Assembly (NCBI GenBank): GCA_902763505.1
Contig: CACWSO010000004.1
Span: 102,501 to 166,500, forward strand
Length of the DNA: 64,000 nucleotides
Direction: 5' to 3'
Source: an uncultured Eubacteriales bacterium
Lineage (GTDB): Bacteria > Bacillota > Clostridia > Peptostreptococcales > Anaerovoracaceae
Shown: in pieces, positions 1 through 64,000 of the stretch
How the letters are laid out: each line of letters starts with the position of its first letter
Position numbering within the stretch: the stretch's first letter is position 1
Position numbers and translations under genes: made by a program
The notes under the pieces: model-generated
Told to the model about the DNA's origin: nothing
What the model saw: the letters and a program-made list of their open reading frames with translations, nothing else
Database searches by the model: none

Positions 1-196
1 CGTCCTCTGTGACGTACACCTCTCCATGCTGGAAGGGGCTCATGGTCCCCGGGTCAACATTGATGTACGGGTCCAGTTTCTGCGCGATCACCTTCAGACC
101 GCGGGCTTTCAGAAGCCGGCCCAGTGAGGCAGCTGTGATGCCTTTGCCCAGTCCCGAAACGACTCCTCCTGTTACGAAGATATACTTTTTATCCAA
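1..196 (-). CDS. pyrG: CTP synthase, N-terminal part (runs off window)
   Basis: CTP synthase makes CTP from UTP, ATP and glutamine in the cytoplasm. Only the first 65 or so residues are in the window; the rest lies to the left. They carry the family's N-terminal P-loop ([10 protein letters not shown]) followed by [23 protein letters not shown] and [10 protein letters not shown], all typical of the synthetase domain. The start is read as TTG at 196, because AGAGGTGAT lies 7 to 8 bases upstream and no ATG is available. It follows guaA by 49 bp in the same direction and is probably cotranscribed with it. Confidence 0.93.
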
Positions 197-245
197 TTCA
201 GATCACCTCTTTTCAGATTCATATTCTGATGATTATTTAACGTAT

Positions 246-1799
246 TTATTCCATTTCCACCGTGCCCGGCGGCTTGCTGGTCAGATCGTAGAACACCCGG
301 TTCACATGATCCACTTCGTTGACGATCCTCGTCATGGCGCGCTGCAGCACGTCCCACGGGATCTCAGCAGCCTCCGCTGTCATGAAGTCTGAGGTCGTAA
401 CAGCCCTCAGCGCAATGGCGTAATCGTAGGTTCTGAAATCTCCCATGACGCCGACTGTCTGCATGTTGGTCAGGGCAGCGAAATACTGGTTCGGCTCTTT
501 CATCCTGCCTTCTGCGACAGCCTTCGCGATCTCCTCACGGTAGATCGCATCCGCATCCTGTACGATGCGGCACTTTTCCGCCGTGACCTCGCCGATGATG
601 CGCACGCCCAGTCCCGGCCCGGGAAAGGGCTGACGGCTGACGATCTCCTCAGGGAGCCCCAGTTCACGCCCGAGCTGCCGCACTTCATCCTTGAACAACA
701 GCCGCAGTGGCTCGATGATCTCCCGGAAGTCCACATAGTCCGGCAGACCGCCCACATTGTGGTGGGACTTGATCACGGCCGACTTGCCCAGTCCACTCTC
801 GATCACGTCCGGATAGATCGTTCCCTGCGCCAGATAATCGACGGCGCCGATCTTCTTCGCCTCTTCCTCGAAGACGCGGATGAACTCCTCGCCGATGATT
901 TTGCGTTTATCCTCGGGAGCTACAGCTCCGGCCAGTCTCTGATAGAATCGTTTCGCCGCGTCGACCTTCACGAAATCGAGATCGAAGAGCCCGCCTTCGC
1001 CGAATACTGCAGCGACTTCCGCCGACTCATCCTTCCGCAACAGCCCGTGATCCACAAAGACACAGGTAAGCTGCGGACCGATCGCTTTCGCCAGCAGCGC
1101 CGCGACGACGGAGGAATCGACGCCGCCGGACAGCGCCAGCAGGACTTTGCCTGTTCCGATTTTTTCACGCAAAGCCTTTATCTGCGTTTCTGCGAAGGAC
1201 TCCATCTTCCAGTCCTGCGCACACCCGCAGATGTCCAATACGAAGGTTCTGAGAAACTCGAATCCGTGCGCAGTATGCTCGACCTCCGGATGAAACTGCA
1301 CTGCGTAGAACCGTCTCTGCCGGTCTTCCATCCCGGCCACCGGGCAGTCTTCCGTGTGGGCCGTAATCACAAAGCCTTCCGGCGGTCTGCTGATATAATC
1401 TGTATGGCTCATCCAGCACACGTTGACATCGTCGGCCGTGCGCAGCAGGCCTTCGCGATCATCGATCGTGACTTCCGTTCTGCCGTATTCGCTCGTCGGC
1501 GCGGAGTTGATTTCTCCGCCCAGGCGGTAAGCCATCAACTGCGCACCGTAACAGATCCCCAGGATCGGAATGCCGAGACGAAAGATCTCTTCGTCAACCG
1601 TCGGTGCATTTTCGCCGTAGGCGCTCTGAGGACCGCCGGTAAAGATGATCCCCTTCGGATCGATCGCGCGGATCTTTTCAATGCCAATGTTGTCATGGTT
1701 ATACAGTTCGGAGAACACGCAGCACTCCCGCACCCTCCGCGCGATCAGCTGATCGTACTGTCCTCCGAAGTCAATGATCAGGATTCTATTATTTGCCAT
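246..1799 (-). CDS. guaA: GMP synthase (glutamine-hydrolysing)
   Basis: Converts XMP to GMP using glutamine and ATP, the last step of guanine nucleotide synthesis. At 517 residues it is full length. The class I amidotransferase domain shows the nucleophile motif GICYGAQ near residue 83 and FHPEVEHT near 170. The ATP-pyrophosphatase domain has the PP-loop [10 protein letters not shown] near 222, followed by the C-terminal dimerisation domain. The start lies 3 bp after the LysR stop (TAAAGGATG), so translation is probably coupled. Oddity: the protein ends [10 protein letters not shown], whereas many GuaA proteins end in IEWE; those last codons are a known integration target for islands, and the same codons occur at the att copies at 6391 and 18705. 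Confidence 0.97.
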
Positions 1800-1802
1800 C
1801 CT

Positions 1803-2696
1803 TTACTCTTTCCTCTGCCTCTCCACTTCTTCTTTCACAAAGTCGATAAACTTCTCCTCGATGGACGGAAGCGGTCTGCCTTTGCGCCACACGAAGAGAT
1901 ATTCCAGCGTTTTATCTTTTCCTGAGATCTCCTTGAAGACCAGGGAATCGTTGGGGATATTCGCCGTTCTCGGGAAAATACTGATCCCGACCTGCCGTCG
2001 CGCAAGGGCTGCCGCGTCGAGATAGCTGTCCATTTCGCAGACGATCTTCGGCTCCGCGCCTGTCTTCCTGAACCATCTGTGGATGGTCTCGATCGTCGCT
2101 TTCCTGCTCGGCACGATGAGATTCTCTCCGACCAGATCAGAGATTTTGATCGTCTTGCCTTCCTTCCGGGCCAACGGGTGATCTTTGCTCATCAAGGCGG
2201 CCAGTTTTTCCTTGCCGACGGAGAAACTGTGCAGCAGCGAGTTGTCGCACGGCGAGGTGATAACGGCCAGACTGATGATGCCGCTTCTCAGTTTCTCAAG
2301 CAGATCGTCGGTGCTCCCGTCGAGGATCCTGAACCGGATGTGCGGGTACCTTTCGATGAAACCGGAGCACCATTCCGCCGCGATATCCGGCGCGATACCC
2401 TCTACAAGACCGATGGAAATGGTTCCGCGCATGCCATCGCTGAGGGACAGGATCTCCGTCTTCGTCTTTTCGACCATTCTGAGGATCTCCTTCGCCCGCC
2501 GGTACAGAAGTTCGCCTGACTCCGTCAGATCCAGCTGCCGCTTCCCTCTGATAAACAGTTCTGTATTCAATTCGAGTTCCAGTTTTTTGATCTGTGCGCT
2601 GAGCGGCGGCTGGCTCATATGCAGCTTTTCGGCTGCCTTTGTGATGTTCAGCTCTTCCGCTACCACAACGAAGTACTGCAGGGTTCTCAGATCCAT
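1803..2696 (-). CDS. LysR-family transcriptional regulator
   Basis: A 297-residue LysR-type regulator. The N-terminal winged helix-turn-helix (MDLRTLQYFVVVAEELNITKAAEKLHMSQPPLSAQI, residues 1-36) is followed by the usual linker helix and a periplasmic-binding-like effector domain. A strong AGGAGG lies just upstream of the ATG. It sits between purB (18 bp upstream) and guaA (3 bp downstream) in the same direction, so it appears to be transcribed inside the purine operon rather than divergently, the more usual LysR arrangement. Its effector and targets cannot be read from sequence; control of purine genes is only an inference from position. Confidence 0.93.
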   Translation of the reverse strand: MDLRTLQYFVVVAEELNITKAAEKLHMSQPPLSAQIKKLELELNTELFIRGKRQLDLTESGELLYRRAKEILRMVEKTKTEILSLSDGMRGTISIGLVEGIAPDIAAEWCSGFIERYPHIRFRILDGSTDDLLEKLRSGIISLAVITSPCDNSLLHSFSVGKEKLAALMSKDHPLARKEGKTIKISDLVGENLIVPSRKATIETIHRWFRKTGAEPKIVCEMDSYLDAAALARRQVGISIFPRTANIPNDSLVFKEISGKDKTLEYLFVWRKGRPLPSIEEKFIDFVKEEVERQRKE

Positions 2697-2714
2697 AGCT
2701 CCTCCTGTATCTCG

Positions 2715-4130
2715 TTATATCTCTATCTCTTCAGATGACTGCCCGGCACCGCTGAGCAACGGCCGCACTGTTTCGAGGAATGTGTCGACCTGCTGTGCGC
2801 ACCGGCCTGTGTATTTCTCCGGCGCCAGGATCTCCTGCAGATCCTTTTCTTCCAGACAGAATGCTTCTTCTCCGGCAAGGCGCTCCAGCAGATCGCACTC
2901 ACCGCCTTCCTTCATCCGGGTCGTCGCCTCCATGGAACATCTGCGGATGATCTCGTGGAGCTGCTGTCTGTCGCCGCCGTTTTTCACGCCTTCCATAAGC
3001 AGATTCTCTGTCGCCATGAACGGCAGATACTCGCGGACGGTCTTCTCGATGATCTTCTCATTCACATGCAATCCGTCTGTCACATTCCGGGCAAGACGCA
3101 GGATCGCGTCGGCGCACAGGAAGCCTTCCGGCATGGAGATCCGCCGGTTCGCGGAATCATCCAAGGTCCGTTCCATCCATTGGACGGACGCCGTCATCGG
3201 CGCGTTCATCGCATCCGCAATCAGATACCTCGCCAGTGAACAGATCCGCTCGCTGCGCATCGGGTTGCGTTTGTACGCCATTGCAGAGGATCCGATCTGC
3301 GTCTTTTCGAATGGCTCTTCGACCTGCCGGTCGTGCTGCATCAGCCGGATGTCGTTCGCCATGCGGTACGCGCTCTGGGCCACAGATGACAGTGCGTTCA
3401 GGATGCGGCTGTCTACTTTGCGCGGGTAGGTCTGTCCGCAGACGCTGAAGCACTCGCTGAACCCGAAGGTCTCCGCGAGATCCCGATTCATCGCATCGAT
3501 CTTTTCCGTATTGCCTTCAAACAGTTCCACGAAGCTCGCTTCGGTGCCGGTCGTACCGCGGCATCCGAGGAACTTGATATTACGCAATGCAAAATCTATC
3601 TCTTCCAGATCGGAAAGATAGTCCTGCATCCAAAGCGTCGCCCGCTTGCCGACTGTTACAAGCTGGGCAGGCTGATAGTGGGTATAGCCCAGCGTCGGAG
3701 TATCTTTGTACTCTTCCGCGAAGTGAGCCAGATTCGAAAGCACTCCCAGCAGCTGTCCGCGGATATACTGAAGCGCGTCCCGATAGATGATCAGGTCCGC
3801 GTTGTCCGTGACGTAACAGCTGGTCGCGCCGAGATGGATGATCCCCGCCGCAGAAGGTGCTGCCTTGCCGTAAGCATAGACGTGAGCCATGACATCATGG
3901 CGGACTTCCTTTTCCCTTTCACGGACGCAGTCGTAATCGATGTCTGAAATGTGCGCCTCCAGGTCCGCGACCTGTTCTTCTGTGATGGGAAGCCCCTGCT
4001 TCATCTCTTCGCGGGCCAATGCGGTCCACAGTCTGCGCCATGTCTGATACCTGGTATCAGACGAAAACAGCTGCAGCATATACTTTGATGCATAACGTGA
4101 AGAAAGGGGTGATTCATATCTGTCTGTCAT
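2715..4130 (-). CDS. purB: Adenylosuccinate lyase
   Basis: Cleaves SAICAR to AICAR and adenylosuccinate to AMP in purine synthesis. The 471-residue product has the fumarase/aspartase-superfamily signature GSSAMAYKRNPM and upstream segments (HLGATSCYVTDNAD, TLGYTHYQPAQ) typical of PurB. The open frame extends a further 104 codons upstream, but that part overlaps purA in another frame and has no PurB character. The ATG at 4130, preceded by GGAGACC, gives the family's normal N-terminus (MTDRYESPLSSRYAS). It follows purA by 14 bp. Confidence 0.97.
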   Translation of the reverse strand: MTDRYESPLSSRYASKYMLQLFSSDTRYQTWRRLWTALAREEMKQGLPITEEQVADLEAHISDIDYDCVREREKEVRHDVMAHVYAYGKAAPSAAGIIHLGATSCYVTDNADLIIYRDALQYIRGQLLGVLSNLAHFAEEYKDTPTLGYTHYQPAQLVTVGKRATLWMQDYLSDLEEIDFALRNIKFLGCRGTTGTEASFVELFEGNTEKIDAMNRDLAETFGFSECFSVCGQTYPRKVDSRILNALSSVAQSAYRMANDIRLMQHDRQVEEPFEKTQIGSSAMAYKRNPMRSERICSLARYLIADAMNAPMTASVQWMERTLDDSANRRISMPEGFLCADAILRLARNVTDGLHVNEKIIEKTVREYLPFMATENLLMEGVKNGGDRQQLHEIIRRCSMEATTRMKEGGECDLLERLAGEEAFCLEEKDLQEILAPEKYTGRCAQQVDTFLETVRPLLSGAGQSSEEIEI

Positions 4131-4144
4131 ATTGATGGTCTCCT

Positions 4145-5419
4145 CTATCTGATAATAATACTGTCGCGCTCCGGACCGACCGATAGATACTTGACGCGAC
4201 ATCCGGTCTGTCCTTCGATGAACTCGATATAAGCGCGCGCCTCTTCCGGGAGATCCTCCCATCTGCGCACGCCGGAAATATCGCAGTTCCATCCCTGCAT
4301 CCATTCTATCACAGGTTCCGCCCCGCCGAGTTCTGAAGGAAACGGAAAATGGTCTATTTCTTTCCCACCTGCCAGATAACGGGTGCATACCGGTATCTGC
4401 TGCATATATCCGAGCACATCCAGCTTTGTGATCGCCAGACATGTCGCGTTTTGAAGCTCCACACCGTATCTGGTCGCAACAAGATCGATTGGACCGACAC
4501 GGCGAGGCCGTCCTGTCTTTGCTCCGTATTCGGCACCGGCTTCGCGGAGCCGGTCTGCCTCTTCTCCAAACATCTCACATACGAAGGGCCCTTCCCCGAC
4601 GCATGTGGAATACGCCTTTACAACGCCCACGGTCTCAGAAAGACTGACCGACGGCATCCCTGATCCAATGGGTGCGTACGCCGCGAGCGTATTGGAAGAT
4701 GTCGTATAAGGATATATGCCGTAATCAAGATCCCGCAAAGCGCCAAGCTGTGCTTCGAACAGAATGCTTTTGTCCTGCTGCTGCGCCTGCTGCAGATATG
4801 CATGTGTATCGCAGACATATGGTTTGATCGGCTCGCAGCAATCCCGGATCCAATCCTCCAGCATTTCCATCGTATACGGCTGCGCCCCGTACACCTTCGT
4901 CAGGATCAGATTCTTCCACTCCAGAATATCCTGCAGATGCGCACGCAGTTTTTCCGGATGAAACAACTCACCGGCCATGAGTGTTTTTTTCTGATATTTG
5001 TCGGAATAGAAGGGCGCGATGCCCTGCTTGGTCGACCCGTATTGTTTGTCCGCGAGGCGCGCCTCCTCCAGCGCGTCCAGATCCCTATGCCACGGCATCA
5101 GCAAGGATGCCCGGTCGCTGATTTTCAAATTGTCCGGCGTGACTGCCACGCCTTCCGCCGCGACATACTGTATCTCTTTCCAAAGATTATCGGGATCGAC
5201 TGCTACGCCGTTTCCGAGGATATTGACGACGCCTTCCCTGAAGATACCGGACGGAAGCAGATGCAGCGCAAACTTTCCTTTCTCATTGATCACGGTATGC
5301 CCCGCGTTTCCCCCGCCTTGATAGCGGATCACGATGTCGTACTGTTCTGTCAGAAGATCGACCATCCTGCCTTTGCCTTCATCGCCCCAGTTGATACCTA
5401 CTACTGCACAAGTTTTCAT
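4145..5419 (-). CDS. purA: Adenylosuccinate synthetase
   Basis: Joins IMP and aspartate using GTP, the first committed step to AMP. The 424-residue protein begins with the family's P-loop region (VVGINWGDEGKGRMVDLL, residues 6-23), then GGGNAGHTV, and later the GTP/aspartate loop region (ARYGVELQNAT-like, KLDVL). Length and order of motifs are normal. It lies 18 bp downstream of purC and 14 bp upstream of purB, so the three genes form one transcription unit. Confidence 0.97.
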   Translation of the reverse strand: MKTCAVVGINWGDEGKGRMVDLLTEQYDIVIRYQGGGNAGHTVINEKGKFALHLLPSGIFREGVVNILGNGVAVDPDNLWKEIQYVAAEGVAVTPDNLKISDRASLLMPWHRDLDALEEARLADKQYGSTKQGIAPFYSDKYQKKTLMAGELFHPEKLRAHLQDILEWKNLILTKVYGAQPYTMEMLEDWIRDCCEPIKPYVCDTHAYLQQAQQQDKSILFEAQLGALRDLDYGIYPYTTSSNTLAAYAPIGSGMPSVSLSETVGVVKAYSTCVGEGPFVCEMFGEEADRLREAGAEYGAKTGRPRRVGPIDLVATRYGVELQNATCLAITKLDVLGYMQQIPVCTRYLAGGKEIDHFPFPSELGGAEPVIEWMQGWNCDISGVRRWEDLPEEARAYIEFIEGQTGCRVKYLSVGPERDSIIIR

Positions 5420-5437
5420 ATAGCATAAACCCCTTTG

Positions 5438-6163
5438 TTACTTCTGCTGTTCCATGTACTGTTCCAGCCGTCCCATGATCGTCCGATACGCGTCTTCCAC
5501 GCCGCCCAGATCACGGCGGAACCGGTCTTTATCGAGTTTCTCTTTTGTAGCGCTGTCCCAGAGACGGCATGTGTCCGGGCTGATCTCATCGGCAAGCACA
5601 ATCGTCCCATCCGCCAGCCGTCCGAATTCCAGTTTGAAGTCGACGAGTGTTACGCCGCATTCGCTCCAGAGTTTCTGCAGTTCCCGGTTCACTGTCAGTG
5701 CGTACTCTTTGATCTGTTTGATCTCGCCAGCCGTTGCAAGTTTCAGTGCGATCGCATGGTCGTCGTTGATCAGCGGATCGCCGAGGTCATCGTTCTTGTA
5801 GGAAAACTCCACGGTCGGCGCATCAAACACGATGCCCTCCTCCACGCCGTAGCGTTTTGCAAAGGACCCCGCCGAGATATTTCTGACGATGACTTCCAAA
5901 GGCACGATTGCCACCTTCTTCACGATCGTGTCCCTGTCATTGAGCTCTTCCACGAAATGGGTCGCGACGCCCTTCGTCTGCAGATAACGCATCAGAATGT
6001 TCGACATTCTGTTGTTGATGACGCCCTTTCCTTCGATTGTTCCGCGCTTGGCACCGTTGAAGGCGGTCGCATCATCTTTATAAGATACGATCAGCAGTTC
6101 CGGATCGTCCGTCGCATATACTTTTTTCGCTTTTCCTTCATATAATTGTTCTCTTTGCTTCAT
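5438..6163 (-). CDS. purC: SAICAR synthase (phosphoribosylaminoimidazole-succinocarboxamide synthase)
   Basis: Condenses CAIR with aspartate in purine synthesis. At 241 residues it is the standard short bacterial form, starting [12 protein letters not shown] with later motifs [21 protein letters not shown] and [25 protein letters not shown] that are diagnostic of PurC. ATG at 6163 is preceded by TACGGAGG at good spacing. It is the first gene of the purine block seen here; the mobile region begins about 230 bp upstream, so any further upstream purine genes have been separated from it. Confidence 0.97.
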
Positions 6164-6201
6164 AGCACTGTGCCTCCGTATCTTAATCCATCACAATACA
6201 A

Positions 6202-6226
6202 AAATAGCCCTCTTTGAGAGCTATTT
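6202..6226 (-). terminator. Hairpin with U-run in the purC leader (terminator or attenuator)
   Basis: On the minus strand AAATAGC-TCTC-AAA-GAGG-GCTATTT folds as an 11-bp stem (one G-U pair) with a 3-nt loop, followed by TTTTTG. It lies about 40 nt before the purC start. It could end read-through from the element upstream or act as an attenuator of purine genes. I see no purine riboswitch aptamer next to it. Confidence 0.65.
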
Positions 6227-6351
6227 CCAATACATATCATATTGCGGTTATCATATTTTTTTCGTATGGTTATATGGATTGAAATAGAATACAGAGTGGA
6301 ATTGTTCATTCTTTTGTTCAAGTTTTGCTCACGAAACATCAAAAAATAACG

Positions 6352-6376
6352 AAACCCCTTGCGCCGCAAGGGGTTT
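6352..6376 (-). terminator. Intrinsic terminator next to the left att copy
   Basis: AAACCCCTTGCG and CGCAAGGGGTTT form a near-perfect stem, followed on the minus strand by CGTTATTTTTTG. It lies 14 bp beyond the Glu-Trp-Glu-stop codons at 6391-6402, so it looks like the original terminator of the gene whose 3' end became the integration site. Confidence 0.8.
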
Positions 6377-6390
6377 GCTGATTCTATGGA

Positions 6391-6402
6391 TTATTCCCAC
6401 TC
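6391..6402. repeat. Left att core (direct repeat of 18705-18716)
   Basis: TTATTCCCACTC occurs here and at 18705-18716 in the same orientation, about 12.3 kb apart. On the minus strand it reads GAG TGG GAA TAA (Glu-Trp-Glu-stop), preceded here by an Asn-Ile-Ile reading and a stop, so only a gene tail remains. Both copies are followed by a terminator 12 to 20 bp further on. This fits an att site derived from a gene end such as guaA. The core length is read by eye and could be longer in the true attB. Confidence 0.65.
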
Positions 6403-6509
6403 GATAATGTTGTTTTAGCTTCTACAATATCTCGTGGTTCATATTGCTTTTGAACCCCAATTATTATCCTTATTATATGGATTGTAATACTTTTCTGGTG
6501 CTTCTGAGG

Positions 6510-6830
6510 TCAAAATGTGGTCACTTGATTGTGGAGACTCGATACATCGCATCGAGTAATTCGATCGCCGAATTCACTTACGGTAAAATGTTTGGCAGAT
6601 GAAGCATATTGCGGATAGACGCACTCATTAAAGGAATCTATAAGACGTTTTACATCTCCCGGATCTTCAATATCGTACCCGCAATCGAACCAGCGGTTTC
6701 GTTCACGTTCCCTTTCCTCCTCATATTCCGTGAGAGCTATTTTATATTCTTCGTCACTATCAAATTCCTCACGTTCTGGTTTTTCGTAATCATCTTGCAA
6801 ATATTCTGTGTTGTTCTCGCAAGCATGCAT
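6510..6830 (-). CDS. Hypothetical acidic protein downstream of HicA
   Basis: A 106-residue open frame whose only methionine start overlaps the hicA 3' end by 41 bp in another frame. Residues 13-55 are strongly acidic and glutamate-rich (EEFDSDEEYKIALTEYEEE), likely helical. I do not recognise the family. Codon choice is plausible for coding, but no ribosome binding site stands out, so it may be a remnant whose true start has been lost. It lies between hicA and the left att core and would be the last gene of that transcript. Confidence 0.4.
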   Translation of the reverse strand: MHACENNTEYLQDDYEKPEREEFDSDEEYKIALTEYEEERERERNRWFDCGYDIEDPGDVKRLIDSFNECVYPQYASSAKHFTVSEFGDRITRCDVSSLHNQVTTF

Positions 6831-6984
6831 TGGCGGTGTGCCTCGATCTTATTGTGGAGTCAACAGGTACATTTCTGTTCGTTATCGGACTGTACCAGAT
6901 ATCATGGTCCCCCTTTCCGTGTCGAACAAAATAGCAACCGTGCATCCGAAGTTGATCGCGAACCTTTTTTTCATAGGTTGCCAT
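6790..6984 (-). CDS. hicA: HicA-like mRNA interferase toxin
   Basis: A 64-residue HicA-family toxin with a double-stranded-RNA-binding-like fold; family members cleave mRNA. The characteristic catalytic-His segment is visible (YFVRHGKGDHDIWYSP, residues 18-33), then the conserved KSRHTANA-like motif as RSRHTANA. The last dozen residues (CLREQHRIFAR) depart from the usual KQAGI ending. Its ATG overlaps the stop of the upstream antitoxin gene (TAATG), which is typical of coupled HicBA pairs in this order. Confidence 0.85.
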   Translation of the reverse strand: MATYEKKVRDQLRMHGCYFVRHGKGDHDIWYSPITNRNVPVDSTIRSRHTANACLREQHRIFAR

Positions 6985-7220
6985 TATGCGTATGCCCTCC
7001 TAAACATCTCCGTATGATAACAGAACTCGTTACTTGTCGGGAGATTGTTTAGCGCAATCAACTCTTGGGCCGCAACTTGAACCCTTTCAATTAAGGCGTC
7101 AAAAGAACCGGATTCTAAAACAAGTCCGGGAATATCTTCGCTTGTTGCGATCCATACCTTTGCTTCGTTGTCCCATTCCACATTAACATCGTACGACATG
7201 AGTATATTTTCTCCTATCAT
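6984..7220 (-). CDS. hicB: HicB-like antitoxin (DUF1902-type)
   Basis: A 78-residue protein of the HicB/DUF1902 group: SYDVNVEWDNEAKVWIATSEDIPGLVLESGSFDALIERV matches the partial RNase-H-like HicB fold. It is expected to bind and neutralise HicA and probably to repress the pair. Two starts are possible: ATG at 7220 after GGAGGGGCCT, or ATG at 7199 after GGAG; the first is given. It lacks an obvious C-terminal DNA-binding extension, as usual in the short DUF1902 form. It overlaps hicA by one base. Confidence 0.8.
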   Translation of the reverse strand: MIGENILMSYDVNVEWDNEAKVWIATSEDIPGLVLESGSFDALIERVQVAAQELIALNNLPTSNEFCYHTEMFRRAYA

Positions 7221-7670
7221 AGGCCCCTCCTTTCTTAATTAATATCCAGTGCTAAACCATCTATTAAACAGGGAGGCTCTCGCGAGACGACCCTGTTGCA
7301 ACAGCTGACAGGGTCATCGCCCTTATAAGTAAATCTTGTTTAACTACCTACATTATAGCATTTTTTATACCGTTATCCCATCCCCGTTTATTTGATGGTA
7401 GATATTTAGTTTTCTTATTATATCCATGGGTTGCGGACTTGCCGCGTGCCCGGTCTGGCGGAACTTCTCTTCAAGATGCTTCTTGAAAGATTCCGTGCCT
7501 GTCATATTGAAATAATAAAAAACGATTGGATCCATTTTAAATAAGTGCCTCCGGTGCTTATTGCTTTTGCTGATGGCTGGAGATCTGCCTGATGATGGTC
7601 TCATCACCTTCCATAAGAATCACTTCACACTCTTGGATCCTGAAGGCTTTGACTCCGCCCTATAAAAAAA
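7221..7670. other. Intergenic stretch with palindromes, no convincing gene
   Basis: This 450-bp stretch holds several self-complementary words: TCTCGCGAGA and CTGTTGCAACAG, the latter nested in ACCCTGTTGCAACAGCTGACAGGGT-type pairing around 7284-7308. An 80-codon minus-strand frame at 7365-7607 has no recognisable domain and no good start, and is not called. Confidence 0.4.
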
Positions 7671-7698
7671 TGACAGATAATACGTGTACTACCTGTCA
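7671..7698 (-). terminator. Terminator after the OFA-type transporter; near-identical copy at 17148
   Basis: A 28-bp near-palindrome (TGACAG...CTGTCA) followed on the minus strand by TTTTTTTATA, about 110 bp after the transporter stop. It matches the sequence at 17148-17175 in 27 of 28 positions and in the same orientation. Confidence 0.8.
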
Positions 7699-7809
7699 TC
7701 AGAAAAATCATTTGTAATGATATGTCAAAATGCTACTGTCTCACTTTGAATATTACGGCCATACAAAGAGATAGGAAAACCAGTGCTGACCGTCAGCCAG
7801 TCATGGAGG

Positions 7810-9093
7810 CTAGAATTTTTTCTTTCCGAGTTCCTTGTTGAGTACCGGGATGGCAAGTAAGAACAATACGCCACAGACAATGGTAAATCCTATGCCCCAG
7901 GTCAAAAACTGATCTGCTGAATATCTTGTTGTGAACTGCGGTCCGATAACAGATCCTATCGACGCACCTGCCAGGAAGAATCCAAACAGTATGCCAAAGT
8001 ACTTTCCTCCGAAGGCGTCCATTACAAGTGTTGGCAACAATGCCTGTGATGCTCCGAACGCGAATGCAAATACAAGCAGCATGAGGAGAAATGCCCAAAA
8101 ATCATTACTGCCGCAGACAAAGAAGAGAATCAGAGCCGCACCAGTTCCAAGATAAAAGAAAGCCTGTGTTTTGGCCGGTCCAAGGTATTTATCTGAAACA
8201 AAACCCAGCACAAGCCCAGCGATGCCAAGGACAATTAGAAAGAGTGAATACGTCCAAGCTGCCTGCGATGCACTGCATCCAACTGCATCCTGTGTAAAAA
8301 GTATCGCATTACCCTGATAACCCGTCATGAAAGTTGCGCCGGCAATATTTCCAAGGAACAGAATCCAGAAACCTTTCATCATAAGAGCCTTCTTCCAATG
8401 TACAAACTCTTCTCCCTGTGCCGCATCTTCGCCGAGCACTTCAACTTCAGGCGGCGCCCAGCCGCGTGGTCTATAGTTAGCTGGCGCTTCAACGATAAGG
8501 AATCCGCAAACCATTACCAGCGCTCCATAAACAGCTCCCTGAAGTGCAATGCAATGCATAACGTCCATATGTCTGACAAGCCATTCCGACAGTGGAGATA
8601 TCATGGCGCTTCCTACTGTAATGCCTCCAATAACCAGACCCATAGAGAGGCCTCTAAGATCCGGGAACAGTTCGCCAACATTCGCAAGCTGTGCCACATA
8701 TACAACATACATGCAGAAAGAAGCCATGCAGCCAAACATGATAACGAACCACCATACATTTGCTACGAGCGTACTCAAAATAATAAATGCACCGAACGCC
8801 AGACCACCTGCTTTGAGCACCATTTTGTTGCCCCATTTTGCTTTCAGCGCACCACCGACAATGGAACCAGGCATACCTACAATCATCATAAACGTATATG
8901 CCAGAACGATTTGAGAAGGATCCCAGCCGTACTTCGTTGCCAAAGGCCCGATAAATACAGAAATGCAGTAAACAAATGCGGTTGCGCTGCCAACGAACAT
9001 CTGAAGAACGATGGTCACCCAGCGAAGTTTGTCTACTCGCCCTGTGTTCAGGGTGTTTTCGACAGTTTTTAAGTTGTTTTCCATTTCTTTCAC
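7810..9093 (-). CDS. MFS transporter, oxalate/formate antiporter-like
   Basis: A 427-residue, 12-segment major facilitator in the inner membrane. The motif NYRPRGW in the central loop matches the NYxPxGW-type signature of the oxalate:formate antiporter (OFA) family, and TM2-3 carry the MFS loop motif GGALKAKWGNK. OFA members move small carboxylates, but the substrate here is unknown. It is the last gene of a same-direction run with an amidohydrolase, a peptidase, MarR and a flavoenzyme, so it probably imports a substrate or exports a product of that pathway. Start ATG 9093; an ATG three codons later is also possible. AGAGGTG lies upstream. Confidence 0.9.
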   Translation of the reverse strand: MKEMENNLKTVENTLNTGRVDKLRWVTIVLQMFVGSATAFVYCISVFIGPLATKYGWDPSQIVLAYTFMMIVGMPGSIVGGALKAKWGNKMVLKAGGLAFGAFIILSTLVANVWWFVIMFGCMASFCMYVVYVAQLANVGELFPDLRGLSMGLVIGGITVGSAMISPLSEWLVRHMDVMHCIALQGAVYGALVMVCGFLIVEAPANYRPRGWAPPEVEVLGEDAAQGEEFVHWKKALMMKGFWILFLGNIAGATFMTGYQGNAILFTQDAVGCSASQAAWTYSLFLIVLGIAGLVLGFVSDKYLGPAKTQAFFYLGTGAALILFFVCGSNDFWAFLLMLLVFAFAFGASQALLPTLVMDAFGGKYFGILFGFFLAGASIGSVIGPQFTTRYSADQFLTWGIGFTIVCGVLFLLAIPVLNKELGKKKF

Positions 9094-9137
9094 CTCTTTC
9101 GATGATAATAACGATAAAACAATTAATACCTATATAC

Positions 9138-9161
9138 AATCAATCATTCCAATGATTGATT
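9138..9161. promoter_or_regulatory. Perfect 11-bp inverted repeat before the OFA-type transporter
   Basis: AATCAATCATT-CC-AATGATTGATT lies between the amidohydrolase stop and the transporter start. There is no U-run on either strand, so it is more likely a protein-binding site or an mRNA stem between cistrons than a terminator. Confidence 0.5.
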
Positions 9162-9171
9162 ATGACAAACA

Positions 9172-10854
9172 TTAATATCTGAAAACAGTGTTTCCGTTCA
9201 ACACTGTTTGAAGTACTGTTACCTGGTCCAAATCCATAACATCGATGGTAAGCGGATTCCTATCGAGTACGATATAATCCGCACATTTCCCCGGGGATAG
9301 AGAACCAATTTCATTCTCCCGAAACATCTGATATGCACCATTGATTGTGTATGCTTCTATCAACTGCGGAACAGCCAGACGCTCTTCTTTACCAAGGAGA
9401 AAACGTTCATCATCCGGATCTGTTATGGATTCATCAAACTTATCATTACAGTAAATATTTCGGATCACACCGGCTTTTATTCCATAGAACGGATTGTTTT
9501 CAGGGGAAACAGGGAAATCACCAGAAGCGGTGATTATGATTCCTGCATCCGTAAAAGACTTGGCTGGATACTCCCTTTCAGCACGTTCTTCCCCAAGCGC
9601 AGGTATTTCAACAGTACTGTAAAAACCAGGTTCCTTAAAGTGCCAGAAAGGCTGAATAGCCGCAATTACACCGAGTGCTTTCATTCTTGGGATATCTTCC
9701 GAATCTACAAGCTGCAAGTGAGTGATGGTGCTGCGAAAGCCTTCGTCCCTGCGTTCTGCCCTATCCTGTGCAGTCTCAAGGGCATCCAAAACCATACTCG
9801 TTGACGCGTCTCCGATACTGTGACAATGAATACTGAAGCCGGCATTCAGAACCGCTTCAAAAGATTCTTCCAGTTTCTCACATGTCCATTCCGGATATGC
9901 ATTGTAATTCTTTCCAAGCCCGGCCGCCTCATCATATGGTTCTTTTAGATAAGCAGTGTTGCCTTCCACTACACCATCAATTAGGTACTTTGCTGTTACC
10001 ACCCTGATTTCTTCATTATTGATCATATCTCTAAGTGTTTTCAATTTTTCCAGACTCTCCTCAGGGTTGTCATGGCGTATAAGCAATGATGTAGCAATAT
10101 GAGCTGTCAATTTATCTGTTTGTTGAATTTCCCTGTATATAGCTGGAGATAAATGCTGGTGCGGCGCAATAGAATTAATTGCTGTATACCCCCAGGCGTT
10201 CATTGTTCTGAGATAATGCTCTGCTGCCTGCTTACACTGCTCATCAGTGTACCTTTCTTGTAGAAGGGAAATGCTCTGACAATCAGTAAACAGACCCGTT
10301 GGATTCCCTTCCGAATCTTTGTGAATGCGGCTACCTGCTGGCGTTTCTGTATCTTTTGTAATATTGCAGAGTTGCATGGCTTTTGTATTCAACCAGATGG
10401 AATGCAAATCATAGGAACGCAGCATAATGGGTTTATCAGAACAAATCTCATCTAGCCAGGCCGCACACGGAGCCTCGTTTTGTTCTCCAACCATCCCCAT
10501 ATTGAAGCCAGCACCGAAATACTCTTCAAAATCCGTATGTGACTCTACAAATGAGCATATCGCCTGAATCGTTTTCCTTTTATCAGCAATGCCAAATAAG
10601 TCGATTTGAAACAGTTCCGTAAGAGATTTTCCCGGAACATGGGTGTGACTGTCGATGAAACCTGGAAGAACAGTTCTGCCTTCAAGATCAATGATTTCTG
10701 TGACATCTTCCGCTAACTTCAAGATTTCTGCTTCGCTTCCTGCTGCTCGGATCTTTCCATCCTCTGTCACGGCCATTGCCTGCACTGGATGGTGCTCCCA
10801 ATCTGCTCCCTCTACAGTGTATATGGTTGCGTTTTTCAATATCTTCTTGATCAT
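9172..10854 (-). CDS. Amidohydrolase family protein (YtcJ-like)
   Basis: A 560-residue metal-dependent hydrolase of the YtcJ/amidohydrolase-3 group. Residues 1-60 form the N-terminal beta-sandwich (LEGRTVLPGFIDSHTHVPG carries the first metal-binding HxH near residue 68). Further ligands are seen in GFSIHCHSIGDAS near 340 and ITASGDFPVSPENNPFYGI near 450; the C-terminus ends with the typical SPGKCADYIVLDRNPL. YtcJ-like enzymes hydrolyse N-acyl or formamide-type bonds, but the substrate is not predictable. It starts 7 bp after the M28 peptidase gene, suggesting consecutive steps on a peptide- or amide-like substrate. Confidence 0.9.
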   Translation of the reverse strand: MIKKILKNATIYTVEGADWEHHPVQAMAVTEDGKIRAAGSEAEILKLAEDVTEIIDLEGRTVLPGFIDSHTHVPGKSLTELFQIDLFGIADKRKTIQAICSFVESHTDFEEYFGAGFNMGMVGEQNEAPCAAWLDEICSDKPIMLRSYDLHSIWLNTKAMQLCNITKDTETPAGSRIHKDSEGNPTGLFTDCQSISLLQERYTDEQCKQAAEHYLRTMNAWGYTAINSIAPHQHLSPAIYREIQQTDKLTAHIATSLLIRHDNPEESLEKLKTLRDMINNEEIRVVTAKYLIDGVVEGNTAYLKEPYDEAAGLGKNYNAYPEWTCEKLEESFEAVLNAGFSIHCHSIGDASTSMVLDALETAQDRAERRDEGFRSTITHLQLVDSEDIPRMKALGVIAAIQPFWHFKEPGFYSTVEIPALGEERAEREYPAKSFTDAGIIITASGDFPVSPENNPFYGIKAGVIRNIYCNDKFDESITDPDDERFLLGKEERLAVPQLIEAYTINGAYQMFRENEIGSLSPGKCADYIVLDRNPLTIDVMDLDQVTVLQTVLNGNTVFRY

Positions 10855-10861
10855 CGATGCA

Positions 10862-13069
10862 TTACGCCTCCCTGATCATGGCTGCTAATTCTTTCAGATT
10901 ATCTGCCATCTGTTGCAGCCTTGTTTCAAGCTCTATAATCAACAAATCACGCTGCTTCTTCAGGTAATCAGTAACCGGTGCAAAGTCAGTATGTTCCTCA
11001 TCTTTCACGTAATAATACTGATCATACAAATCAACAATTGGAGAAAGCTTTCCCAGACTACTCCAATCGTCCTCGTGTTCTCCAAAGAGTTTCAGCATGT
11101 CTTCATAGGCACTTCTGCTCAACAGTTCTGCATTTCTGGTGAAACTGAAATAACCATATTCCACTTCATTGATGTGCCCCATGGCTTCCAGAATTTTATT
11201 TCGGTCTGGTGCCTCCTCTTCCAGTGCTTCTATCGTTTCCTTTATACCAAGCAGGTTAGATAGAGTCTGCTGGTATGGGTATACCGTTGACTGCTGCACG
11301 GATAAAGCTGTAAAAGATTTCAAGGTCTTCTTTATTATCTGCAGGAGCTTATAATTAAATTGTCTGAAATCTCCTGCAGTCATCTGGCAACGTCTGGATT
11401 CGAATTTCTCCGCCTCTGCCGCATATTCCAGAATCGCGATTTCCAGATCTTCTGCCACTTGATGATTTACCCCGGCTATGATGACAGCTTCTTTTGTCAT
11501 GCTGTGGACCATTTCCGCTGCAGGACCTGATGCGTCAGGATTTAAATATAGTTCTTTCAAATTTTCAGCTCTGGCTCCAACGGACCAAGGGAGCGGTTCC
11601 TCATCCAATGCTTTTGCCATCATGCCTATGACTTCAGTTGTTTTGGCCAAAAGATCATAATCGATATTGTCTTCCGAATCATAATTAGAATGATAACGGG
11701 AAAGATAATCGTGTCTCTTGCAGGTCATATCTATGCTTGGAATACCGGATGCAGCCGTTGTCCATTCATCACCAATGGTAATCATAACCGGCAGAATACT
11801 GGCCCCATTCGGTGCCAACTCTGGACAGTCCTTCGCAATCTGCTCGTAAGTATCCCTTACGAATCCAGCAGCATCACAAGAAGCAATGGCGTCCAGAAAT
11901 CCGCCTTTTTCGGCCATAACCTCATTATTCAGGACACCAACGATTCTGCCCGGCCAATCGGGGTGAGACTTCATCGCCACAAACATGCCATGTTGCCAGT
12001 CATAAGCAGTGTCACAAACGCCGTATTCTTCAGAGGATGTGAGTAGGAACTGCACCGTATAGTATGGTTTATAACCTGACATCATCATGGCTTTCGCCAG
12101 CATGGTCACTGCAGCGACCGCTCCCGTATCGTCTGCGGCAGTAAACAGATGGGCATCCTGATGTGCACAAATAAGCACCATTTTTTCCGGTTCTCCATGC
12201 CCTGTGATTTGCCCCAGAACGTTGTAACCCACGCCTCCGTCCTCTGGCCTTGTAATCGTTCCATTTGAAACAATCGTTACCACATTGCCTTCATCTCCAT
12301 CTTCCGGTGCCGTAAAAGACATTTGACCTATCATGCCCGGCATCTCAATATCACCACCAGAGCTTTTGCATTCCGTTTCGCAGGATGATTCCTGTCGTTT
12401 GATATATGTTTTCAGCCAATTACCATCCTGCTGAGAGATAAAAACAAGTGGTGGAAAATCCAATAAACTCATACCGTCCTGCCCCGCAATCATATCCGGA
12501 GCATAGCTAAAATAACCTCCTGGAGGGAGATCCGTTTCGACAGTCAGAATAATACCACTTGCACCTCTTGCCTTCGCTTCGGCGGCCTGCCAGTTGACCC
12601 ATAACGTGTCAAAAGAACTGTCAATCATGACTAGCTTTCCTCGGAAGTAGTCCGGGTCAGTGCTTATCGCATCATAATCCGCTCGATGTCCTTTCCCGAC
12701 ATAAACCACGGGTGCTTTTACTCCATCTGGTCCGGTACAAGGAAATCCTGTAATCTGAGAACCAATCAACTTTCTTTTTTTGATGGAACCCTTCTGGTCT
12801 ACTCCTTCTGAAGCACCGTTCACCAGCACGTATGCCCCGGTGTATTCACAGGCTGCTGTTGGTATTTCTTCCAGATGCACATTCTGCAGGCCAATTTCAT
12901 GAAACTCTTGAAGCAGATATTCTGAGGCCTTATGTTCTGCAGTCGATCCGCCCAAACGAAAACCTACATCTGATGTGCAAAATCCTAAAAGGGTCTTCAG
13001 GATTTTCCGGCTGTACTGTTCTTTTGTCAGCTGGACGATTGCTTCATGAAAAGTTCTATCACATTTCAT
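10862..13069 (-). CDS. M28-family zinc peptidase with PA domain
   Basis: A 735-residue aminopeptidase-like protein. Residues about 110-240 form a protease-associated (PA) insert; the catalytic M28 core follows with the metal and catalytic residues visible as LICAHQDAHLFTAADDTGA (His, Asp, Asp near 300-315) and LLTSSEEYG (Glu-Glu near 350), then later MTCKRHDYLSRYHSN, which supplies another histidine. About 200 C-terminal residues are helical and not part of the usual M28 core. No signal peptide is seen, so it probably acts in the cytoplasm. It precedes the amidohydrolase by 7 bp and follows an AT-rich control region. Confidence 0.88.
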   Translation of the reverse strand: MKCDRTFHEAIVQLTKEQYSRKILKTLLGFCTSDVGFRLGGSTAEHKASEYLLQEFHEIGLQNVHLEEIPTAACEYTGAYVLVNGASEGVDQKGSIKKRKLIGSQITGFPCTGPDGVKAPVVYVGKGHRADYDAISTDPDYFRGKLVMIDSSFDTLWVNWQAAEAKARGASGIILTVETDLPPGGYFSYAPDMIAGQDGMSLLDFPPLVFISQQDGNWLKTYIKRQESSCETECKSSGGDIEMPGMIGQMSFTAPEDGDEGNVVTIVSNGTITRPEDGGVGYNVLGQITGHGEPEKMVLICAHQDAHLFTAADDTGAVAAVTMLAKAMMMSGYKPYYTVQFLLTSSEEYGVCDTAYDWQHGMFVAMKSHPDWPGRIVGVLNNEVMAEKGGFLDAIASCDAAGFVRDTYEQIAKDCPELAPNGASILPVMITIGDEWTTAASGIPSIDMTCKRHDYLSRYHSNYDSEDNIDYDLLAKTTEVIGMMAKALDEEPLPWSVGARAENLKELYLNPDASGPAAEMVHSMTKEAVIIAGVNHQVAEDLEIAILEYAAEAEKFESRRCQMTAGDFRQFNYKLLQIIKKTLKSFTALSVQQSTVYPYQQTLSNLLGIKETIEALEEEAPDRNKILEAMGHINEVEYGYFSFTRNAELLSRSAYEDMLKLFGEHEDDWSSLGKLSPIVDLYDQYYYVKDEEHTDFAPVTDYLKKQRDLLIIELETRLQQMADNLKELAAMIREA

Positions 13070-13112
13070 AGGAACCTCCTTCTCGAACTCATATAATTAT
13101 TACATTAATAAA

Positions 13113-13125
13113 TAACATATTAAGT
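13113..13125. promoter_or_regulatory. Candidate MarR operator upstream of the peptidase gene
   Basis: TAACATATTAAGT here is the exact reverse complement of the 13-mer ACTTAATATGTTA at 16879-16891, upstream of the second transporter. Both lie in short AT-rich promoter regions of the cluster that encodes the MarR protein at 13157, so a shared operator is likely. Binding is inferred, not shown. Confidence 0.55.
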
Positions 13126-13156
13126 ATTATGGCAAAAAAATCTCCTTTACAGAAAC

Positions 13157-13585
13157 TTACTCAAGTTCCCGCTCCAGTCCCTTCTCCATTTTTTTCAAAA
13201 TCTTCATGATCTGATCTGATTCCTTGCTACTAATCAACGCTTTGATCTCTTTCTGCGCAGTGATCGCAGCCGGAAGCGTTTCTTCATAAAAATCTTTTCC
13301 TTTGCCAGTAATGTGTATTATAAACTCTCTGCGATCCTGATTGGATCTTTCACGTGTAACATATTTTTTCTTCTCTAGAATGTCGATGATTCTAGTCATG
13401 GAGGGCTGTTCTTTATTCAGTTCTTTTGCGAGTTCTTTCTGGTTGTATTCGCCGCTGTTGCGATAAAGTCTTCCAAGCACCATCCACTGTTCTGAGGTAA
13501 TATCATATTCTTTCAGCACTTCCCGTATTTTTTTCCTATGCAGCTGATAAACTCTGTATATTTGTGTGCTCAGTTCAAATTCCAT
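13157..13585 (-). CDS. MarR-family transcriptional regulator
   Basis: A 142-residue winged-helix repressor of the MarR family: EYNQKELAKELNKEQPSMTRIIDILEKKKYVTRERSNQDRREFIIHIT (residues 46-93) is the wHTH with its DxR wing. Such proteins bind palindromic AT-rich sites as dimers and release on binding small phenolic or other ligands. It lies between the flavoenzyme gene and the peptidase gene, so it probably senses the substrate of the cluster. A repeated 13-mer in the two AT-rich promoter regions is its likely operator. Confidence 0.93.
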   Translation of the reverse strand: MEFELSTQIYRVYQLHRKKIREVLKEYDITSEQWMVLGRLYRNSGEYNQKELAKELNKEQPSMTRIIDILEKKKYVTRERSNQDRREFIIHITGKGKDFYEETLPAAITAQKEIKALISSKESDQIMKILKKMEKGLERELE

Positions 13586-13617
13586 ATTTATCTCCTTACC
13601 TCGCCCCTTTTCTTCTT

Positions 13618-15612
13618 TTATATCCGCAGGGCTACATCATAGGCAGACCATACAGCATTCAAGAGATTTCCAGAGGCTTTTGCATCTCCAATTATATGAA
13701 TATTGTACTGAGTTTCCTTCGGGATTTCAAGCGGCGAGGCCGTATATCCAACAGCTAGAATAACTGTGTCACAGGTTAGTTTGATTTCTTTACCACCCTT
13801 GCGGATAAGTACGCCTTCGTCTCGAACTTCAGAAAGATTTGCATGGGTAATTACCTGAACGTTTTTTTGCTCCATCAATTCACGAAGCATAATTGAATTT
13901 GCGGCACAAAGATTTTTCACCTGAAGAATATCGTCCAACATTTCCACAACAGTCACTTCATGCCCATGAAGAGCCATTTCGTAAGCCACCTCACACCCCG
14001 TCAGTCCGCCGCCGATGATCACAACGCGCTTGCCTGCTTTCTCTTTGCCCAATAACCAGGATTTAACCTCTACCACATGTTTCTTATCGATCCCTTTAAC
14101 TGGAAGTTGCCTAGGCATTGCTCCGTTCGCAACAATTACATCATCTGGCCTTAACTCCTTCACCAAAGCAGCATCAACAGCTGTATTCAACCGTACCTCA
14201 ACCTGCTTTCGCTGCATTTCACCAATATACCATTCGATCAGTCTTTTATCATCTTCCTTAAAAGATGGTGCAGCTGCAGCAATAAAAGCTCCGCCAAGCC
14301 TGTCGCTCTTCTCACAAAGCATGACCTTATGTCCTCTCATGGCGCATACTCTTGCAGCCTCCATACCCGCAATTCCGCCCCCTGCGACTAACACGTTTCT
14401 TTTTTGTTCCGCCGCTGTAACAGCGTACTTCCGCTCTTGCATACATGCTGGATTTAAGGCACAGGATAAACCTTCTCCCTCTACCAATCTTCCCAGACAC
14501 CCATTGTGACAGGCGATGCACGGACGGATTTGTTCCGCGTGCCCTTGACGGAGTTTGCTTACCCACTCTGCATCAGCAAGAAATTGTCTCGCAATGCCGA
14601 TGCCATCAATCTGCCCTTTGTTTATTGCTTCTGCTGCAACCTGAGGGTCATCCATTCTTCCTGCGCAAACCACTGGTATTGAAACATGTCTACGAAGGAA
14701 AGCGCAATCTTCCAGATTGCAGGCTTTCTTCATATAAACAGGGGGATGAGCCCAGTACCATGCATCATAGGATCCATTATCTGCGTCCAGCATGTCGCAT
14801 CCTGCTTCTTCAAGAATCTTCGCTGCACGAATACTTTCCTGATAATCACGTCCAAACTCTTCGTACTCTTCTTCAGGAAGAGCGCCGCGATTAAACCCTT
14901 TCATTTTGCTAACGACGCTGTACCTGACTGCAACAGGATAATCTCCGCACTCCTCTTTGATGCCACGAATAATATCTGTGGCAAAACGAAGCCTGTTTTC
15001 CAACGTCCCCCCATAGCAATCGTCCCGGAAATTGGTATTTGCAATTGCGAACTGATCCAAAAGGTACCCTTCGTGAATCGCGTGAATTTCCACGCCATCG
15101 ATACCGCATTCTTTGGCCTTCGCAGCAGCCCAAATGGCAAGTTGAATTCTACGTCTAATTTCCTTCTGCGGCATCTCTTCATGGATTACGGATGGATCCC
15201 AGACATTCGGCAACTGACTCGATGCAAAACGTACTTTGTTAAAATCAGAATCAGACATGTAATCAAATGCTTTCAGCCCTACAACTCTTCCGAGTCCTGC
15301 ATTGATTTGCAAAAAGAACTTTGCCCCTGCTTCATGTATCAACTCCATGAGCTCTTTGACTGGTCCATCAAATTCTTTTTCGTACTGATTTACATTATAT
15401 CCTCTTCCGAAATTATCCATAACAGCTACCGCACCTGACACAATCAAGCCTGCTCCACCTCTGGCCCGAGCGAGATAAAAGTCTCTTGTTGCTTCATTGA
15501 AGACACCTTTATCCAATAGAGATGTTCCTGTTACTGCTGTTTCCACAAACCGGTTCGGAACTTCGATATTTCCAATCTTAAATGGTGTAAATAGAATTTC
15601 TTCGTTACTCAC
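13618..15612 (-). CDS. Old yellow enzyme-type flavin/Fe-S reductase (BaiCD / 2-enoate reductase-like)
   Basis: A 664-residue three-part flavoenzyme. Residues 1-360 form the FMN-binding TIM barrel, with GVEIHAIHEGYLLDQF near 175. The [4Fe-4S] cluster Cys set (CIACHNGCLGR...LSCALNP) lies near 345-375. Residues 390-664 form FAD and NAD(P)H Rossmann domains (VLVAGGGIAGMEAARVC and VVIIGGGLTGCEVAYE). This is the layout of 2,4-dienoyl-CoA reductase, 2-enoate reductase, bile-acid BaiCD/BaiH and bilirubin reductase. It reduces an activated C=C bond, substrate unknown. Its ATG overlaps the upstream transporter stop by 8 bp. Confidence 0.92.
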   Translation of the reverse strand: MSNEEILFTPFKIGNIEVPNRFVETAVTGTSLLDKGVFNEATRDFYLARARGGAGLIVSGAVAVMDNFGRGYNVNQYEKEFDGPVKELMELIHEAGAKFFLQINAGLGRVVGLKAFDYMSDSDFNKVRFASSQLPNVWDPSVIHEEMPQKEIRRRIQLAIWAAAKAKECGIDGVEIHAIHEGYLLDQFAIANTNFRDDCYGGTLENRLRFATDIIRGIKEECGDYPVAVRYSVVSKMKGFNRGALPEEEYEEFGRDYQESIRAAKILEEAGCDMLDADNGSYDAWYWAHPPVYMKKACNLEDCAFLRRHVSIPVVCAGRMDDPQVAAEAINKGQIDGIGIARQFLADAEWVSKLRQGHAEQIRPCIACHNGCLGRLVEGEGLSCALNPACMQERKYAVTAAEQKRNVLVAGGGIAGMEAARVCAMRGHKVMLCEKSDRLGGAFIAAAAPSFKEDDKRLIEWYIGEMQRKQVEVRLNTAVDAALVKELRPDDVIVANGAMPRQLPVKGIDKKHVVEVKSWLLGKEKAGKRVVIIGGGLTGCEVAYEMALHGHEVTVVEMLDDILQVKNLCAANSIMLRELMEQKNVQVITHANLSEVRDEGVLIRKGGKEIKLTCDTVILAVGYTASPLEIPKETQYNIHIIGDAKASGNLLNAVWSAYDVALRI

Positions 15613-16855
15613 TTTTATCCTCCTTAACCGGACGAATACAGCTCATGTAGATAATTATCGCTACAATCCCCAATGCGGTCATACCTACCCATGCTATCAA
15701 ATAACTGCCTGTTACGTCATACACCATGCTGATCATAGATTGCAGCATGCCTCCAATTCCAGCAGTCATACAGAAGAATCCGAAAATCGAGCCATAATCC
15801 CTGTTTCCATACATCGTACTGACAATCATTGGCATAGAGACAGTTGCAACCGGCGCACCAAGTCCATAAAAGATGATATACATTATTATTATCGCCAGAG
15901 AGCCTGTAAGACCTATTACATAGAACGCTACGAATGCCAGCATAAGAAAGACCAATGCAATCAGCGTAGCTTTTCTTGTACCAAGCTTTCCATCCAGAAA
16001 ACCGATAAGAACTTTACCTATAATAAGCATCCCTGATCCTCCAGCAATAATATTCGCTGCTTTAGCAGGATCAAAACCGCTGTCTGTCAGATACGCAACG
16101 CCCTGGGCCAAAAAAGTCATATTGATTAACGCAGTAAGTATAAATCCAATGAACATGATCCACGTAACGGGACGACGGAGAGCATCTCCAAGCATGAGTC
16201 CGTACTTCTTACTATCTGCATATTGAACAGCATTCCCATTTAGATGATTTCCGGTGTTTCCCGAAGGTTTTTCCTTTATAACAATAAGTATTAAAGGTAG
16301 TACCAGTGCAATTAGAAGAGTTCCCGCCGTTCCAAATGCATATCTCCAGCCATATGTCGTAATGATCCATGTATAGAGTGGATTAAGAATCATGGAACCT
16401 GCTCCGGTACCAACTAATGCGATACCCATTGCCAGACCTACTTTATTCTCAGGGAACCAGTTTCTGATTAGAATTGCGATTGGTATGTTGCAGGCGAACG
16501 AAATTGAAGTTCCTGTAATTGCCGCAGCGATATAAAAGAAATAGATAGAAGGTGCTGTAGCAAACAGAAACATGCTGATTCCTGCAGCTGCGACACCTGT
16601 TGCCATCAGGCCTTTCACGTTCATTCGTTCCATCAATCTACCTGCAGCAACAGAGGAAATTAACATTGCCAGAGAATGAATAGTAATAGTAATAGTAAAT
16701 GTTGTTCTTTCAATTCCGAAATCTTCAGAGACTGGTTTCAAAAAAACACCCATGCAGTTAACTGCTGTTGCGAAAAGAATCATAAGTGCCAGAAATGATA
16801 CAACTACGATCCCCCATCCTCGTATATTCTTTTTTGTACTGATGTTTGTTGACAT
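15605..16855 (-). CDS. MFS transporter upstream of the flavoenzyme
   Basis: A 416-residue major facilitator with 12 predicted membrane segments. Residues 66-80 (SSVAAGRLMERMNVK) correspond to the MFS loop-2 motif and the C-terminal half repeats the pattern (GKVLIGFLDGKLGTRK). It resembles MCT/OFA-like carboxylate carriers in general layout, but no diagnostic substrate motif is seen. It is the first gene after a strong promoter and overlaps the flavoenzyme gene, so it probably imports that enzyme's substrate. Confidence 0.9.
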   Translation of the reverse strand: MSTNISTKKNIRGWGIVVVSFLALMILFATAVNCMGVFLKPVSEDFGIERTTFTITITIHSLAMLISSVAAGRLMERMNVKGLMATGVAAAGISMFLFATAPSIYFFYIAAAITGTSISFACNIPIAILIRNWFPENKVGLAMGIALVGTGAGSMILNPLYTWIITTYGWRYAFGTAGTLLIALVLPLILIVIKEKPSGNTGNHLNGNAVQYADSKKYGLMLGDALRRPVTWIMFIGFILTALINMTFLAQGVAYLTDSGFDPAKAANIIAGGSGMLIIGKVLIGFLDGKLGTRKATLIALVFLMLAFVAFYVIGLTGSLAIIIMYIIFYGLGAPVATVSMPMIVSTMYGNRDYGSIFGFFCMTAGIGGMLQSMISMVYDVTGSYLIAWVGMTALGIVAIIIYMSCIRPVKEDKSE

Positions 16856-16878
16856 ATTTTAAATACTTCCTTGTTTTT

Positions 16879-16891
16879 ACTTAATATGTTA
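16879..16891. promoter_or_regulatory. Candidate MarR operator downstream of the cluster promoter
   Basis: ACTTAATATGTTA, followed by AATTATTATTATG, lies between the -10 box at 16912-16917 and the transporter start. It is the inverse of the 13-mer at 13113-13125, a position where a repressor would block transcription. Confidence 0.55.
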
Positions 16892-16911
16892 ATTATTATT
16901 ATGATAACTAT

Positions 16912-16940
16912 AATATACTCGCGTTTAGTTATGATGTCAA
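16912..16940 (-). promoter_or_regulatory. Sigma-A-type promoter of the catabolic cluster
   Basis: On the minus strand TTGACA, a 17-bp spacer and TATATT. It lies 57 bp before the first transporter gene, with AT-rich repeats between. Confidence 0.8.
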
Positions 16941-17147
16941 CTATTAATATAATAACTGTATTTTTTCATCGTCCCAAGCTGGAAGCTCAAGCTGAGAGTC
17001 ACTACTTCCGGAAGGATCAATTACAAAAAACTGGCCAGGAGCTTGACCGTGACGGTGCGGGTTAGGTAAGATGGCATATAGCTGAACAATGTAGAGAGTG
17101 AGAAGCAGGAGGAAAGTCAACATAGTAAAAATTAGTAAATAAAAAGA

Positions 17148-17175
17148 TGACAGATAATACGTGTACTATCTGTCA
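17148..17175 (-). terminator. Terminator after the 204-residue gene; copy of the one at 7671
   Basis: TGACAGATAATACGTGTACT plus ATCTGTCA is a near-palindrome followed on the minus strand by TCTTTTTATTT, 28 bp after the stop at 17203. It differs from the 7671-7698 copy at one base. Confidence 0.8.
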
Positions 17176-17202
17176 TCAGTTAGAACCACGGCTATTCTTC
17201 AC

Positions 17203-17817
17203 CTAATGTTTACTGTCAGGTCTTTTCGAAGGCAACCAAAATAATACTCCCTCAAAAGGTGGTATATCATCGCCTTTTCCTTTTGAATTTATTATTAATT
17301 CTCCTCTATGGTCTCGGCTCGCATAACCTAGATTTATCTCCAGACACATTAAATCAACAGTAAAAGATATCACCGCTCTTTTCAGTCTGCAAAAGTCATT
17401 GAAATCTAAGGCAACGGCATTTGTCTCCTTCTCTCGCATGCAATAGTTCCGATATGCGCTTCTGAAATCACCCTCCGTACCTGTGCTCTGAACGAAGTCA
17501 TTCTTCATAGCAATGATTGTATCGACTATTACTTTAGCATCTGAGTCTTGCATTCCTCTTTCATGAAAAAAATCTATCACCTCATAAGGTGATGCTATAT
17601 ATGGGAATAAAGAACAAATCATCTCAGAAGTTTTTATCGAGGAGATTATCCTTATGTCATTGCCTATGTCCGTTGACTCCTCATTTGTTCCAATCTCAAG
17701 CATGCCCTTTTGAACGTTTTCTCTCAGACGACTCCACTCCTGCAAAATGAACGCATCATCAACATCCTCTAGAATTGGAAATATTTTCTTTATCATTTCT
17801 TTAATAGTTTTATTCAT
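17203..17817 (-). CDS. Hypothetical protein, 204 residues
   Basis: A soluble, mostly helical protein that I do not recognise. It has a clear ribosome binding site (AAAGGAATG) before the ATG and its own terminator, so it is probably a real single gene. The sequence shows no signal peptide or membrane segment; charged helices around residues 20-40 and 95-130 and a C-terminal GELIINSKGKGDDIPPFEG segment are all that stand out. It is AT-richer than the pur genes and lies between the catabolic cluster and the att region, so it could be cargo of the left segment. Confidence 0.7.
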   Translation of the reverse strand: MNKTIKEMIKKIFPILEDVDDAFILQEWSRLRENVQKGMLEIGTNEESTDIGNDIRIISSIKTSEMICSLFPYIASPYEVIDFFHERGMQDSDAKVIVDTIIAMKNDFVQSTGTEGDFRSAYRNYCMREKETNAVALDFNDFCRLKRAVISFTVDLMCLEINLGYASRDHRGELIINSKGKGDDIPPFEGVLFWLPSKRPDSKH

Positions 17818-18236
17818 TTTTGTTGCATTCCTTTCATATTATTAGTTCCGCTACAAGCAAATTTCGGCAGCATTTCCTGATAAACTTGCGGGGGTCCACC
17901 AGCGCCACGTGATGGACAACACTCAGCTCCAGCAAAACATCAGCGGACACAGAACCTGATCTTCGCCGAATCCATTAGTGTCTAGACAGGTTTTAAACAA
18001 AAAAACACCCGAGACACCCAAAAAAGGGCATACGGATGACTTAATTGATTAAAACTGACGTGAATAACTAAAAAGATAACTTAATTATTAACTCATAAAT
18101 ATATTACCATTTGTTTATTGCGATTTCAACTGCTTTTGAGGGAGCAGATGTTTGTGGAACCTGTTGCTTGTTATCGCACTTCAACGAATTCAGTTATTTG
18201 TATGATAAATAGCCGTTCTTCTCCAAATCATAATTA
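17818..18236. other. Gene-poor stretch
   Basis: No open frame with a credible start is seen in these 419 bp on either strand. The part around 17890-17990 has higher GC than its surroundings, as if it were a scrap of another gene, but no protein family could be recognised in translation. Confidence 0.4.
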
Positions 18237-18548
18237 TTACTCAAAGTTGTTTAGGTCCTCGTCGATATCAACGAAATCTTCATCTCCATCGACAACAATG
18301 CACTTGTACCTTGGTCAAGTAGACCGTTTCCATTTTCATCAATGTAGCCAACACATCCAAGTGATTATTGTAGTTTTTTCGCCGAAGATGGAGATGCGTT
18401 TCAAACTGCCGTCTGAACATAGTAATGGTTTCCGAGAAGAAGAGAACTCCTTCGGGTGTTCGAATGAACAACTCATAATCGTGGTATTCAGACATCTGAT
18501 ATCATATTGAGCTGTTGTACCTAACTTCAAATCAAATCTTTTTTTCAT
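18237..18548 (-). pseudogene. Frameshifted small gene
   Basis: Protein-like sequence runs across at least three minus-strand frames with no long frame covering it. MKKRFDLKLGTTAQYDI begins at 18548, EYHDYELFIRTPEGVLFFSE continues in a second frame, YIDENGNGLLDQGT is in a third, and the end reads KCIVVDGDEDFVDIDEDLNNFE-stop at 18237. The stop and the acidic tail look genuine. I do not recognise the family. It sits directly outside the ICE att site and is probably debris of a gene from the left segment. Confidence 0.45.
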
Positions 18549-18666
18549 GAACAAAGAACCAATTATGTGTTTTGACACTTATTTATTTTTCGATGCCTAA
18601 TTATTCTGTATGTATAAGAGTCCTTTTATATTCGATTTTGAGGTCAACATGTAGGCAACAGAAAAG

Positions 18667-18692
18667 AAAACCGTTGAAATTTCAACGGTTTT
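18667..18692. terminator. Palindromic terminator flanking the ICE att site
   Basis: AAAACCGTTGAAA and TTTCAACGGTTTT form a perfect 26-bp palindrome, with U-rich sequence on either side, so it can work in both directions. On the minus strand it lies 12 bp after the Glu-Trp-Glu-stop codons of the att core, as expected for the terminator of the target gene. Confidence 0.75.
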
Positions 18693-18704
18693 CGTTACTT
18701 TGTC

Positions 18705-18716
18705 TTATTCCCACTC
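18705..18716. repeat. attL core of the integrative conjugative element
   Basis: Second copy of TTATTCCCACTC (minus strand Glu-Trp-Glu-stop). It lies 130 bp from the first excisionase-like gene and 1.1 kb from the integrase gene, the usual place for an ICE end. The other end is outside the window. Confidence 0.7.
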
Positions 18717-18769
18717 CTCGGTGACTGCCGTTATGGCCGGTTCGACAGCTCCTTTTTACAGGGGAATCT

Positions 18770-18838
18770 ATCCGTTTCACCCGGAAAATCCGTTTCATCA
18801 GTAGGGTTCTTAGACTTTTTAGAACCATTTTAGAACCA
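18770..18838. repeat. Two sets of direct repeats inside the ICE end (arm-type sites)
   Basis: ATCCGTTTCA occurs at 18770-18779 and 18788-18797. TTTTAGAACCA occurs as a perfect tandem pair at 18817-18827 and 18828-18838, with an inverted GGTTCT at 18805-18810. Short direct repeats beside a core site are typical binding sites for the integrase arm domain or for excisionase. The three small HTH proteins encoded next to them are candidate ligands. Confidence 0.6.
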
Positions 18839-18846
18839 CGGGGTTA

Positions 18847-19041
18847 TCAGCTGTCTTCTGGATCATCGCCTCCGTAGGTCCGTTCAAGATAATACTTTCT
18901 GCTGACACGACCAGGTACAATCATGTATCCTGCCTGTTCCAGTTCCTCATTCAATTGCCTGATCATATTATATGCCTTGGCTCTTGAAACGCCGAAATCT
19001 TCCTGAACCTCTTCAGATGTAACAAATCGCTTATTAATCAT
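18847..19041 (-). CDS. Excisionase-like small HTH protein A
   Basis: A 64-residue basic protein with a winged or simple helix-turn-helix (FVTSEEVQEDFGVSRAKAYNMIRQLNEEL) and a conserved tail PGRVSRKYYLERTYG. It is one of three paralogues of identical length (see 19071 and 20899). Such proteins next to an integrase usually act as excisionase or as repressors of the int region. It is the gene closest to the att core, with the arm-type repeats just beyond its stop. Confidence 0.8.
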   Translation of the reverse strand: MINKRFVTSEEVQEDFGVSRAKAYNMIRQLNEELEQAGYMIVPGRVSRKYYLERTYGGDDPEDS

Positions 19042-19070
19042 AATAACACCACCTTTTTCTAAAACAACAC

Positions 19071-19265
19071 TTATACGTTCCTGCTTTCTTTACTTCCGTA
19101 GATTCGTTCCAGATAGTATTTCCTGCTGACACGCCCCGCTACGGTCAGATAGCCCTGTGCTTTTAGCTCTGCATTCATTTCTCGAATCATTCGGTACGCA
19201 AATCCCTTGGAAACCTTGAAGTCCTTCGCAACAGTATCTGCTGTAACAAACAGTTCATCTTCCAT
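19071..19265 (-). CDS. Excisionase-like small HTH protein B
   Basis: Second 64-residue paralogue (FVTADTVAKDFKVSKGFAYRMIREMNAEL ... AGRVSRKYYLERIYG). A longer frame starts at 19313, but the ATG at 19265 has AGAGGTG at good spacing and gives the same length as its paralogues. It has its own promoter just upstream (19312-19340) and is followed by paralogue A after 29 bp, so the two are expressed together and apart from the integrase. Confidence 0.8.
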   Translation of the reverse strand: MEDELFVTADTVAKDFKVSKGFAYRMIREMNAELKAQGYLTVAGRVSRKYYLERIYGSKESRNV

Positions 19266-19311
19266 AATGACACCTCTTTTCTTCATCTTCTTGTTATTAA
19301 CAACTGGTGTC

Positions 19312-19340
19312 ATTATATGTACTTGGATGATCTATGTTAA
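19312..19340 (-). promoter_or_regulatory. Promoter of the excisionase-like genes B and A
   Basis: On the minus strand TTAACA, 17-bp spacer, TATAAT, ending about 47 bp before the start of gene B. The sequence just upstream (19352-19376) holds paired words CCTATG/CATAGG and TTTCCT/AGGAAA, which may be regulator sites. Confidence 0.7.
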
Positions 19341-19402
19341 ATGTACGATTTCCTATGTCACACAGGAAACATAGGTCTGCCTTCTCTGCACAATGTATGC
19401 GA

Positions 19403-19436
19403 AAAAGCAGCTGCAACTGTTGTTACAACTGCTTTT
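19403..19436 (-). terminator. Terminator after the integrase operon
   Basis: AAAAGCAG pairs with CTGCTTTT around a 18-nt loop; on the minus strand it is followed by TTCGCAT after the T-rich arm. It lies 29 bp after the stop at 19465. Confidence 0.6.
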
Positions 19437-19464
19437 CCGCAAGGGGTAGCTATGAACGAAACAA

Positions 19465-19800
19465 TCATTCCCATGTTTCTGTGATTTCAAATATCGTCCT
19501 GAGTTCTGCCATTACCACCGGATCCAGATTCTCGTACTTCTCAATCTCATGAAGGTATGGCACGATTTCCTCCAGGCTTTCTATAATCCGCCTTCGCAAG
19601 GCTTCATTTCCCACTACAATGATTTTCTGATGCAGACCGCTCTGGGTCATATAGTCCTGCACCCTGCGCCCGCTGAGGCGGATCCTGTTATACAGTTCCT
19701 CATGCTGCTTCGGAGCTATGTGAAATGCTACTGTTATGTACTTGCCGCGCTTCTGGGGATTATTCCTGGGTTTCCGTCCGAATGTGTTTTCATATCCCAT
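19465..19800 (-). CDS. Small DNA-binding-like protein, MobC/ribbon-helix-helix type
   Basis: A 111-residue basic-then-acidic protein. Residues 1-25 are basic (GRKPRNNPQKRGKYITVAFHIAPKQHEEL), and ITVAFHIAPKQHEELYNRIRLSGRRVQDYM resembles the ribbon-helix-helix of plasmid MobC and related accessory proteins. The C-terminal half is acidic and helical. It starts 2 bp after the integrase stop, so it is in the integrase transcription unit; a role in excision or as a second relaxosome accessory factor is possible, but not shown. Confidence 0.65.
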   Translation of the reverse strand: MGYENTFGRKPRNNPQKRGKYITVAFHIAPKQHEELYNRIRLSGRRVQDYMTQSGLHQKIIVVGNEALRRRIIESLEEIVPYLHEIEKYENLDPVVMAELRTIFEITETWE

Positions 19801-19802
19801 AC

Positions 19803-20894
19803 CTATACCGCCTCCTGCCAGTCATTCGCCGCGGAAAGTTTCCCAGCGATCTCATTCTGTTTATGCGGGAACATATGTGCATAGTGCATGGTGATATCGA
19901 TATTCTCATGCCCTACCCTGTTGGCGATATCGACTGCCGAGAATCCCATATCTATCAGCATCGATACATGGGAATGCCTAAGGTCATGGACACGGATTCG
20001 TTTTACTCCTGCAGCGTCCGCCCCTCTGGTCATCTCTTTGTGCATCGTTGATTTTGACAGCATGAATATCCTATTATCCGGATTCAGACCATACTGCATT
20101 TTCACAAATGCCTCAATCTCTCTTGTCAGGAAATGCGGTATTTTCACTACACGAATTCCTTTCTTTGTCTTCGGTGGTGTGATCACCACTTCCTTGTTCA
20201 AATGCTGCAGGGATTTCGTTACGTGGATTTCATCATTTTCAAAATCGATGTCCGTCGGCGTCAGTGCCAGCATCTCGCCGAGTCTGAGACCGCCCCAGTA
20301 GAGGATCTCGAATGCCGTAAAGGCTTCGATGTTATCGCTGATCGCTTGTGAGAAAGCCTTGTATTCTTCTCTGGTCCAAACGAGCATCTCTACCTGCCTT
20401 TCCGCACCGCCGATCGGGCCGGCAGCATGGACTGGATTCTTTTTCAGTTCATACAATCTGACTGCATGATTCATGATACAGCTAAGCTGAGTCTGGATCG
20501 TTTTCAGATACTTCTTCGCATAAAGAGGATTGCCATTCTCATCCTGCCTGCCGATCAGAGTGTTCTGCCATTTGATCACATCGCTTGGCTTGATCTCGTT
20601 CATTTTCTTCTGACCAAAGAACGGAATCAGTTTTTCCTTGATGATGTACTCTTTTGTTTCCCATGTGTTCTTCCTGAGTTTTGGTTTGACATCCTCTTTA
20701 TAGATCTCAACGAACTCCGCAAAAGTCATGTCCAGTGACTCTGCTTTTTTGTTCAGAAATGATTTTTCCCATTCCAGTGCTTCCTTCTTGGTCTTGAAGC
20801 CCCGTTTATGTTTCTTTTTCCTTGTCCCTGTCCAGTCCTCATAGTAGAACTGGCATTCCCATGTATTTTTCCCTTTTTCTTTGTTTGCTGCCAT
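19803..20894 (-). CDS. int: Tyrosine recombinase (ICE integrase)
   Basis: A 363-residue Tn916/phage-type integrase. An N-terminal arm-binding domain (TWECQFYYEDWTGTRKKKHKRGFKTKKEALEWE) is followed by a SAM-like core-binding domain and the catalytic domain, with Arg in GGLRLGEMLAL near 210, HDLRHSHVSML (HxxR) near 305, and the nucleophile Tyr in GHENIDITMHYAHM near 340. The ATG at 20894 with AAGGAT is chosen over an upstream in-frame ATG at 20927, which lies inside paralogue C. It should catalyse integration and excision at the 18705 core. Confidence 0.95.
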   Translation of the reverse strand: MAANKEKGKNTWECQFYYEDWTGTRKKKHKRGFKTKKEALEWEKSFLNKKAESLDMTFAEFVEIYKEDVKPKLRKNTWETKEYIIKEKLIPFFGQKKMNEIKPSDVIKWQNTLIGRQDENGNPLYAKKYLKTIQTQLSCIMNHAVRLYELKKNPVHAAGPIGGAERQVEMLVWTREEYKAFSQAISDNIEAFTAFEILYWGGLRLGEMLALTPTDIDFENDEIHVTKSLQHLNKEVVITPPKTKKGIRVVKIPHFLTREIEAFVKMQYGLNPDNRIFMLSKSTMHKEMTRGADAAGVKRIRVHDLRHSHVSMLIDMGFSAVDIANRVGHENIDITMHYAHMFPHKQNEIAGKLSAANDWQEAV

Positions 20895-20898
20895 ATCT

Positions 20899-21093
20899 TT
20901 ATCCTTCCATCTGTGGAGCAAGGCCATAGGTGCGTTCCAGATAGTACTGTTTGCTGACTCTTCCCGGAACTATCAGATAACCCTGTTCCTTCAGTTCCTC
21001 ATTCAACTGTTTGACCATTTCGTATGCCTTTGTTCTTGATACTCCAAAATCCTTTGCTACTCTATCAGCAGTAATAAACATTTCATGTTCCAT
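20899..21093 (-). CDS. Excisionase-like small HTH protein C
   Basis: Third 64-residue paralogue (FITADRVAKDFGVSRTKAYEMVKQLNEEL ... PGRVSKQYYLERTYG), encoded immediately before the integrase (stop 5 bp from the int start), so it is cotranscribed with int. It is closer to A in its first half and shares the YYLERTYG tail with it. Position makes it the best candidate for the true excisionase or an int autoregulator. Confidence 0.8.
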   Translation of the reverse strand: MEHEMFITADRVAKDFGVSRTKAYEMVKQLNEELKEQGYLIVPGRVSKQYYLERTYGLAPQMEG

Positions 21094-21189
21094 AATTTCC
21101 TCCTAATGTATTTCCCGGGATGATCGCATCATATCCCGTTTCTTTAATTCTGTTGACTGTGTGAATTCCTTGATTCGCACAATTGACTT

Positions 21190-21621
21190 CTATCGCTTTC
21201 TCTTCTTTCTCTTACTACTTTTGTGCGACCTGTGGCCACAACCCTTCCGACGGTTTCTGTGTCTTCGTCTTTTCATCCGGATAGAGTGCCGTACTGCCCG
21301 ATCGACGTCCTTATACAGTTCTTCACTTAAGGTGCATCTATAACTCAGAAAATCCTCCCGCACCAGTTCCGCGGTCTGCTCTGCCAGTACCATAGACTGT
21401 TTCGGCAGTCCTTTCAGCATTGGGAGCACAACATGCGTCGGCATTCCTGCGGCTTTCAGCTGACTTGTCAGCAGAGCAACACGAAAAACTGGCGAAGCTC
21501 TGTTCAGCCAGTTTGCCGAAATGACGACCACCGGCCTGTCCCCAGCCTGGATCGAGCCGCGCTGCTGTGGGATCCTGGCGAAATAGATGTCCCCTTGTTG
21601 GACCTGTCTATTCTCATCCAT
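21190..21621 (-). CDS. MazF/PemK-family mRNA interferase toxin
   Basis: A 143-residue toxin-like protein: QQGDIYFARIPQQRGSIQAGDRPVVVISANWLNRASPVFRVALLTSQLKA is the conserved SH3-like MazF fold with the GDRPVVVIS motif. The C-terminus ends in a very basic tail (RMKRRRHRNRRKG...KRKKRKR) not found in the core fold. No typical MazE antitoxin gene adjoins it; the upstream neighbour at 21634 is a sigma-region-4-like protein, which might take that role. It could stabilise the ICE or be a solitary regulator of transfer. Confidence 0.85.
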   Translation of the reverse strand: MDENRQVQQGDIYFARIPQQRGSIQAGDRPVVVISANWLNRASPVFRVALLTSQLKAAGMPTHVVLPMLKGLPKQSMVLAEQTAELVREDFLSYRCTLSEELYKDVDRAVRHSIRMKRRRHRNRRKGCGHRSHKSSKRKKRKR

Positions 21622-21633
21622 GTCCTGTCACTC

Positions 21634-21945
21634 CTACATTACTTTGCTGAGCGTCTTACGAATGCTTCTGACTTCGATGCGGATCTCTTTCAGTGACATC
21701 TCCATGATTCTTCTCACATCAGCAGGGCACATTCCCTCGAAGAATACCAGTTCAATGATTCTAATCTGTGCTTCGGTAAGATCCTTCAGGCCCTCTGTCA
21801 GACCATCATCTTCTGTTTCACCGATCCATGCGTGATTCTTTTTCCTGTGATAGGTTTCTCTCAGACCCTCTGCTCTGAGGATGCCCTCAGCCATTTCCAT
21901 CAGCTGATCATCATAGATCAGCATTCCATCTGCTCTTGTTTCCAT
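21634..21945 (-). CDS. Small sigma-region-4-like HTH protein
   Basis: A 103-residue protein starting at ATG 21945 after AAGGAGGACG. The C-terminal half (DLTEAQIRIIELVFFEGMCPADVRRIMEMSLKEIRIEVRSIRKTLSKVM) resembles the sigma-70 region 4 helix-turn-helix. It lacks region 2, so it is unlikely to be a complete sigma factor; ICE and phage late regulators often have this form. It lies 12 bp before the mazF-like gene and is probably cotranscribed. Confidence 0.7.
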   Translation of the reverse strand: METRADGMLIYDDQLMEMAEGILRAEGLRETYHRKKNHAWIGETEDDGLTEGLKDLTEAQIRIIELVFFEGMCPADVRRIMEMSLKEIRIEVRSIRKTLSKVM

Positions 21946-22444
21946 AATCTCGTCCTCCTTGTAATCTGCATCTGAATACACAGATTCCTGTCACCAGGTG
22001 TCATTTAATATGGTGAAACGAATGTATCACCGACGCCGTGCAGACAATCTCTCCGACGCCGGATTAAAAACTTTCATTACGATCCATATTTGTCCACGAC
22101 ACCCCGGATCACGGGAATCGATCAGGAGAAGGCTGGCCACCTTCCATGGGACTCGAACCCCTGCAGGGATCTCCTGCAGCCGCCCCTGTCATAAGCAGCC
22201 GGACGGAAGTATCATTGTCCGCTCCGGGTGTCATCGCACATTGCAGCTGCCATACTGCCTTTTCAGAATGGATACTGATCGCTCTTCCTTGCGGAGTCGC
22301 CGCGGATCCTCTGGTCATGCTCACGGGGGTCAGCCGATCCCGGAACGAAAGTTCCTGATGAATGTGTATTCCGTTGTCAATATTCGCCAGGAGAAAAAAC
22401 CTCTCCCATATAACGGACATTTTTTTGCCCAAATGCAAGGTCAA
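21946..22444. other. Structured intergenic region, no convincing gene
   Basis: 499 bp between two regulators. It holds a perfect 7-bp hairpin (CTGCAGG-GATCT-CCTGCAG at about 22162-22180) beside GGGACTCGAACCC, which mimics a tRNA T-arm on the minus strand, but no cloverleaf can be drawn. A minus-strand frame at 22109-22444 starts with TTG right after the previous stop, has no ribosome binding site and no recognisable domain, and is not called. A structured RNA is possible. Confidence 0.35.
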
Positions 22445-22873
22445 TCAGAAAATTTCCTGCAATTTTTTTATTATTCTTTCCAGACGCTGCTCTACTGCCT
22501 GTCGGGACACCCCTTCCATCTCAGCAATTCGCTTATGTGAGTACCCTTTGAAGTATTCATAATCGATCATTCTCTGCTCTGCTTCCGTCAGCTGACTGAT
22601 CGCATGATAGAGACGATTGCGTTCCTCTTCCGGTGTTTCCCTGCAAAGGTTGTAGAAGGGATCATTCTCGTGTGATGCCACCCATTCGTCTTTGTCGTTT
22701 GCGATGTCCAGACGATAACAGTAACGGCGATCTTTTCTCGCCCTGCTGGAATCCTTCCTCAGGGAATCATTCACCTTTTCGATCCACGTCACGTCCACGT
22801 CCTTATCAGTGACTATGAGTGTTTCCTCAACTGTTTTGTACACTATTTGTTTCTTGTTTTCTTTCTTTCCCAT
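22445..22873 (-). CDS. Sigma-70-like regulator (region 4)
   Basis: A 142-residue protein. The C-terminal part ISQLTEAEQRMIDYEYFKGYSHKRIAEMEGVSRQAVEQRLERIIKKLQEIF is a clear sigma region 4 HTH. The N-terminal half (residues 1-85) is charged and contains KDRRYCYRLDIANDKDEW, seen in sigma-like regulators of Clostridial ICEs and prophages. AGGAGG precedes the ATG. Such proteins turn on int/xis or transfer genes. An 19-codon leader frame and a terminator lie upstream. Confidence 0.8.
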   Translation of the reverse strand: MGKKENKKQIVYKTVEETLIVTDKDVDVTWIEKVNDSLRKDSSRARKDRRYCYRLDIANDKDEWVASHENDPFYNLCRETPEEERNRLYHAISQLTEAEQRMIDYEYFKGYSHKRIAEMEGVSRQAVEQRLERIIKKLQEIF

Positions 22874-22915
22874 TTGTAAACCTCCTGTTTTCCGAATTGA
22901 TGTAGCTTCCGAAAA

Positions 22916-22975
22916 TCAGGGGTTTACGGAGATCGTGCTGTCGGCACGATAGTCTTCTGTATATGCATCTGCCAT
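22916..22975 (-). CDS. Possible 19-residue leader peptide
   Basis: ATG at 22975 follows AAAGGAG at good spacing and reads MADAYTEDYRADSTISVNP before a stop, 43 bp ahead of the sigma-like gene. The strong ribosome binding site is the only support; it may be a leader peptide or a short unannotated protein. Confidence 0.35.
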   Translation of the reverse strand: MADAYTEDYRADSTISVNP

Positions 22976-23025
22976 GCTCCTTTCGGTGGTGTCTGGCAGA
23001 CGCACATAAAAATGGGTATAAGAAA

Positions 23026-23053
23026 AGCCCCGTACCCATTTGGATACGAGGCT
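23026..23053 (-). terminator. Terminator between the two regulators
   Basis: AGCC-CGTA pairs with TACG-GGCT (9 bp, one G-U on the RNA) and is followed on the minus strand by TTTTCTTAT. It lies about 180 bp after the stop at 23236, so the sigma-like gene downstream depends on read-through or its own promoter. Confidence 0.7.
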
Positions 23054-23191
23054 CAAAACCCTTTATTATTTACTTGTTATGTTGCTGCACATCTCCCAGC
23101 ATATACAGTGTACATGGCCGTTTCTCCCATGTCACTTCCAGCTTTCTATCTGTTTTCCTGTCATCCTTTTCTCTGTTGTACTGTCACTATT

Positions 23192-23232
23192 CTCTCACAG
23201 AACCTCTCATAAAACTCTCAAAAAGTCTCTCA
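23192..23232. repeat. Four CTCTCA hexamers at helical spacing
   Basis: CTCTCA occurs at 23192, 23204, 23215 and 23227, at 11 to 12 bp intervals, one turn of the helix. They lie just after the stop of the gene at 23236 and before a terminator. This is the pattern of an iteron or multi-dimer operator. Confidence 0.5.
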
Positions 23233-23235
23233 CTT

Positions 23236-23835
23236 TTAAATGACCATCTGCATCTGCATGCCGTCCGGATCAAAACTTCCTGTGTCACCGCTGATATAGT
23301 TCGCCTTATACTCCAGGAATGCCAGGCCAAACAGGATCACTGCAGCCTTCTTCTTCCGGTAGTACGTGCTCTCTCCCATCCGCAGTATTTCACTGGCTTC
23401 TGCATTGGTATAGTCAAAGTGGTTCATATATCGTGTGTTCAGGATATCCACGTAATCAGGGCCGTACTTCCCAAAGCTGTAGACCCGATATTTCAATGCG
23501 TCCATGATCCGAATCATTCCTCCGATCTGCTGGATGCTCTCGATCTCACGCTCGTACTCATCCTTTCTGGCATCCGACATGAACACTTCCAGTCTGGCTA
23601 CGGCGTAACCCATCTCTGCGACTTCATCCTGTTTTTCAAAGCACAGGTCCGGTCGATAACAGAGATCTGCTACCATATCATTTGCCGCTTCTGTATTATA
23701 TCTGCACACATCGTGAAAAACCTCCAGCAGCGTGCTCCCAAGCTCCTCCATATCTTCTTCATTAGTCCCTGCCATCATGCACATTCTATGGATCCTTGTA
23801 TCGATATCTTTCTTTGCTTTGTGATTCTTTTTCAT
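23236..23835 (-). CDS. ArpU/sigma-like regulatory protein
   Basis: A 199-residue helical protein. Its C-terminal region (NTRYMNHFDYTNAEASEILRMGESTYYRKKKAAVILFGLAFLEYK) is an HTH of the type found in phage ArpU and DUF1492-like late regulators. It is the third gene after the promoter at 24399 and is probably under the LexA box there. It may activate excision or transfer genes. Not recognised beyond the HTH. Confidence 0.7.
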   Translation of the reverse strand: MKKNHKAKKDIDTRIHRMCMMAGTNEEDMEELGSTLLEVFHDVCRYNTEAANDMVADLCYRPDLCFEKQDEVAEMGYAVARLEVFMSDARKDEYEREIESIQQIGGMIRIMDALKYRVYSFGKYGPDYVDILNTRYMNHFDYTNAEASEILRMGESTYYRKKKAAVILFGLAFLEYKANYISGDTGSFDPDGMQMQMVI

Positions 23836-23895
23836 TGTCGATAATCATCCCGCCCATACGATCCCATAAAACAAATCTGTTAATATAACTACCTT

Positions 23896-24102
23896 CTATG
23901 CACTTGCTTTTCTCAGCTTGCCCGCACACTCCTTGACTGCGTTTGTGTAGACTTCATCTTCTGCCGGGTCCATCATTCCATTGGACCAGTTGTGGAATCT
24001 TTCCAATGCCTGTCTGTCCCTTTCTTCCGCTTCCTGAAGGATCCTCCTGAAACTGACGATATACCCTTCTCCTGTTTCATTTCCTTTTCTGATATTCTCC
24101 AT
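23896..24102 (-). CDS. Small hypothetical ICE protein, 68 residues
   Basis: Start taken at ATG 24102, which has AAAGGA and GGGAGG upstream; the frame stays open for 24 more codons without a better start. The product (MENIRKGNETGEGYIVSF ... AGKLRKASA) is helical and charged and not recognised. It sits in a tight run of regulatory genes 20 bp after the 74-residue gene and is probably cotranscribed with it. Confidence 0.6.
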   Translation of the reverse strand: MENIRKGNETGEGYIVSFRRILQEAEERDRQALERFHNWSNGMMDPAEDEVYTNAVKECAGKLRKASA

Positions 24103-24121
24103 TGTCCTTTCCTCCCTTACG

Positions 24122-24346
24122 TTAGCACGGCTCCTCGCCGTCATATATATAGTCTGTGTTTTCACCCATTTCATCTTGTTCCAATCCAGATATCTCCATG
24201 CACTCCGAAACTACTTCTTTCAGCTCATACAGATTAAGGAATCTGGTAGGACTGAGATGCATGACCATCCTTCCACCTCTGTATACGGATATGTCAGGAG
24301 TATCCTCTGACTGTTTGATTTGATACTCTCCATGCTCAATCACCAT
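24122..24346 (-). CDS. Small acidic hypothetical protein, first gene of the LexA-box operon
   Basis: A 74-residue protein (MVIEHGEYQIKQSEDTPDISVYRGGRMVMHLS ... ENTDYIYDGEEPC), strongly acidic at its C-terminus. GGGGG lies 9 bases before the ATG. It is the first gene after the promoter at 24399-24427 and its LexA-like operator, so it should be among the first ICE genes expressed on DNA damage. The family is not recognised; a small antirepressor-like role is possible from position only. Confidence 0.65.
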   Translation of the reverse strand: MVIEHGEYQIKQSEDTPDISVYRGGRMVMHLSPTRFLNLYELKEVVSECMEISGLEQDEMGENTDYIYDGEEPC

Positions 24347-24372
24347 GTTTACATGCCCCCTTTTTTAGCGGT

Positions 24373-24386
24373 AGAACATTTGTTCT
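24373..24386. promoter_or_regulatory. LexA (SOS) box, Gram-positive type
   Basis: AGAACATTTGTTCT is a perfect palindrome and contains GAACN4GTTC, the core of the Firmicutes LexA/DinR box. It lies between 13 and 31 bp downstream of the -10 hexamer, overlapping the expected start of transcription, where LexA would block the promoter. Confidence 0.7.
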
Positions 24387-24398
24387 TTTTTCATCCTG

Positions 24399-24427
24399 AT
24401 TCTACTCCTGCCAGTATCCGGTGTCAA
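24399..24427 (-). promoter_or_regulatory. Promoter of the ICE regulatory operon
   Basis: TTGACA, 17-bp spacer and TAGAAT on the minus strand, followed by the LexA-like box and then the 74-residue gene 53 bp downstream of the -10. Confidence 0.8.
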
Positions 24428-24448
24428 TAAGAACTTGATATAGAAAAA

Positions 24449-24476
24449 GACAGTTGGACTATAGTTACCAACTGCC
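24449..24476 (-). terminator. Terminator of the defence operon
   Basis: GGCAGTTGG and CCAACTGTC form a 9-bp stem (one G-U) followed on the minus strand by TTTTTCT. It ends the long run of genes that starts at the WYL regulator and insulates the LexA-controlled promoter. Confidence 0.8.
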
Positions 24477-24513
24477 TTCCAGTTACTTGTAATTCGATTT
24501 ACATAAAGTCAAG

Positions 24514-24678
24514 CTATATCTCATATTTCCGAAGATCGATTCCTTGTTTCTGTGCCATTTCAATCAGTTCCTCATCAGAAGCCCGTTCTATGTCAGGTGT
24601 TTCAGCTAACGCAGAAAAGAACAGCGCATAGCAATTGTCCAGCATATCTTTTCTTAATTTGTCTATATCGATAATCAT
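24514..24678 (-). CDS. Small hypothetical protein, 54 residues
   Basis: ATG at 24678 overlaps the stop of the HD-domain gene (ATGA), which argues for translational coupling. The product (MIIDIDKLRKDMLDNCYALFF ... QGIDLRKYEI) is acidic and helical; the end EELIEMAQKQGIDLRKYEI is well formed. Not recognised. It lies between the HD gene and the operon's terminator. Confidence 0.7.
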   Translation of the reverse strand: MIIDIDKLRKDMLDNCYALFFSALAETPDIERASDEELIEMAQKQGIDLRKYEI

Positions 24679-25139
24679 TTTCTATTCATCCCTATGCACT
24701 TAACGTTACATTTTTCGATTCCGATAACGACCCTTTCAACAAATTCCGGTTTATTATCTTCTTTATCCTCCATGAAATGAGTTGCTATCATATCAGCATT
24801 ATGTGTGACCCAGACGATTGGAAACAAATCAACAGCATTTGAGAATGCATTCTTGTCCATTCCTTCTGGAAAGCCCATATGCCATCTGATTGCGTAAAGC
24901 TCCGGCTGCTGAAGTTGCAGCCCAAACTGCTGTATCATCATCACTGATTTCTCACCATGTCCGAAAGGAATCTGATCATCTACGAAATATGCATCATATT
25001 CCTCCCATATGCCATTGACCTTCCTGTTCCTTTTTTCCACAGAATAGAAACGGGTTTTGCATATATCATGCAGCAGCGCGATCACTACGATATTGCGTTC
25101 CGTATACTCAGTCAATGGACTGCCATGTTCTTCTTCCAA
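24675..25139 (-). CDS. HD-domain phosphohydrolase-like protein, N-terminally truncated
   Basis: A 154-residue protein with the HD pair (VVIALLHDICKTRFYSVEKRNRK, residues 17-39) and downstream conserved GHGEKSVMMIQQF and IRWHMGFPEG motifs of the HD proteins common in Clostridial phages and ICEs. Family members normally carry about 60-80 more N-terminal residues, including the first metal-binding His (HEGGLLEHS-like); these are absent here. The start is TTG at 25139 with AAAGGAG upstream. The truncation point is 55 bp after the gajB stop, which marks the likely edge of the inserted defence island. It may be inactive. Confidence 0.75.
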   Translation of the reverse strand: MEEEHGSPLTEYTERNIVVIALLHDICKTRFYSVEKRNRKVNGIWEEYDAYFVDDQIPFGHGEKSVMMIQQFGLQLQQPELYAIRWHMGFPEGMDKNAFSNAVDLFPIVWVTHNADMIATHFMEDKEDNKPEFVERVVIGIEKCNVKCIGMNRK

Positions 25140-25193
25140 TAATGGTTAATACTCCTTTTGTTATTATACTCTATTGTGATTACCGCATCTATG

Positions 25194-27005
25194 TCATTGT
25201 TCTCCCATGGAACGTGCATCCACCAACTTGACCCCTGGTAAAGATGCAAAGCAAGAATACTTTCCAGCCTTTCCGTTTGCTCTTCTCCTACTTGCAGACA
25301 CATACACTTGTTTTCTCGCACGAGTTGTTGCCACATAGAAGACAGAGAGTTCATCCAACAGTTTTTCCTTAAAATCCGAATATGAAACATCAGGGAATAC
25401 ACATTTTGCTGTAGATGTGTTGTCGAATCTATTTTCACAGTCTTTACAAATGAAGTATCCAGGCATCCCCCAGATTTCCAAATCAATAATAAACACATAA
25501 TCCCATTCTAATCCTTTTGCACCGTGAACCGTTGATAGGATCACCGGAGAATCGACATATTCCATAGCCTGCTTTAATTGTCGATTTTCAAATATGTCCA
25601 ACAGGTAATCATATTTCTCTTCGGCCTGAAGATCCCCATAATCTAAAGTGACCTTTTCTACTAAAGCATCGAGCAACTTATTGAGTGATTCAGCTGTTCG
25701 TTCATCTTTAGCAACATAAGTTTCTTCAGCCTTTTTAGAAAACCTTTTAAGCGATCTTGAGTTAACATATCTTGACTTCCCTAAGCTCTTAATCAAGACG
25801 CTTTGACAATGCTCATGAAACTTTACATATTCTGTATCCTCATCTGTAAACATCCCATAGAAATATTCCAAAGATGCTTTCTGCAATGATTGTTCTAAGA
25901 CTGATACGCTTTCATTTCTTGCCCTTATTAGAAGTGCCACTTTCGAACCGGGATCTTGAGCCAAAATATTCTTAACCTTTAATGTGACTTGCTCAGATTC
26001 ATCTTCCTGAGACTGCCCCCAATACGCCGGTACATTGGCATATTCATAATCTGTTACATGGAATCCCAGTTGAGCATTCATTCGAATATTGGCATCTAAC
26101 AGCAACATTTGCATGTTGTCCCTGAAGCGATAGTTTTTTGATAATGCCACTTTTTTCATTGAATACTGTTTTGCTGCGTCATCCATTAAGGAAGGAAGCG
26201 CTCCAATAAAACCATAAATTCTCTGTAACGGATCCCCCAGAAATAATAGTTTTGTATTATCGTTGATGATTTGTTCTATTAAATTCCATGCGATGCAATT
26301 TGTGTCTTGAAACTCATCAATTATTATTAACGGGTAATAATTACTGTAGAAATTTCTAATCTTATCATGCTTCTTAAGCAGCTCGAGGGTCATAAGGATA
26401 ACGGCATTATGCGTAATATAGTCATGTGGCATCAGTTTTCTGATAATGAGTGAATTATAATTGGATACGTCTTCCTCGGAAGGCATCTGACTCTTTTTTA
26501 TACTTTCGTTGATTGAGTTCATTAAAAGAAGCTCATCCTTAGTAACTAAACCAGATACTTCTGGTCTTTTTATGATGTCTTCTTCACCTACTGCAAAAAA
26601 CAAGTTGATATCTTTACGCAAAAGATTCGATAATAGGTATCCGTATTTACCCAATACTCCTTTGCAGAAACCGTGATAATTAGTGACTGTCATTTTATCC
26701 GACAGTGACATGGGATTGTTCTCCCGGTTTAATAATCCGGGCAACTTAGAAGCAATATCCCTCTTGATTTTTAAGGCAGCATTAACACTAAAGGTTAAAG
26801 CAAGAATTTTTTTGGGATTTGGAATATTTCCTGAAGCATATAAATAAGCAATTCTGCTCACCATGGTGGTTGTCTTTCCAAATCCTGCAGGAGCTTCTAC
26901 AATAACACGATCATCTTTAGAGAAAATCACTTCAAGTTGACGTACATCGCCTTCATGTAATGTCGTAATTATTTCTTTTATCTTTTCAAGATAATCATCC
27001 TGCAT
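25194..27005 (-). CDS. gajB: GajB-like UvrD/Rep helicase (Gabija)
   Basis: A 603-residue superfamily 1A helicase-like ATPase: Walker A EAPAGFGKTTT (residues 37-47), motif II IIIDEFQDTN, motif III LFLGDPLQRIYGF, motif V STVHGAKGLEWDYVF and motif VI YVATTRARKQVYV. It overlaps the upstream OLD-type nuclease gene by 11 bp, the arrangement of the Gabija antiphage system (GajA nuclease then GajB helicase). In Gabija, GajB supports nuclease activity when phage replication lowers nucleotide levels. It is about 100 residues longer than the best-known GajB, with the extra length towards the C-terminus. Confidence 0.88.
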   Translation of the reverse strand: MQDDYLEKIKEIITTLHEGDVRQLEVIFSKDDRVIVEAPAGFGKTTTMVSRIAYLYASGNIPNPKKILALTFSVNAALKIKRDIASKLPGLLNRENNPMSLSDKMTVTNYHGFCKGVLGKYGYLLSNLLRKDINLFFAVGEEDIIKRPEVSGLVTKDELLLMNSINESIKKSQMPSEEDVSNYNSLIIRKLMPHDYITHNAVILMTLELLKKHDKIRNFYSNYYPLIIIDEFQDTNCIAWNLIEQIINDNTKLLFLGDPLQRIYGFIGALPSLMDDAAKQYSMKKVALSKNYRFRDNMQMLLLDANIRMNAQLGFHVTDYEYANVPAYWGQSQEDESEQVTLKVKNILAQDPGSKVALLIRARNESVSVLEQSLQKASLEYFYGMFTDEDTEYVKFHEHCQSVLIKSLGKSRYVNSRSLKRFSKKAEETYVAKDERTAESLNKLLDALVEKVTLDYGDLQAEEKYDYLLDIFENRQLKQAMEYVDSPVILSTVHGAKGLEWDYVFIIDLEIWGMPGYFICKDCENRFDNTSTAKCVFPDVSYSDFKEKLLDELSVFYVATTRARKQVYVSASRRRANGKAGKYSCFASLPGVKLVDARSMGEQ

Positions 27006-28728
27006 CTTTCGCCACCTCCTGAGCCTTTAATAAAGCGTCCTTATAACACTCCGGAATGAGCTCGGCAGAAAGTTTTTCACCGACAATACGACCCAAAAGA
27101 ATTCCCTTCTTTGCTGTAAACCATGCGGAGAACATATCGCAGAATTCGTTTTCATCACCATCAGAAACATCCCCTAAAGATTTTGGAACATATCCATCAA
27201 GAGAAAGACCTCGTTTTTTGAAGTACCCGCGAACATAGTTTTCATCCAAGATTTCAGTTAATGCATTATCGTATAGCTCAACAGCTATATCTCTTGCTAA
27301 CTGTTGATTCCCTGTTGAAAACAGTTTCTTGACAATTTCTACTTCAAAAAACAACTCTGAAGTGAAGAAATCCCTATCCGTTTGCTCTTTCCCTTGTTTT
27401 ACATCTCCATCATATATGGCAACACTCGGAATCATAAAAGCAGCAAGCAGTTGTCTTAGTTGCTTTATAGTATTTTGCCCTTGTGCATTTATTATACAAA
27501 TGCCAAGATCATCAATTGGAATTGAAAGCTTTTCAGTAAATTGTTGAATGCATCCATACTCCGTCGCTCCTTCAACAAGTACCGCACAATGTGAGTAGAA
27601 TGCCTCTTTCAACTCAGGGAAGTGCATAATCAAATGCTTTTCTTTTGCATCTGTAATGTTTAAATCTTTTGATGCTCCACTAATTACATTGATTATTCCG
27701 TTCTCCCTGTAGAATCTGATTAAATTCCTATAGTCTCCAACAAGTGCATCTGTAGAATGAGTTACAATAATGATCTGTCCAAGAACACCATCTATATCAA
27801 AGCATTCTTTTAGCAGTTCTTGAAAGTCCTCATCCTTATTACTCAGTATGCGCTTATAATATCCGAGTAAGGAACGCTGAAGATACGGATGAAGATGCAC
27901 TTCTGGCTCGTCTATAGCCAGAATGATCGGGAGAATTCTTTTTCCTTTATCATCTATATAAAGACGTTCCTCGAAAGGAACACTTTTGCTTTTATATAGT
28001 TCCATAATGTAGCAGAGAATGCTGATAGATGCCATTGCAATATATTGCACACCTGATCCGGTTGTATCTAATCTTCTTTCCCCATCGGAAAGATAGAATA
28101 AGCTAGTTACTATATCGGACGCGTCTGAGGCAACGGATGCACCAATCTTGTATTCTCTGAAACCTTGAATACGTGAAAAATTCTCGTTAATATATTGCGC
28201 AAGTTCCTCCATGCGATCATCATTCACAAACGAGATAGTGCCATTTTGGTTTACAAAACTTTCCACAAGTCCATTCATTAGCATTCCCATGCCTTTCTTG
28301 GCATCTAATTTCAGTTCTTTGCTTGGGGAAGCTGTTGATTCATACTTGAAGTAATTGAGTTTCCTTATTTGCTTCATCGGAATATTGTCTTCTGTATCTA
28401 AGCAAATAGCTATAGGATAAGCATCTGTAATCTTTTGCTTATAGCAAATATTGACTATCTCCGGATTATCGCTATTAAAATTATCTCCAAAAAAGCCCCA
28501 CTCATGTTGGTCGAGCACGACTGTAAGAGTTACTTCTATTGGTAATTGTGGGTTATAATAGTCCTCATCATAAAATGGCTTTCCTGTGCATATGGTATTT
28601 AATAAATCCAAGAAATTACTTTTTCCAAGATTGTTTTCGCCAATGATATAGCTACACAAGGGGTTTAATTCCACGATTATTCCATCAACATTTCTATAAT
28701 TACTTATTTTGACTCGTATAATCCTCAT
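26995..28728 (-). CDS. gajA: GajA-like OLD-family ATPase-TOPRIM endonuclease (Gabija)
   Basis: A 577-residue protein, the usual GajA length. The N-terminal SMC/RecF-like ATPase has Walker A IIGENNLGKSN (28-38), the ABC signature LSDGERRLD near 217, Walker B ILAIDEPEVHLHP near 270 and IIIVTHSTD near 320. The C-terminal TOPRIM has the metal-binding Glu in AVLVEGATEYG near 385 and the acidic pair in AIYDGDVKQG near 445. GajA is a site-specific DNA nicking enzyme held off by nucleotides in resting cells. It lies 110 bp after mcrC, and may have its own weak promoter there. Confidence 0.9.
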   Translation of the reverse strand: MRIIRVKISNYRNVDGIIVELNPLCSYIIGENNLGKSNFLDLLNTICTGKPFYDEDYYNPQLPIEVTLTVVLDQHEWGFFGDNFNSDNPEIVNICYKQKITDAYPIAICLDTEDNIPMKQIRKLNYFKYESTASPSKELKLDAKKGMGMLMNGLVESFVNQNGTISFVNDDRMEELAQYINENFSRIQGFREYKIGASVASDASDIVTSLFYLSDGERRLDTTGSGVQYIAMASISILCYIMELYKSKSVPFEERLYIDDKGKRILPIILAIDEPEVHLHPYLQRSLLGYYKRILSNKDEDFQELLKECFDIDGVLGQIIIVTHSTDALVGDYRNLIRFYRENGIINVISGASKDLNITDAKEKHLIMHFPELKEAFYSHCAVLVEGATEYGCIQQFTEKLSIPIDDLGICIINAQGQNTIKQLRQLLAAFMIPSVAIYDGDVKQGKEQTDRDFFTSELFFEVEIVKKLFSTGNQQLARDIAVELYDNALTEILDENYVRGYFKKRGLSLDGYVPKSLGDVSDGDENEFCDMFSAWFTAKKGILLGRIVGEKLSAELIPECYKDALLKAQEVAKDAG

Positions 28729-28838
28729 AAAGGCTCCCCACTCAACTCCTGCCGCTTTATAAAAAATACGTCTTTACTTGTTACTAAAACTTCTCATTAA
28801 TTTTCGTTACGATAACGACCCTTATCGGAATAGTTGTC

Positions 28839-29870
28839 TTATAGCAGATATTCTTCCACTATTTGATCTAGTTCGCCACGAATGTGAGTAAAATCTGTAT
28901 TTAGATCCAACGTACGAACGCAAATACGATTCCCACTCATCTGATATTCATCGTTTGGGACAATCTCTTCATCAGTTTTCGCATATAAAAGCATTCCTGA
29001 CACTTCATGCAGGTGTTCTTCATATTGCGCTTCTTTGTTCTTAACATAAGTGAATATCTGATAAAGGTTTCCTGAATGATAGGAACGTTTATCATACCGC
29101 ATTTGCATAGTGTGTGAATAGTATTTAGCGTCTATTATAAGGGTCTTTTCTGCATGCTCCAGCATTATATCCGACTGCATTACAGGAAGCCATTCTTTGT
29201 ACCCATCGTCCAGTTGCCATGGAATCTGGGATGCCGTTGCGGATAACTCTTTCCACTCTCTTTTGTAGTACTCTAAGATGAACTTCTCATACAGATGGCT
29301 CATCCTCTGTTCATCAATGAAGTCCATCACCTTTATAGCGCCATCTGTTTGAGTCTGTACCATACCTTTTGCAACAAAACAACAGACAGAAATCAGCATC
29401 TGGTAGACCTGATTGTTGCGATTGTAGGTCTTGTTCCAATTGATCTTGTTGACATCAAGAGTATCAACACTATCGAAGTAAACAAGCAGTCCTCTGATTT
29501 CTTTCTTTTGCTTTGGTAATATATCCGCTCTCAGCAGCAGCTGAAAAGTTGTTTTGATAATCTGATTCAGTTCCGTATTGGTGGAAAACACATCATAAGA
29601 ACAAACCATCTGTCTTCTTATGACGGATTGTGTTTTGATCGAGTCAGACACATCTATTTTCCCCTTGATAGAGGATAGATTTTCTGTTTTGGAAATATAG
29701 TCTCGCCCAATGCCCCGTTTGATCAGTGTACTAATTCCTTTGATTAGTATCTCAGCAAAAAGTTTCTGCACATTATCAAACGACTCAACATCAGATTCAC
29801 GGATGCCCTGATTCCTCAGTGTCTGAAAAGCATATGAAAGCATGTAATATATATTCTTTACCGGAATCAC
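28839..29870 (-). CDS. mcrC: McrC-like nuclease subunit (type IV restriction)
   Basis: A 343-residue McrC homologue. The PD-(D/E)xK nuclease site is visible as MQSDIMLEHAEKTLIIDAKYY near residue 240 (Asp then D-A-K), which is the family's catalytic motif. It should join the McrB GTPase encoded directly upstream (4-bp ATGA overlap) and cut DNA between recognised modified sites. It is AT-rich compared with the transfer genes, consistent with separate acquisition. Confidence 0.88.
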   Translation of the reverse strand: MIPVKNIYYMLSYAFQTLRNQGIRESDVESFDNVQKLFAEILIKGISTLIKRGIGRDYISKTENLSSIKGKIDVSDSIKTQSVIRRQMVCSYDVFSTNTELNQIIKTTFQLLLRADILPKQKKEIRGLLVYFDSVDTLDVNKINWNKTYNRNNQVYQMLISVCCFVAKGMVQTQTDGAIKVMDFIDEQRMSHLYEKFILEYYKREWKELSATASQIPWQLDDGYKEWLPVMQSDIMLEHAEKTLIIDAKYYSHTMQMRYDKRSYHSGNLYQIFTYVKNKEAQYEEHLHEVSGMLLYAKTDEEIVPNDEYQMSGNRICVRTLDLNTDFTHIRGELDQIVEEYLL

Positions 29871-31942
29871 TTGATAGAACTCCTCAATTTCTCTGCCCAG
29901 TCTCTCACCGTGGCCTGATCGTCAAACCAGTATTCATTCAACAACGGCAGCAGTTCATATTCAACAATATTCTTTAATGCCGAATCACTGACTTCTTTCA
30001 GGTTACAGAAGTAGCTGTGTCCTATGCAGAAGCCTTCCCCCAATGATGCATCATCGCGTATTGCTTCGTTCAGCTTTTTCACGCATTCAATCAGGCTGTT
30101 AAACTTTGTGCTGTCAAGACTCATTCGATAGTCAATAAACTTCTGCTGATCAAATGCTGGTTTCAGATCATAAAACGCGAATCTTCTTCTGAGGGCATAA
30201 TCCAGCATTGCCAGGCTCCTGTCAGCAGTGTTCATCATACCGATGATATAGACATTTTTAGGCACATAGAATTTCTCATCGGAGTACAGCAACTGAAGAG
30301 AGTTTTCCCTTTTGTCCTTTTCAATCAGCATAAAGAGCTCGCCAAATATCTTGCTGAGGTTTCCCCTGTTGATTTCATCTATTATGAAGAAATATTCGTT
30401 TTCTTTATCCTCTGCGGCCCTTTTGCAGAACTTATAAAAGGATCCTTTCTTTATCTCAAATCCGTTTCCTTCAGAAGCTGGTCTGAAGCCTTCGATGAAG
30501 TCTTCGTATGAGTAGCTCTGATGAAACTGAACCATCATAACGCGATCCTTGTCCTTTTCTCCCATAATAGAGTATGCGAGACGGTTAGCTGCATAGGTCT
30601 TGCCTACTCCAGGTGCTCCTTGAAGAATGACATTTTTCTTTGTATAAATCAGGTTAACCAGTGTATCATATGCTGATTCGTCAAGAAAAACTTCGTCAAG
30701 AAATTTCTCTTTACTGTATTTCTGCCATATTTCTTCCTTAACAGGTTCCACTTCCAGAGCTCCTTCAAACAAAGCCTCCAGCTTTTCTATCCTGTCTGTA
30801 TCAAATGAAATGTCGGTAAGAGTTTTCATTGCCGCCTGTCCAGGATAATCCCATTCGCCAATATAGTTCCACTCAACCTCTCGAAAGTTCTGGTAATCGT
30901 CTTCTATCTCGTCATCATAGTAGTACCCTGATGTAACAACACCGCGGCCCACGATCTTATACATACCTCTCTTTGCATAGATGACGTCACCCTCTTTGAT
31001 TTCATTTGCAAACTGCCATGTGGCCAGTGAGTCCATTTTGTAAGACTTATCTTCACCATAGACTTCTTTCATTTTCGCACGGATAGCATTCTGATTCTCA
31101 AACTCGGACAGATCTCCGAGTTCTCCCCATCCGATCCCCATAATTCCCTCAGATGAATACTCTGGCCACTTAAAAGCGTTATGACCTGGCGAATATAACC
31201 AATAATGCTTTTCTAAAACATCTTCATTACCTAATCCTGGTTCTTTGTCATAATTTCCATGATGCTTTTTTTGCTCTCCATCTATATACTGCCATGCCAT
31301 TTTGCCCAATGCTTTACCATCATATTCGCTGAGTTCAGGAAAATCACGTCTGATATTACTGTTGAATAATGCATTCAGCTGATGACATCTCATCCCCTCT
31401 TCACTGTCGTATTGGAAATGGCTCATGAGTTCTTTTAAGACAGCATTTGATCCAATGGTAATGTATTTCTCCGGATAGAAAATACTCAGAAGTTTAGTCA
31501 GTACCATAGCCATCCCCTGTAGTCGTGGATAATCTTCTAACACAAGAGGGGTCGTCTGCTTTCCTGATTCGACCAGAAAAATATAAAGGTCTTTTATAAA
31601 TTCTGGCCAGAACTCATCTATGTTAATTGCTTCATTCCCATGCTTATATGATTCTTCTTTCTTACTATAATAAACGCCATACTTCTTGGCAGTTGCTCCT
31701 CCTATGCTGAAGCCCGTTTTCTTATACTTTCCAAATTCAATTTTATAACAAAAGCTGTCTTTGGACTGCTCAGTTCCCAAACAGTACTCCTCATACGTGA
31801 GTTTTTGTATTCTGTCCAAAGGATACTCCGCTATGAAGGATAGACGTTCTTCTTCCTCTTTTTTCAAAGTCTCAAGTTCAGAATCTATTTTCTGATTAAA
31901 GTATTCTTTGAATTGTTCAAGATGCGTTTTTTGTGATTCCAT
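29867..31942 (-). CDS. mcrB: McrB-like GTPase with EVE-like reader domain
   Basis: A 691-residue protein. Residues 1-230 are helical and of unknown fold; about 245-385 (WLYSPGHNAFKWPEYSSEGIMG, KEGDVIYAKRG, IVGRGVVTSGYYYDD) resemble an EVE/PUA-like domain that in other systems binds modified bases. The AAA+ GTPase follows, with Walker A LQGAPGVGKT near 440, FHQSYSYEDFIEGFRP, the McrB signature IDEINRGNLSKIFGEL near 530 and NTADRSLAMLDYALRRRF. It translocates DNA with McrC. It is 35 bp downstream of the WYL regulator. Confidence 0.88.
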   Translation of the reverse strand: MESQKTHLEQFKEYFNQKIDSELETLKKEEEERLSFIAEYPLDRIQKLTYEEYCLGTEQSKDSFCYKIEFGKYKKTGFSIGGATAKKYGVYYSKKEESYKHGNEAINIDEFWPEFIKDLYIFLVESGKQTTPLVLEDYPRLQGMAMVLTKLLSIFYPEKYITIGSNAVLKELMSHFQYDSEEGMRCHQLNALFNSNIRRDFPELSEYDGKALGKMAWQYIDGEQKKHHGNYDKEPGLGNEDVLEKHYWLYSPGHNAFKWPEYSSEGIMGIGWGELGDLSEFENQNAIRAKMKEVYGEDKSYKMDSLATWQFANEIKEGDVIYAKRGMYKIVGRGVVTSGYYYDDEIEDDYQNFREVEWNYIGEWDYPGQAAMKTLTDISFDTDRIEKLEALFEGALEVEPVKEEIWQKYSKEKFLDEVFLDESAYDTLVNLIYTKKNVILQGAPGVGKTYAANRLAYSIMGEKDKDRVMMVQFHQSYSYEDFIEGFRPASEGNGFEIKKGSFYKFCKRAAEDKENEYFFIIDEINRGNLSKIFGELFMLIEKDKRENSLQLLYSDEKFYVPKNVYIIGMMNTADRSLAMLDYALRRRFAFYDLKPAFDQQKFIDYRMSLDSTKFNSLIECVKKLNEAIRDDASLGEGFCIGHSYFCNLKEVSDSALKNIVEYELLPLLNEYWFDDQATVRDWAEKLRSSIK

Positions 31943-31977
31943 CGTTATATCTCCTTGACTATTGGGCTTTCTACTTA

Positions 31978-32976
31978 CTACCTCTGTCGTTTTATCAATG
32001 ATTCTGCCATCTCAGTGATCTTTTGCACTGCAATATCTGGCCCTTTTATCATCATATCTCCATTAAACTGGAATACCCAGGCGTAAAAAGTTGGACTCAA
32101 TGATACTTCAACAGTAACTGCGAAATAATCATCGGATACCTGTTCTGTTTCCAGTTTGCTTCCAAAGCGGTCAACGATATATTTTGCAAGCTCATTCTTG
32201 ACGTTCAGTTTAACTGGCACCCGATCATATCCTTCAAACATATCAAAGATTGGCTTAGAGTAGTCATCTAGATTAAAGTCATCCGGCCGTTTTGCGGCCT
32301 TTTCATCAAGAATCTCAGGATGATACAGTCGATCTACACGGAACACAGACACATTCCTGTGCTTATCAGACCAACCAACTACATAGTAGTAATCTTCATT
32401 CCACAATAGTGCATAAGGACTTAATTCATATAATTCCCCATTACCGCGCAGAATCTCTTTCAAATCTGAATCGAATTCAGTGTACTGAAATTCAATCTTC
32501 TTCCTTCGATTTATCGCCTCATTAATTGTGTTGACAGAATAATATATTGTTTCATTTTCTGATTTAACACGGTTTGTCGCTTGAATATGTCTTCGTAAAT
32601 CCTTCCTTTGGTTCTCGCTGGCTAGCTGAGCAAGTTTTTTACCAAGGGCGTTGCTCTTTTTCTTTGTGATGAAACGGGATGAAGCCACTGCATCAATCAA
32701 AAGCTTCAACTCAGGCATTTCAAACTGTCGCTCACCCCAGTAAAACAAGTTTGGCCGACTAACTATTTTTACAATATCTAGCCCCAGATCCTGCAGGAGT
32801 TTGATGTCCCCACGTAAGGTTTTTTCGTTTGCCGGAACATCATTCTCTTTCAGGTAGTCCAGAATTTCCAATCCTGTCATTGGATGTTCTTGATCAGTTT
32901 TCTCATAAAACATTTGTGCTAGAATCAACATTCTAGACTTAATCATGTTTTTCTCTTTCGCCTCTCCTGCTGGCAT
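31978..32976 (-). CDS. WYL-domain transcriptional regulator
   Basis: A 332-residue regulator. It has an N-terminal winged helix (HPMTGLEILDYLKENDVPANEKTLRGDIKLLQDLG) and a central WYL domain (AINRRKKIEFQYTEF ... YELSPYALLWNEDYYYVVGWSDKH ... FRVDRLYHPEIL) with a C-terminal WCX extension. WYL proteins sense ligands such as single-stranded DNA and often control defence genes (for example BrxR). The start at ATG 32976 after GAGGAGGG is preferred over an in-frame upstream ATG at 33006. It leads the mcrB-mcrC-gajA-gajB run and its promoter carries a palindrome, so autorepression is likely. Confidence 0.9.
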   Translation of the reverse strand: MPAGEAKEKNMIKSRMLILAQMFYEKTDQEHPMTGLEILDYLKENDVPANEKTLRGDIKLLQDLGLDIVKIVSRPNLFYWGERQFEMPELKLLIDAVASSRFITKKKSNALGKKLAQLASENQRKDLRRHIQATNRVKSENETIYYSVNTINEAINRRKKIEFQYTEFDSDLKEILRGNGELYELSPYALLWNEDYYYVVGWSDKHRNVSVFRVDRLYHPEILDEKAAKRPDDFNLDDYSKPIFDMFEGYDRVPVKLNVKNELAKYIVDRFGSKLETEQVSDDYFAVTVEVSLSPTFYAWVFQFNGDMMIKGPDIAVQKITEMAESLIKRQR

Positions 32977-33012
32977 TTCGCCCTCCTCGCAAAAAGTGTT
33001 TTGCAACTATTC

Positions 33013-33041
33013 TTTAAACTGGTGTACTTAAGCCAGTACAA
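33013..33041 (-). promoter_or_regulatory. Promoter of the WYL/McrBC/Gabija operon with palindromic operator
   Basis: TTGTAC, 17-bp spacer, TTTAAA on the minus strand. The spacer is covered by the inverted repeat ACTGG-N10-CCAGT (33018-33037), and TGTACT/AGTACA is nested inside. The WYL protein encoded just downstream is the obvious candidate to bind it. Confidence 0.6.
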
Positions 33042-33095
33042 TTTTTATTCTTACTAAGCGTCAATTCCCAGTCAGAATTATCGCTGACTATCAAC

Positions 33096-34346
33096 TTATT
33101 GTTCGTCAACAAACTGTTGTCGGAATGACCTTAAAAAGTCATTCCAGGAAAGGCACTCAATCAAATCTATCAGCTTGATTTCTAAAGTTTTTGCTTCTCC
33201 AATTGATGATAGTAATGAATAATAACCAACTAAATGATCAGACCTTGTTACTCTTGGATAAAGAAGAATAACTTTACTAACATTATGAATGGCTGTTGAA
33301 TATGCATTCATTTGGTATATATCTGATTCCTTTGCAAACCGACCTGGAAGTTTCCACTTTGTATCAATAATCCATTGTTCTTGCTCCGACACCTTAAGTG
33401 TTAAATCTGGTCTTAATCTGATATATTTCTTTCCATCATTTTGTCTTTCGACCATGTAATTGCCCATTTTCTGATATGTGACTTTGTTACCAAAGACAAT
33501 AGATGCTACTCGATACACAAATAGTTCATAGAGCTGCTCCATATTAAATAGCATCGTATATACTTGTGTGCTTCCTGAACTCATGGTCGCATGAAGGTGT
33601 TCTAAGAACATTCGTCCAAAAGTATATGACTCCTTCGCACGAATATTCGTAGAATTAAAGACAATGCCATAACTCAATGCAATTCTCGGATCAACGTATG
33701 AGATTTCTTCAAATGAAGGGAGAAGTTCGTCCAACATTCTCTGGTTTTGGACATCCCGTGATACCTTCGCCATTTCAACAAGACAGGTTTTTAAAAATCG
33801 GTTTAACTCATTGTCTAATAAGTATTTTGAATATCTACAATAAAACCGAGTTGGCGCAAGGATATTTTTTCTTAATTGTTGTCTAAAAACAATTTGACCT
33901 TTGACCTTATTAATATTATTCGATATTTTCATGTATTCATGCTGCATACCTGAATCCACATAAGTCTGTAATTCATACAAAAAAGACTGTATTACAATTT
34001 CAGCCAGAGAATTCTTTTTAGTTGCAACAGAAGCCTTAAACTGCCTGATAGAATTGGTCTGATGTGCAACCAACAACATCCTAATCAAAACATCTCTCAG
34101 TTTTTCATTATCAACTTCGCCGTATATCTTGGGTAGTATTTCGATAGTATAATCAGGCAACTCAATTACTCCAACATACTGTTGGGCAATTAAGCACCTG
34201 TTTCCAACCACAAAAACAGGACTATTGTCAACAACAACACTTTGTAAGTATGCAGCATCCGATGATGATATTATGTTTCGCTCCAAATCTCTGCCAGGGC
34301 GAATATATAACTTATCATACTCCCGTATGGAGACTGTAGTATTCAT
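33096..34346 (-). CDS. McrC-like nuclease of the second system (LlaJI/BsuMI type)
   Basis: A 416-residue McrC/LlaJI-R2-like protein. The N-terminal region (VVVDNSPVFVVGNRCLIAQQYVGVIELPDYTIEILPKI) is the McrC scaffold; the nuclease site is RLRPDLTLKVSEQEQWIIDTKWK near residue 325 (Asp, then D-T-K). It is the last gene of the five-gene restriction operon and starts 3 bp after the AAA+ gene. Compared with the 343-residue McrC at 28839 it has only general similarity, so this is an independent system and not a recent duplication. Confidence 0.85.
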   Translation of the reverse strand: MNTTVSIREYDKLYIRPGRDLERNIISSSDAAYLQSVVVDNSPVFVVGNRCLIAQQYVGVIELPDYTIEILPKIYGEVDNEKLRDVLIRMLLVAHQTNSIRQFKASVATKKNSLAEIVIQSFLYELQTYVDSGMQHEYMKISNNINKVKGQIVFRQQLRKNILAPTRFYCRYSKYLLDNELNRFLKTCLVEMAKVSRDVQNQRMLDELLPSFEEISYVDPRIALSYGIVFNSTNIRAKESYTFGRMFLEHLHATMSSGSTQVYTMLFNMEQLYELFVYRVASIVFGNKVTYQKMGNYMVERQNDGKKYIRLRPDLTLKVSEQEQWIIDTKWKLPGRFAKESDIYQMNAYSTAIHNVSKVILLYPRVTRSDHLVGYYSLLSSIGEAKTLEIKLIDLIECLSWNDFLRSFRQQFVDEQ

Positions 34347-34349
34347 CGT

Positions 34350-35612
34350 TTATTCACCATACACATGAAGCAATGAACTTATATTAAGCTCTGGATTTAC
34401 ACTATAATGTTTCTTATCATCTAGAAGATAATCGCCGATATAATCAAAATAACCATCAACAGTCAATGTGCTATGCTTATAAATTGGATTGTCTCTAAGC
34501 TCCCCAGCTTCATCTAGATCATTAAAAACCATTTGCACTTTTTGGAGATCACTGAAAAAGTATTCTTCAAGAAGTGGGACAGCCTTTTCTCTAATGACTG
34601 TAACTATATCGTCTGCAGTTCTTACTGACATAAACAGTGCCTGACCCAACAAATGGTTCCGATCAAGTAACAATTCTATTCTGCTGTTCATCGTGTCAAA
34701 TAGCTTTATTACATCTATTCCTTCAACATTAGTGGGATCGACCCCGTTCATTCTTAATTCATCAGCAATAATACTAGAATCCGGGACCATAGGAATAAAC
34801 TTAAAACGTCTACGTAAAGCTATATCGATTGCTCCGACGGATCGGTCCGCAGAATTCATCGTGCCAAACAAGTTTATATTACTTGGAACGACAAACGATT
34901 CCTTAGAGTATGGCAAAGTAGCTGATAATTCATTTGCCATTCCTTGTCGTTTATCTACCTCAATCAATGAAATTAATTCTCCAAAAATTTCAGAAATGTT
35001 GCCTCTATTAATCTCATCGATAAAAACAGCATACTCCTTTTCAGGATGTCTCGATGCTTTTGCGCATAGTGTCTTGAAAATGCCAGGTTTTGGGGAATAA
35101 TCAATGGAATTAGTTTCTTCTACATATTCTGGACGTATCCCCTCAATAAAATCCTCATATGAAAACGATTGATGAAATGTGACGAAAGCATATCTTTTAT
35201 CAACCTCTGAATCACTTAAAAATCGATCAAAGAAATCTGGCATACCCTGTTGAACACGAATACGATTAACATACCAAGATCCTCCCTCACATTCAAAGAA
35301 AACGCATGGAGGAGTACGTGTTACCCCTAAGGCAGAAACATCCATGTTGTGCTCTTCTAAAACCGAAATAACATTAATGACAGTACCAAGTCTCAAGCTA
35401 TCAATCTTCTGTTGTATTTCTGTTGGTCTCATTTTCCCATGGTTCTGCAGCATTATCATGGCAATCAAAATCCACTCTTCTGTATTGCTGATATATGCGT
35501 TCCTTACTTGATCATCGGATACTTGATAATCAATATAGTCACTCATCATTTCTTGCAGAAGATATGTTTTCCCCGTTCCCGGTGGTCCATAATAAATTAC
35601 ATTTTCACCCAT
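34350..35612 (-). CDS. McrB-like AAA+ GTPase lacking an N-terminal reader domain
   Basis: A 420-residue motor. Walker A (YYGPPGTGKTYLL) is at residues 7-19, so there is no N-terminal specificity domain. About 100 residues (28-140, including GKMRPTEIQQKIDSLRLGTVINVISVLEE) are inserted between Walker A and FHQSFSYEDFIEG; in the McrB at 29867 that distance is only about 30 residues. Then come VFIDEINRGNISEIFGELI and GTMNSADRSVGAIDIALRRRF. The ATG at 35612 has GAGGTG at good spacing. It overlaps no gene but starts 6 bp after the LAGLIDADG-like gene. Confidence 0.87.
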   Translation of the reverse strand: MGENVIYYGPPGTGKTYLLQEMMSDYIDYQVSDDQVRNAYISNTEEWILIAMIMLQNHGKMRPTEIQQKIDSLRLGTVINVISVLEEHNMDVSALGVTRTPPCVFFECEGGSWYVNRIRVQQGMPDFFDRFLSDSEVDKRYAFVTFHQSFSYEDFIEGIRPEYVEETNSIDYSPKPGIFKTLCAKASRHPEKEYAVFIDEINRGNISEIFGELISLIEVDKRQGMANELSATLPYSKESFVVPSNINLFGTMNSADRSVGAIDIALRRRFKFIPMVPDSSIIADELRMNGVDPTNVEGIDVIKLFDTMNSRIELLLDRNHLLGQALFMSVRTADDIVTVIREKAVPLLEEYFFSDLQKVQMVFNDLDEAGELRDNPIYKHSTLTVDGYFDYIGDYLLDDKKHYSVNPELNISSLLHVYGE

Positions 35613-35617
35613 TATTT

Positions 35618-36379
35618 TCACCTCACTACAATAGTTTTCAATCCCTTTAAAACAACAGAATTATCATTTACAATTACTGTTTCATAATTATATTCGTATG
35701 CACTTTTCATAAGATTGATCCGCCTTGGCGAAATCAATCCTATATTATTCACATAATAATCAACATCCTTTATTCTTAGTTGAGGGTTTCTTGGCCTGCC
35801 ACCTTCTTTCCTATCGCGATGGGTATTATAATTATATTGTATTCCACACATTTCAACTACTTCTGATAAAAAGGCTCCTATTTCATCAGATATGCAGTCC
35901 AATGACAACATACGGATTTTATGTGTTTTTTTATCTATATCTGCAGAGCTTCTCCCATCAAAAACACCAACAAGAAATGCCCGCTGCACCTTCCATGGTG
36001 AATTCTGAAGCGCAGTCCTTAAAGATGGTATCAGCTCGACCAACTCCCCCAACGATGTAGCTTTAAAAAAGGTCGAAAATCCGGGCATCCGATTCTTACC
36101 CGAATCCAATTCTGTGCCTCTTATGTTTTCTGCCATAACCGTTTGTCCGTTTACTTGAACAGCAATATCCCTTACTAGTTCGTAATGCTGTGCTATCTCT
36201 AACGCTGTCGCCGCTCTATAGTTATAGCGAACCGGATTAATCTTATATCTATTTCCATTGGCAGTGACTTGTTCTTCAGAAGCGAATATTCCCCCCAGAA
36301 AATAGGCAACTTTTTCTGTAAGATATCTAGAATTCATATCAAGCCCAGAATCAAAAGATACATATGCTCTATCTGTCAT
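35618..36379 (-). CDS. LAGLIDADG-like protein in a restriction operon
   Basis: A 253-residue protein with two helix motifs spaced as in single-chain LAGLIDADG endonucleases: AYFLGGIFASEE near 25-36 and RAFLVGVFDGRSS near 133-145. The second motif aligns to LAGLIDADG with the catalytic Asp (eighth position) replaced by Arg, and the first has Glu, so nicking activity is doubtful; the DNA-binding fold may be kept, as in WhiA. It sits between the cytosine methyltransferase (1 bp away) and the McrB-like motor. It may be the third restriction subunit, comparable in place to BsuMI YdiR. Start ATG 36379 after AAGGAAGG. Confidence 0.65.
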   Translation of the reverse strand: MTDRAYVSFDSGLDMNSRYLTEKVAYFLGGIFASEEQVTANGNRYKINPVRYNYRAATALEIAQHYELVRDIAVQVNGQTVMAENIRGTELDSGKNRMPGFSTFFKATSLGELVELIPSLRTALQNSPWKVQRAFLVGVFDGRSSADIDKKTHKIRMLSLDCISDEIGAFLSEVVEMCGIQYNYNTHRDRKEGGRPRNPQLRIKDVDYYVNNIGLISPRRINLMKSAYEYNYETVIVNDNSVVLKGLKTIVVR

Positions 36380-36380
36380 T

Positions 36381-37454
36381 CTACAAATCCTTCCTTTCCA
36401 TGTCATGAATTATTGCTTCGGCAACTCTCTTTGCAAGAAGCGGTGGAACCGCATTACCTACTTGTTTCATTTGAGATGTCTTTGTTCCGTAAAAACGGAA
36501 AGTGTCAGGAAATGATTGAATCCTAGCTGCTTCTCGAACAGTAATTGCCCTATCCAAAAATGGATGCGTGAATTTACCGGATGCAGGTGTATCAAATCTG
36601 GTTGTAATGGTAACTGATACATTATCAGCATCCATCCGTTCCCAAGTGCCACTATAAATAGATTTTGTTAAATGTTCGGCCGGTAGATGTTCCTTCCCTC
36701 CTTTCGGCGGAATCATTGCCATTCTTTCAAGCGCTATCTTCGAATGGTTTGTTGAAACATGACCTGATAATACATTGCTGTTTTTTCGGAGCATTTCTTG
36801 GTACTTTGATTGTGGCGGGAACCTATATTCTTGTTCCTCTTCTCCCTCGCCTGAGTTCAGGTAGTTTAAGTCACTAATTGCATCCCAAATAGTCGTTTTC
36901 CCCTCCTGTTCAGGTGGCATTGCAACCGGATCACTATCTCCCTTCTTGCCAATAACAAATGCCCTTCGTCTATCTTGTGGAACGCCATAATTCGCTGCAC
37001 ATAGAACTTCTGCATTGATAACATAGCCAAGATTTTCGAATAAAGAGATTAACTCTCTTTTGAAATAGCCTCCTTCACTAGTAAGTAGGTTTGGTACATT
37101 CTCCATAACAAAATAGGAAGGCTCAACAACGCGTACTACATCAACAAAATATCGAAACAAAAAATTTCTTTCATCATTAATAGTCTTTCTTTGGCCTTTT
37201 TGAGAGTATCCTTGGCATGGAGGGCCACCAACAACTGCTGTTATCTTCCCTTTGTAACAACCAAACGTTTCTTCAATCGGTAGTTTTTTTATGTCTTCCA
37301 CTATCATGTTTGGATTTTTCCGATTCTTAATATATGCTTCCGCAATTGATGGATCATATTCGTTTGCTAATACTACCTTGAAGCCAGCTTCCTCAAACCC
37401 AAGAGATAACCCTCCAGCGCCTGCAAAAAGATCAATTATTTTTAAATCTGACAT
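36381..37454 (-). CDS. DNA (cytosine-5) methyltransferase
   Basis: A 357-residue m5C methyltransferase with all main motifs: I IDLFAGAGGLSLGFEEAG (7-24), IV VVGGPPCQGYSQKGQR with the nucleophile Cys80, VI FVMENVPN near 117, VIII QDRRRAFVIGKKG, and X QVGNAVPPLLAKRVAEAI near 330. It protects the host from the cognate nuclease. The stop is 1 bp from the LAGLIDADG-like gene, and the start overlaps the second methyltransferase by 13 bp. The target-recognition region between VIII and IX is short, and specificity cannot be read. Confidence 0.95.
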   Translation of the reverse strand: MSDLKIIDLFAGAGGLSLGFEEAGFKVVLANEYDPSIAEAYIKNRKNPNMIVEDIKKLPIEETFGCYKGKITAVVGGPPCQGYSQKGQRKTINDERNFLFRYFVDVVRVVEPSYFVMENVPNLLTSEGGYFKRELISLFENLGYVINAEVLCAANYGVPQDRRRAFVIGKKGDSDPVAMPPEQEGKTTIWDAISDLNYLNSGEGEEEQEYRFPPQSKYQEMLRKNSNVLSGHVSTNHSKIALERMAMIPPKGGKEHLPAEHLTKSIYSGTWERMDADNVSVTITTRFDTPASGKFTHPFLDRAITVREAARIQSFPDTFRFYGTKTSQMKQVGNAVPPLLAKRVAEAIIHDMERKDL

Positions 37455-38194
37455 AGTTCAGATAATCTCCTTTCAGATATCTCACAGTATTCAGTACTTA
37501 TTTCGGCGCCAATGAATTTTCTGTTATTGGCAAGGGCTGCAACTCCAGAACTACCCGCCCCCATGAACGGATCAAAAACTATATCCCCTTCGTTTGAAAG
37601 CAGCTTAACAAACTGTTCTAGCAATGCTACAGGTTTTTGTGTAGGATGCTTTCCATGCTTTTTTTCTCCAGATGGTGCAACGGCTGTCTCAAAGAAATCA
37701 TGAATAGCCCTTCCGCCATTGTTGAATGTGCCTGTATGTTTTTTATATGTGAAATAGATCCAGGTTTCTGTAGAATTAATAAAGTGTAAATTCATGTTCC
37801 GGGGCATCGGGTTTAGTTTATGCCAAATACCTGTTGTCTTGTAGTAAAAGCCATGCTTCGTTGCCAGTTGAATAATTGTTTCAACTTTAATAATCGACAT
37901 AAACACTATCATGGATCCACCAATTCGAGATACTCTCGCACATTCTTCAAACATAGTGTCCATCGATTCTTTCCAGGAATCAAAATCCAAATCGTCCCAC
38001 CCCGCGGCACCAAAGAAATTAGGACGCATAGCCTTCAGATTAGTTGCTCTATTTTTCATAAAGAGACCAAGATTGTATGGTGGATCTGTAAGTATCAAAT
38101 CCACTGAGTCATTCGGCAATTTTTGAAGCACATCCATGCAATCTTCATTTACTATTCGATACGGCTTTTCTTCAAACATGTTCTCCAAACCCAT
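37442..38194 (-). CDS. Beta-class DNA methyltransferase (N6-adenine or N4-cytosine)
   Basis: A 250-residue methyltransferase with the beta-class order: catalytic motif IV LILTDPPYNLGLF at residues 33-45, a recognition region in the middle, and the SAM-binding motif I VFDPFMGAGSSGVAAL near 210. DPPY suggests adenine N6, but N4-cytosine cannot be excluded. It is the first gene of the operon, behind a strong promoter, so modification is made before restriction. Pairing with an m5C enzyme suggests two-strand protection of an asymmetric site, as in LlaJI-like systems that use two methylases. Confidence 0.92.
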   Translation of the reverse strand: MGLENMFEEKPYRIVNEDCMDVLQKLPNDSVDLILTDPPYNLGLFMKNRATNLKAMRPNFFGAAGWDDLDFDSWKESMDTMFEECARVSRIGGSMIVFMSIIKVETIIQLATKHGFYYKTTGIWHKLNPMPRNMNLHFINSTETWIYFTYKKHTGTFNNGGRAIHDFFETAVAPSGEKKHGKHPTQKPVALLEQFVKLLSNEGDIVFDPFMGAGSSGVAALANNRKFIGAEISTEYCEISERRLSELCQI

Positions 38195-38283
38195 TTATTA
38201 TATCTCCTCATAAGACAATCAATTAAAGTCATCCTGTGAACTTATCATTGAAATCAACTATGGCTTATTTTTCTGTATTTTTT

Positions 38284-38312
38284 ATTATACAACAATACAT
38301 GGACACTGACAA
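38284..38312 (-). promoter_or_regulatory. Promoter of the five-gene restriction operon
   Basis: TTGTCA, 17-bp spacer, TATAAT on the minus strand, 90 bp before the first methyltransferase gene. The remaining 38313-38457 carries no gene and no clear terminator for the transfer operon. Confidence 0.8.
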
Positions 38313-38457
38313 TCGGGACCTTCTTCACAAGGTACCTAATTACCATCTTTGTTGTTCTCAGCAGTTTATATAAACAAGCCGGGTTTTCAGTTTTAGCTCA
38401 GTTTCAGCTTCATGCTCAATTTCGCTCCTAATTGTAGATTTCAAAATAATTGAGAAC

Positions 38458-40017
38458 TTAATACTTTGGCACCGCATATCCATATATTGTACTACTTCCA
38501 ACGCTATAGGACCCACGCCTAACCGCATCACCTCTATTGCCTTCGATGGTATATACAGTCCTACCATCACACCGTTCTACCAAGCCCACATGATCCCTGG
38601 TCCCGTTGGCATACCAGTCGATGATTATAATATCTCCGGGCGAAGGCTTGTAGTTCCTGCTCTGCCAGTGATGATGTGACCTGGCCCAGTCCACGATATC
38701 CGGCACATAGGAGAACTTCGGGACTGTTCCGGATTTGATATATCCGCACTGGTTCTCACACCAGCTGACAAAGCATCCGCACCAGCTTACTCTGTTGTTA
38801 TATCCGTACCAACTCCAGAATTTCTTCCCGCCATGGTTTCCCAACTGCTGCTCGGCAACCTTGACAATGGCCGTATTCCCTACGCCGATATTGTAACTGC
38901 CGTATGGATAATACCTGAGCACATGGGCCGGATATTGCTTGTCTCCGTACCCTTTCCACCCATGCTTCTTTGCCTGCATATTGGAAAAGGCAATAGCATT
39001 GGCAACGGTATATCCACCATCTCTCTTGATGGCCCAGGAGATATATCCGTTTCCATAGTTATATCCCTGCAGAGCCAGCCGGATGTGATTCATATCTATT
39101 GGGCTTTTACACCTGGCCTGTTTCAGACAGTCCGCCAGATAATGCACGCCACAGTTGATGGAATACTCCGGATCCTTGATACTGTTCGGCGCATGAGAGT
39201 ATTTCTTATTATACGGGCTTTCAGAGCACTGCATGGGATCACTGCCTCTTCCGCCGGACTCCTGCATCATGACTGCCTTGAGCAGTTCCACGTATTCACT
39301 GATTCCGTACTGCTGCACGTATTTGCTGATCAGTGGCGTATAAGCCTCCACCTCCGGACTAACCTCGATATAGTTGTCAGCGCTGTCATCTCCGAAAGTA
39401 TAGAAGGCCGCCCCAAAGAGCACGAAGATCAGGATAATCACGACAGCAATGCTTCCCCCTGCAGTCAGGGACGCAAGCAAAAGCTTCGTACTCGCCAGCG
39501 TCGCCCTGATCATCCGCAATGTTTTCACCGCAGCCTTTCTTGACATTCTTGCTGCCCGCTGTGTATGCTTTTGCATCTGATACTGTCGCTTCGCCAGGCG
39601 GATCCCTTCAGCCTGCGGTTTCCTGACGGTTTTTAGTGGTCTTGATACCCTCTTTCCCCGTGATAAAAAGGCTGTCTCTCTGGTCTTGATGACAGGTGCT
39701 GTTCGTGCTGCTTCTTCACCCGCCATCTTCTGTTCTGCCTGCCTTCTCAGGACGCTCTCCTTTGACCGGATCCTGCGGTATCCTGACTTTGCAGCATCTG
39801 CGCTATATGCTGCGACCCTCCTCGCACTGCGTCCTGTCATCTGTCCCATCTGATCTGTCGCTTGGGAAGATGCCTGCTCCCTGCCCTGCTCCTTGGAGTG
39901 CAGCATATCCTCCTTGGTTCTTGCATGAACATCCTTGATATGTGATGTCATCGCAGAAGCTCGATCGATCGTTCTGATCGTCCCCTTGTTGCTTTGTCTT
40001 GTCTTTATATCAGCCAC
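38458..40017 (-). CDS. CwlT-like cell-wall hydrolase of the transfer apparatus
   Basis: A 519-residue two-domain peptidoglycan hydrolase. The N-terminal 170 residues are basic, followed by one membrane span (LLLASLTAGGSIAVVIILIFVLFGAAFYTF). Then comes a lysozyme-like domain with its Glu in AVMMQESGGRGSDPMQ near 250, and a C-terminal CHAP/NlpC-type domain with the nucleophile Cys in VSWCGCFVSWC near 410. It opens the wall for the conjugation channel, like Tn916 Orf14. The start is GTG at 40017 after AAGGAGGTG. Confidence 0.92.
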   Translation of the reverse strand: MADIKTRQSNKGTIRTIDRASAMTSHIKDVHARTKEDMLHSKEQGREQASSQATDQMGQMTGRSARRVAAYSADAAKSGYRRIRSKESVLRRQAEQKMAGEEAARTAPVIKTRETAFLSRGKRVSRPLKTVRKPQAEGIRLAKRQYQMQKHTQRAARMSRKAAVKTLRMIRATLASTKLLLASLTAGGSIAVVIILIFVLFGAAFYTFGDDSADNYIEVSPEVEAYTPLISKYVQQYGISEYVELLKAVMMQESGGRGSDPMQCSESPYNKKYSHAPNSIKDPEYSINCGVHYLADCLKQARCKSPIDMNHIRLALQGYNYGNGYISWAIKRDGGYTVANAIAFSNMQAKKHGWKGYGDKQYPAHVLRYYPYGSYNIGVGNTAIVKVAEQQLGNHGGKKFWSWYGYNNRVSWCGCFVSWCENQCGYIKSGTVPKFSYVPDIVDWARSHHHWQSRNYKPSPGDIIIIDWYANGTRDHVGLVERCDGRTVYTIEGNRGDAVRRGSYSVGSSTIYGYAVPKY

Positions 40018-40059
40018 AGCGGCACCTCCTTCATCTGTTTTTCGGACTGTCAGTAACAG

Positions 40060-40088
40060 TTGCTTTTTCTGCTCTGTCTATGTATTCT
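40060..40088 (+). promoter_or_regulatory. Plus-strand promoter for the 114-residue gene
   Basis: TTGCTT, 17-bp spacer, TATTCT, with an AGGAGGTG ribosome binding site starting 10 bp after the -10. Each hexamer matches consensus at four of six positions. Confidence 0.5.
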
Positions 40089-40110
40089 GTGCTTGGCAGG
40101 AGGTGCCATT

Positions 40111-40455
40111 ATGTATATGAATGAAAAGACCTTTGAGCTTTCAACTGAGCCAATAGCGCACGGAGTACAAATCGATGATCTTATTGCTACAACGATACAG
40201 ACTTTGAACCTGAAGGGCTATAAAACAGCCTGGTGCTGCAGTGGTCATGTAAAAGAAGGTTTCGATAGCGCATATATCCAATTTGAATTTGGGGAGATCA
40301 CCCCGGAGGAATTACCTTCCGGATGGTTCTGGGAAGAGGATGGTCATATGCAGTATCAATATGCATCATGCTCTCCGGATGATCTGAAACAGGAAATAGA
40401 AGAAGTGATGGACGATTTGTTCAAGTGGGCAGAATCCCTGCCTTCGACATATTGA
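40111..40455 (+). CDS. Hypothetical protein, one of two plus-strand genes in the window
   Basis: A 114-residue protein with start ATG 40111 after AGGAGGTGCC; the frame is open for 17 more codons, but without a ribosome binding site. LKGYKTAWCCSGHVKEGFDSAYIQFEF (residues 33-59) gives it a Cys-Cys-x-Gly-His motif; the rest is acidic. The family is not recognised. It runs against the transfer operon, between virB4 and the cwlT-like gene, with its own promoter and terminator, so transcription of the transfer genes would make antisense RNA to it. Confidence 0.75.
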   Translation: MYMNEKTFELSTEPIAHGVQIDDLIATTIQTLNLKGYKTAWCCSGHVKEGFDSAYIQFEFGEITPEELPSGWFWEEDGHMQYQYASCSPDDLKQEIEEVMDDLFKWAESLPSTY

Positions 40456-40465
40456 GTCAATGTAT

Positions 40466-40490
40466 CTGGAGGCAGTGTTGCTACCTCCAG
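40466..40490 (+). terminator. Terminator of the plus-strand gene
   Basis: CTGGAGG and CCTCCAG form a perfect 7-bp stem followed on the plus strand by TTTCTGTTT, 10 bp after the stop. No U-run follows on the minus strand, so virB4 transcripts should pass. Confidence 0.7.
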
Positions 40491-40497
40491 TTTCTGT

Positions 40498-42966
40498 TTA
40501 TTCAGCCGGTCTCAGATACTTATCCACCAGTTTCTCGTACTCTTCCGGCGTTCTGGCGATCTCACGTATCTTCTCCAGTATTGCCTGCTCCTTCTTCGTC
40601 ATTACAGGCTTTGCCTCAGCCTTCAGATTCTGTTGGAAAAACCCTTCCCCAGGCTTGCTTGTCATAAGCTGATAGAGCTTTGTATCCTTCGGGAAATTGT
40701 TCTCAAAAGGCACCAGGGATGATCCAACCTTGATCAATCCGTGCCCCGCGTCCACGTTGGTGATATACGAAAGCTGCCTGTCGGAAATATTCAGGAGCTT
40801 GGCAAGCTCGATCCTGTCCGTCGCCGCCTGGTTAAGCATCACTATGAATTCAGAGTTTGACAGCATGGTCCTGGCTGTATGGGACTGCAGCAGGTCCAAC
40901 ACGTTCTGCGTGATGCCCGTACAAAATGCTCCATACTTTCTGACCCTCTTCCAGAGTTTGAACAGGAACTGCGCTGAGTACTCGTGCATGAAGAGCAGAT
41001 AGATCTCATCGATGAAGACGAAAGTCTGCTTACCCTTCTGCCTGTTCTGGGTGATACGGTTCAGGATGGAATCCAATATGACCAGCATCCCAATAGCCCT
41101 GAGTTGTTCGCCCAGTTCCAGGATGTCATAGCAGATCAGGCGGTTATTGGTGTCCACGTTGGTCTGTTTGGCGAAGGTATTCAGGGATCCTCTCGTAAAA
41201 AGTTCCAGTTCCAAAGCCAGTGACTTTGCTTCCGGTTCCGGCTGCTTCAGCAGTTCTTCCCGAAAGTCCTGCAGTGTCGGCGGTGTTCCCTGATAGTTGC
41301 CCTGCTGATAGAATCGGTAGACGTTCTCCGTGCACCGGTCGATGATGGACTGCTGGCCTTTTGCGAACTTATGCCCTGCAATGATCTGCTCGCAAAGGCT
41401 CTGCAGGAACTGTGACTTCTCGATGATTGGATCTGTTTCTCCGTATTCCCTGTTCATATCCATAGCGTTGATATGATTGGATGATGTCGCCGATATCTCG
41501 ATAACCGAGCCTCCCAACGCTTTGATCAGAGGCGCGTATTCACGCTCAGGATCCACGATGATGATGTCCGCATCCGTTCCCAGAATCAGATTGGTGATCT
41601 CATTCTTTGCCGTAAAAGACTTGCCGGATCCGGATACGCCCAGAATGAAGGAGTTACCGTTCAGCAGCCTCCTTCTATCCGCAATCATCATGTTCTTACT
41701 GATGACGTTCTGCCCGTAGTAAATGCCGTGACGGTCATAAACCTCCTGTACCCGGAACGGCATGAGGACTGCCAGTGACTCTGTGGTCAACGTGCGGAAG
41801 GCATCGATCTTACGCGTGCCGTAGGGCAGTGTGGTCTTCAGCCCGTCCAGTTGCTGCTGTTTCAGGATGCTCATCTGACACAGCTTCTTCCTGACGATGG
41901 TCATGATCTCCTCGGTATCGTTATCCAGCTGTTCCTTGGTATCTGCCGTGTGTACCAGTGTCATGACAGCAAACATCATGCGCTGATCCCTGGTGGTCAG
42001 ATCCTCCAGAAAGTCTCTGGTCTCTTTTCGCTGCTGCTCGATATCATAGGGCAAAACCGCAGAGAAGTTGTTGTTCATGTTTTGCCGTCTCTGCCAGTTG
42101 GCGGCATTCGTCTCTACGCCCAGAAGCCTTTGCTCAACGAACTTCACCGCCTCATCGGTGGGGATCGGAATCACATCCACGGAGAGCATCAGGTTCCGAT
42201 TGATATCCGTAATCTCCGCGATCATGTCATCCCGGATATACGCGGCATAATCGCGCAAAAGCAGGACGCGTCCAAAGCGATCTCCAATTTTGAAATAGTC
42301 GCTGTGGTTCTCATAGATGTCCGGGCAGATATAGTCCCGAAAGTCATGTCCCTTCTTCATGTGATCCTTCAAGTCAAAGTAAAAGCTGGTTTCTTCTCCG
42401 GTCCGCATGAAGTCATGGATGATTCTGAGGCGTTCTACCGCAGTGATCTCCGTGCACACGGATCCAAGTCTTGCAAAGTGAGCCACCAGATCCGCGCCCA
42501 CTCTGGCGAAGTAGATACGGGCATCCTCGATATTCTTACGTACCACCGAGATGGTCACGTATTTATCCTGGATGATGGCGTTGCTGCCGGTCGCTTTGTC
42601 CAGCAGCATCTGGTTGTACTCCTCACGGTAGTCATTGAGGCCGTCCTCCTGCATCCGGATCAGGATCTGCTCTTCGAAATCAAGTCGGTTCAGCCTGCGG
42701 TTATTGATGGTGATCTTCGTGGTGCTCCCGGAATCCAGTGAATTCAGAAGTTCCGAATACTCCAGAAACATTCCCTCCTTGTCATCACGGGAGGCTACCG
42801 CGTAGTTGATGTCCGTAAAACGATACATTTTACTGAACTTGTTTTTGCCATTCAAAAAGATCCCGTCAGGCCAGATGGTCTGAATCGGGATCATGTCCTG
42901 CACCTTCTTCGGGATGATGAAAGCTTCCCTATCCTGCTTCAGGATGTTACTTAGCGTTTTGATCAT
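40498..42966 (-). CDS. VirB4-family conjugation ATPase
   Basis: An 822-residue cytoplasmic ATPase that powers the type IV secretion channel (VirB4/TraE/Tn916 Orf16 group). Residues 1-400 form the N-terminal VirB4 domain; the ATPase domain has Walker A FILGVSGSGKSFTAKNEI near 445, IIVDPEREYAPLIKALGG, and Walker B FVFIDEIYLLF near 640, followed by a conserved Gln-rich motif GITQNVLDLL. Full length. Its start overlaps the PrgI-like gene by 20 bp. Confidence 0.95.
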   Translation of the reverse strand: MIKTLSNILKQDREAFIIPKKVQDMIPIQTIWPDGIFLNGKNKFSKMYRFTDINYAVASRDDKEGMFLEYSELLNSLDSGSTTKITINNRRLNRLDFEEQILIRMQEDGLNDYREEYNQMLLDKATGSNAIIQDKYVTISVVRKNIEDARIYFARVGADLVAHFARLGSVCTEITAVERLRIIHDFMRTGEETSFYFDLKDHMKKGHDFRDYICPDIYENHSDYFKIGDRFGRVLLLRDYAAYIRDDMIAEITDINRNLMLSVDVIPIPTDEAVKFVEQRLLGVETNAANWQRRQNMNNNFSAVLPYDIEQQRKETRDFLEDLTTRDQRMMFAVMTLVHTADTKEQLDNDTEEIMTIVRKKLCQMSILKQQQLDGLKTTLPYGTRKIDAFRTLTTESLAVLMPFRVQEVYDRHGIYYGQNVISKNMMIADRRRLLNGNSFILGVSGSGKSFTAKNEITNLILGTDADIIIVDPEREYAPLIKALGGSVIEISATSSNHINAMDMNREYGETDPIIEKSQFLQSLCEQIIAGHKFAKGQQSIIDRCTENVYRFYQQGNYQGTPPTLQDFREELLKQPEPEAKSLALELELFTRGSLNTFAKQTNVDTNNRLICYDILELGEQLRAIGMLVILDSILNRITQNRQKGKQTFVFIDEIYLLFMHEYSAQFLFKLWKRVRKYGAFCTGITQNVLDLLQSHTARTMLSNSEFIVMLNQAATDRIELAKLLNISDRQLSYITNVDAGHGLIKVGSSLVPFENNFPKDTKLYQLMTSKPGEGFFQQNLKAEAKPVMTKKEQAILEKIREIARTPEEYEKLVDKYLRPAE

Positions 42967-43363
42967 GCTTCCTCTTCACCCCTTTCTTTCTGCTTCCCCG
43001 TCTGTGAAACGGTCTTTTCTGCTTTTGCTTCGGCTCATGCAAAAGCCTGTAATACACATTGGTATTACCGAAGGTCAGCACCTTCGGGATCAGGAAGGTG
43101 CTCCGAAACCACGCCAGAAGGAATCTCTCCGCGGTCATGCCGTTGTACTTAAGAAAACCAATCACGGCAAACGGAAAGGCTGCCAGGATGCAGAGCCAGC
43201 TGGTGGTCTCAAGGCCGAGCAAAGGCCTGAGACCAAAATATACACCGACGGCAATCAGACATGCCAGTACAGAAAAAACGAACTGTCTCAGTGACAGTCC
43301 GAAGAACATTGATTCCGTATACTCACGGATCTCCTTATTGATCTTCACTTCCAAGACTAGCAC
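42947..43363 (-). CDS. PrgI-family conjugation membrane protein
   Basis: A 138-residue PrgI/TcpE-like inner-membrane protein, a VirB3-position component. Two adjacent membrane spans lie at about 26-48 (LRQFVFSVLACLIAVGVYFGL) and 55-75 (TSWLCILAAFPFAVIGFL), after the typical start EVKINKEIREYTESMFFGLSLRQ. The C-terminal tail is very basic. It overlaps its neighbours on both sides (7 bp with the DUF5688 gene and 20 bp with virB4). Confidence 0.9.
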   Translation of the reverse strand: MLVLEVKINKEIREYTESMFFGLSLRQFVFSVLACLIAVGVYFGLRPLLGLETTSWLCILAAFPFAVIGFLKYNGMTAERFLLAWFRSTFLIPKVLTFGNTNVYYRLLHEPKQKQKRPFHRRGSRKKGVKRKHDQNAK

Positions 43364-44319
43364 CTCCCGGACTCAGCGACGATCGCACCTTTCTCCGCCT
43401 GCGGCGTAGCAAGTTCGAACTTCTTCTCGTCTCTGTCATAATGGAAGATGTTATCTGAAAGCACGTCCTTTGGCTCAACAACGGTCTCATTGGCAGTCTT
43501 CACCATGCCTGCAAGGTCTTCCCTTGGGAGCCCAGCAGAGTCCGGAATGATCAGCACCTCATGCTGGGAAGATGGGAGCACCGTGTAACTCTCACCGATG
43601 ACTTCCGCGATATGCTCTCTGGTATCCGGATAGAACAATGCTGCAGATCCAAGCATGCCTGCGGTATTGCTCAGGATATACATGTTGCTCACATCCTCCG
43701 GCGGAAGCGGCTCACTTCTCTTCATCAGGTTCTCACCTTCATGGACAAAGAGCGCCTGGTTCATATCCACCAGAATCGGCGGATCGATCAGCTGGGCGTT
43801 GTCCATTGCCGCCATGAACAGTTCCCTCTTATCGTAGTTCTGGCTTTCCAGCATGCCCTGTGTCACGGTCGCCCGCCAGGAGCCTTTGTCTCCATCATCC
43901 ATCTTGATGTCGCAGACCATGGCAAGGCCGTGACCGACGGTCATATACGGCGTTGTCGCCAGAAATTCACGATTGCGCCTGATCTCCAGCAGTCTGACGG
44001 TAAGATTGTCCTTGATCCTGTCGTAGTCTAAATCCACTTTCTGTGGTTCCGGCATGCTGAGACTGCCCAGATAAGCATCCTTCAGCTCCGCCGTGAGCGT
44101 ATGCAGGTCCTCACCTTCTGTGAATCTGGCATAGGCATCGTCCAGATAGATGGTCGGCGCTGCCTCACTCTCTCCTTTTTTGAAGGTCAAGCCGTGATGC
44201 TTCTGGTCATTGGATTTCAGGACCACTGTTTCCTGGATGTCCAAATCCTTTGTCAGCTCCTCCGGGAGCATCTGTGTCAGTTCTTCCTTCACATGGCTGA
44301 TAAACTCATCTCTTGTCAT
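43357..44319 (-). CDS. DUF5688 family protein
   Basis: A 320-residue cytoplasmic protein found in ICEs of this type; its function is unknown. The sequence starts MTRDEFISHVKEELTQMLP and includes HGLTFKKGESEAAPTIYLDDAY, AMVCDIKMDDGDKGSWRATVTQ and a C-terminal HYDRDEKKFELATPQ typical of the group. It lies inside the transfer operon, overlapping the PrgI gene by 7 bp and the small gene upstream by 14 bp. It may be an accessory or regulatory factor. Confidence 0.85.
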   Translation of the reverse strand: MTRDEFISHVKEELTQMLPEELTKDLDIQETVVLKSNDQKHHGLTFKKGESEAAPTIYLDDAYARFTEGEDLHTLTAELKDAYLGSLSMPEPQKVDLDYDRIKDNLTVRLLEIRRNREFLATTPYMTVGHGLAMVCDIKMDDGDKGSWRATVTQGMLESQNYDKRELFMAAMDNAQLIDPPILVDMNQALFVHEGENLMKRSEPLPPEDVSNMYILSNTAGMLGSAALFYPDTREHIAEVIGESYTVLPSSQHEVLIIPDSAGLPREDLAGMVKTANETVVEPKDVLSDNIFHYDRDEKKFELATPQAEKGAIVAESGRC

Positions 44320-44419
44320 GCTTTTCCCTCTCTTTCTTCATCATTGCGATATATGCCCCGAGCCTGCGCAGCTGACTGCGGCGGTGGGGACTGTTCTTTC
44401 TAACGATTCTGTCTGTCAA
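44306..44419 (-). CDS. Possible 37-residue basic protein in the transfer operon
   Basis: TTG at 44419 follows GGGAGG at good spacing and reads a 37-residue basic peptide (TDRIVRKNSPHRRSQLRRLG ... MMKKEREKHDKR) that ends inside the DUF5688 start. The overlap (14 bp) and the ribosome binding site support expression. No family is recognised. Confidence 0.5.
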   Translation of the reverse strand: MTDRIVRKNSPHRRSQLRRLGAYIAMMKKEREKHDKR

Positions 44420-44440
44420 TTGTTTGCCTCCCTTCTTTTT

Positions 44441-45280
44441 TTATCCAAGTCCCAGTAATTCTCTGGAGATCCGGTCGCTCATCTTGACAGCACCTACCAG
44501 TACCAGCATGTTGAACACCAGCTCTCCGACATATTTCCAGACCATGGCGGCCGGAGCCGCATCTTCATCCACTGCCGGCGGACTTCCCGCAAACTTCGTG
44601 AATATGATGCACGCCAGTATGATGACTGCGCCTTCCATACACACTGCCGCATAGCTTTTGAGAAAGCCGATGCCGATGCTCTGGGATGGCTGTCCTGCAA
44701 AGGACGACAGCGGGATCGGTGAAAGTGCTGTGTACATATACAGCTTGAAAAAACGGCCGTATACGGTCAGGATGATGATGAACGACAGCACCGTGATGAA
44801 CAGACTGCCGATCAGCGTCACCGCCCATAGCGGGATGCTTTCAAAAAATCCGCACTCTTCAATAGCACTTACCATCTTGTCGGGCAGTGTTGCCTTGCCG
44901 ATCTTTGCGACTCCTGATGCCTTCATCATGGTACTCATTACACCCTGTGCGATGGTGAACAGTGCCAGCATCAGCTCCAGTCCGTAGGTCACAACGCCCT
45001 TGGCAATGCAAAATCGCAGAAACAGCTTCAGCGCATGCTCCGGACGCTTGATCTCGGTCAGGCTGGCAGTCGTCTTCACCACACCTACCAGAAAAAACAA
45101 AACGAGCAGTGCAAGCCCGATTGCCTGTACTGCTCCGTTGATCTGGAGTATCACCTTCCATATGCCGCCGCCCTTGAAACTCTGAGGCGACATCAGCAGA
45201 AGCTCCCATACTTCCGCCAGTTTCTCGTTCCACGTATTCAGCGCATTGTTAAGATTCTGCACGACCCACGAATCCGACAT
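44441..45280 (-). CDS. VirB6/TrbL-like conjugation membrane protein
   Basis: A 279-residue polytopic membrane protein with about six spans (around 50-75, 90-115, 155-180, 180-200, 210-235 and 250-270), of the TrbL/CD1107 type found beside VirB4 in Tn1549-like elements. The start at ATG 45280 has AGGAGG; a longer frame to 45406 crosses a hairpin and is not used. It forms the central channel of the secretion complex. Small GTG-started leader codons with their own AGGAGG lie just upstream (about 45319) and may couple translation. Confidence 0.88.
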   Translation of the reverse strand: MSDSWVVQNLNNALNTWNEKLAEVWELLLMSPQSFKGGGIWKVILQINGAVQAIGLALLVLFFLVGVVKTTASLTEIKRPEHALKLFLRFCIAKGVVTYGLELMLALFTIAQGVMSTMMKASGVAKIGKATLPDKMVSAIEECGFFESIPLWAVTLIGSLFITVLSFIIILTVYGRFFKLYMYTALSPIPLSSFAGQPSQSIGIGFLKSYAAVCMEGAVIILACIIFTKFAGSPPAVDEDAAPAAMVWKYVGELVFNMLVLVGAVKMSDRISRELLGLG

Positions 45281-45359
45281 GTCAGCAGACCTCCTCTCTC
45301 TTCTCGTCTTGTGATCACGGTTTCTCTCACCTCCTCTCAAAGTGGTTTTAAAATAAACA

Positions 45360-45383
45360 AGCTGGTCAATTTTCTGACCAGCT
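45360..45383 (-). terminator. Hairpin after the DUF4238 gene
   Basis: AGCTGGTCA and TGACCAGCT form a perfect 9-bp stem, followed on the minus strand by TGTTTATTTT. The arms share CAAGCTGGT with the hairpin at 46402-46431 on the other side of the DUF4238 gene. Confidence 0.6.
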
Positions 45384-45396
45384 GATATATTTCTTC

Positions 45397-46305
45397 TTAT
45401 CTGCACGCTTTTTTCAATATTGTTCTGCTCTTTGCAAAAGCTTGGCGATCACATTGTCTCACCATTAATCTGTTCACTTTGTCTATGAAAGTGCTTTCTT
45501 TGGTTGTGTCTAAAATCACTAGTTGTTTGTTTAACTCTTCCATTGCCCCAAGAAACACTCCTCTATCATATGCTGCTATCATTAACTTTGATGAAATAGG
45601 ATAATAAATGACATTACTCGGACCCAAAAAATCAAGATGCGATGGCACATCATCAGAATCATTTATGCTCCCCAAAGTAAAAGGATTGTCACTTGTGATG
45701 AACTCATTATTTCCTTCAATACGAAAAAGTATCCAATACCTGCTCGCAATCATTCTTGCATATTTCATTAATCTTTCTGGGTCCGTGAGCACCTCCGCAT
45801 ATACCATCATTTGGAAATCGTCTGAGGATATCTTCTCTATAGCATCTGCAAATTCATCTTCTCTAATTCTATCGCCTATTTCCTCTCGGGCCCCATCGAT
45901 TATTTCGGGAATAACTTTCTCTGCAAAGACCTTTGTATATTTCCTCCCTGTCCTTCCTCTGAACAATTGATATATCATGAGAATGGCTATTTCAATTCTA
46001 GTGTTATCATCAATTACTTCAGAACGATTCATTATAAGAGCGCTAGTAGATGTCTTGATCAACCTATCAACCTTTTCATACCTTGGTTCTATTTCAGTCG
46101 CATAAAAATCTTCCCATGCCAACTTATTCTCACTCAACTCCAAAGTATACCAATCCTTTTCCACTGCAGCATTCTTAATATTGTCTTCATGTATCTTCCC
46201 ATTTTTCTTGTCATAGGTAAAAAGGTATTGACCATTCTTCCTTTTCTCTGAAAAATTCTTCAAATAAGCCCGGGGGACTGTGTGTTGCCGTTTAGTAATG
46301 TTCAC
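45397..46305 (-). CDS. DUF4238 family protein (cargo gene)
   Basis: A 302-residue protein with the DUF4238 opening NITKRQHTVPRAYLKNFSE and YLFTYDKKNGK, then helices including FITSDNPFTLGS, a conserved family segment. Function unknown; members are often found in defence-rich and mobile regions. Start is GTG at 46305 after AGAGGAGAACCT. It is clearly AT-richer than its neighbours and lies between two related hairpins inside the transfer operon, so it is probably an inserted cassette. Confidence 0.85.
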   Translation of the reverse strand: MNITKRQHTVPRAYLKNFSEKRKNGQYLFTYDKKNGKIHEDNIKNAAVEKDWYTLELSENKLAWEDFYATEIEPRYEKVDRLIKTSTSALIMNRSEVIDDNTRIEIAILMIYQLFRGRTGRKYTKVFAEKVIPEIIDGAREEIGDRIREDEFADAIEKISSDDFQMMVYAEVLTDPERLMKYARMIASRYWILFRIEGNNEFITSDNPFTLGSINDSDDVPSHLDFLGPSNVIYYPISSKLMIAAYDRGVFLGAMEELNKQLVILDTTKESTFIDKVNRLMVRQCDRQAFAKSRTILKKACR

Positions 46306-46401
46306 AGGTTCTCCTCTTTTTAGTTCACTCTTGTTATAGTTCCGTTTATTACATAATACACTAGTTTTCCCTCTCACAAAATAGCCCCATTAAACGATGC
46401 A

Positions 46402-46431
46402 GTCAAGCTGGTAAGTATTCACCAGCTTGAC
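46402..46431. repeat. Inverted repeat upstream of the DUF4238 gene
   Basis: GTCAAGCTGGT and ACCAGCTTGAC form a perfect 11-bp stem with an 8-nt loop. The T-run (TTTTAC) is on the plus strand, so on the operon's minus strand it is a stem without a terminator tail. It shares its arms with the hairpin at 45360-45383. Confidence 0.6.
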
Positions 46432-46446
46432 TTTTACTACCAGCTA

Positions 46447-46782
46447 TCATCCAACAATCATATTCAGAATCTCTTTGGTGAATGTGATGATGATCCCACC
46501 TGCGAGGGTCAGAAATCCATTTGCCCTCTGGCTGGGGTCATGCGACTTCAGCGACAGACCGACCTGCATGATGCCAAGTCCCAGCAGAATCAAGCCGATG
46601 GCTCTGATCAGACTGAAGATGAAATTGGACAGGTTGTTCACTGTCTGGATCGGATCCCCAGCCGCATAGCAGATGCCGGCTCCAATCGTAAAGCACAGCA
46701 CCATTGCCACATACATCACCAGCCCCAGCCGCATGGTGCTGGTGCTCCCATTCAGATTGATGATTTTATTTCTGTTCTCCAT
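46447..46782 (-). CDS. VirB2/Maff2-like small conjugation membrane protein
   Basis: A 111-residue protein with a signal-anchor span (RLGLVMYVAMVLCFTIGAGICYAAG, 18-42) and two further spans (FIFSLIRAIGLILLGLGIMQVGL and FLTLAGGIIITFTKEIL). The pattern, with GGIIIT near the end, is that of VirB2/TrbC-like pilin subunits and the Maff2 group of Clostridial elements. It overlaps the coupling-protein gene by 17 bp. A pilin-like role is inferred from topology and position only. Confidence 0.75.
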   Translation of the reverse strand: MENRNKIINLNGSTSTMRLGLVMYVAMVLCFTIGAGICYAAGDPIQTVNNLSNFIFSLIRAIGLILLGLGIMQVGLSLKSHDPSQRANGFLTLAGGIIITFTKEILNMIVG

Positions 46783-48589
46783 TGATGCTATTCTCCTCCT
46801 TCTCCTTTGATGTTATTTCCTTTTCCACGTCCTCTTCTGACAGCAGCTCATAGCCTGTGTCCGGGATATCGGCCATTTCCTCCGAGAATACCGTGTCAAA
46901 GGTCAACGCAATCGTATTAACAGCTTCGCTCGTATCTCCATGCACATACGGATCTGCCTGTCCATCCGCTGTCAGCGCTACGTTCGGATGGCGCAGTATC
47001 TCATACTTCAGATCCTTCACCGGCCGTTCTCCACGAATAAAGAGAAGCGCGTAACGGTTATCCAGCATCCGCACTTCCTCCGGAAGCATGAGCTCCCGAC
47101 CGGCATTCTGATCATTCTTCGAATAATTACCGTTCCTTCCGAAACTCCTGCCGTAAGTGTTCGTGTCGATGGTTGCTTTTCCCATCAGCTCACTGACATA
47201 CTTGTGAGTCGCCTGTTCATTACCGCCGAGATAAACGAACTCATCACAGTTGCCGACAACACTTTCCCAGTCCTTTTCATAGAGTGCCTTCAGCTGCGTC
47301 AGGTTCTGCAGGATGATGCTGACCGACACACCTCTGGATCGCATAGTCGAAAGGATCTTCTGAAAGTCATCGGGCATGGCGATGTTGGGAAACTCATCCA
47401 GAAGAAACTGCACATGCAAAGGCAGACTGCCGCCATATTTCTTATCCGCCAGCTCAAACAGTTGCTGGAAGAGCTGGGTGTACAGAATGGACACCAGAAA
47501 GTTGAAGGACGTGTCATTGTCCGGGATGATGGCGAAGAGTGCCGTTTTCTTCTCCCCAATGGTGTTGAGTTCCAGTTCATCTGTGATCGTCAGTTTCTCA
47601 ACACTTTCCAGATTGAACTTCTCCAGTCTCGCCGCCAGCGTGATCTGAATGGACATCAGTGTCTTTGCCGCGCCGGAATGATAGGCGTCGTAGTATTTCA
47701 GCGCGATGTGTCCCGGATCCGTCTGTCTCAGATCACTGAACAGGGAGTCCAGGGCACTCGGTGCGTTGTCTTCCTCATCCACTTCCCCGGCGCGAAGCAT
47801 CTCCATGACCATTGCAAAGTTCTGCTCATCGGTTGGTGCTTCGTACTTCAGATAAAACATCAGGGCTAGCAAAAGCATCTGGGCCGACGTGTCCCAGAAT
47901 GGATCGCTCGACTGTGCGCCTTTTGGCGTAGTCGATTTGAACAGATTCGTCGCCAGCCTTTGCACATCGTTATCATCTCTCAGATAAACGAAGGGATTGT
48001 AGCAATGACTCCTCTCCATGGAGATCAGATCCAATACGCGTAAGGAGTAGCCCTTGTCTATCAGCATCTGGCCGGTATCGCGAAGGATTTCTCCTTTCGG
48101 ATCCAGGATGACCATACTGCATTCTGCTGCCTGCATGACATTCGGTTTCACAAAGAAACGTGTCTTGCCTGCGCCACTGCCGCCGATGACCAGTACATTC
48201 AGATTCCTCCGGTGCTTCTTCCCATCAAACCCGATCCGGACATGCTGGGTCAGGATCTTGTTCATGCTGTCCGGCTTTTGCCTGTACTTCCGGTTCACAG
48301 ATGCGGCATCGCCCCATCTGGCCGATCCATGTTCCTCTCCGCGCCTGTAATTCTTCCTGGACGACAGCCAGATGAAGATTCCCATCGCGTATGCCAGAAG
48401 GCAGAAAAGGACAGCCCGAAAGCTGTCCTCTGCCCACCGGAACTGCAAAGGCCGGGCGAAGATCTCATCGATCTGCCGGAACACCTCAAACAGATTTCCG
48501 TTCCAGTATGGCGCAATCAGAAGTGCGATCCATACCACCGGAAGTATGCCGATTAATGAAGCGACGAGAATCTCCCGATTATCTTTCAT
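46766..48589 (-). CDS. VirD4/TraG-family type IV coupling protein
   Basis: A 607-residue membrane-anchored ATPase that brings the relaxase-DNA complex to the channel. Two N-terminal spans (ILVASLIGILPVVWIALLIAPYW and VLFCLLAYAMGIFIWLS) are followed by Walker A VLVIGGSGAGKTRFFVKPN near 135, IILDPKGEILRDTG, Walker B FLLDEFPNIAMP near 395, and conserved ILQNLTQLKALY. Full length for the group. It overlaps both neighbours. Confidence 0.95.
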   Translation of the reverse strand: MKDNREILVASLIGILPVVWIALLIAPYWNGNLFEVFRQIDEIFARPLQFRWAEDSFRAVLFCLLAYAMGIFIWLSSRKNYRRGEEHGSARWGDAASVNRKYRQKPDSMNKILTQHVRIGFDGKKHRRNLNVLVIGGSGAGKTRFFVKPNVMQAAECSMVILDPKGEILRDTGQMLIDKGYSLRVLDLISMERSHCYNPFVYLRDDNDVQRLATNLFKSTTPKGAQSSDPFWDTSAQMLLLALMFYLKYEAPTDEQNFAMVMEMLRAGEVDEEDNAPSALDSLFSDLRQTDPGHIALKYYDAYHSGAAKTLMSIQITLAARLEKFNLESVEKLTITDELELNTIGEKKTALFAIIPDNDTSFNFLVSILYTQLFQQLFELADKKYGGSLPLHVQFLLDEFPNIAMPDDFQKILSTMRSRGVSVSIILQNLTQLKALYEKDWESVVGNCDEFVYLGGNEQATHKYVSELMGKATIDTNTYGRSFGRNGNYSKNDQNAGRELMLPEEVRMLDNRYALLFIRGERPVKDLKYEILRHPNVALTADGQADPYVHGDTSEAVNTIALTFDTVFSEEMADIPDTGYELLSEEDVEKEITSKEKEENSINGEQK

Positions 48590-48863
48590 GGGTCTCCTTT
48601 GCCTGCGCTGCCTTCTGCTTTTCCAGCATTCTCTGGCCGATGGCTCTGGCGAACTTCTCCGCCTCTGCTTCGGTGAGCGTGATGCCTCTGGACATGCGCT
48701 TGTGATCCGGATCCCATTCTCTCACATCCACCTTGGGCTTTGTCCCGTTCCAGGACACCAGATTGACCTCGCGGGTCCATCCGGTCTCGCTCGTGTTGAG
48801 CACTGCAATGTGTTCTTTGATCTCAAACGTGATCTCTTCTCTGTTGTTTTCGCGTTCTGTCAT
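48579..48863 (-). CDS. YdbC/PC4-like single-stranded DNA-binding protein
   Basis: A 94-residue protein with the PC4 (p15) fold signature: FEIKEHIAVLNTSETGWTREVNLVSWNGTKPKVDVREWDPDHKRMSRGITLTEAEAEKFA. Bacterial YdbC-like members bind single-stranded DNA as dimers. Its place between the coupling protein and PcfB suggests it coats or escorts the transferred strand or regulates transfer genes. It overlaps virD4 by 11 bp. Confidence 0.88.
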   Translation of the reverse strand: MTERENNREEITFEIKEHIAVLNTSETGWTREVNLVSWNGTKPKVDVREWDPDHKRMSRGITLTEAEAEKFARAIGQRMLEKQKAAQAKETHER

Positions 48864-48866
48864 ATG

Positions 48867-49589
48867 TTACCTGTCCTTTCCCGGTGCCTTCCTGACGGGC
48901 ACCGATTTCACTGCGTTTCTGACTGCTTCGCTCGCCTTCGGATCAAGCGTCTTGGCTCTGGCTCGGTCACGCTCTGCTTTCGCACGCTCATGATCCGCCC
49001 GGTACTGCCCCAGCTTTTCTCTTACCGAAGGTCTAGTCTGCTCCCCAGTCTTCCCATTTGATCGGCCGTCCTGCTTCAAGTCTGGCGCGGACAGAGGGCC
49101 GCGGTCTGTCTTTGCCGAAGTGGGGTCCGGCCTTTGCTCTTTCTGTGGCACGCTCTTCGGAAACACACTGTCCTTTTCTCTTTCGATGCTCGTTGTTACG
49201 CTGCCCTGATCCACTGTGGCGAAACGGAACCGCTCCGTAATGCGCTGGATCTTGGCTGCGTCATCTGTTCGGGCGATCACATCCACAGCTGCCTTTGGAT
49301 CCGGATTGTTCTTATCCTTCAGCACGCAGTACAGCACGCCGTACCGCTTTGCCTCCTGAGAGAACTTCTTCAGATCCTCCTGCCGGATGGTGAATACCTT
49401 CAGGTCTTTACCGGATTTCAGCATACTCGTGAGTCTTGCCTTGCCTTTTGTCTTCTGTTCCTGTTTCAAGACTGCGTACAAAAGCAGGCCGATGTTCTTG
49501 GCCCCGTTTCCTGAGATCTTCGCGGCGACCTCCACGCCTTCCAGCGAAAGCCTGACGATCTGTTCAGCTGCGTCTCCTCCCGGATTCAT
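48867..49589 (-). CDS. PcfB-family protein (DUF3801)
   Basis: A 240-residue accessory factor of conjugation. Residues 1-125 match PcfB (AEQIVRLSLEGVEVAAKISGNGAKNIGLLLYAVLKQEQKTKGKARLTSMLKSGKDLKVF and YGVLYCVLKDKN); the C-terminal half is low-complexity and basic. On pCF10, PcfB links the relaxosome to the coupling protein. It lies between the relaxase and PC4-like genes, consistent with that role. Confidence 0.88.
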   Translation of the reverse strand: MNPGGDAAEQIVRLSLEGVEVAAKISGNGAKNIGLLLYAVLKQEQKTKGKARLTSMLKSGKDLKVFTIRQEDLKKFSQEAKRYGVLYCVLKDKNNPDPKAAVDVIARTDDAAKIQRITERFRFATVDQGSVTTSIEREKDSVFPKSVPQKEQRPDPTSAKTDRGPLSAPDLKQDGRSNGKTGEQTRPSVREKLGQYRADHERAKAERDRARAKTLDPKASEAVRNAVKSVPVRKAPGKDR

Positions 49590-49617
49590 CTTTCATCACT
49601 CCTTTCTCTGATTTTTT

Positions 49618-50979
49618 CTACCTTTCCTGTTCCTTCTGCTTCTGCCGGTCACGGTCGATGGTCGCGAGATTCTCTCTCACATGTCCCGACCGCTCTCGGA
49701 TCTGGCCACACACCTTCACTTCCCGGCGCAGTTGTTTCAGCTCTGACGTAAGCGCTTTGATCTGCTCTTTCGTTTCCTCTATCTCCTCTTCCGGAAGCAC
49801 ACGCCTTGCTTTCCTTCGCAGTTCATCCCTCCTGGCAGTGATGTCTGCCATCTTCTCTTCCACCTTCGCCACATGCAAAGAAAGATCCTCGTCGGTGCTG
49901 ATGTGGTACCTGCTGAGCAGTTTCGCCTGCTCGCTGTACTGATCGCACTTCAGAAGATCTTCCTTCAGGGCGATATGAAGTTTCGTCGGGCTCTGTCGGT
50001 ACTTCGGCAGATATCCCAGCTCATAGCAATAACGGAGATACAGCTTCTCCAGCCCGGACCGTCCCATGATGCGGTCGATCCGTCTCTTCAGGCTGTAGTT
50101 GTTCGGGATGTGATACTGCTGCCGGAGTCGCACGGCACGGATACTGATGTCATTGTCCGCGATCCGTTCCTCGATTCGCTCTCTGGTGTATTCATCCCCC
50201 AGCTTATGGATCCGGATCGTCTTTTTCCAGCCTGGCGGAACGAGTCCCCAGTACTTTCTGGAAGGATCGAAGTGCAGCAGATAGCCACGCTTTCTGAGTT
50301 CTGACTTGAACTCCTCCATGTTGACCGACAGCGCAATGGCTTCGTCAATGGCCTGCCTTGCCACATTGTGTCTGGTCGGCATACCGGCCTGCTCCATCTT
50401 ATACAGATACTGATTGACGCCCCTGCCTCTCGGTCTGTCGATCGTCGAAAGACCGCGTTCCCGGCAGATCCGGTCACTGACTTCACGCATCCTCTGATAG
50501 GACTCTCGGCAGTCGTGATAACGCCTTCCATCCTTAAAGGATACGGAGTTGATGACGAAGTGGTTATGCGCGCACTTTGTGTTTACATGTGTTGCGATCA
50601 CGACCTGAAAGTGCTCGCCCCATAATTCTTCTGCCAGCCGGATCCCGATCTCATGTGCCTCCTGCGGAGTGACTTCCCCTTGCTTGAAGCTCTGGTATCC
50701 ATGGAAAGCAACAATGCCGCCTTCCTTATCAAAGCGCTGCTTCACCATCTGGAATTCATCCCGCGCAAAGGCTTTGTTGCAGTTCAAGGTAGATACGAAG
50801 TACTTCAGCTCAGTCTTGTCCTCGTTGGCAGCGTACTCGATAACATCATCCAGCGCCTGCAGTTTCTCCTGCGAGTGTTCTGCTTTTGCAGCAGGGTTCG
50901 CCGTCTTCTCCTCATTGCTGACGTATTCGATCGGAGCGGACAGGCTCCTTCGGATCGGCCAGATCTTCGTTACTGCCAT
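49618..50979 (-). CDS. MOBP-type relaxase
   Basis: A 453-residue relaxase that nicks oriT and stays bound to the 5' end. The N-terminus MAVTKIWPIRRSLSAPIEYVSNEEKT includes the likely catalytic Tyr region; motif III is VIATHVNTKCAHNHFVINSVSF with its histidine triad near 130-140. The C-terminal third is a long coiled coil. The start at ATG 50979 overlaps the stop of the MobC gene (ATGGCAGTAA), and the 21 extra upstream codons lie within that gene. Confidence 0.93.
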   Translation of the reverse strand: MAVTKIWPIRRSLSAPIEYVSNEEKTANPAAKAEHSQEKLQALDDVIEYAANEDKTELKYFVSTLNCNKAFARDEFQMVKQRFDKEGGIVAFHGYQSFKQGEVTPQEAHEIGIRLAEELWGEHFQVVIATHVNTKCAHNHFVINSVSFKDGRRYHDCRESYQRMREVSDRICRERGLSTIDRPRGRGVNQYLYKMEQAGMPTRHNVARQAIDEAIALSVNMEEFKSELRKRGYLLHFDPSRKYWGLVPPGWKKTIRIHKLGDEYTRERIEERIADNDISIRAVRLRQQYHIPNNYSLKRRIDRIMGRSGLEKLYLRYCYELGYLPKYRQSPTKLHIALKEDLLKCDQYSEQAKLLSRYHISTDEDLSLHVAKVEEKMADITARRDELRRKARRVLPEEEIEETKEQIKALTSELKQLRREVKVCGQIRERSGHVRENLATIDRDRQKQKEQER

Positions 50980-51305
50980 GACGGATCCGTCCTTTCCGGA
51001 AGCAGATACCGTTTCTCGATGGCATGCTGAAATGCGTACCACTTATTTGCCTCCTCCTGCAGGAGCCTTTGCACCTGCGGATCCGTGATCCGGCTTTCCA
51101 TCAGTTGCAGCCTGTCTCCCATGGTCCTGATCAGCTCCATTGTCTTATAGAACTGTTCGTCCGGCGCCGGCCTCGGCGTGTAGCCTTTGATCAGCATGCG
51201 GATGAATGAGGATTCATCCATACAGGCAGCTGATACCTTCTCCTCAAGGTCTGTCTTTTCTTCATTAGTCAGCCAGACCTGAACTCTGCGTTGTCGTTTT
51301 CTCAT
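50970..51305 (-). CDS. MobC-family relaxosome accessory protein
   Basis: A 111-residue basic protein: RQRRVQVWLTNEEKTDLEEKVSAACMDESSFIRMLIKGYTPRPAPDEQF is the ribbon-helix-helix MobC type that binds oriT and opens it for the relaxase. The C-terminal half is helical. It overlaps the relaxase gene by 10 bp and is directly preceded by a tandem repeat array that may be its binding site. Confidence 0.9.
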   Translation of the reverse strand: MRKRQRRVQVWLTNEEKTDLEEKVSAACMDESSFIRMLIKGYTPRPAPDEQFYKTMELIRTMGDRLQLMESRITDPQVQRLLQEEANKWYAFQHAIEKRYLLPERTDPSWQ

Positions 51306-51322
51306 GTCACTGTATCACTCCT

Positions 51323-51416
51323 TTCTGTGTGCTCCCGTCTGTGCTCCCACGTGTGCGTTCATGTGTGCTCTCATCTGTGCGCCCAACGCGCACGAGGGGT
51401 TTGGGGTCTTCCCCAA
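51323..51416. other. Candidate oriT: 5 x 12-bp repeats and two hairpins
   Basis: Five imperfect 12-mers lie in tandem at 51323-51382 (minus strand GAGCACACATGG-like, each with GCACA). They run into a hairpin GTGCGC-CCAAC-GCGCAC (51377-51393) and a second one TTGGGG-TCTT-CCCCAA (51401-51416). The location, directly upstream of mobC and the relaxase, is the standard place for an origin of transfer. The nick site is not identified. Confidence 0.6.
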
Positions 51417-51500
51417 GGTCGCCGGACTGCGTGTGAACGCAGGAAGGCAGTGCTTGTTAAATTTAAGCAGACTCTTCTGCGCATCTTTCTCCATGTGCGT

Positions 51501-51902
51501 TCACCTCTCCTGGTCTTTCGGTTTTGATGCCGGCCCCGGCTCATATTTCTCAGCGAAAATGCCGTCTTTTCCCTGGAAAAACATCTCCGGAAGCTCGAAC
51601 TTTTTTCGGAATTTCTCTTCCAGATCTTTTGGAAGTGACAGGAATTTTTCACTTTCGATCGGTGCGTAACAAATAAAAAAAGGCCCTGCGATGATATCCA
51701 GAACCTTCCCGTTTTCATCCTGTATTGCGCGGTTCATCTGCCGTCGTTTCATCTTTCCTTCGTCGTCACAGATTATGGCTACATCTTCTACACGCGGATC
51801 GTTTTCATCGTAAAACGGCATATATTCTTCAATCATTCCGCCCACGGTTTCCTGCATGGATCTGAGATCATCATTGATCTCGATGACCTCTGCTTTCTCC
51901 AT
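51501..51902 (-). CDS. DUF3846 family protein
   Basis: A 133-residue protein of the DUF3846 group common in Clostridial ICEs and phages: VGGMIEEYMPFYDENDPRVEDVAIICDDEGKMKRRQMNRAIQDENGKVLDIIAGPFFICY matches its conserved core (nucleotide-like code DEGK, LN-RA, GPFFI). Function unknown. It is 38 bp from the TOPRIM gene and on the other side of oriT from mobC, so it belongs to the establishment genes. Confidence 0.85.
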   Translation of the reverse strand: MEKAEVIEINDDLRSMQETVGGMIEEYMPFYDENDPRVEDVAIICDDEGKMKRRQMNRAIQDENGKVLDIIAGPFFICYAPIESEKFLSLPKDLEEKFRKKFELPEMFFQGKDGIFAEKYEPGPASKPKDQER

Positions 51903-51940
51903 CGGGCGGCATACGATGACCCTGATCTGCTCCTGTTCTT

Positions 51941-52900
51941 TTACTTCAAACTCGCTGTGTTTGCTTCTCTCTGTCGCAAATGCTGCAGATAATCGTTGCA
52001 GTCTTTGCCGATCGGAGGTGGTTCATTGCGGATTTTGTAGTAGGGTTTCAGCTGATCAGCGATGGATACTGCCGCGTTTCTCCCTGCAAAGTCAGCATCC
52101 AGATGCAATGCAATCGCACTGACTTCTTCATGCCTGTCCAGTGCCTTTGTCAGCGCTGCCGGAAGTTTCATCAGCTGCGTTCCTCTTCTGGAGACATATA
52201 CACCGCCCAGTGAAACCATCGGTTCTGCTCTCCACTCCCCCGTTCTCTGTTTCATGATCGTGGCAAAGGAAAGCAGATCGATAGCGCTCTCGAATACGTG
52301 AATCGTGCTGCCGGCACGGTCGATCCGGAAGGCATATTTCTTATCTGATCCTGCTGCCTCGCCCATGATTTTCTCGGGTCTGGTCGCTCTGAAACTTGCG
52401 TATCTCGGCACCTGATCATGGTCATAGCCAACAAAAATGCAGTTGTGATATGGGAGTGATTCATAGAGAAGTCCCTCCCGGATACAGCTTTCGACGACCT
52501 CCCGGTCGATGCCTCTGCCTGTCAGATAGCGGATGATCTGATCATTGCTTCTTGATTTCTCCGGCAACAGCAGACGTTTTTCGACCCGTTTTTCCTGCCT
52601 TTGCGCATCAAAAAACGAAGGGCTTTTCCCCTCCGTATCCAGTATCATTCCCATTGCCTGAAGGAATGGGATTTCCTTGACTTTGACCAGATAATCCAGG
52701 GCCGATGCGCCTCCGAATCCCCTGCTCCACCAGTTCCATTTACCATTGGAGATCTTCAGGCTGTCATGTTCCCTTGTGCAGTATTCGTTACCGGATACAT
52801 GCACCAGTTCTCCCGGATCATGCAGTCTGAGATAAGTCAGAAGATCCATTTCTCTGGCCTTTGCGATCTGTTCTTCTGTGTAATATGGCATGCCTTTCAC
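51941..52900 (-). CDS. DUF3991/TOPRIM primase-like protein
   Basis: A 319-residue protein. The N-terminal DUF3991 part (EYCTREHDSLKISNGKWNWWSRGFGGASALDYLVKV, residues 39-75) resembles the zinc-finger region of primases without full Cys set. The TOPRIM domain has Glu in IHVFESAIDLLSF near 205 and the acidic pair in ALHLDADFAGRNAA near 270. It probably primes or processes the transferred strand in the recipient. It overlaps the ArdC-like gene by 4 bp. Confidence 0.88.
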   Translation of the reverse strand: MKGMPYYTEEQIAKAREMDLLTYLRLHDPGELVHVSGNEYCTREHDSLKISNGKWNWWSRGFGGASALDYLVKVKEIPFLQAMGMILDTEGKSPSFFDAQRQEKRVEKRLLLPEKSRSNDQIIRYLTGRGIDREVVESCIREGLLYESLPYHNCIFVGYDHDQVPRYASFRATRPEKIMGEAAGSDKKYAFRIDRAGSTIHVFESAIDLLSFATIMKQRTGEWRAEPMVSLGGVYVSRRGTQLMKLPAALTKALDRHEEVSAIALHLDADFAGRNAAVSIADQLKPYYKIRNEPPPIGKDCNDYLQHLRQREANTASLK

Positions 52901-53814
52901 CTGCCTTCATCGCGAGACTTCTGCTTCTCACGGCTTGCCTGCTTTTGCAGAGACTGATCAATCGCTGTGATCATTTCATCAGAAGCAGAACGGATCCTTT
53001 CCAGAGAATCCTTCAGCTCTTTCGTGTCCTTGCCGGATGCCCAGGATGCCAGATACGGAAACGTATAGTCTCCGGAGTCAACGATAGATAGTGCACTGCC
53101 GACACAGAACGCGATGCTTTCTGCCTCTGTTTCCTTGTGCCTGCGGTCAATGGGATGCTCCGAATCAGTTTTTTCTCTGGTATGGTATGTGGCGTGACTT
53201 ACTTCATGCAAAAGCGTTTTGATGGTCTGCGCCTGGCTCATTCCGGACTGGATCGCAATGCGCTTTTCTCCATCATGGTAGTATCCTTTGGCACCGCTTT
53301 CGATCTCTTCAAATCGGACCGGAACCGGGCTGATGCTGACCAATGCGTTAAAGATCCTGTGGTAATCTTTGACGTCTCCGGACAGCTCATCCACTCCGAT
53401 TGACGGCAATTCTTTTCCCTCTGTCTGCTCCAGAGCGAATACCGATACTACTCGGAATCCTGTCAGTTCCATCATTTTCGGATCACCGTTTTCGTCTTTT
53501 TCTTCTGTCTCGACTTTATACTTACATGGTGCCAGGATCTTGATCGCCTTCTCGCCTTTGCGGACCTGTCTGCCGAAGTTCTGCTGCCAGGATCTGTAGC
53601 CTGCAACTGCAGTCGCTGCAGGATATTGAGCTGAAATCAGCAGGCAGTTGTTCAGCGAATAGTTGTGGAACTTGCTCATACAGGCAAGGTATTCCTTGTA
53701 GCGATCGCTTTCAAAGACCGCCTTCACACCTTCTTCCAGCTTTTCGGTAAGCTCCTTGATCCGTTCTTTCTGATATTTCCTGTCCGGACTTCTGTTGTGT
53801 TTCTGATCTGTCAA
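52897..53814 (-). CDS. ArdC-like antirestriction protein / zinc peptidase (LtrC-like)
   Basis: A 305-residue two-domain protein. The N-terminal half is the ArdC ssDNA-binding domain (FHNYSLNNCLLISAQYPAATAVAGYRSWQQNFGRQVRKGEKAIKILAPCKYK). The C-terminal half is a zincin with HExxH (TLLHEVSHATYH near 220) and a later Glu. ArdC proteins protect incoming single-stranded DNA from restriction. This element also encodes several restriction-type systems, so both attack and counter-attack functions are present. Confidence 0.9.
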   Translation of the reverse strand: MTDQKHNRSPDRKYQKERIKELTEKLEEGVKAVFESDRYKEYLACMSKFHNYSLNNCLLISAQYPAATAVAGYRSWQQNFGRQVRKGEKAIKILAPCKYKVETEEKDENGDPKMMELTGFRVVSVFALEQTEGKELPSIGVDELSGDVKDYHRIFNALVSISPVPVRFEEIESGAKGYYHDGEKRIAIQSGMSQAQTIKTLLHEVSHATYHTREKTDSEHPIDRRHKETEAESIAFCVGSALSIVDSGDYTFPYLASWASGKDTKELKDSLERIRSASDEMITAIDQSLQKQASREKQKSRDEGR

Positions 53815-53831
53815 TCTGGATTCCTCCCTTC

Positions 53832-54026
53832 TTACTCATACTCATATGTTGCTATGTCCTCATAGGGACAGAATGGTGTATCCTTCAGCATAGCGAACAG
53901 GTACTGCCCGTCATATGGGCATCTGTTTTTATGCTTGGGACAGCTATCCATGCAGCAATCGTTGTAACAAAAAAGATGAGGATTTCTCCTCACCTGTTTG
54001 ACGTATCTACTTAGCTTGCTTACCAT
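53832..54026 (-). CDS. Small cysteine-rich protein
   Basis: A 64-residue protein with seven Cys and two His in a pattern that could bind zinc (FCYNDCCMDSCPKHKNRCPYDGQY ... FCPYED). The start ATG 54026 has AAAGGAAA. Not recognised; it resembles the small treble-clef-like proteins that often accompany ICE maintenance genes. It lies 17 bp from the ArdC-like gene, behind a terminator. Confidence 0.65.
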   Translation of the reverse strand: MVSKLSRYVKQVRRNPHLFCYNDCCMDSCPKHKNRCPYDGQYLFAMLKDTPFCPYEDIATYEYE

Positions 54027-54066
54027 TTTCGCATATTTCCTTTCATGTTTTTCTTAAAATGAAAAA

Positions 54067-54088
54067 CCGCTGACGTTATTGCCAGCGG
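54067..54088 (-). terminator. Minus-strand terminator opposite the toxin-like gene
   Basis: CCGCTG and CAGCGG form a 6-bp stem, followed on the minus strand by TTTTTCATTTT. It would end transcripts that come from the 565-residue gene and run antisense through the peptide gene at 54253. Confidence 0.65.
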
Positions 54089-54162
54089 CAGATGTAATGT
54101 CGAAGGATTACCATCTAGTTCTATCCTTTATCTTAGGAATACATAGTTATAATTATTATTGT

Positions 54163-54191
54163 TTGACATCACGAAACAGCCATGATATAAA
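54163..54191 (+). promoter_or_regulatory. Consensus promoter of the 31-residue peptide
   Basis: TTGACA, 17-bp spacer, TATAAA on the plus strand, about 60 bp before the ATG. This is one of the best promoter matches in the window. Confidence 0.8.
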
Positions 54192-54252
54192 TATACGCAG
54201 TGCTGATGGCCCAATTAAGTTACTGCTTGGTATTTCCGAAAGGAGGTGCGCT

Positions 54253-54348
54253 ATGCGTGACAAAGAGGTCATCATCGCTGGTCTCAGCCTTGCGACAACA
54301 ATCATTGTTGCCGTCAAGGAAGTGGCTATCGCTTACATTAAGCGTTAG
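54253..54348 (+). CDS. Hydrophobic 31-residue peptide, type I toxin-like
   Basis: ATG at 54253 follows AAGGAGGTG at ideal spacing. The peptide MRDKEVIIAGLSLATTIIVA plus VKEVAIAYIKR has one membrane span with charged ends, as in Fst/TxpA/holin-like type I toxins that damage the membrane. It has its own promoter (54163) and a strong terminator, and lies on the strand opposite to nearly all neighbours. An antitoxin RNA on the minus strand would be expected; the terminator at 54067 could be its end, but no clear antisense promoter was found. Confidence 0.6.
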   Translation: MRDKEVIIAGLSLATTIIVAVKEVAIAYIKR

Positions 54349-54352
54349 TTCC

Positions 54353-54395
54353 TGTGCCCAGTAGCACTTGGGCACATGGTCGTTATGGCCATGTG
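54353..54395 (+). terminator. Terminator of the toxin-like gene, two alternative stems
   Basis: TGTGCCCA/TGGGCACA (54353-54376) and CACATGG/CCATGTG (54373-54395) share four bases and cannot form together. The second is followed by TCTTTTT. The overlap suggests a switch or a regulated 3' end. Confidence 0.7.
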
Positions 54396-54400
54396 TCTTT

Positions 54401-56098
54401 TTATAGTTCTTCCTTTCGTGATTCTTTCGTAAACGGATTGTCATAAATCAAAGTTGCTTTTCTTATCCTACAATCACCTTGATTACGGCATTCAGTCATG
54501 CATTGCTTTAATAAGCCTTCTACCATATCAAACATCGTTTTCCAGTCTTCTGAAGAATTCCATACAAACTCCTGTCGCACAAAATCACCCTTTATATTTC
54601 CTAATTCCACTTGCCGCTCTTGGTCGCCTTGTCTATTAATTCCTTTAAAGGAATATGTCAATATCCAACCAGACGGTTTCTTTTCCATACATGGATTCAT
54701 ACTACTTTCATGAAGCCAAAAGTCTAACACTTCAGCCCCTTCGGGAATCCAATTCATTTTTAATTTTAAGTGTTTTGAGATTTGATCAAACAACTCACTT
54801 TCATTTGCTTTTATGCTTTCAGGTGTATTATAAATGCCTAACTTTTGAAGTTCTTTCTCGTTAAGTTTCCAACTCCCAAGTATGAGAAAATATAGGTTGA
54901 TTGCGTGTGATCTTATTTCCTTAACAACGCCCTCTTTGTTCAAGTTGTCTTTATGAAAATATCCATTTCTATATTTAATCCGCCAGTCGTCAAGTGCATC
55001 AATAATATACCCTTTTGCATTCTTTTCACCATGAATAAGATCAGTATTGAACGAAATAAAATCTTCAAGTTTTTTTAAGGCACTATTTACATATGCTTCG
55101 TTTTTTGTCGTAAAGGATGCTACAAAGGCTTTTCCATCCTTGAAGTGCGCAATTTTTCTGTTAGGCTCGTCTTTCGAAAATGAGATAAGTTCATATAATA
55201 GTTGTTCCACGGATTTTATATACCCTGCAACAATACCTGTCTGATCCAAGCTATCTGTAATTTGATGTATCCTATAGTTCCATTCAGAACTCAAGAAACT
55301 GCTCGCAAAATTCAGGTTGCTTCCCATAGTCATGTATCTTTTACCATCTATGTAATTACTATATGCCAAGTTAAATAACGCATCACCCATTACATTTTTG
55401 TATTCTTTTGAATAGTTCCACTCGGCCAATTCCTCAACAATCTTCTTCTTAAACTTTTCAATCTTTTTTTCGGTGGGGATTACAGTACTATTTAATCCTA
55501 TGCTATTTTGAGCATCTTCATTAAATTGTGCAACATTCTCCAAAAAAACCAAATACTCTTCCTCTGAAATATATGATTCAAAAAATTCTCTTATTGTGAG
55601 AATGGAAAGGTTGCTATCATATGATTCTCTATCTATCACAAGCGTATCGTGAATTATCCTGTTGGCATTAACATCTTTTGGCTCTGTTAAGCTAACGATG
55701 ATAATCTCATCATAGCGATTATCTGCGCCTCGTAAATGTATATTCCTTTCCAGCTCAGTCGTTGTATCAAAACAAATAAACACACATACTCTTTTATTCT
55801 GTATGTTCAATATAAACGCTTGTATTCCACCTGCCTCGCTTTTGATGCAGGGGATACATTCAATTTCGCTAGACTTGAGTACCCTTGACAGTAGCAATGC
55901 CACTGTCTCTAATACTCTATATTCATTTGCAGAAACGATACTGCTATGTGCGTAGTATTCATCGCCGGCGATCTTAAAAATCGGATTGAAGTCGTCCCTT
56001 ATCATGGGATAAGTATTTGATAGAGCTTCGCTGCTACCTTCGATTATTGGAAGTAATGAGTAATTAAATGCATATTCATATAACTTTTCGTATGCCAT
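54401..56098 (-). CDS. Hypothetical protein with HEPN-like RNxxxH motif
   Basis: A 565-residue, AT-rich cargo protein that I do not recognise as a family. About two thirds along, YRNGYFHKDNL (near residue 377) fits the R-N-x3-H HEPN ribonuclease motif, in a helical region that starts near 290. The N-terminal half contains GGIQAFILNIQNKRVCVFICFDTT, a beta-rich segment. HEPN proteins are often abortive-infection RNases. It lies between RadC-like and Cys-rich genes of the backbone, with direct repeats in its promoter region. The assignment rests on one motif. Confidence 0.55.
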   Translation of the reverse strand: MAYEKLYEYAFNYSLLPIIEGSSEALSNTYPMIRDDFNPIFKIAGDEYYAHSSIVSANEYRVLETVALLLSRVLKSSEIECIPCIKSEAGGIQAFILNIQNKRVCVFICFDTTTELERNIHLRGADNRYDEIIIVSLTEPKDVNANRIIHDTLVIDRESYDSNLSILTIREFFESYISEEEYLVFLENVAQFNEDAQNSIGLNSTVIPTEKKIEKFKKKIVEELAEWNYSKEYKNVMGDALFNLAYSNYIDGKRYMTMGSNLNFASSFLSSEWNYRIHQITDSLDQTGIVAGYIKSVEQLLYELISFSKDEPNRKIAHFKDGKAFVASFTTKNEAYVNSALKKLEDFISFNTDLIHGEKNAKGYIIDALDDWRIKYRNGYFHKDNLNKEGVVKEIRSHAINLYFLILGSWKLNEKELQKLGIYNTPESIKANESELFDQISKHLKLKMNWIPEGAEVLDFWLHESSMNPCMEKKPSGWILTYSFKGINRQGDQERQVELGNIKGDFVRQEFVWNSSEDWKTMFDMVEGLLKQCMTECRNQGDCRIRKATLIYDNPFTKESRKEEL

Positions 56099-56165
56099 TG
56101 TATATCTCCATTTCCTTGATTCTAGCTAATTGCCAAAAATATTATATACCATAATAATCTCCAGA

Positions 56166-56217
56166 AATCATTTATATGCTTCTTCTTGATTAATAAATTG
56201 TTTATATGCACCTTCTT
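56166..56217. repeat. Direct repeats upstream of the HEPN-like gene
   Basis: AATCATTTATATGCTTCTTCTT (56166-56187) and AATTGTTTATATGCACCTTCTT (56196-56217) match at 18 of 22 positions with a 30-bp period. They lie 70-120 bp before the start of the gene at 56098, as tandem operators would. Confidence 0.5.
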
Positions 56218-56239
56218 ATACAATGTTTTGTAATGTATC

Positions 56240-56259
56240 GGCCTTGCTTAAGCAAGGCC
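56240..56259. terminator. Perfect palindrome after the RadC-like gene
   Basis: GGCCTTGCTTAAGCAAGGCC can form a 9-bp stem but has no U-run on either strand. It sits 8 bp after the stop at 56267 and separates backbone genes from the cargo gene. Confidence 0.5.
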
Positions 56260-56266
56260 CTGTTGT

Positions 56267-56770
56267 TCACCGCTCACAGATCTCTGAGCGCATGTTCTGC
56301 CTGATTTCATCCATGAGTCCGTTAGCCTTGAAGCTGAACATTTCTCCTGATCCGCCTGCTATGATGCAGTGATCCAGGAGCGGTATATCCAGGTATTTCC
56401 CCGCTGTTACAAGCTTTTCTGTTACCGCTTTATCCTCTTCACTGGGCTCCGGATTGCCGCTTGGATGCACATGGAAACAGATGAATGAGCCAGCGTTAGA
56501 CAGGATCGCCGACTTGAATACTTCGCGACCATTGACCATGGAAGCGTTCAGTGTCCCTACGCTGCAGACATTCATGTTGATGATCTGCCCGTTGGTTTTC
56601 AGATTCAGGATCCCGAATACTTCCCGGTCATACGTCGCGAATTCTTTGGCGATGACCTCCATCACGTCCTGTGGCGTTGAGACCGGTGTCTCACTGTACA
56701 GGGACGGTTCCCGGACCATCCGGATGTTCACGACACGTATCTCATTCTGTTTTTCTTTGGTCCTGCTCAT
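56267..56770 (-). CDS. RadC-like JAB-domain protein
   Basis: A 167-residue protein consisting of the RadC JAB/MPN domain alone, with FICFHVHPSGNPEPSEED near residue 95-112 (His-x-His and Asp metal ligands) and the typical DREVFGILNLKTNGQIINMNVCSVGTLNASMV. The N-terminal helix-hairpin-helix of chromosomal RadC is missing, as usual for mobile-element copies. Its role is unclear; DNA repair or protection at entry has been proposed for such copies. It overlaps the small gene upstream. Confidence 0.88.
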   Translation of the reverse strand: MSRTKEKQNEIRVVNIRMVREPSLYSETPVSTPQDVMEVIAKEFATYDREVFGILNLKTNGQIINMNVCSVGTLNASMVNGREVFKSAILSNAGSFICFHVHPSGNPEPSEEDKAVTEKLVTAGKYLDIPLLDHCIIAGGSGEMFSFKANGLMDEIRQNMRSEICER

Positions 56771-56888
56771 TGGTCAGTACCACCTCCATCGTGATCGAAT
56801 AGACCGTGCCTTCCGGAATCTCATCGATGATCTTTTTCAGTTCTTCCCGGCTGCTTACTTCGATCGTCTCGCCCTCTTTTCTACACAT
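56742..56888 (-). CDS. Small hypothetical protein, 48 residues
   Basis: ATG at 56888 opens a frame of 48 codons (MCRKEGETIEVSSREELKKI ... EVVLTNEQDQRKTE) that overlaps the RadC-like start by 29 bp. AGGAGGGG lies upstream. It overlaps the 77-residue gene by 8 bp, so the run is tightly coupled. Charged and probably folded (EELKKIIDEIPEGTVYSI), not recognised. Confidence 0.6.
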   Translation of the reverse strand: MCRKEGETIEVSSREELKKIIDEIPEGTVYSITMEVVLTNEQDQRKTE

Positions 56889-57114
56889 GCTGCCCCTCCT
56901 TTAGCGCAGGTTTTGCATCCGATCCATCGCACAGATATGCAATCTCGCGATGTGCCTTGATGGCATCCTGCAGGTCGATGATCCCGCCGATATCATCATC
57001 CAGTCCGTGATTCCGGGCTGCTCGCATATCGATTGCCAGGATCTTCTTATGTGTATCGAACCCCCTGTCGCTGAGCCTTGTAAGTGTCTTGAGTTTCGTC
57101 TTGTTGATTGCCAT
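56881..57114 (-). CDS. Small hypothetical ICE protein, 77 residues
   Basis: A 77-residue protein (MAINKTKLKTLTRLSDRGF ... AKPALKEGQHV) with a basic start and a helical middle (DDDIGGIIDLQDAIKAHREIAYLCDG). AAAAGGAGGA lies upstream of the ATG. It overlaps the genes on both sides (68 bp with the Cys-rich gene at 57047), which is unusually long. Not recognised. Confidence 0.65.
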   Translation of the reverse strand: MAINKTKLKTLTRLSDRGFDTHKKILAIDMRAARNHGLDDDIGGIIDLQDAIKAHREIAYLCDGSDAKPALKEGQHV

Positions 57115-57244
57115 TTACATCCTCCTTTTTCTTTATGTCATCGATTATATCGATCAGACAGTATCCGCAGAACCTGGCCTCGCGGTTCCTGTAGATACAG
57201 TTTTCCGGGCATAGTCGCATTGCTTTTGTCCTGCCTTTGCTCAT
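57047..57244 (-). CDS. Small Cys-containing hypothetical protein
   Basis: A 65-residue basic protein with four Cys in the first half (LCPENCIYRNREARFCGYCLIDI), possibly a zinc-binding site. The start at 57244 overlaps the stop of the winged-helix gene by 4 bp (ATGA), which supports expression. The C-terminal 23 codons overlap the 77-residue gene in another frame. Not recognised. Confidence 0.6.
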   Translation of the reverse strand: MSKGRTKAMRLCPENCIYRNREARFCGYCLIDIIDDIKKKEDVNGNQQDETQDTYKAQRQGVRYT

Positions 57245-57570
57245 GAGTATGTGCCCGGTTCCATCATTTCGAAGCCGTAATCCGTGAACGCGTACCAGTG
57301 GGTATGGTCGAACTTATCATCGTTGAATACAGCTCTCATGATGATGCCTTCCTCGGTGAGCTTTTTCAGTGATCTGCGGGCCATATCCACGCTCATGAAC
57401 GGCAGCGCAACAGTGATCATTCTCTGTGAGATGCGTGTCCACACTCTGCCGTTACGCTCGATGGATTCCAGATCTCTGTCCAGAAGCTCCCATAAATACG
57501 TTGCAATCACGGATTCTCTCAGGCCGTAATCTCTGGCGATATCCTTATTAAACTCGATCGTGTTTACCAT
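57241..57570 (-). CDS. Small winged-helix protein, replication-initiator-like
   Basis: A 109-residue protein starting at ATG 57570 after GGAGGTAAAG; 12 further codons upstream are not used. EFNKDIARDYGLRESVIATYLWELL and TRISQRMITVALPFMSVDMARRSLKKLTEEGIIMRAVFNDDKFDHTHWYAFTD form a wHTH of the type found at the start of RepA/DnaD-like initiators and in small phage regulators. It may control the following genes or take part in replication of the excised element. Confidence 0.65.
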   Translation of the reverse strand: MVNTIEFNKDIARDYGLRESVIATYLWELLDRDLESIERNGRVWTRISQRMITVALPFMSVDMARRSLKKLTEEGIIMRAVFNDDKFDHTHWYAFTDYGFEMMEPGTYS

Positions 57571-57623
57571 TTTCTTTACCTCCATATGGTGAAGGGAGAC
57601 GGTCATCCGCCTCCCTGTTTACT

Positions 57624-60600
57624 TTATTCTTCTGTTTCTTCACTGTCGTCTTCGCCGGACTTTCTGCGTCTGTACAGTCCGTATGCAAAGACTGCAGCTG
57701 CAAGCATCAGTACTGCCGCGATCAGGATCGGCGCGTCGTCCCCGGTCTTCGGGGAATGCTCGATCGGCGTTCCCGGCTTGACCACCTTGATGGTCTGGCC
57801 TTTGTCCTTCAGGTCCTTATGCTCCGCGACGATAACGCCCGGCGTCTTGCTCACATCATCACCTTTTTTGTAGCCTTCCAAGCGGTAGGCAGTTTCAAAG
57901 GCAACAAGTTCCTTTCCTTCCAGGCCTTTGGTGCTGATCTCAAATTCGACCTTCACCTTGCCGTTTTTCAGTAGTGGCTTAAATGGTTTGCTCATAGATG
58001 CCACAGGCGTTCCGTTCTCCACAAGTGGATCTCCTGTATCCTTGACCATGAGTGTTCCGTACACCACATACCACTGGGAAGTGTCCAGCCCTTTGTATTC
58101 CACCGTGTCGACCAAGATGGTCTTGTCCGATGTCACAACAGACTTGTTGTTCTTCTGGTCCGTCAGCGTGGTGCCGATCTCCGGTTTCTTCCAGGTGACG
58201 GTCTGCCCTTCGTCGTTGATGTCCTCATGCTTTGCGGTGAGATGTCCCTGCGCGTCATAGAGAGTCTCAAAGACTACAGTCTCCTTGCCACCCAGGTCGC
58301 TTCCGTCGAACTTGAAAGTGACAAAAGCTCTGCCCTCTGCCGCGGGCGCTGTGAATGGTCGTTCTGCTGTGATTTCTTTGCCGGAAGAGTCTTTGATGAC
58401 TTCGCCCGTGGCCTTATCCATGAGTTTTCCCTTAGCAGTATAAGTCTCGCCTTTCTTCAGACCTTTGTATTCGATCACATCCGTCAGCTCGATCTCTTTC
58501 TTCGGAAGAACGTTTTCTTTGATTCCGTTTACAGAGGCCATGGTCCCGATCTCCGGAACGTCATCTGTGATCGTTTCCAGATCCACGAACCCATTCTGGG
58601 ACTTCTGATCCACAGTGAAATAGAATCTCTGCAGTGAGTATCCTTCATTGGCCTCACACGGCATTTCCTCAAGGATATACGAATCGTACGGAAGCGCTCC
58701 GAAGCTGCTGTTCATGGCAGCCTTGCTTCCGAATTCGCCGGTACCGAACCATACGCCCTGCAGGATCTGCTGCGCTCTCTTCTGTAGGTCTTCCGTTTTG
58801 ATGTCCTTAGCCTCAAGCAGATCATCAAACGGGTTCTGGACTCTCGCCGTGTCTGCGTCTTCATCCTCGTCCAGATCTCCCGCGGCTCTCCTGTCTTTTG
58901 TGGAGAAGAAGCCGTTCTTATCGGTCACGACCACATGAGTCTCCTCGTTGGTAACGCTGATGATCTTGAATGGCACGAAGCTGAAACGCTTGGAATCGCC
59001 GTCGCCGATCTTGGTGCCCTGCACGTCAGATCGGTACACGTAGTTATCGAAGGTCAGAGCCGCCTCATTGGCGCCGTCATCATAAGCGTAAATGGTTCCG
59101 TCTTCTCTGACTTCAAACATGTGCTCTGTTTTATCGGTTCTCTGGTAAGTGGCATTGGTCTTTGACTCACGGATTGTATAGGTTCCGTACGGAAGGTCAT
59201 CGCTGAGGGTCTCTGCAGTGTATGCCTTTTTATCCTCGTTCCAGTAAACCGTGATCTTACCGACATCCTCACCGGACTTCACCCTTTTGATGGCTCCCGA
59301 TTCGAACAGTTCTGCCTTGGATTTCAGCTCTTTCCAGTCAACCTTGTCAGTCTTGTTATCCAGGTCTTTTCTCACGACCACATCGCGTCCGGAGACGTTC
59401 TTGATGGTCATGACGATGCCGTTCAGGGTGGCTCCGCCAAGAGCTTCAGACTTCTTCAGTTCCTTATCACGCTTGATGATCTGCACGCCGCCGCGCTTGA
59501 CTGCCTCTCTGATCTTGTCCGCAGTCAGATCGATCATCTCACCGTCCGTGCGGATGCGGAAAGCTCTGGACCACTTCTCATTGAGCAGATATCCTTCGCT
59601 CGGTTTAGTCTCCTTCACAAGATAGGATCCATAGGGGAGGGCCTTTTCCGCGGATGCCGCGATGCCCTCTTCGTCTGTTTTGATCACAAGGGCTGCGCCG
59701 TCTACCGCGATCTCCTTACCATCCACCATGATGGATTCCTTGGATTTGTTGTAAATGGTGAACTCCGCGCCAGCCAGCGTGGCATCGCCCTGAGCGTAGT
59801 TTTCGTCCAGATCATTGTCGATCTTGGACAATTTCACGCCGCCCCGGATGATGGTCTCATCGCCCTTGATGGACTCGTTGTAGGTCTTTACATGGAGATT
59901 GTCCGTGCCGTCCTCTGTGATATGGACGACCAGTTTCTCACTGTTGAGAAGATACCCTGTAGATGGCGTCACTTCCTGAATGATATAGGTCCCCAACGGA
60001 TAGCAGATCTTGCCGTCCTTGTCCTTATAGAAGGCGGAATTGGTCTTGCCTTCCACAGTAACCGGCGACTGGCCGCTGATTTTACCGTTGGCGTCCGTTA
60101 CCAGATGCCATGTGGCTGTCGCGTTTCCGGATCCTTCGGCGGCAGCAGCTGTACTGTACTGTCCGTCATAGTAGCTGAACTTATAGATGGCTCCTTCCAG
60201 CGTGGCATCGCCTTCCCCATGATCATGGGGATAGCCGGCCGGATTCTTTGTCAGAAGCAGGTTTACCAGATCCGTGATCGGCTCTTCCTTGGCCGTGAAG
60301 GTCGTTGTCTCATCGGATTCCACGTTCACGGTATAGGTTGACGTATCTTTCGCGTATCCCGGAGGCGCTGTCGTTTCTTTGACTGTGTAGGTTCCCTCCG
60401 GCACATCGATGGTGTTACTGGTCCCATCTTCCTTTACGGTCAGTGTCCCGACGGACTTTCCGGAAGAGTCATAAACGGTGTAAACTGCGCCTTTAAGACT
60501 GTAGCAGGCATTGCCGTTTGTGATGCTTGTTCTGTTAGATGCTTTCTTCATGTTGATATGGCCCGGTGCTTCCAGATATCCGACGATCATGTCCTGAACA

Positions 60601-61241
60601 CCGGACATATAGCAGATGAATATTTTGAAGCTGTCCGGAACAGCATCGTCCTTAGCGGAATCCGGAGACCACATGGCATCGCCCAGTCTCTTCGCCTTTG
60701 TCCAGACTTCTCCAAGGTCTGATGCGTGAGTGCCGCCCCAGGTCGCCATATCTGATGGTCTTCCCGCATAGATATATGACAGCGCCATATGCGCGATACC
60801 CCAGTCCTTGCTGAAGTTTCCGGTGTAATATGTTTCCTTGACGTTCTTCACGTTGTTGTCGTAACCGGGATAGGACGGTGAATAGTAGACGACGTTTCTC
60901 AGGGCGTTCCATTTGCCCGTATCGTTATCGTCCGTGATGACCTTGTCTACGGTCACGGTGCCGGTTCCCGGAGATGCCTTGGATGGCTGCACACAGTAGG
61001 AATACCGGGTGCCCAGTTCATCGTCCAGATCACACTTACGGGAGTTACTGTAACCGCCGTTGCCGGAACCGTATGTGATCTGTCCACCGTCCCAGACAGT
61101 GTATTTGCTGCCTTTCTTTCCTGTAAAGGCAGCGTAGGATGGATCTGTGATCATGGGCACGATCAGGCTGAAGACCATCAGCACTGCCATTCCCATGGTC
61201 AGGATCCGTTTCAGATTATCTTTGTTTGCATATTCGGTCAT
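57624..61241 (-). CDS. Large sortase-anchored surface adhesin (thioester, SpaA and VaFE repeats)
   Basis: A 1205-residue surface protein. A signal peptide with MGMAVLMVFSLIVPMI is at residues 10-28. A thioester-type head has Cys in RYSYCVQPS near 75 and the partner Gln in SGVQDMIVGYLE near 215. Then come about five SpaA/Cna-B-like domains (for example GTYTVKETTAPPGYAKDTS, ASTGYLLNSEK-like), and two VaFE repeats (VIEYKGLKKGETYTAKGKLMD and TVEYKGLDTSQWYVVYGTLM, each with VFETLY or AFETAY). It ends with the sorting signal SPKTGD, a span and a basic-acidic tail. The start ATG 61241 has AGGAGG. It may aid contact between donor and recipient. Confidence 0.93.
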   Translation of the reverse strand: MTEYANKDNLKRILTMGMAVLMVFSLIVPMITDPSYAAFTGKKGSKYTVWDGGQITYGSGNGGYSNSRKCDLDDELGTRYSYCVQPSKASPGTGTVTVDKVITDDNDTGKWNALRNVVYYSPSYPGYDNNVKNVKETYYTGNFSKDWGIAHMALSYIYAGRPSDMATWGGTHASDLGEVWTKAKRLGDAMWSPDSAKDDAVPDSFKIFICYMSGVQDMIVGYLEAPGHINMKKASNRTSITNGNACYSLKGAVYTVYDSSGKSVGTLTVKEDGTSNTIDVPEGTYTVKETTAPPGYAKDTSTYTVNVESDETTTFTAKEEPITDLVNLLLTKNPAGYPHDHGEGDATLEGAIYKFSYYDGQYSTAAAAEGSGNATATWHLVTDANGKISGQSPVTVEGKTNSAFYKDKDGKICYPLGTYIIQEVTPSTGYLLNSEKLVVHITEDGTDNLHVKTYNESIKGDETIIRGGVKLSKIDNDLDENYAQGDATLAGAEFTIYNKSKESIMVDGKEIAVDGAALVIKTDEEGIAASAEKALPYGSYLVKETKPSEGYLLNEKWSRAFRIRTDGEMIDLTADKIREAVKRGGVQIIKRDKELKKSEALGGATLNGIVMTIKNVSGRDVVVRKDLDNKTDKVDWKELKSKAELFESGAIKRVKSGEDVGKITVYWNEDKKAYTAETLSDDLPYGTYTIRESKTNATYQRTDKTEHMFEVREDGTIYAYDDGANEAALTFDNYVYRSDVQGTKIGDGDSKRFSFVPFKIISVTNEETHVVVTDKNGFFSTKDRRAAGDLDEDEDADTARVQNPFDDLLEAKDIKTEDLQKRAQQILQGVWFGTGEFGSKAAMNSSFGALPYDSYILEEMPCEANEGYSLQRFYFTVDQKSQNGFVDLETITDDVPEIGTMASVNGIKENVLPKKEIELTDVIEYKGLKKGETYTAKGKLMDKATGEVIKDSSGKEITAERPFTAPAAEGRAFVTFKFDGSDLGGKETVVFETLYDAQGHLTAKHEDINDEGQTVTWKKPEIGTTLTDQKNNKSVVTSDKTILVDTVEYKGLDTSQWYVVYGTLMVKDTGDPLVENGTPVASMSKPFKPLLKNGKVKVEFEISTKGLEGKELVAFETAYRLEGYKKGDDVSKTPGVIVAEHKDLKDKGQTIKVVKPGTPIEHSPKTGDDAPILIAAVLMLAAAVFAYGLYRRRKSGEDDSEETEE

Positions 61242-61255
61242 TGATGCCTCCTCTC

Positions 61256-61417
61256 TTAGATCATGACTGCCAGAATGATGAACGGCAGCGTCAGGACTCC
61301 AATGGCCCCTGTCAAAACCCAGGCGATCCTGGATGCCGCTTCCTCTGACAGCGCTACGTAGATGCCGTCGTCGCATCTGCAGATGATGGTTTCTTCGTTT
61401 GGTTTTGTCTCTTTCAT
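61256..61417 (-). CDS. Small membrane protein, 53 residues
   Basis: ATG at 61417 after AAAGGAG reads MKETKPNEETIICRCDDGIYVALSEEAASRIAWVLTGAIGVLTLPFIILAVMI: an acidic N-terminus with two Cys and one C-terminal membrane span. It ends 14 bp before the adhesin start and is cotranscribed with it. Not recognised; it may be a chaperone or regulator of the adhesin. Confidence 0.7.
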   Translation of the reverse strand: MKETKPNEETIICRCDDGIYVALSEEAASRIAWVLTGAIGVLTLPFIILAVMI

Positions 61418-61450
61418 AAATCTCCTTTCCCGCATTCAGGACATGAAAAA

Positions 61451-61480
61451 AGACCTGAATCTCGATTGAAACTCAGGTCT
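61451..61480 (-). terminator. Hairpin with U-run ahead of the adhesin operon
   Basis: AGACCTGA and TCAGGTCT form an 8-bp stem followed on the minus strand by TTTTTTC. It ends about 30 nt before the 53-residue gene, so there is no room for a promoter between them; it may be the parB terminator with read-through, or an attenuator of the adhesin operon. Confidence 0.7.
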
Positions 61481-61601
61481 GTCATGATCTGTATTGCGTT
61501 GTGGTTTAAATATATATTCTCTTTTTCCGTTAGTACTGGTTGTTTAAACAGGTTGGGTTACAGGGAAGGATCGTGGAAAACGTGCTCTCACTGCGAATTC
61601 C

Positions 61602-62552
61602 CTATCTCGCATCATCCCTGCTCTTCTGCTTTGCCCGGTGTCTTCCGTAAAACTCCATGGCCGCGGCTACATAGTCTTCACGCTTGGAAACAGGAAGATC
61701 CGGCGGGAACAGTCCCTTGAAACGTTCTCCCCGAAGCACGATGCGCTCCCTCTGGTTCGGTTTTTCCTCCAGCATGATCGCTTCGATGACCTCCGGCGTG
61801 AGCTTTCCCTCATCCTGCATCCGCCTCATGCGGATGGACTGGGCGTGAGACGGACTGCACTGCTCCATATCCATGCACTCCCAAAGCTCGCCCTGGATCG
61901 TTTTAGGCAAATAAGATATCTCGACTGCAGGTCTGAGTGCGATCTTTCCCTCATCGACCATGTCAAGAAGTTCCGGGATCAGCTCTGTCAGGCGGATATA
62001 ACGGCGCACTTGAGTTTGACTATCTCCCGATTCACGTCCTATTATCCCCGCTGACTCCTGTCCTATTAACTTCCGACCCACTGGGTTGGAAGTTAAATCT
62101 GTCCTTTGCCCTTGCCTGTTCATCGCCTCCAGCCGCATCTTATACGCGAAAGCCTTTTCACTGGGTAGGATGGTCGTCCGCTGGAAGTTCGATTCCACCA
62201 TGAACACGGTCGCCTCGTCCCGGTCCATGTCCACGACCTCACAGCGCAGGCTTTCCATGCCTGCAAGCTCGCATGCTCTCATCCTGCGGTGTCCCGATAG
62301 CAGCTCATACCTTCCGTCTTCTTTCTTTCGAACAGTGGCCGGTGTGATCACTCCGTTCGCCTTCACGGATTCCACGAGATTCATCATATCCTCATCATCT
62401 CTGACATGGAATGGATGATCCGGAAACGGGTCGATCTCTGAAATCGGGATCTCATAGATGCGCTTGAGTTTCGCATCATCCCGTTCCTCCTGTGAGGAAA
62501 ACAGTTCATCGAGCGATGGAAGCCTCATCTCTTCGTTTCTGTCTTTCGCCAA
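61602..62552 (-). CDS. parB: ParB/Spo0J-family partition protein
   Basis: A 316-residue ParB. The N-terminal CTPase/ParB domain (IYEIPISEIDPFPDHPFHVRDDEDMMNLVESVKANGVITPATVRKKEDGRYELLSGHRRMRACELAG, residues 29-95) is followed by the HTH (QESAGIIGRESGDSQTQVRRYIRLTELI). It binds centromere-like sites of the element and loads ParA. The start overlaps the parA stop by 47 bp. Together with ParA it should stabilise the excised or replicating ICE. Confidence 0.93.
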   Translation of the reverse strand: MAKDRNEEMRLPSLDELFSSQEERDDAKLKRIYEIPISEIDPFPDHPFHVRDDEDMMNLVESVKANGVITPATVRKKEDGRYELLSGHRRMRACELAGMESLRCEVVDMDRDEATVFMVESNFQRTTILPSEKAFAYKMRLEAMNRQGQRTDLTSNPVGRKLIGQESAGIIGRESGDSQTQVRRYIRLTELIPELLDMVDEGKIALRPAVEISYLPKTIQGELWECMDMEQCSPSHAQSIRMRRMQDEGKLTPEVIEAIMLEEKPNQRERIVLRGERFKGLFPPDLPVSKREDYVAAAMEFYGRHRAKQKSRDDAR

Positions 62553-63330
62553 GCTTCATCACCTCCTTCGTCAGCTGCTCGTAGGCAATGGCGGGTTTGC
62601 TGTCTGCATCATAAGCGAAAATGCTCTTTCCGGCCTTTGTGGCTTCTGCTGCTTTCACGGCAACCGGGATCTGTGTATCAAAGATCCTGAGCATCAGTCC
62701 GTAATTGGTGCGGATCGTATTGATCACCTCTTTGGCCAGGTTGGTCCTGCTGTCCACCAGCGTCATCACGATACCCGCAACATTCAGGCCTTCATTGGTA
62801 TGCGTCCTGACCATGTTGATGCTCTTCAGTAGCTGTGTCATTCCTTTGGCCGGCAGGTACTGCGCCTGCACAGGGATGATCACGCTGTCTGCTGCTGTCA
62901 GCGCGTTGATGGTGACCATGCCCAGAGACGGCATGCAGTCGATCAGGATATAGTCATAATCCTTTTTTACATCCTTCAGGACGCTCGCCAGCACCTTCTC
63001 CCGGCTCATGGCGTTTACCAGCAGACTCTCCATGGACGAAAGATCCAGATTAGAAGGGATCAGATCCATCCCTTCTTCGTGGTGTATGATCGTATCCCGA
63101 ACGATGGGTCTGCTGTCCTGAGTCACCTGATACATGAGGCTGCCCAGTGATTTCTCAAGCCGCTCACCCTCGATTCCAAGAGCTGACGTGAGATCGCTCT
63201 GCGGATCGCAATCCACGAGCAAAACCCGTTTTCCTGCCTTTGCAAGACCTGCGCCCAGATTCAGTGCGGTGGTGGTCTTCCCGACCCCGCCTTTCTGGTT
63301 GCAGATGGCGATTGTTTTACATTCACTCAT
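62506..63330 (-). CDS. parA: ParA-family ATPase
   Basis: A 274-residue ParA/Soj with deviant Walker A NQKGGVGKTTTALNLG (11-26), LLVDCDPQSDLTSALG near 39 and IDCMPSLGMVTINAL near 130. Full length for type Ib-like partition ATPases without N-terminal HTH. It is followed by parB in the same operon, and preceded by a 203-codon gene with a 9-bp gap. Confidence 0.95.
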   Translation of the reverse strand: MSECKTIAICNQKGGVGKTTTALNLGAGLAKAGKRVLLVDCDPQSDLTSALGIEGERLEKSLGSLMYQVTQDSRPIVRDTIIHHEEGMDLIPSNLDLSSMESLLVNAMSREKVLASVLKDVKKDYDYILIDCMPSLGMVTINALTAADSVIIPVQAQYLPAKGMTQLLKSINMVRTHTNEGLNVAGIVMTLVDSRTNLAKEVINTIRTNYGLMLRIFDTQIPVAVKAAEATKAGKSIFAYDADSKPAIAYEQLTKEVMKLGERQKRRDEASIAR

Positions 63331-63339
63331 GCGGCCCTC

Positions 63340-63933
63340 CTAATTCAACTTGCTGTTGTGCTCTTTCGCTTTTTCTCTGAGCAGGTTCTCGATGGAGTAC
63401 CAATCCATAGCATCTGTATCCCAGAACGCATCTTCAAAGAAAAAAGCCGCATCCGCTTCGTACTCTTTACAGCGTTCCAGCAGATGCAGTTCGTGAGCAG
63501 CATCATACATTCTGTCGCTGAGAAATATGGTTTCCAGTATCGTCACAAGATAATCCGAATCAGCTGCAAGCAGGCATCTCGTAATCGCCAGCATCGCCTC
63601 AGTAGACAGATCGTTTTTCTCTTTTATCATCATGAGATGATCCGATGCCCTGCTTCCAAGCATGAATGCCATATCCATTACCAGTTCCTGTACTTCCGTC
63701 GGTTCCACCTCTTCATCTTCTGTATCGGCGTTATCATTCTGATCGTCTTCAGTGTGCAGATTGTCCTTATCCTCACATTTGGTGATCATCCCGCCAATCA
63801 GTCTTTCGAATGCCTCCGCCAGCTCATCCGGCACCTCTACTGCAATAACTTTCCCTCCCATAACGACTTCCGGCTCTTCCTTCTTATCCAGTCCCCCTGC
63901 AATAACTTTCATACTTTCTTTTGTCGTTGCCAT
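63340..63933 (-). CDS. Hypothetical acidic protein upstream of parA
   Basis: A 197-residue protein from ATG 63933 (GGAGAAAGGA upstream; an in-frame ATG six codons earlier lacks a site). Residues 20-55 (EVVMGGKVIAVEVPDELAEAFERLIGGM) are followed by a very acidic stretch (DKDNLHTEDDQNDNADTEDEEVEPTE), then a helical domain. Not recognised; it precedes parAB by 9 bp, so it could be a partition accessory or regulator. Confidence 0.65.
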   Translation of the reverse strand: MATTKESMKVIAGGLDKKEEPEVVMGGKVIAVEVPDELAEAFERLIGGMITKCEDKDNLHTEDDQNDNADTEDEEVEPTEVQELVMDMAFMLGSRASDHLMMIKEKNDLSTEAMLAITRCLLAADSDYLVTILETIFLSDRMYDAAHELHLLERCKEYEADAAFFFEDAFWDTDAMDWYSIENLLREKAKEHNSKLN

Positions 63934-63975
63934 AATGTTTCCTTTCTCCATAATAGGTGTTCTGAAATAACAAAA

Positions 63976-63995
63976 GCTCTGCGAAAATGCAGAGC
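63976..63995 (-). terminator. Terminator at the right edge
   Basis: GCTCTGC and GCAGAGC form a 7-bp stem followed on the minus strand by TTTTGTTATTT. It ends a transcript coming from outside the window. Confidence 0.75.
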
Positions 63996-64000
63996 AATGT

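Follow-up and report, generated by a model that had tools for sequence, protein, structure and literature searches.

Several described restriction systems combine an McrB-like motor with an McrC-like nuclease. E. coli McrBC, a Type IV system, reads methylated DNA through an N-terminal domain of the motor protein and has no cognate methyltransferases, according to the available parts of two reports (PMC11090510, PMC8989522). The readers named for the McrBC family, namely ADAM/DUF3578, YTH, EVE, and B3, are, in the portion of the literature covered, parts of the motor chain or, in some cases, of the nuclease chain rather than separate subunits. LlaJI, carried by Lactococcus plasmid pNP40, and the LlaJI-like systems restrict unmethylated DNA with two methyltransferases, an McrB-like motor, and an McrC-like nuclease. 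As far as the accessible text of PMC1459862 goes, LlaJI itself has two m5C methyltransferases and reads GACGC, R1.LlaJI binds DNA site-specifically in a band shift, and BsuMI and LlaI have small McrB proteins (343 and 337 aa, respectively) within three-ORF restriction cassettes, a possible precedent for a separate specificity subunit. In Pectobacterium, PcaRCI joins a methyltransferase to an McrBC-like pair that restricts unmethylated DNA.

This study concerns an operon of an uncultured Eubacteriales bacterium on contig CACWSO010000004.1, within a window (the whole stretch of DNA analysed) of 64,000 nucleotides. It is a run of five intact open reading frames at 38194-33096 on the minus strand, for a beta-class methyltransferase, an m5C methyltransferase, a LAGLIDADG-like protein (labelled LAG here), McrB, and McrC. 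The features are as follows:

37442..38194, minus strand: beta-class DNA methyltransferase, 250 aa, with DPPY (PF01555, 1.3e-39)
36381..37454, minus strand: m5C methyltransferase, 357 aa, with PCQ, ENV, and QxRxR motifs (PF00145, 3.9e-74)
35618..36379, minus strand: LAG, LAGLIDADG-like protein of 253 aa with two motifs that have each lost the catalytic acid, putative site reader
34350..35621, minus strand: McrB-like AAA+ motor, 423 aa, without N-terminal domain, signature MNSAD (AAA_5, 6e-15)
33096..34346, minus strand: McrC-like nuclease, 416 aa, PD...DTKW present (PF10117, 9e-63)
35178..35564, minus strand: McrB stretch from Walker A to the FHQS motif, 129 residues, containing an insertion (rival candidate for the reader)
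38284..38312, minus strand: candidate promoter TTGTCA-17-TATAAT upstream of the beta methyltransferase gene, 11/12 consensus

The two methyltransferase genes overlap at 37442-37454, the stop codon of the m5C gene ends at 36381, just before the 253-aa LAG frame begins at 36379 (starting instead from an upstream ATG at 36406, LAG would be 262 aa long), LAG and McrB overlap at 35618-35621, and 3 bp separate McrB from McrC. A preliminary description had read five overlapping or abutting genes behind one strong promoter. The genes are indeed all there and intact, and all but LAG have a clear Pfam match; as for the promoter, the 11/12 site at 38312-38284 stands, but promoter-like sites across the region are no commoner than in shuffled sequence (19 vs 19.3).

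Compared with the described systems, the operon shares the motor and nuclease architecture of E. coli McrBC, and its McrC matches the E. coli McrC model, below the model cut-off. From PcaRCI, for which the available part of the report gives one Dcm-like methyltransferase and two restriction genes and mentions no LAG (PMC8989522), it differs in having two methyltransferases and a LAG. In LlaJI-like systems the motor carries the reader as its N-terminal part and there is no LAG, whereas the window has LAG and no such fused specificity domain; their nuclease is RE_LlaJI (PF09563) where tested (L029, L030), whereas McrC of the window and of locus L028 is PF10117 only; and the window pairs a beta with an m5C methyltransferase, unlike LlaJI itself. 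Judged by its gene content and motifs, the system, an McrBC-like restriction operon as the preliminary description had proposed, is most likely a variant of McrBC-like Type II restriction-modification, with linked, putatively cognate methyltransferases in all seven loci, an McrB motor of the NxxD kind, and an McrC nuclease motif.

These seven distinct LAG loci (the window, G291 [L009 = L026], G460 [L010], L025 from a Herbinix MAG, L027 from a Gastranaerophilales MAG, and the viral contigs L028 and L034) all hold the five genes together, in two gene orders, and the five-gene system is carried on mobile elements. DPPY of the beta enzyme, the m5C motifs PCQ, ENV, and QxRxR, the McrC motif PD...D(T/A)KW, and an McrB signature MNSAD or MNTAD recur in 7/7. 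LAG directly precedes mcrB in both orders, with the exception of some 350 bp between them in L010, where LAG is broken off by the contig end, leaving six full-length homologues. The preliminary description had pointed to a neighbourhood survey of LAG homologues; the linkage proved fixed, with no lone LAG among the loci found (the window plus six). Second copies of the same loci (L026, L078, L086, and others) were not counted, nor were L035 and L036 (one relic) or L038-L040 (weak beta-like matches). Searches of plasmids and phages with LAG, and of viral contigs with a single LAG protein, gave no relative, and two smaller LAG alignments used as queries recovered only the two contigs already known. 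Four weak matches (E 0.007-0.01) were to G267, G298, G441, and G208; G298 and G441 were rejected as LAG loci, their neighbourhoods looking unrelated. A match in G810 is a 36-aa frame with stops. LAG co-varies with the methyltransferases and McrC no more than expected of any linked gene, and more weakly with McrB (Spearman 0.50, p 0.058).

The same linkage bears on the alternative that the methyltransferases happen to adjoin an McrBC of Type IV, a modification-dependent enzyme to which they are unrelated. The operon's McrC of the PF10117 kind, the sub-cut-off match to the E. coli model, and the NxxD signature of McrB would suit such an enzyme, but the methyltransferase pair is linked in 7/7 loci across two gene orders and is common to LlaJI-like systems, and PcaRCI is a documented case of an McrBC-like enzyme restricting unmethylated DNA (PMC8989522, as available in part); we consider this account very improbable.

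LAG itself looks LAGLIDADG-like and descended from a homing endonuclease by remote sequence similarity. Only one of the seven members reaches a Pfam cut-off, namely L009, which does so for PF14528 (9.1e-5, 23.1 bits) and for Hom_end PF05204 (1.8e-4, 22.0 vs 21.1); the window LAG remains sub-threshold for PF14528 (E 0.013-0.014, 16 bits vs a cut-off of 22.5), as do the matches of L034, L025, and L027 in the PF14528/Hom_end scan, and the L028 LAG and L010 fragment gave no LAGLIDADG-family Pfam match. When profiles were aligned, none of 100 column shuffles scored as high as the C half against 21 WhiA proteins, or as either half against the freestanding LAGLIDADG protein L065; against an intein set, shuffles scored as high in 1/100 (C half) and 14/100 (N half) cases. 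Absolute hhalign probabilities are low, the three good cases reaching 4-29%, and for whole LAG against five intein/endonuclease sets (intA, L052, L054, L059, L060) they are 0.15-1.0%, hardly better than the 0.10-0.84% of four unrelated control profiles. Hhalign found nothing between the LAG halves, so that internal symmetry was not shown, and nothing between the N half and WhiA. PDB sequence and profile searches returned no LAGLIDADG entry and weak matches only; among these, the centrin matches of the DGRGSID stretch (best E 0.05) were read as chance EF-hand resemblance.

In the second motif, FLVGVFDGRS, position 8 is R143, and Arg stands there in all six full-length homologues, so the Asp-to-Arg change given in the preliminary description is real and fixed, and its view of LAG as LAGLIDADG-like and catalytically degraded is borne out, though by remote similarity. 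The first motif has lost its acid too, an addition to that description, with Ser or Ala at position 8 in 6/6. LAG thus lacks the acidic residues at position 8 that mark a homing endonuclease, and its place inside a five-gene locus in 7/7 is not that of an intron, an intein, or a freestanding mobile gene. That LAG cuts or nicks DNA as a second nuclease beside McrC could draw on its LAGLIDADG similarity and on a Glu, Asn, or Asp at position 9 of motif 1; given the Arg and Ser/Ala at position 8 in every full-length copy, we regard this as the least probable of the alternatives.

Another non-catalytic LAGLIDADG scaffold occurs in WhiA, a transcription factor whose degenerate LAGLIDADG part resembles the C half of LAG. 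The part of PMC3781837 available describes WhiA as binding DNA site-specifically and mainly through its HTH; the LAGLIDADG part alone gives no footprint but adds affinity. Invoked in the preliminary description as a precedent for LAG, WhiA is therefore a poor one, and LAG has no sign of an HTH. Timing control is often needed in restriction-modification systems. LAG could be an operon regulator, WhiA-like or C-protein-like, holding back the nuclease while the site awaits methylation, a role in keeping with this need and with the WhiA resemblance of the C half. LAG has 253 aa, however, against about 317-349 aa in the WhiA rows, Pfam scans of the LAG proteins matched no HTH family, LlaJI-like loci with the same methyltransferases have no LAG, LAG immediately precedes mcrB in either gene order, and a regulatory LAG would leave the motor without an obvious reader. 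We judge such a role improbable.

The chief evidence on function comes from comparing loci that share these methyltransferases. The best solved relative of the beta enzyme is the N6-adenine methyltransferase M1.HpyAVI (5HEK, E 6.3e-31), and the enzyme probably makes m6A; a recognition-site prediction from M1/M2.HpyAVI (GAGG/CCTC, as given in the available part of PMC3936762) was discarded, the enzymes being too distantly related. The pair of the LAG loci is also present in LlaJI-like systems, at 14 loci, with 49-66% (beta) and 51-68% (m5C) identity between the two kinds (7 by 7 rows), and the m5C target-recognition region is as conserved as the catalytic part (0.74 vs 0.75; 14 rows, with boundaries drawn for this analysis). 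Among the 21 distinct pair-bearing loci with restriction genes in view, seven have LAG, 14 have a fused reader, and none has both (two further pair-bearing loci end at contig ends). Both together were found in 0/164 loci, all searched with both profiles, where each profile had been made with most of the rows that it detects.

The fused reader of the LlaJI-like loci, at the N-terminus of R1, is conserved (39-69% identity to L029 in 7/9 others, with L037 and L041 divergent at 28% and 25%), yet does not detectably resemble the N-terminus of R1.LlaJI, hhalign included, and so goes with the methyltransferase pair; R2 of L029 is 56% identical to R2.LlaJI. The L031 and L076 R1 rows are identical in the reader, so that the 14 loci perhaps represent 13 elements. 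The profile of the RE_LlaJI-type nuclease is clear in eight of the 14, weak in four (L032, L041, L077, L087), and undetected in L037 and L094.

Since the same methyltransferase pair is accompanied by either LAG or a fused reader, never both in the loci examined, LAG is most likely the site reader that would recognise unmethylated invading DNA. The beta (probably m6A) and m5C enzymes would each methylate one strand of a single asymmetric site; LAG, with both catalytic acids lost, would bind that same site when unmethylated, methylation blocking it, and would load the McrB motor, a GTPase by signature, which would form a complex with the McrC PD-(D/E)XK nuclease to cut. As a separate subunit, LAG would stand in for the N-terminal reader of LlaJI-like motors. 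We infer this from sequence comparison and give the whole explanation a probability of roughly two in three. If true, the McrBC family would gain a new type of reader, and a homing-endonuclease scaffold would have been put to use for targeting in a defence enzyme.

The motor bears on this reading in two ways. The preliminary description had cast LAG as the reader for a motor without a reader of its own; the methyltransferase pair common to LAG and LlaJI-like loci best favours that role, and the N-terminus is indeed empty, only 7-11 residues preceding Walker A in 7/7 LAG-type McrBs, but the motor does carry an insertion of ~100 aa after Walker A, again in 7/7. The distance from Walker A to FHQS is 125-130 residues in these seven and 136-152 in the McrBs of L017, L018, and L019, vs 16-44 in the 10 other McrBs in which both motifs could be located. 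The insertion might itself read the site, with LAG as an accessory loader or clamp, and the available part of an McrBC census calls GTPase insertions 'likely' specificity domains (PMC11090510). Three copies scanned alone, however, gave no Pfam family above cut-off, and the insertions of L017, L018, and L019, which align loosely with the LAG-type insertion, sit in McrBs with large other N-terminal parts, in L018 an MrcB_N reader; the insertion is thus not obviously the site reader. We hold this alternative unlikely, if the strongest of those considered, and prefer LAG as the reader.

How the two kinds of loci came to share one methyltransferase pair is a further matter. Hhalign of LAG against the fused reader of LlaJI-like motors gave nothing, so a common origin of the two is not supported. 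By a slight balance of probability, a disarmed, domesticated homing endonuclease has become an exchangeable specificity subunit that took the place of an unrelated fused reader of the same site, or lost its place to one; the methyltransferase pair would have stayed while the restriction half was exchanged, and the two readers would have converged on one site. If so, one methyltransferase pair with two unrelated restriction halves would be a natural experiment in which reader exchange and McrBC-type loading are directly testable. In the methyltransferase tree of 14 rows (L075-L077, L082, L085, L087, and L094 absent; some rows, here and in the alignments, run from stop codon to stop codon and carry additional N-terminal residues), a single origin of the LAG-type pairs is rejected (p-AU 0.028, 7 vs 7 rows), a moderate result with two long rows (L037, L041) included, and the branch joining the window and L028 with LlaJI-like rows is unstarred, at 92/94.

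The five-gene operon put forward in the preliminary description was recovered on the minus strand with all genes intact, in the following transcription order:

37442-38194, minus strand: beta-class methyltransferase (MTase), first
36381-37454, minus strand: m5C MTase, second
35618-36379, minus strand: LAG, a LAGLIDADG-like protein of 253 aa, third
34350-35621, minus strand: McrB-like AAA+ protein, fourth
33096-34346, minus strand: McrC-like nuclease, fifth

Family assignment is clear for the four known partners of LAG, namely, the beta MTase, the m5C MTase, McrB, and McrC. For the strong promoter proposed for the operon, the upstream region offers a good sigma-70-like candidate (38312-38284), although shuffled sequences contain promoter-like sites just as often.

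LAG is rare in the genomes searched. It was found in one of 100 relatives, this being the window's own genome; at class level (391 genomes) seven matches were obtained altogether, three of them credible and including the own genome, and at phylum level (398 genomes) the own genome was accompanied by one doubtful match. A scan of the contigs of one genome per species, which covered 84,980 species but depends on short exact peptide patterns and misses distant members, gave three LAG loci, one of them again in genome G291, and two viral contigs also carried LAG. The total is seven loci: the window, G291 (L009 = L026), G460 (L010), a Herbinix MAG (L025), a Gastranaerophilales MAG (L027), and the viral contigs L028 and L034. 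A survey of these neighbourhoods supported the proposed linkage, as McrB, McrC, beta, and m5C genes lie beside LAG in 7/7 loci and a lone LAG was not found. In L010 a contig end cuts the LAG gene, and LAG and McrB are about 350 bp apart. The motifs retained in all seven loci are PD...D(T/A)KW in McrC, DPPY in the beta MTase, and PCQ and ENV in the m5C MTase. The MTases come first in two loci (window, L028) and LAG comes first in the other five. From the context of L034, where the system (728-5843) is near repressor-like and replication-like genes identified by eye, the LAG system seems to travel on phages too. Two further viral contigs (L035, 2473-4034; L036, 120-1681) contain a relic: behind the beta MTase, the m5C MTase stops after only about 114 codons and runs into a piece of McrC, which looks like a LAG system in window order that has lost its middle part.

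Taken by itself, the window LAG is sub-threshold for LAGLIDADG in Pfam. Its L009 homologue exceeds the cut-offs for LAGLIDADG_3 and Hom_end, three further homologues have sub-threshold LAGLIDADG_3 matches in the same place, and the L028 protein and the L010 fragment have no LAGLIDADG_3 match. In profile alignments, the C-terminal half against 21 WhiA proteins, and each half against the freestanding LAGLIDADG protein L065, scored above all 100 column shuffles, with absolute probabilities that are low (4-29%). Scores as high as those against the intein set arose in 1/100 and 14/100 shuffles, whole LAG against intA, L052, L054, L059, and L060 was barely above four unrelated control profiles, and PDB sequence searches with LAG returned no LAGLIDADG entry. 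On balance, the assignment of LAG as a LAGLIDADG protein is considered quite likely. The Arg reported at position 8 of the second motif is present in 6/6 full-length homologues (FDGR or IDGR), i.e., this change is fixed across the family. When the first motif is aligned without gaps to L065 (AYWLGFIYADG versus AYFLGGIFASE), position 8 is Ser in the window and Ala in five others, followed by E, N, or D; with the register shifted by one, it is acidic in 3/6 (window, L027, L028), and neither register gives a conserved acid. McrC and the two MTases keep their motifs while LAG does not; LAG itself is retained, but probably in a capacity other than that of an ordinary LAGLIDADG nuclease.

The window's MTase pair also occurs in a second type of system, composed of beta, m5C, and an McrB-like R1 with an N-terminal part of about 300 aa or longer, and with a nuclease that is RE_LlaJI wherever recognisable. 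The nuclease of L029 shares 56% identity with R2.LlaJI from pNP40, hence the name LlaJI-like for these systems. Band shifts reported for LlaJI revealed site-specific binding by R1 and none by R2 (PMC1459862). Where the window's pair is present, the R1 N-terminal part is conserved (39-69% identity to L029 in 7/9; 28% in L037 and 25% in L041), whereas no similarity could be detected between this part and the N-terminus of R1.LlaJI, which belongs to a system with other MTases; the reader therefore goes with the MTase pair. Identities between the window's MTases and those of the 13 other pairs are 49-69% for beta and 51-74% for m5C. Within the m5C MTase, conservation of the target-recognition region (0.74, with boundaries set by the present authors) equals that of the catalytic part (0.75), which argues for a single site that would be common to the pairs. 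The distinct pair-bearing loci comprise seven with LAG, 14 with a fused reader, and two cut by contig ends, and none among 164 loci has LAG and a fused reader together. In LAG-type loci, LAG, the proposed reader, occupies the place of the N-terminal domain that the motor lacks. A public genome with the same pair and an LlaJI-type restriction half, Streptococcus phage phiD12 (L076, 3448-8370), is a possible comparator.

The motor had been described as lacking a reader domain, which holds for its N-terminus (7-11 residues before Walker A in 7/7); after Walker A, however, it carries an insertion. The main rival explanation is that this insertion, rather than LAG, reads the site: Walker A and the FHQS motif are 125-130 residues apart in 7/7 LAG-type McrBs, compared with 16-44 in the 10 LlaJI-like and other McrBs in which both motifs were found, and an McrBC census regards insertions of such kind as likely specificity domains (PMC11090510). 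Yet insertions of similar length, loosely alignable with the LAG-type one, occur in L017, L018, and L019, and the L018 McrB also carries the modified-cytosine reader MrcB_N (E 3e-47). The insertion was therefore judged to be common to one branch of McrBs in general, and its being the site reader is considered unlikely.

The simplest reading of the sequence comparisons is that restriction halves may have been exchanged next to a constant MTase pair. In a 14-row tree of the joined MTases, LlaJI-like rows group with the window and L028 (92/94, unstarred), both of which are separated from the other LAG rows, and a single origin of LAG-type MTase pairs was rejected (p-AU 0.028); this evidence against a single origin is moderate because of two long rows. 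The MTases-first order of the window and L028 is also that of 13/14 LlaJI-like loci, the exception being L041, with divergent restriction genes.

Among solved structures, the beta MTase is closest to M1.HpyAVI (5HEK; E 6e-31), an N6-adenine enzyme that shares the two strands of GAGG/CCTC with an m5C partner (PMC5173035, PMC3936762). The pair in the window probably acts in an analogous way on an asymmetric site, with A marked on one strand and C on the other. McrB-type motors with cognate MTases are already known from LlaJI and PcaRCI (PMC8989522), as are three-ORF cassettes with a small McrB from BsuMI and LlaI (PMC1459862). Searches of open-licence papers gave no account of an McrBC-like system with MTases that has a LAGLIDADG subunit; according to the McrBC census, McrB branches associated with MTases will be treated in a separate paper, which could cover the LAG type (PMC11090510).

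Within the window, a WYL-domain regulator (31978-33006, minus strand) separates the operon from a further McrB/McrC pair, which belongs to a different branch (28839-31942, minus strand). Its McrB (691 aa) has a long N-terminal region, matches PD-T4-1 and PDC-S02 in PADLOC, and does not contain the LAG-type insertion; its McrC has 343 aa (PF10117). Beyond it, PADLOC identified a Gabija pair (25194-28728, minus strand):

26995-28728, minus strand: GajA-like (E 1e-189)
25194-27005, minus strand: GajB-like (E 6e-205)

The defence cluster is flanked by a gene resembling tyrosine integrases and by conjugation-like genes (19803-20927; 38458-42966), the latter for a lysozyme/CHAP-like protein and a VirB4-like ATPase. 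All of these were named by eye from translations, and the cluster looks like the cargo of an integrative conjugative element.
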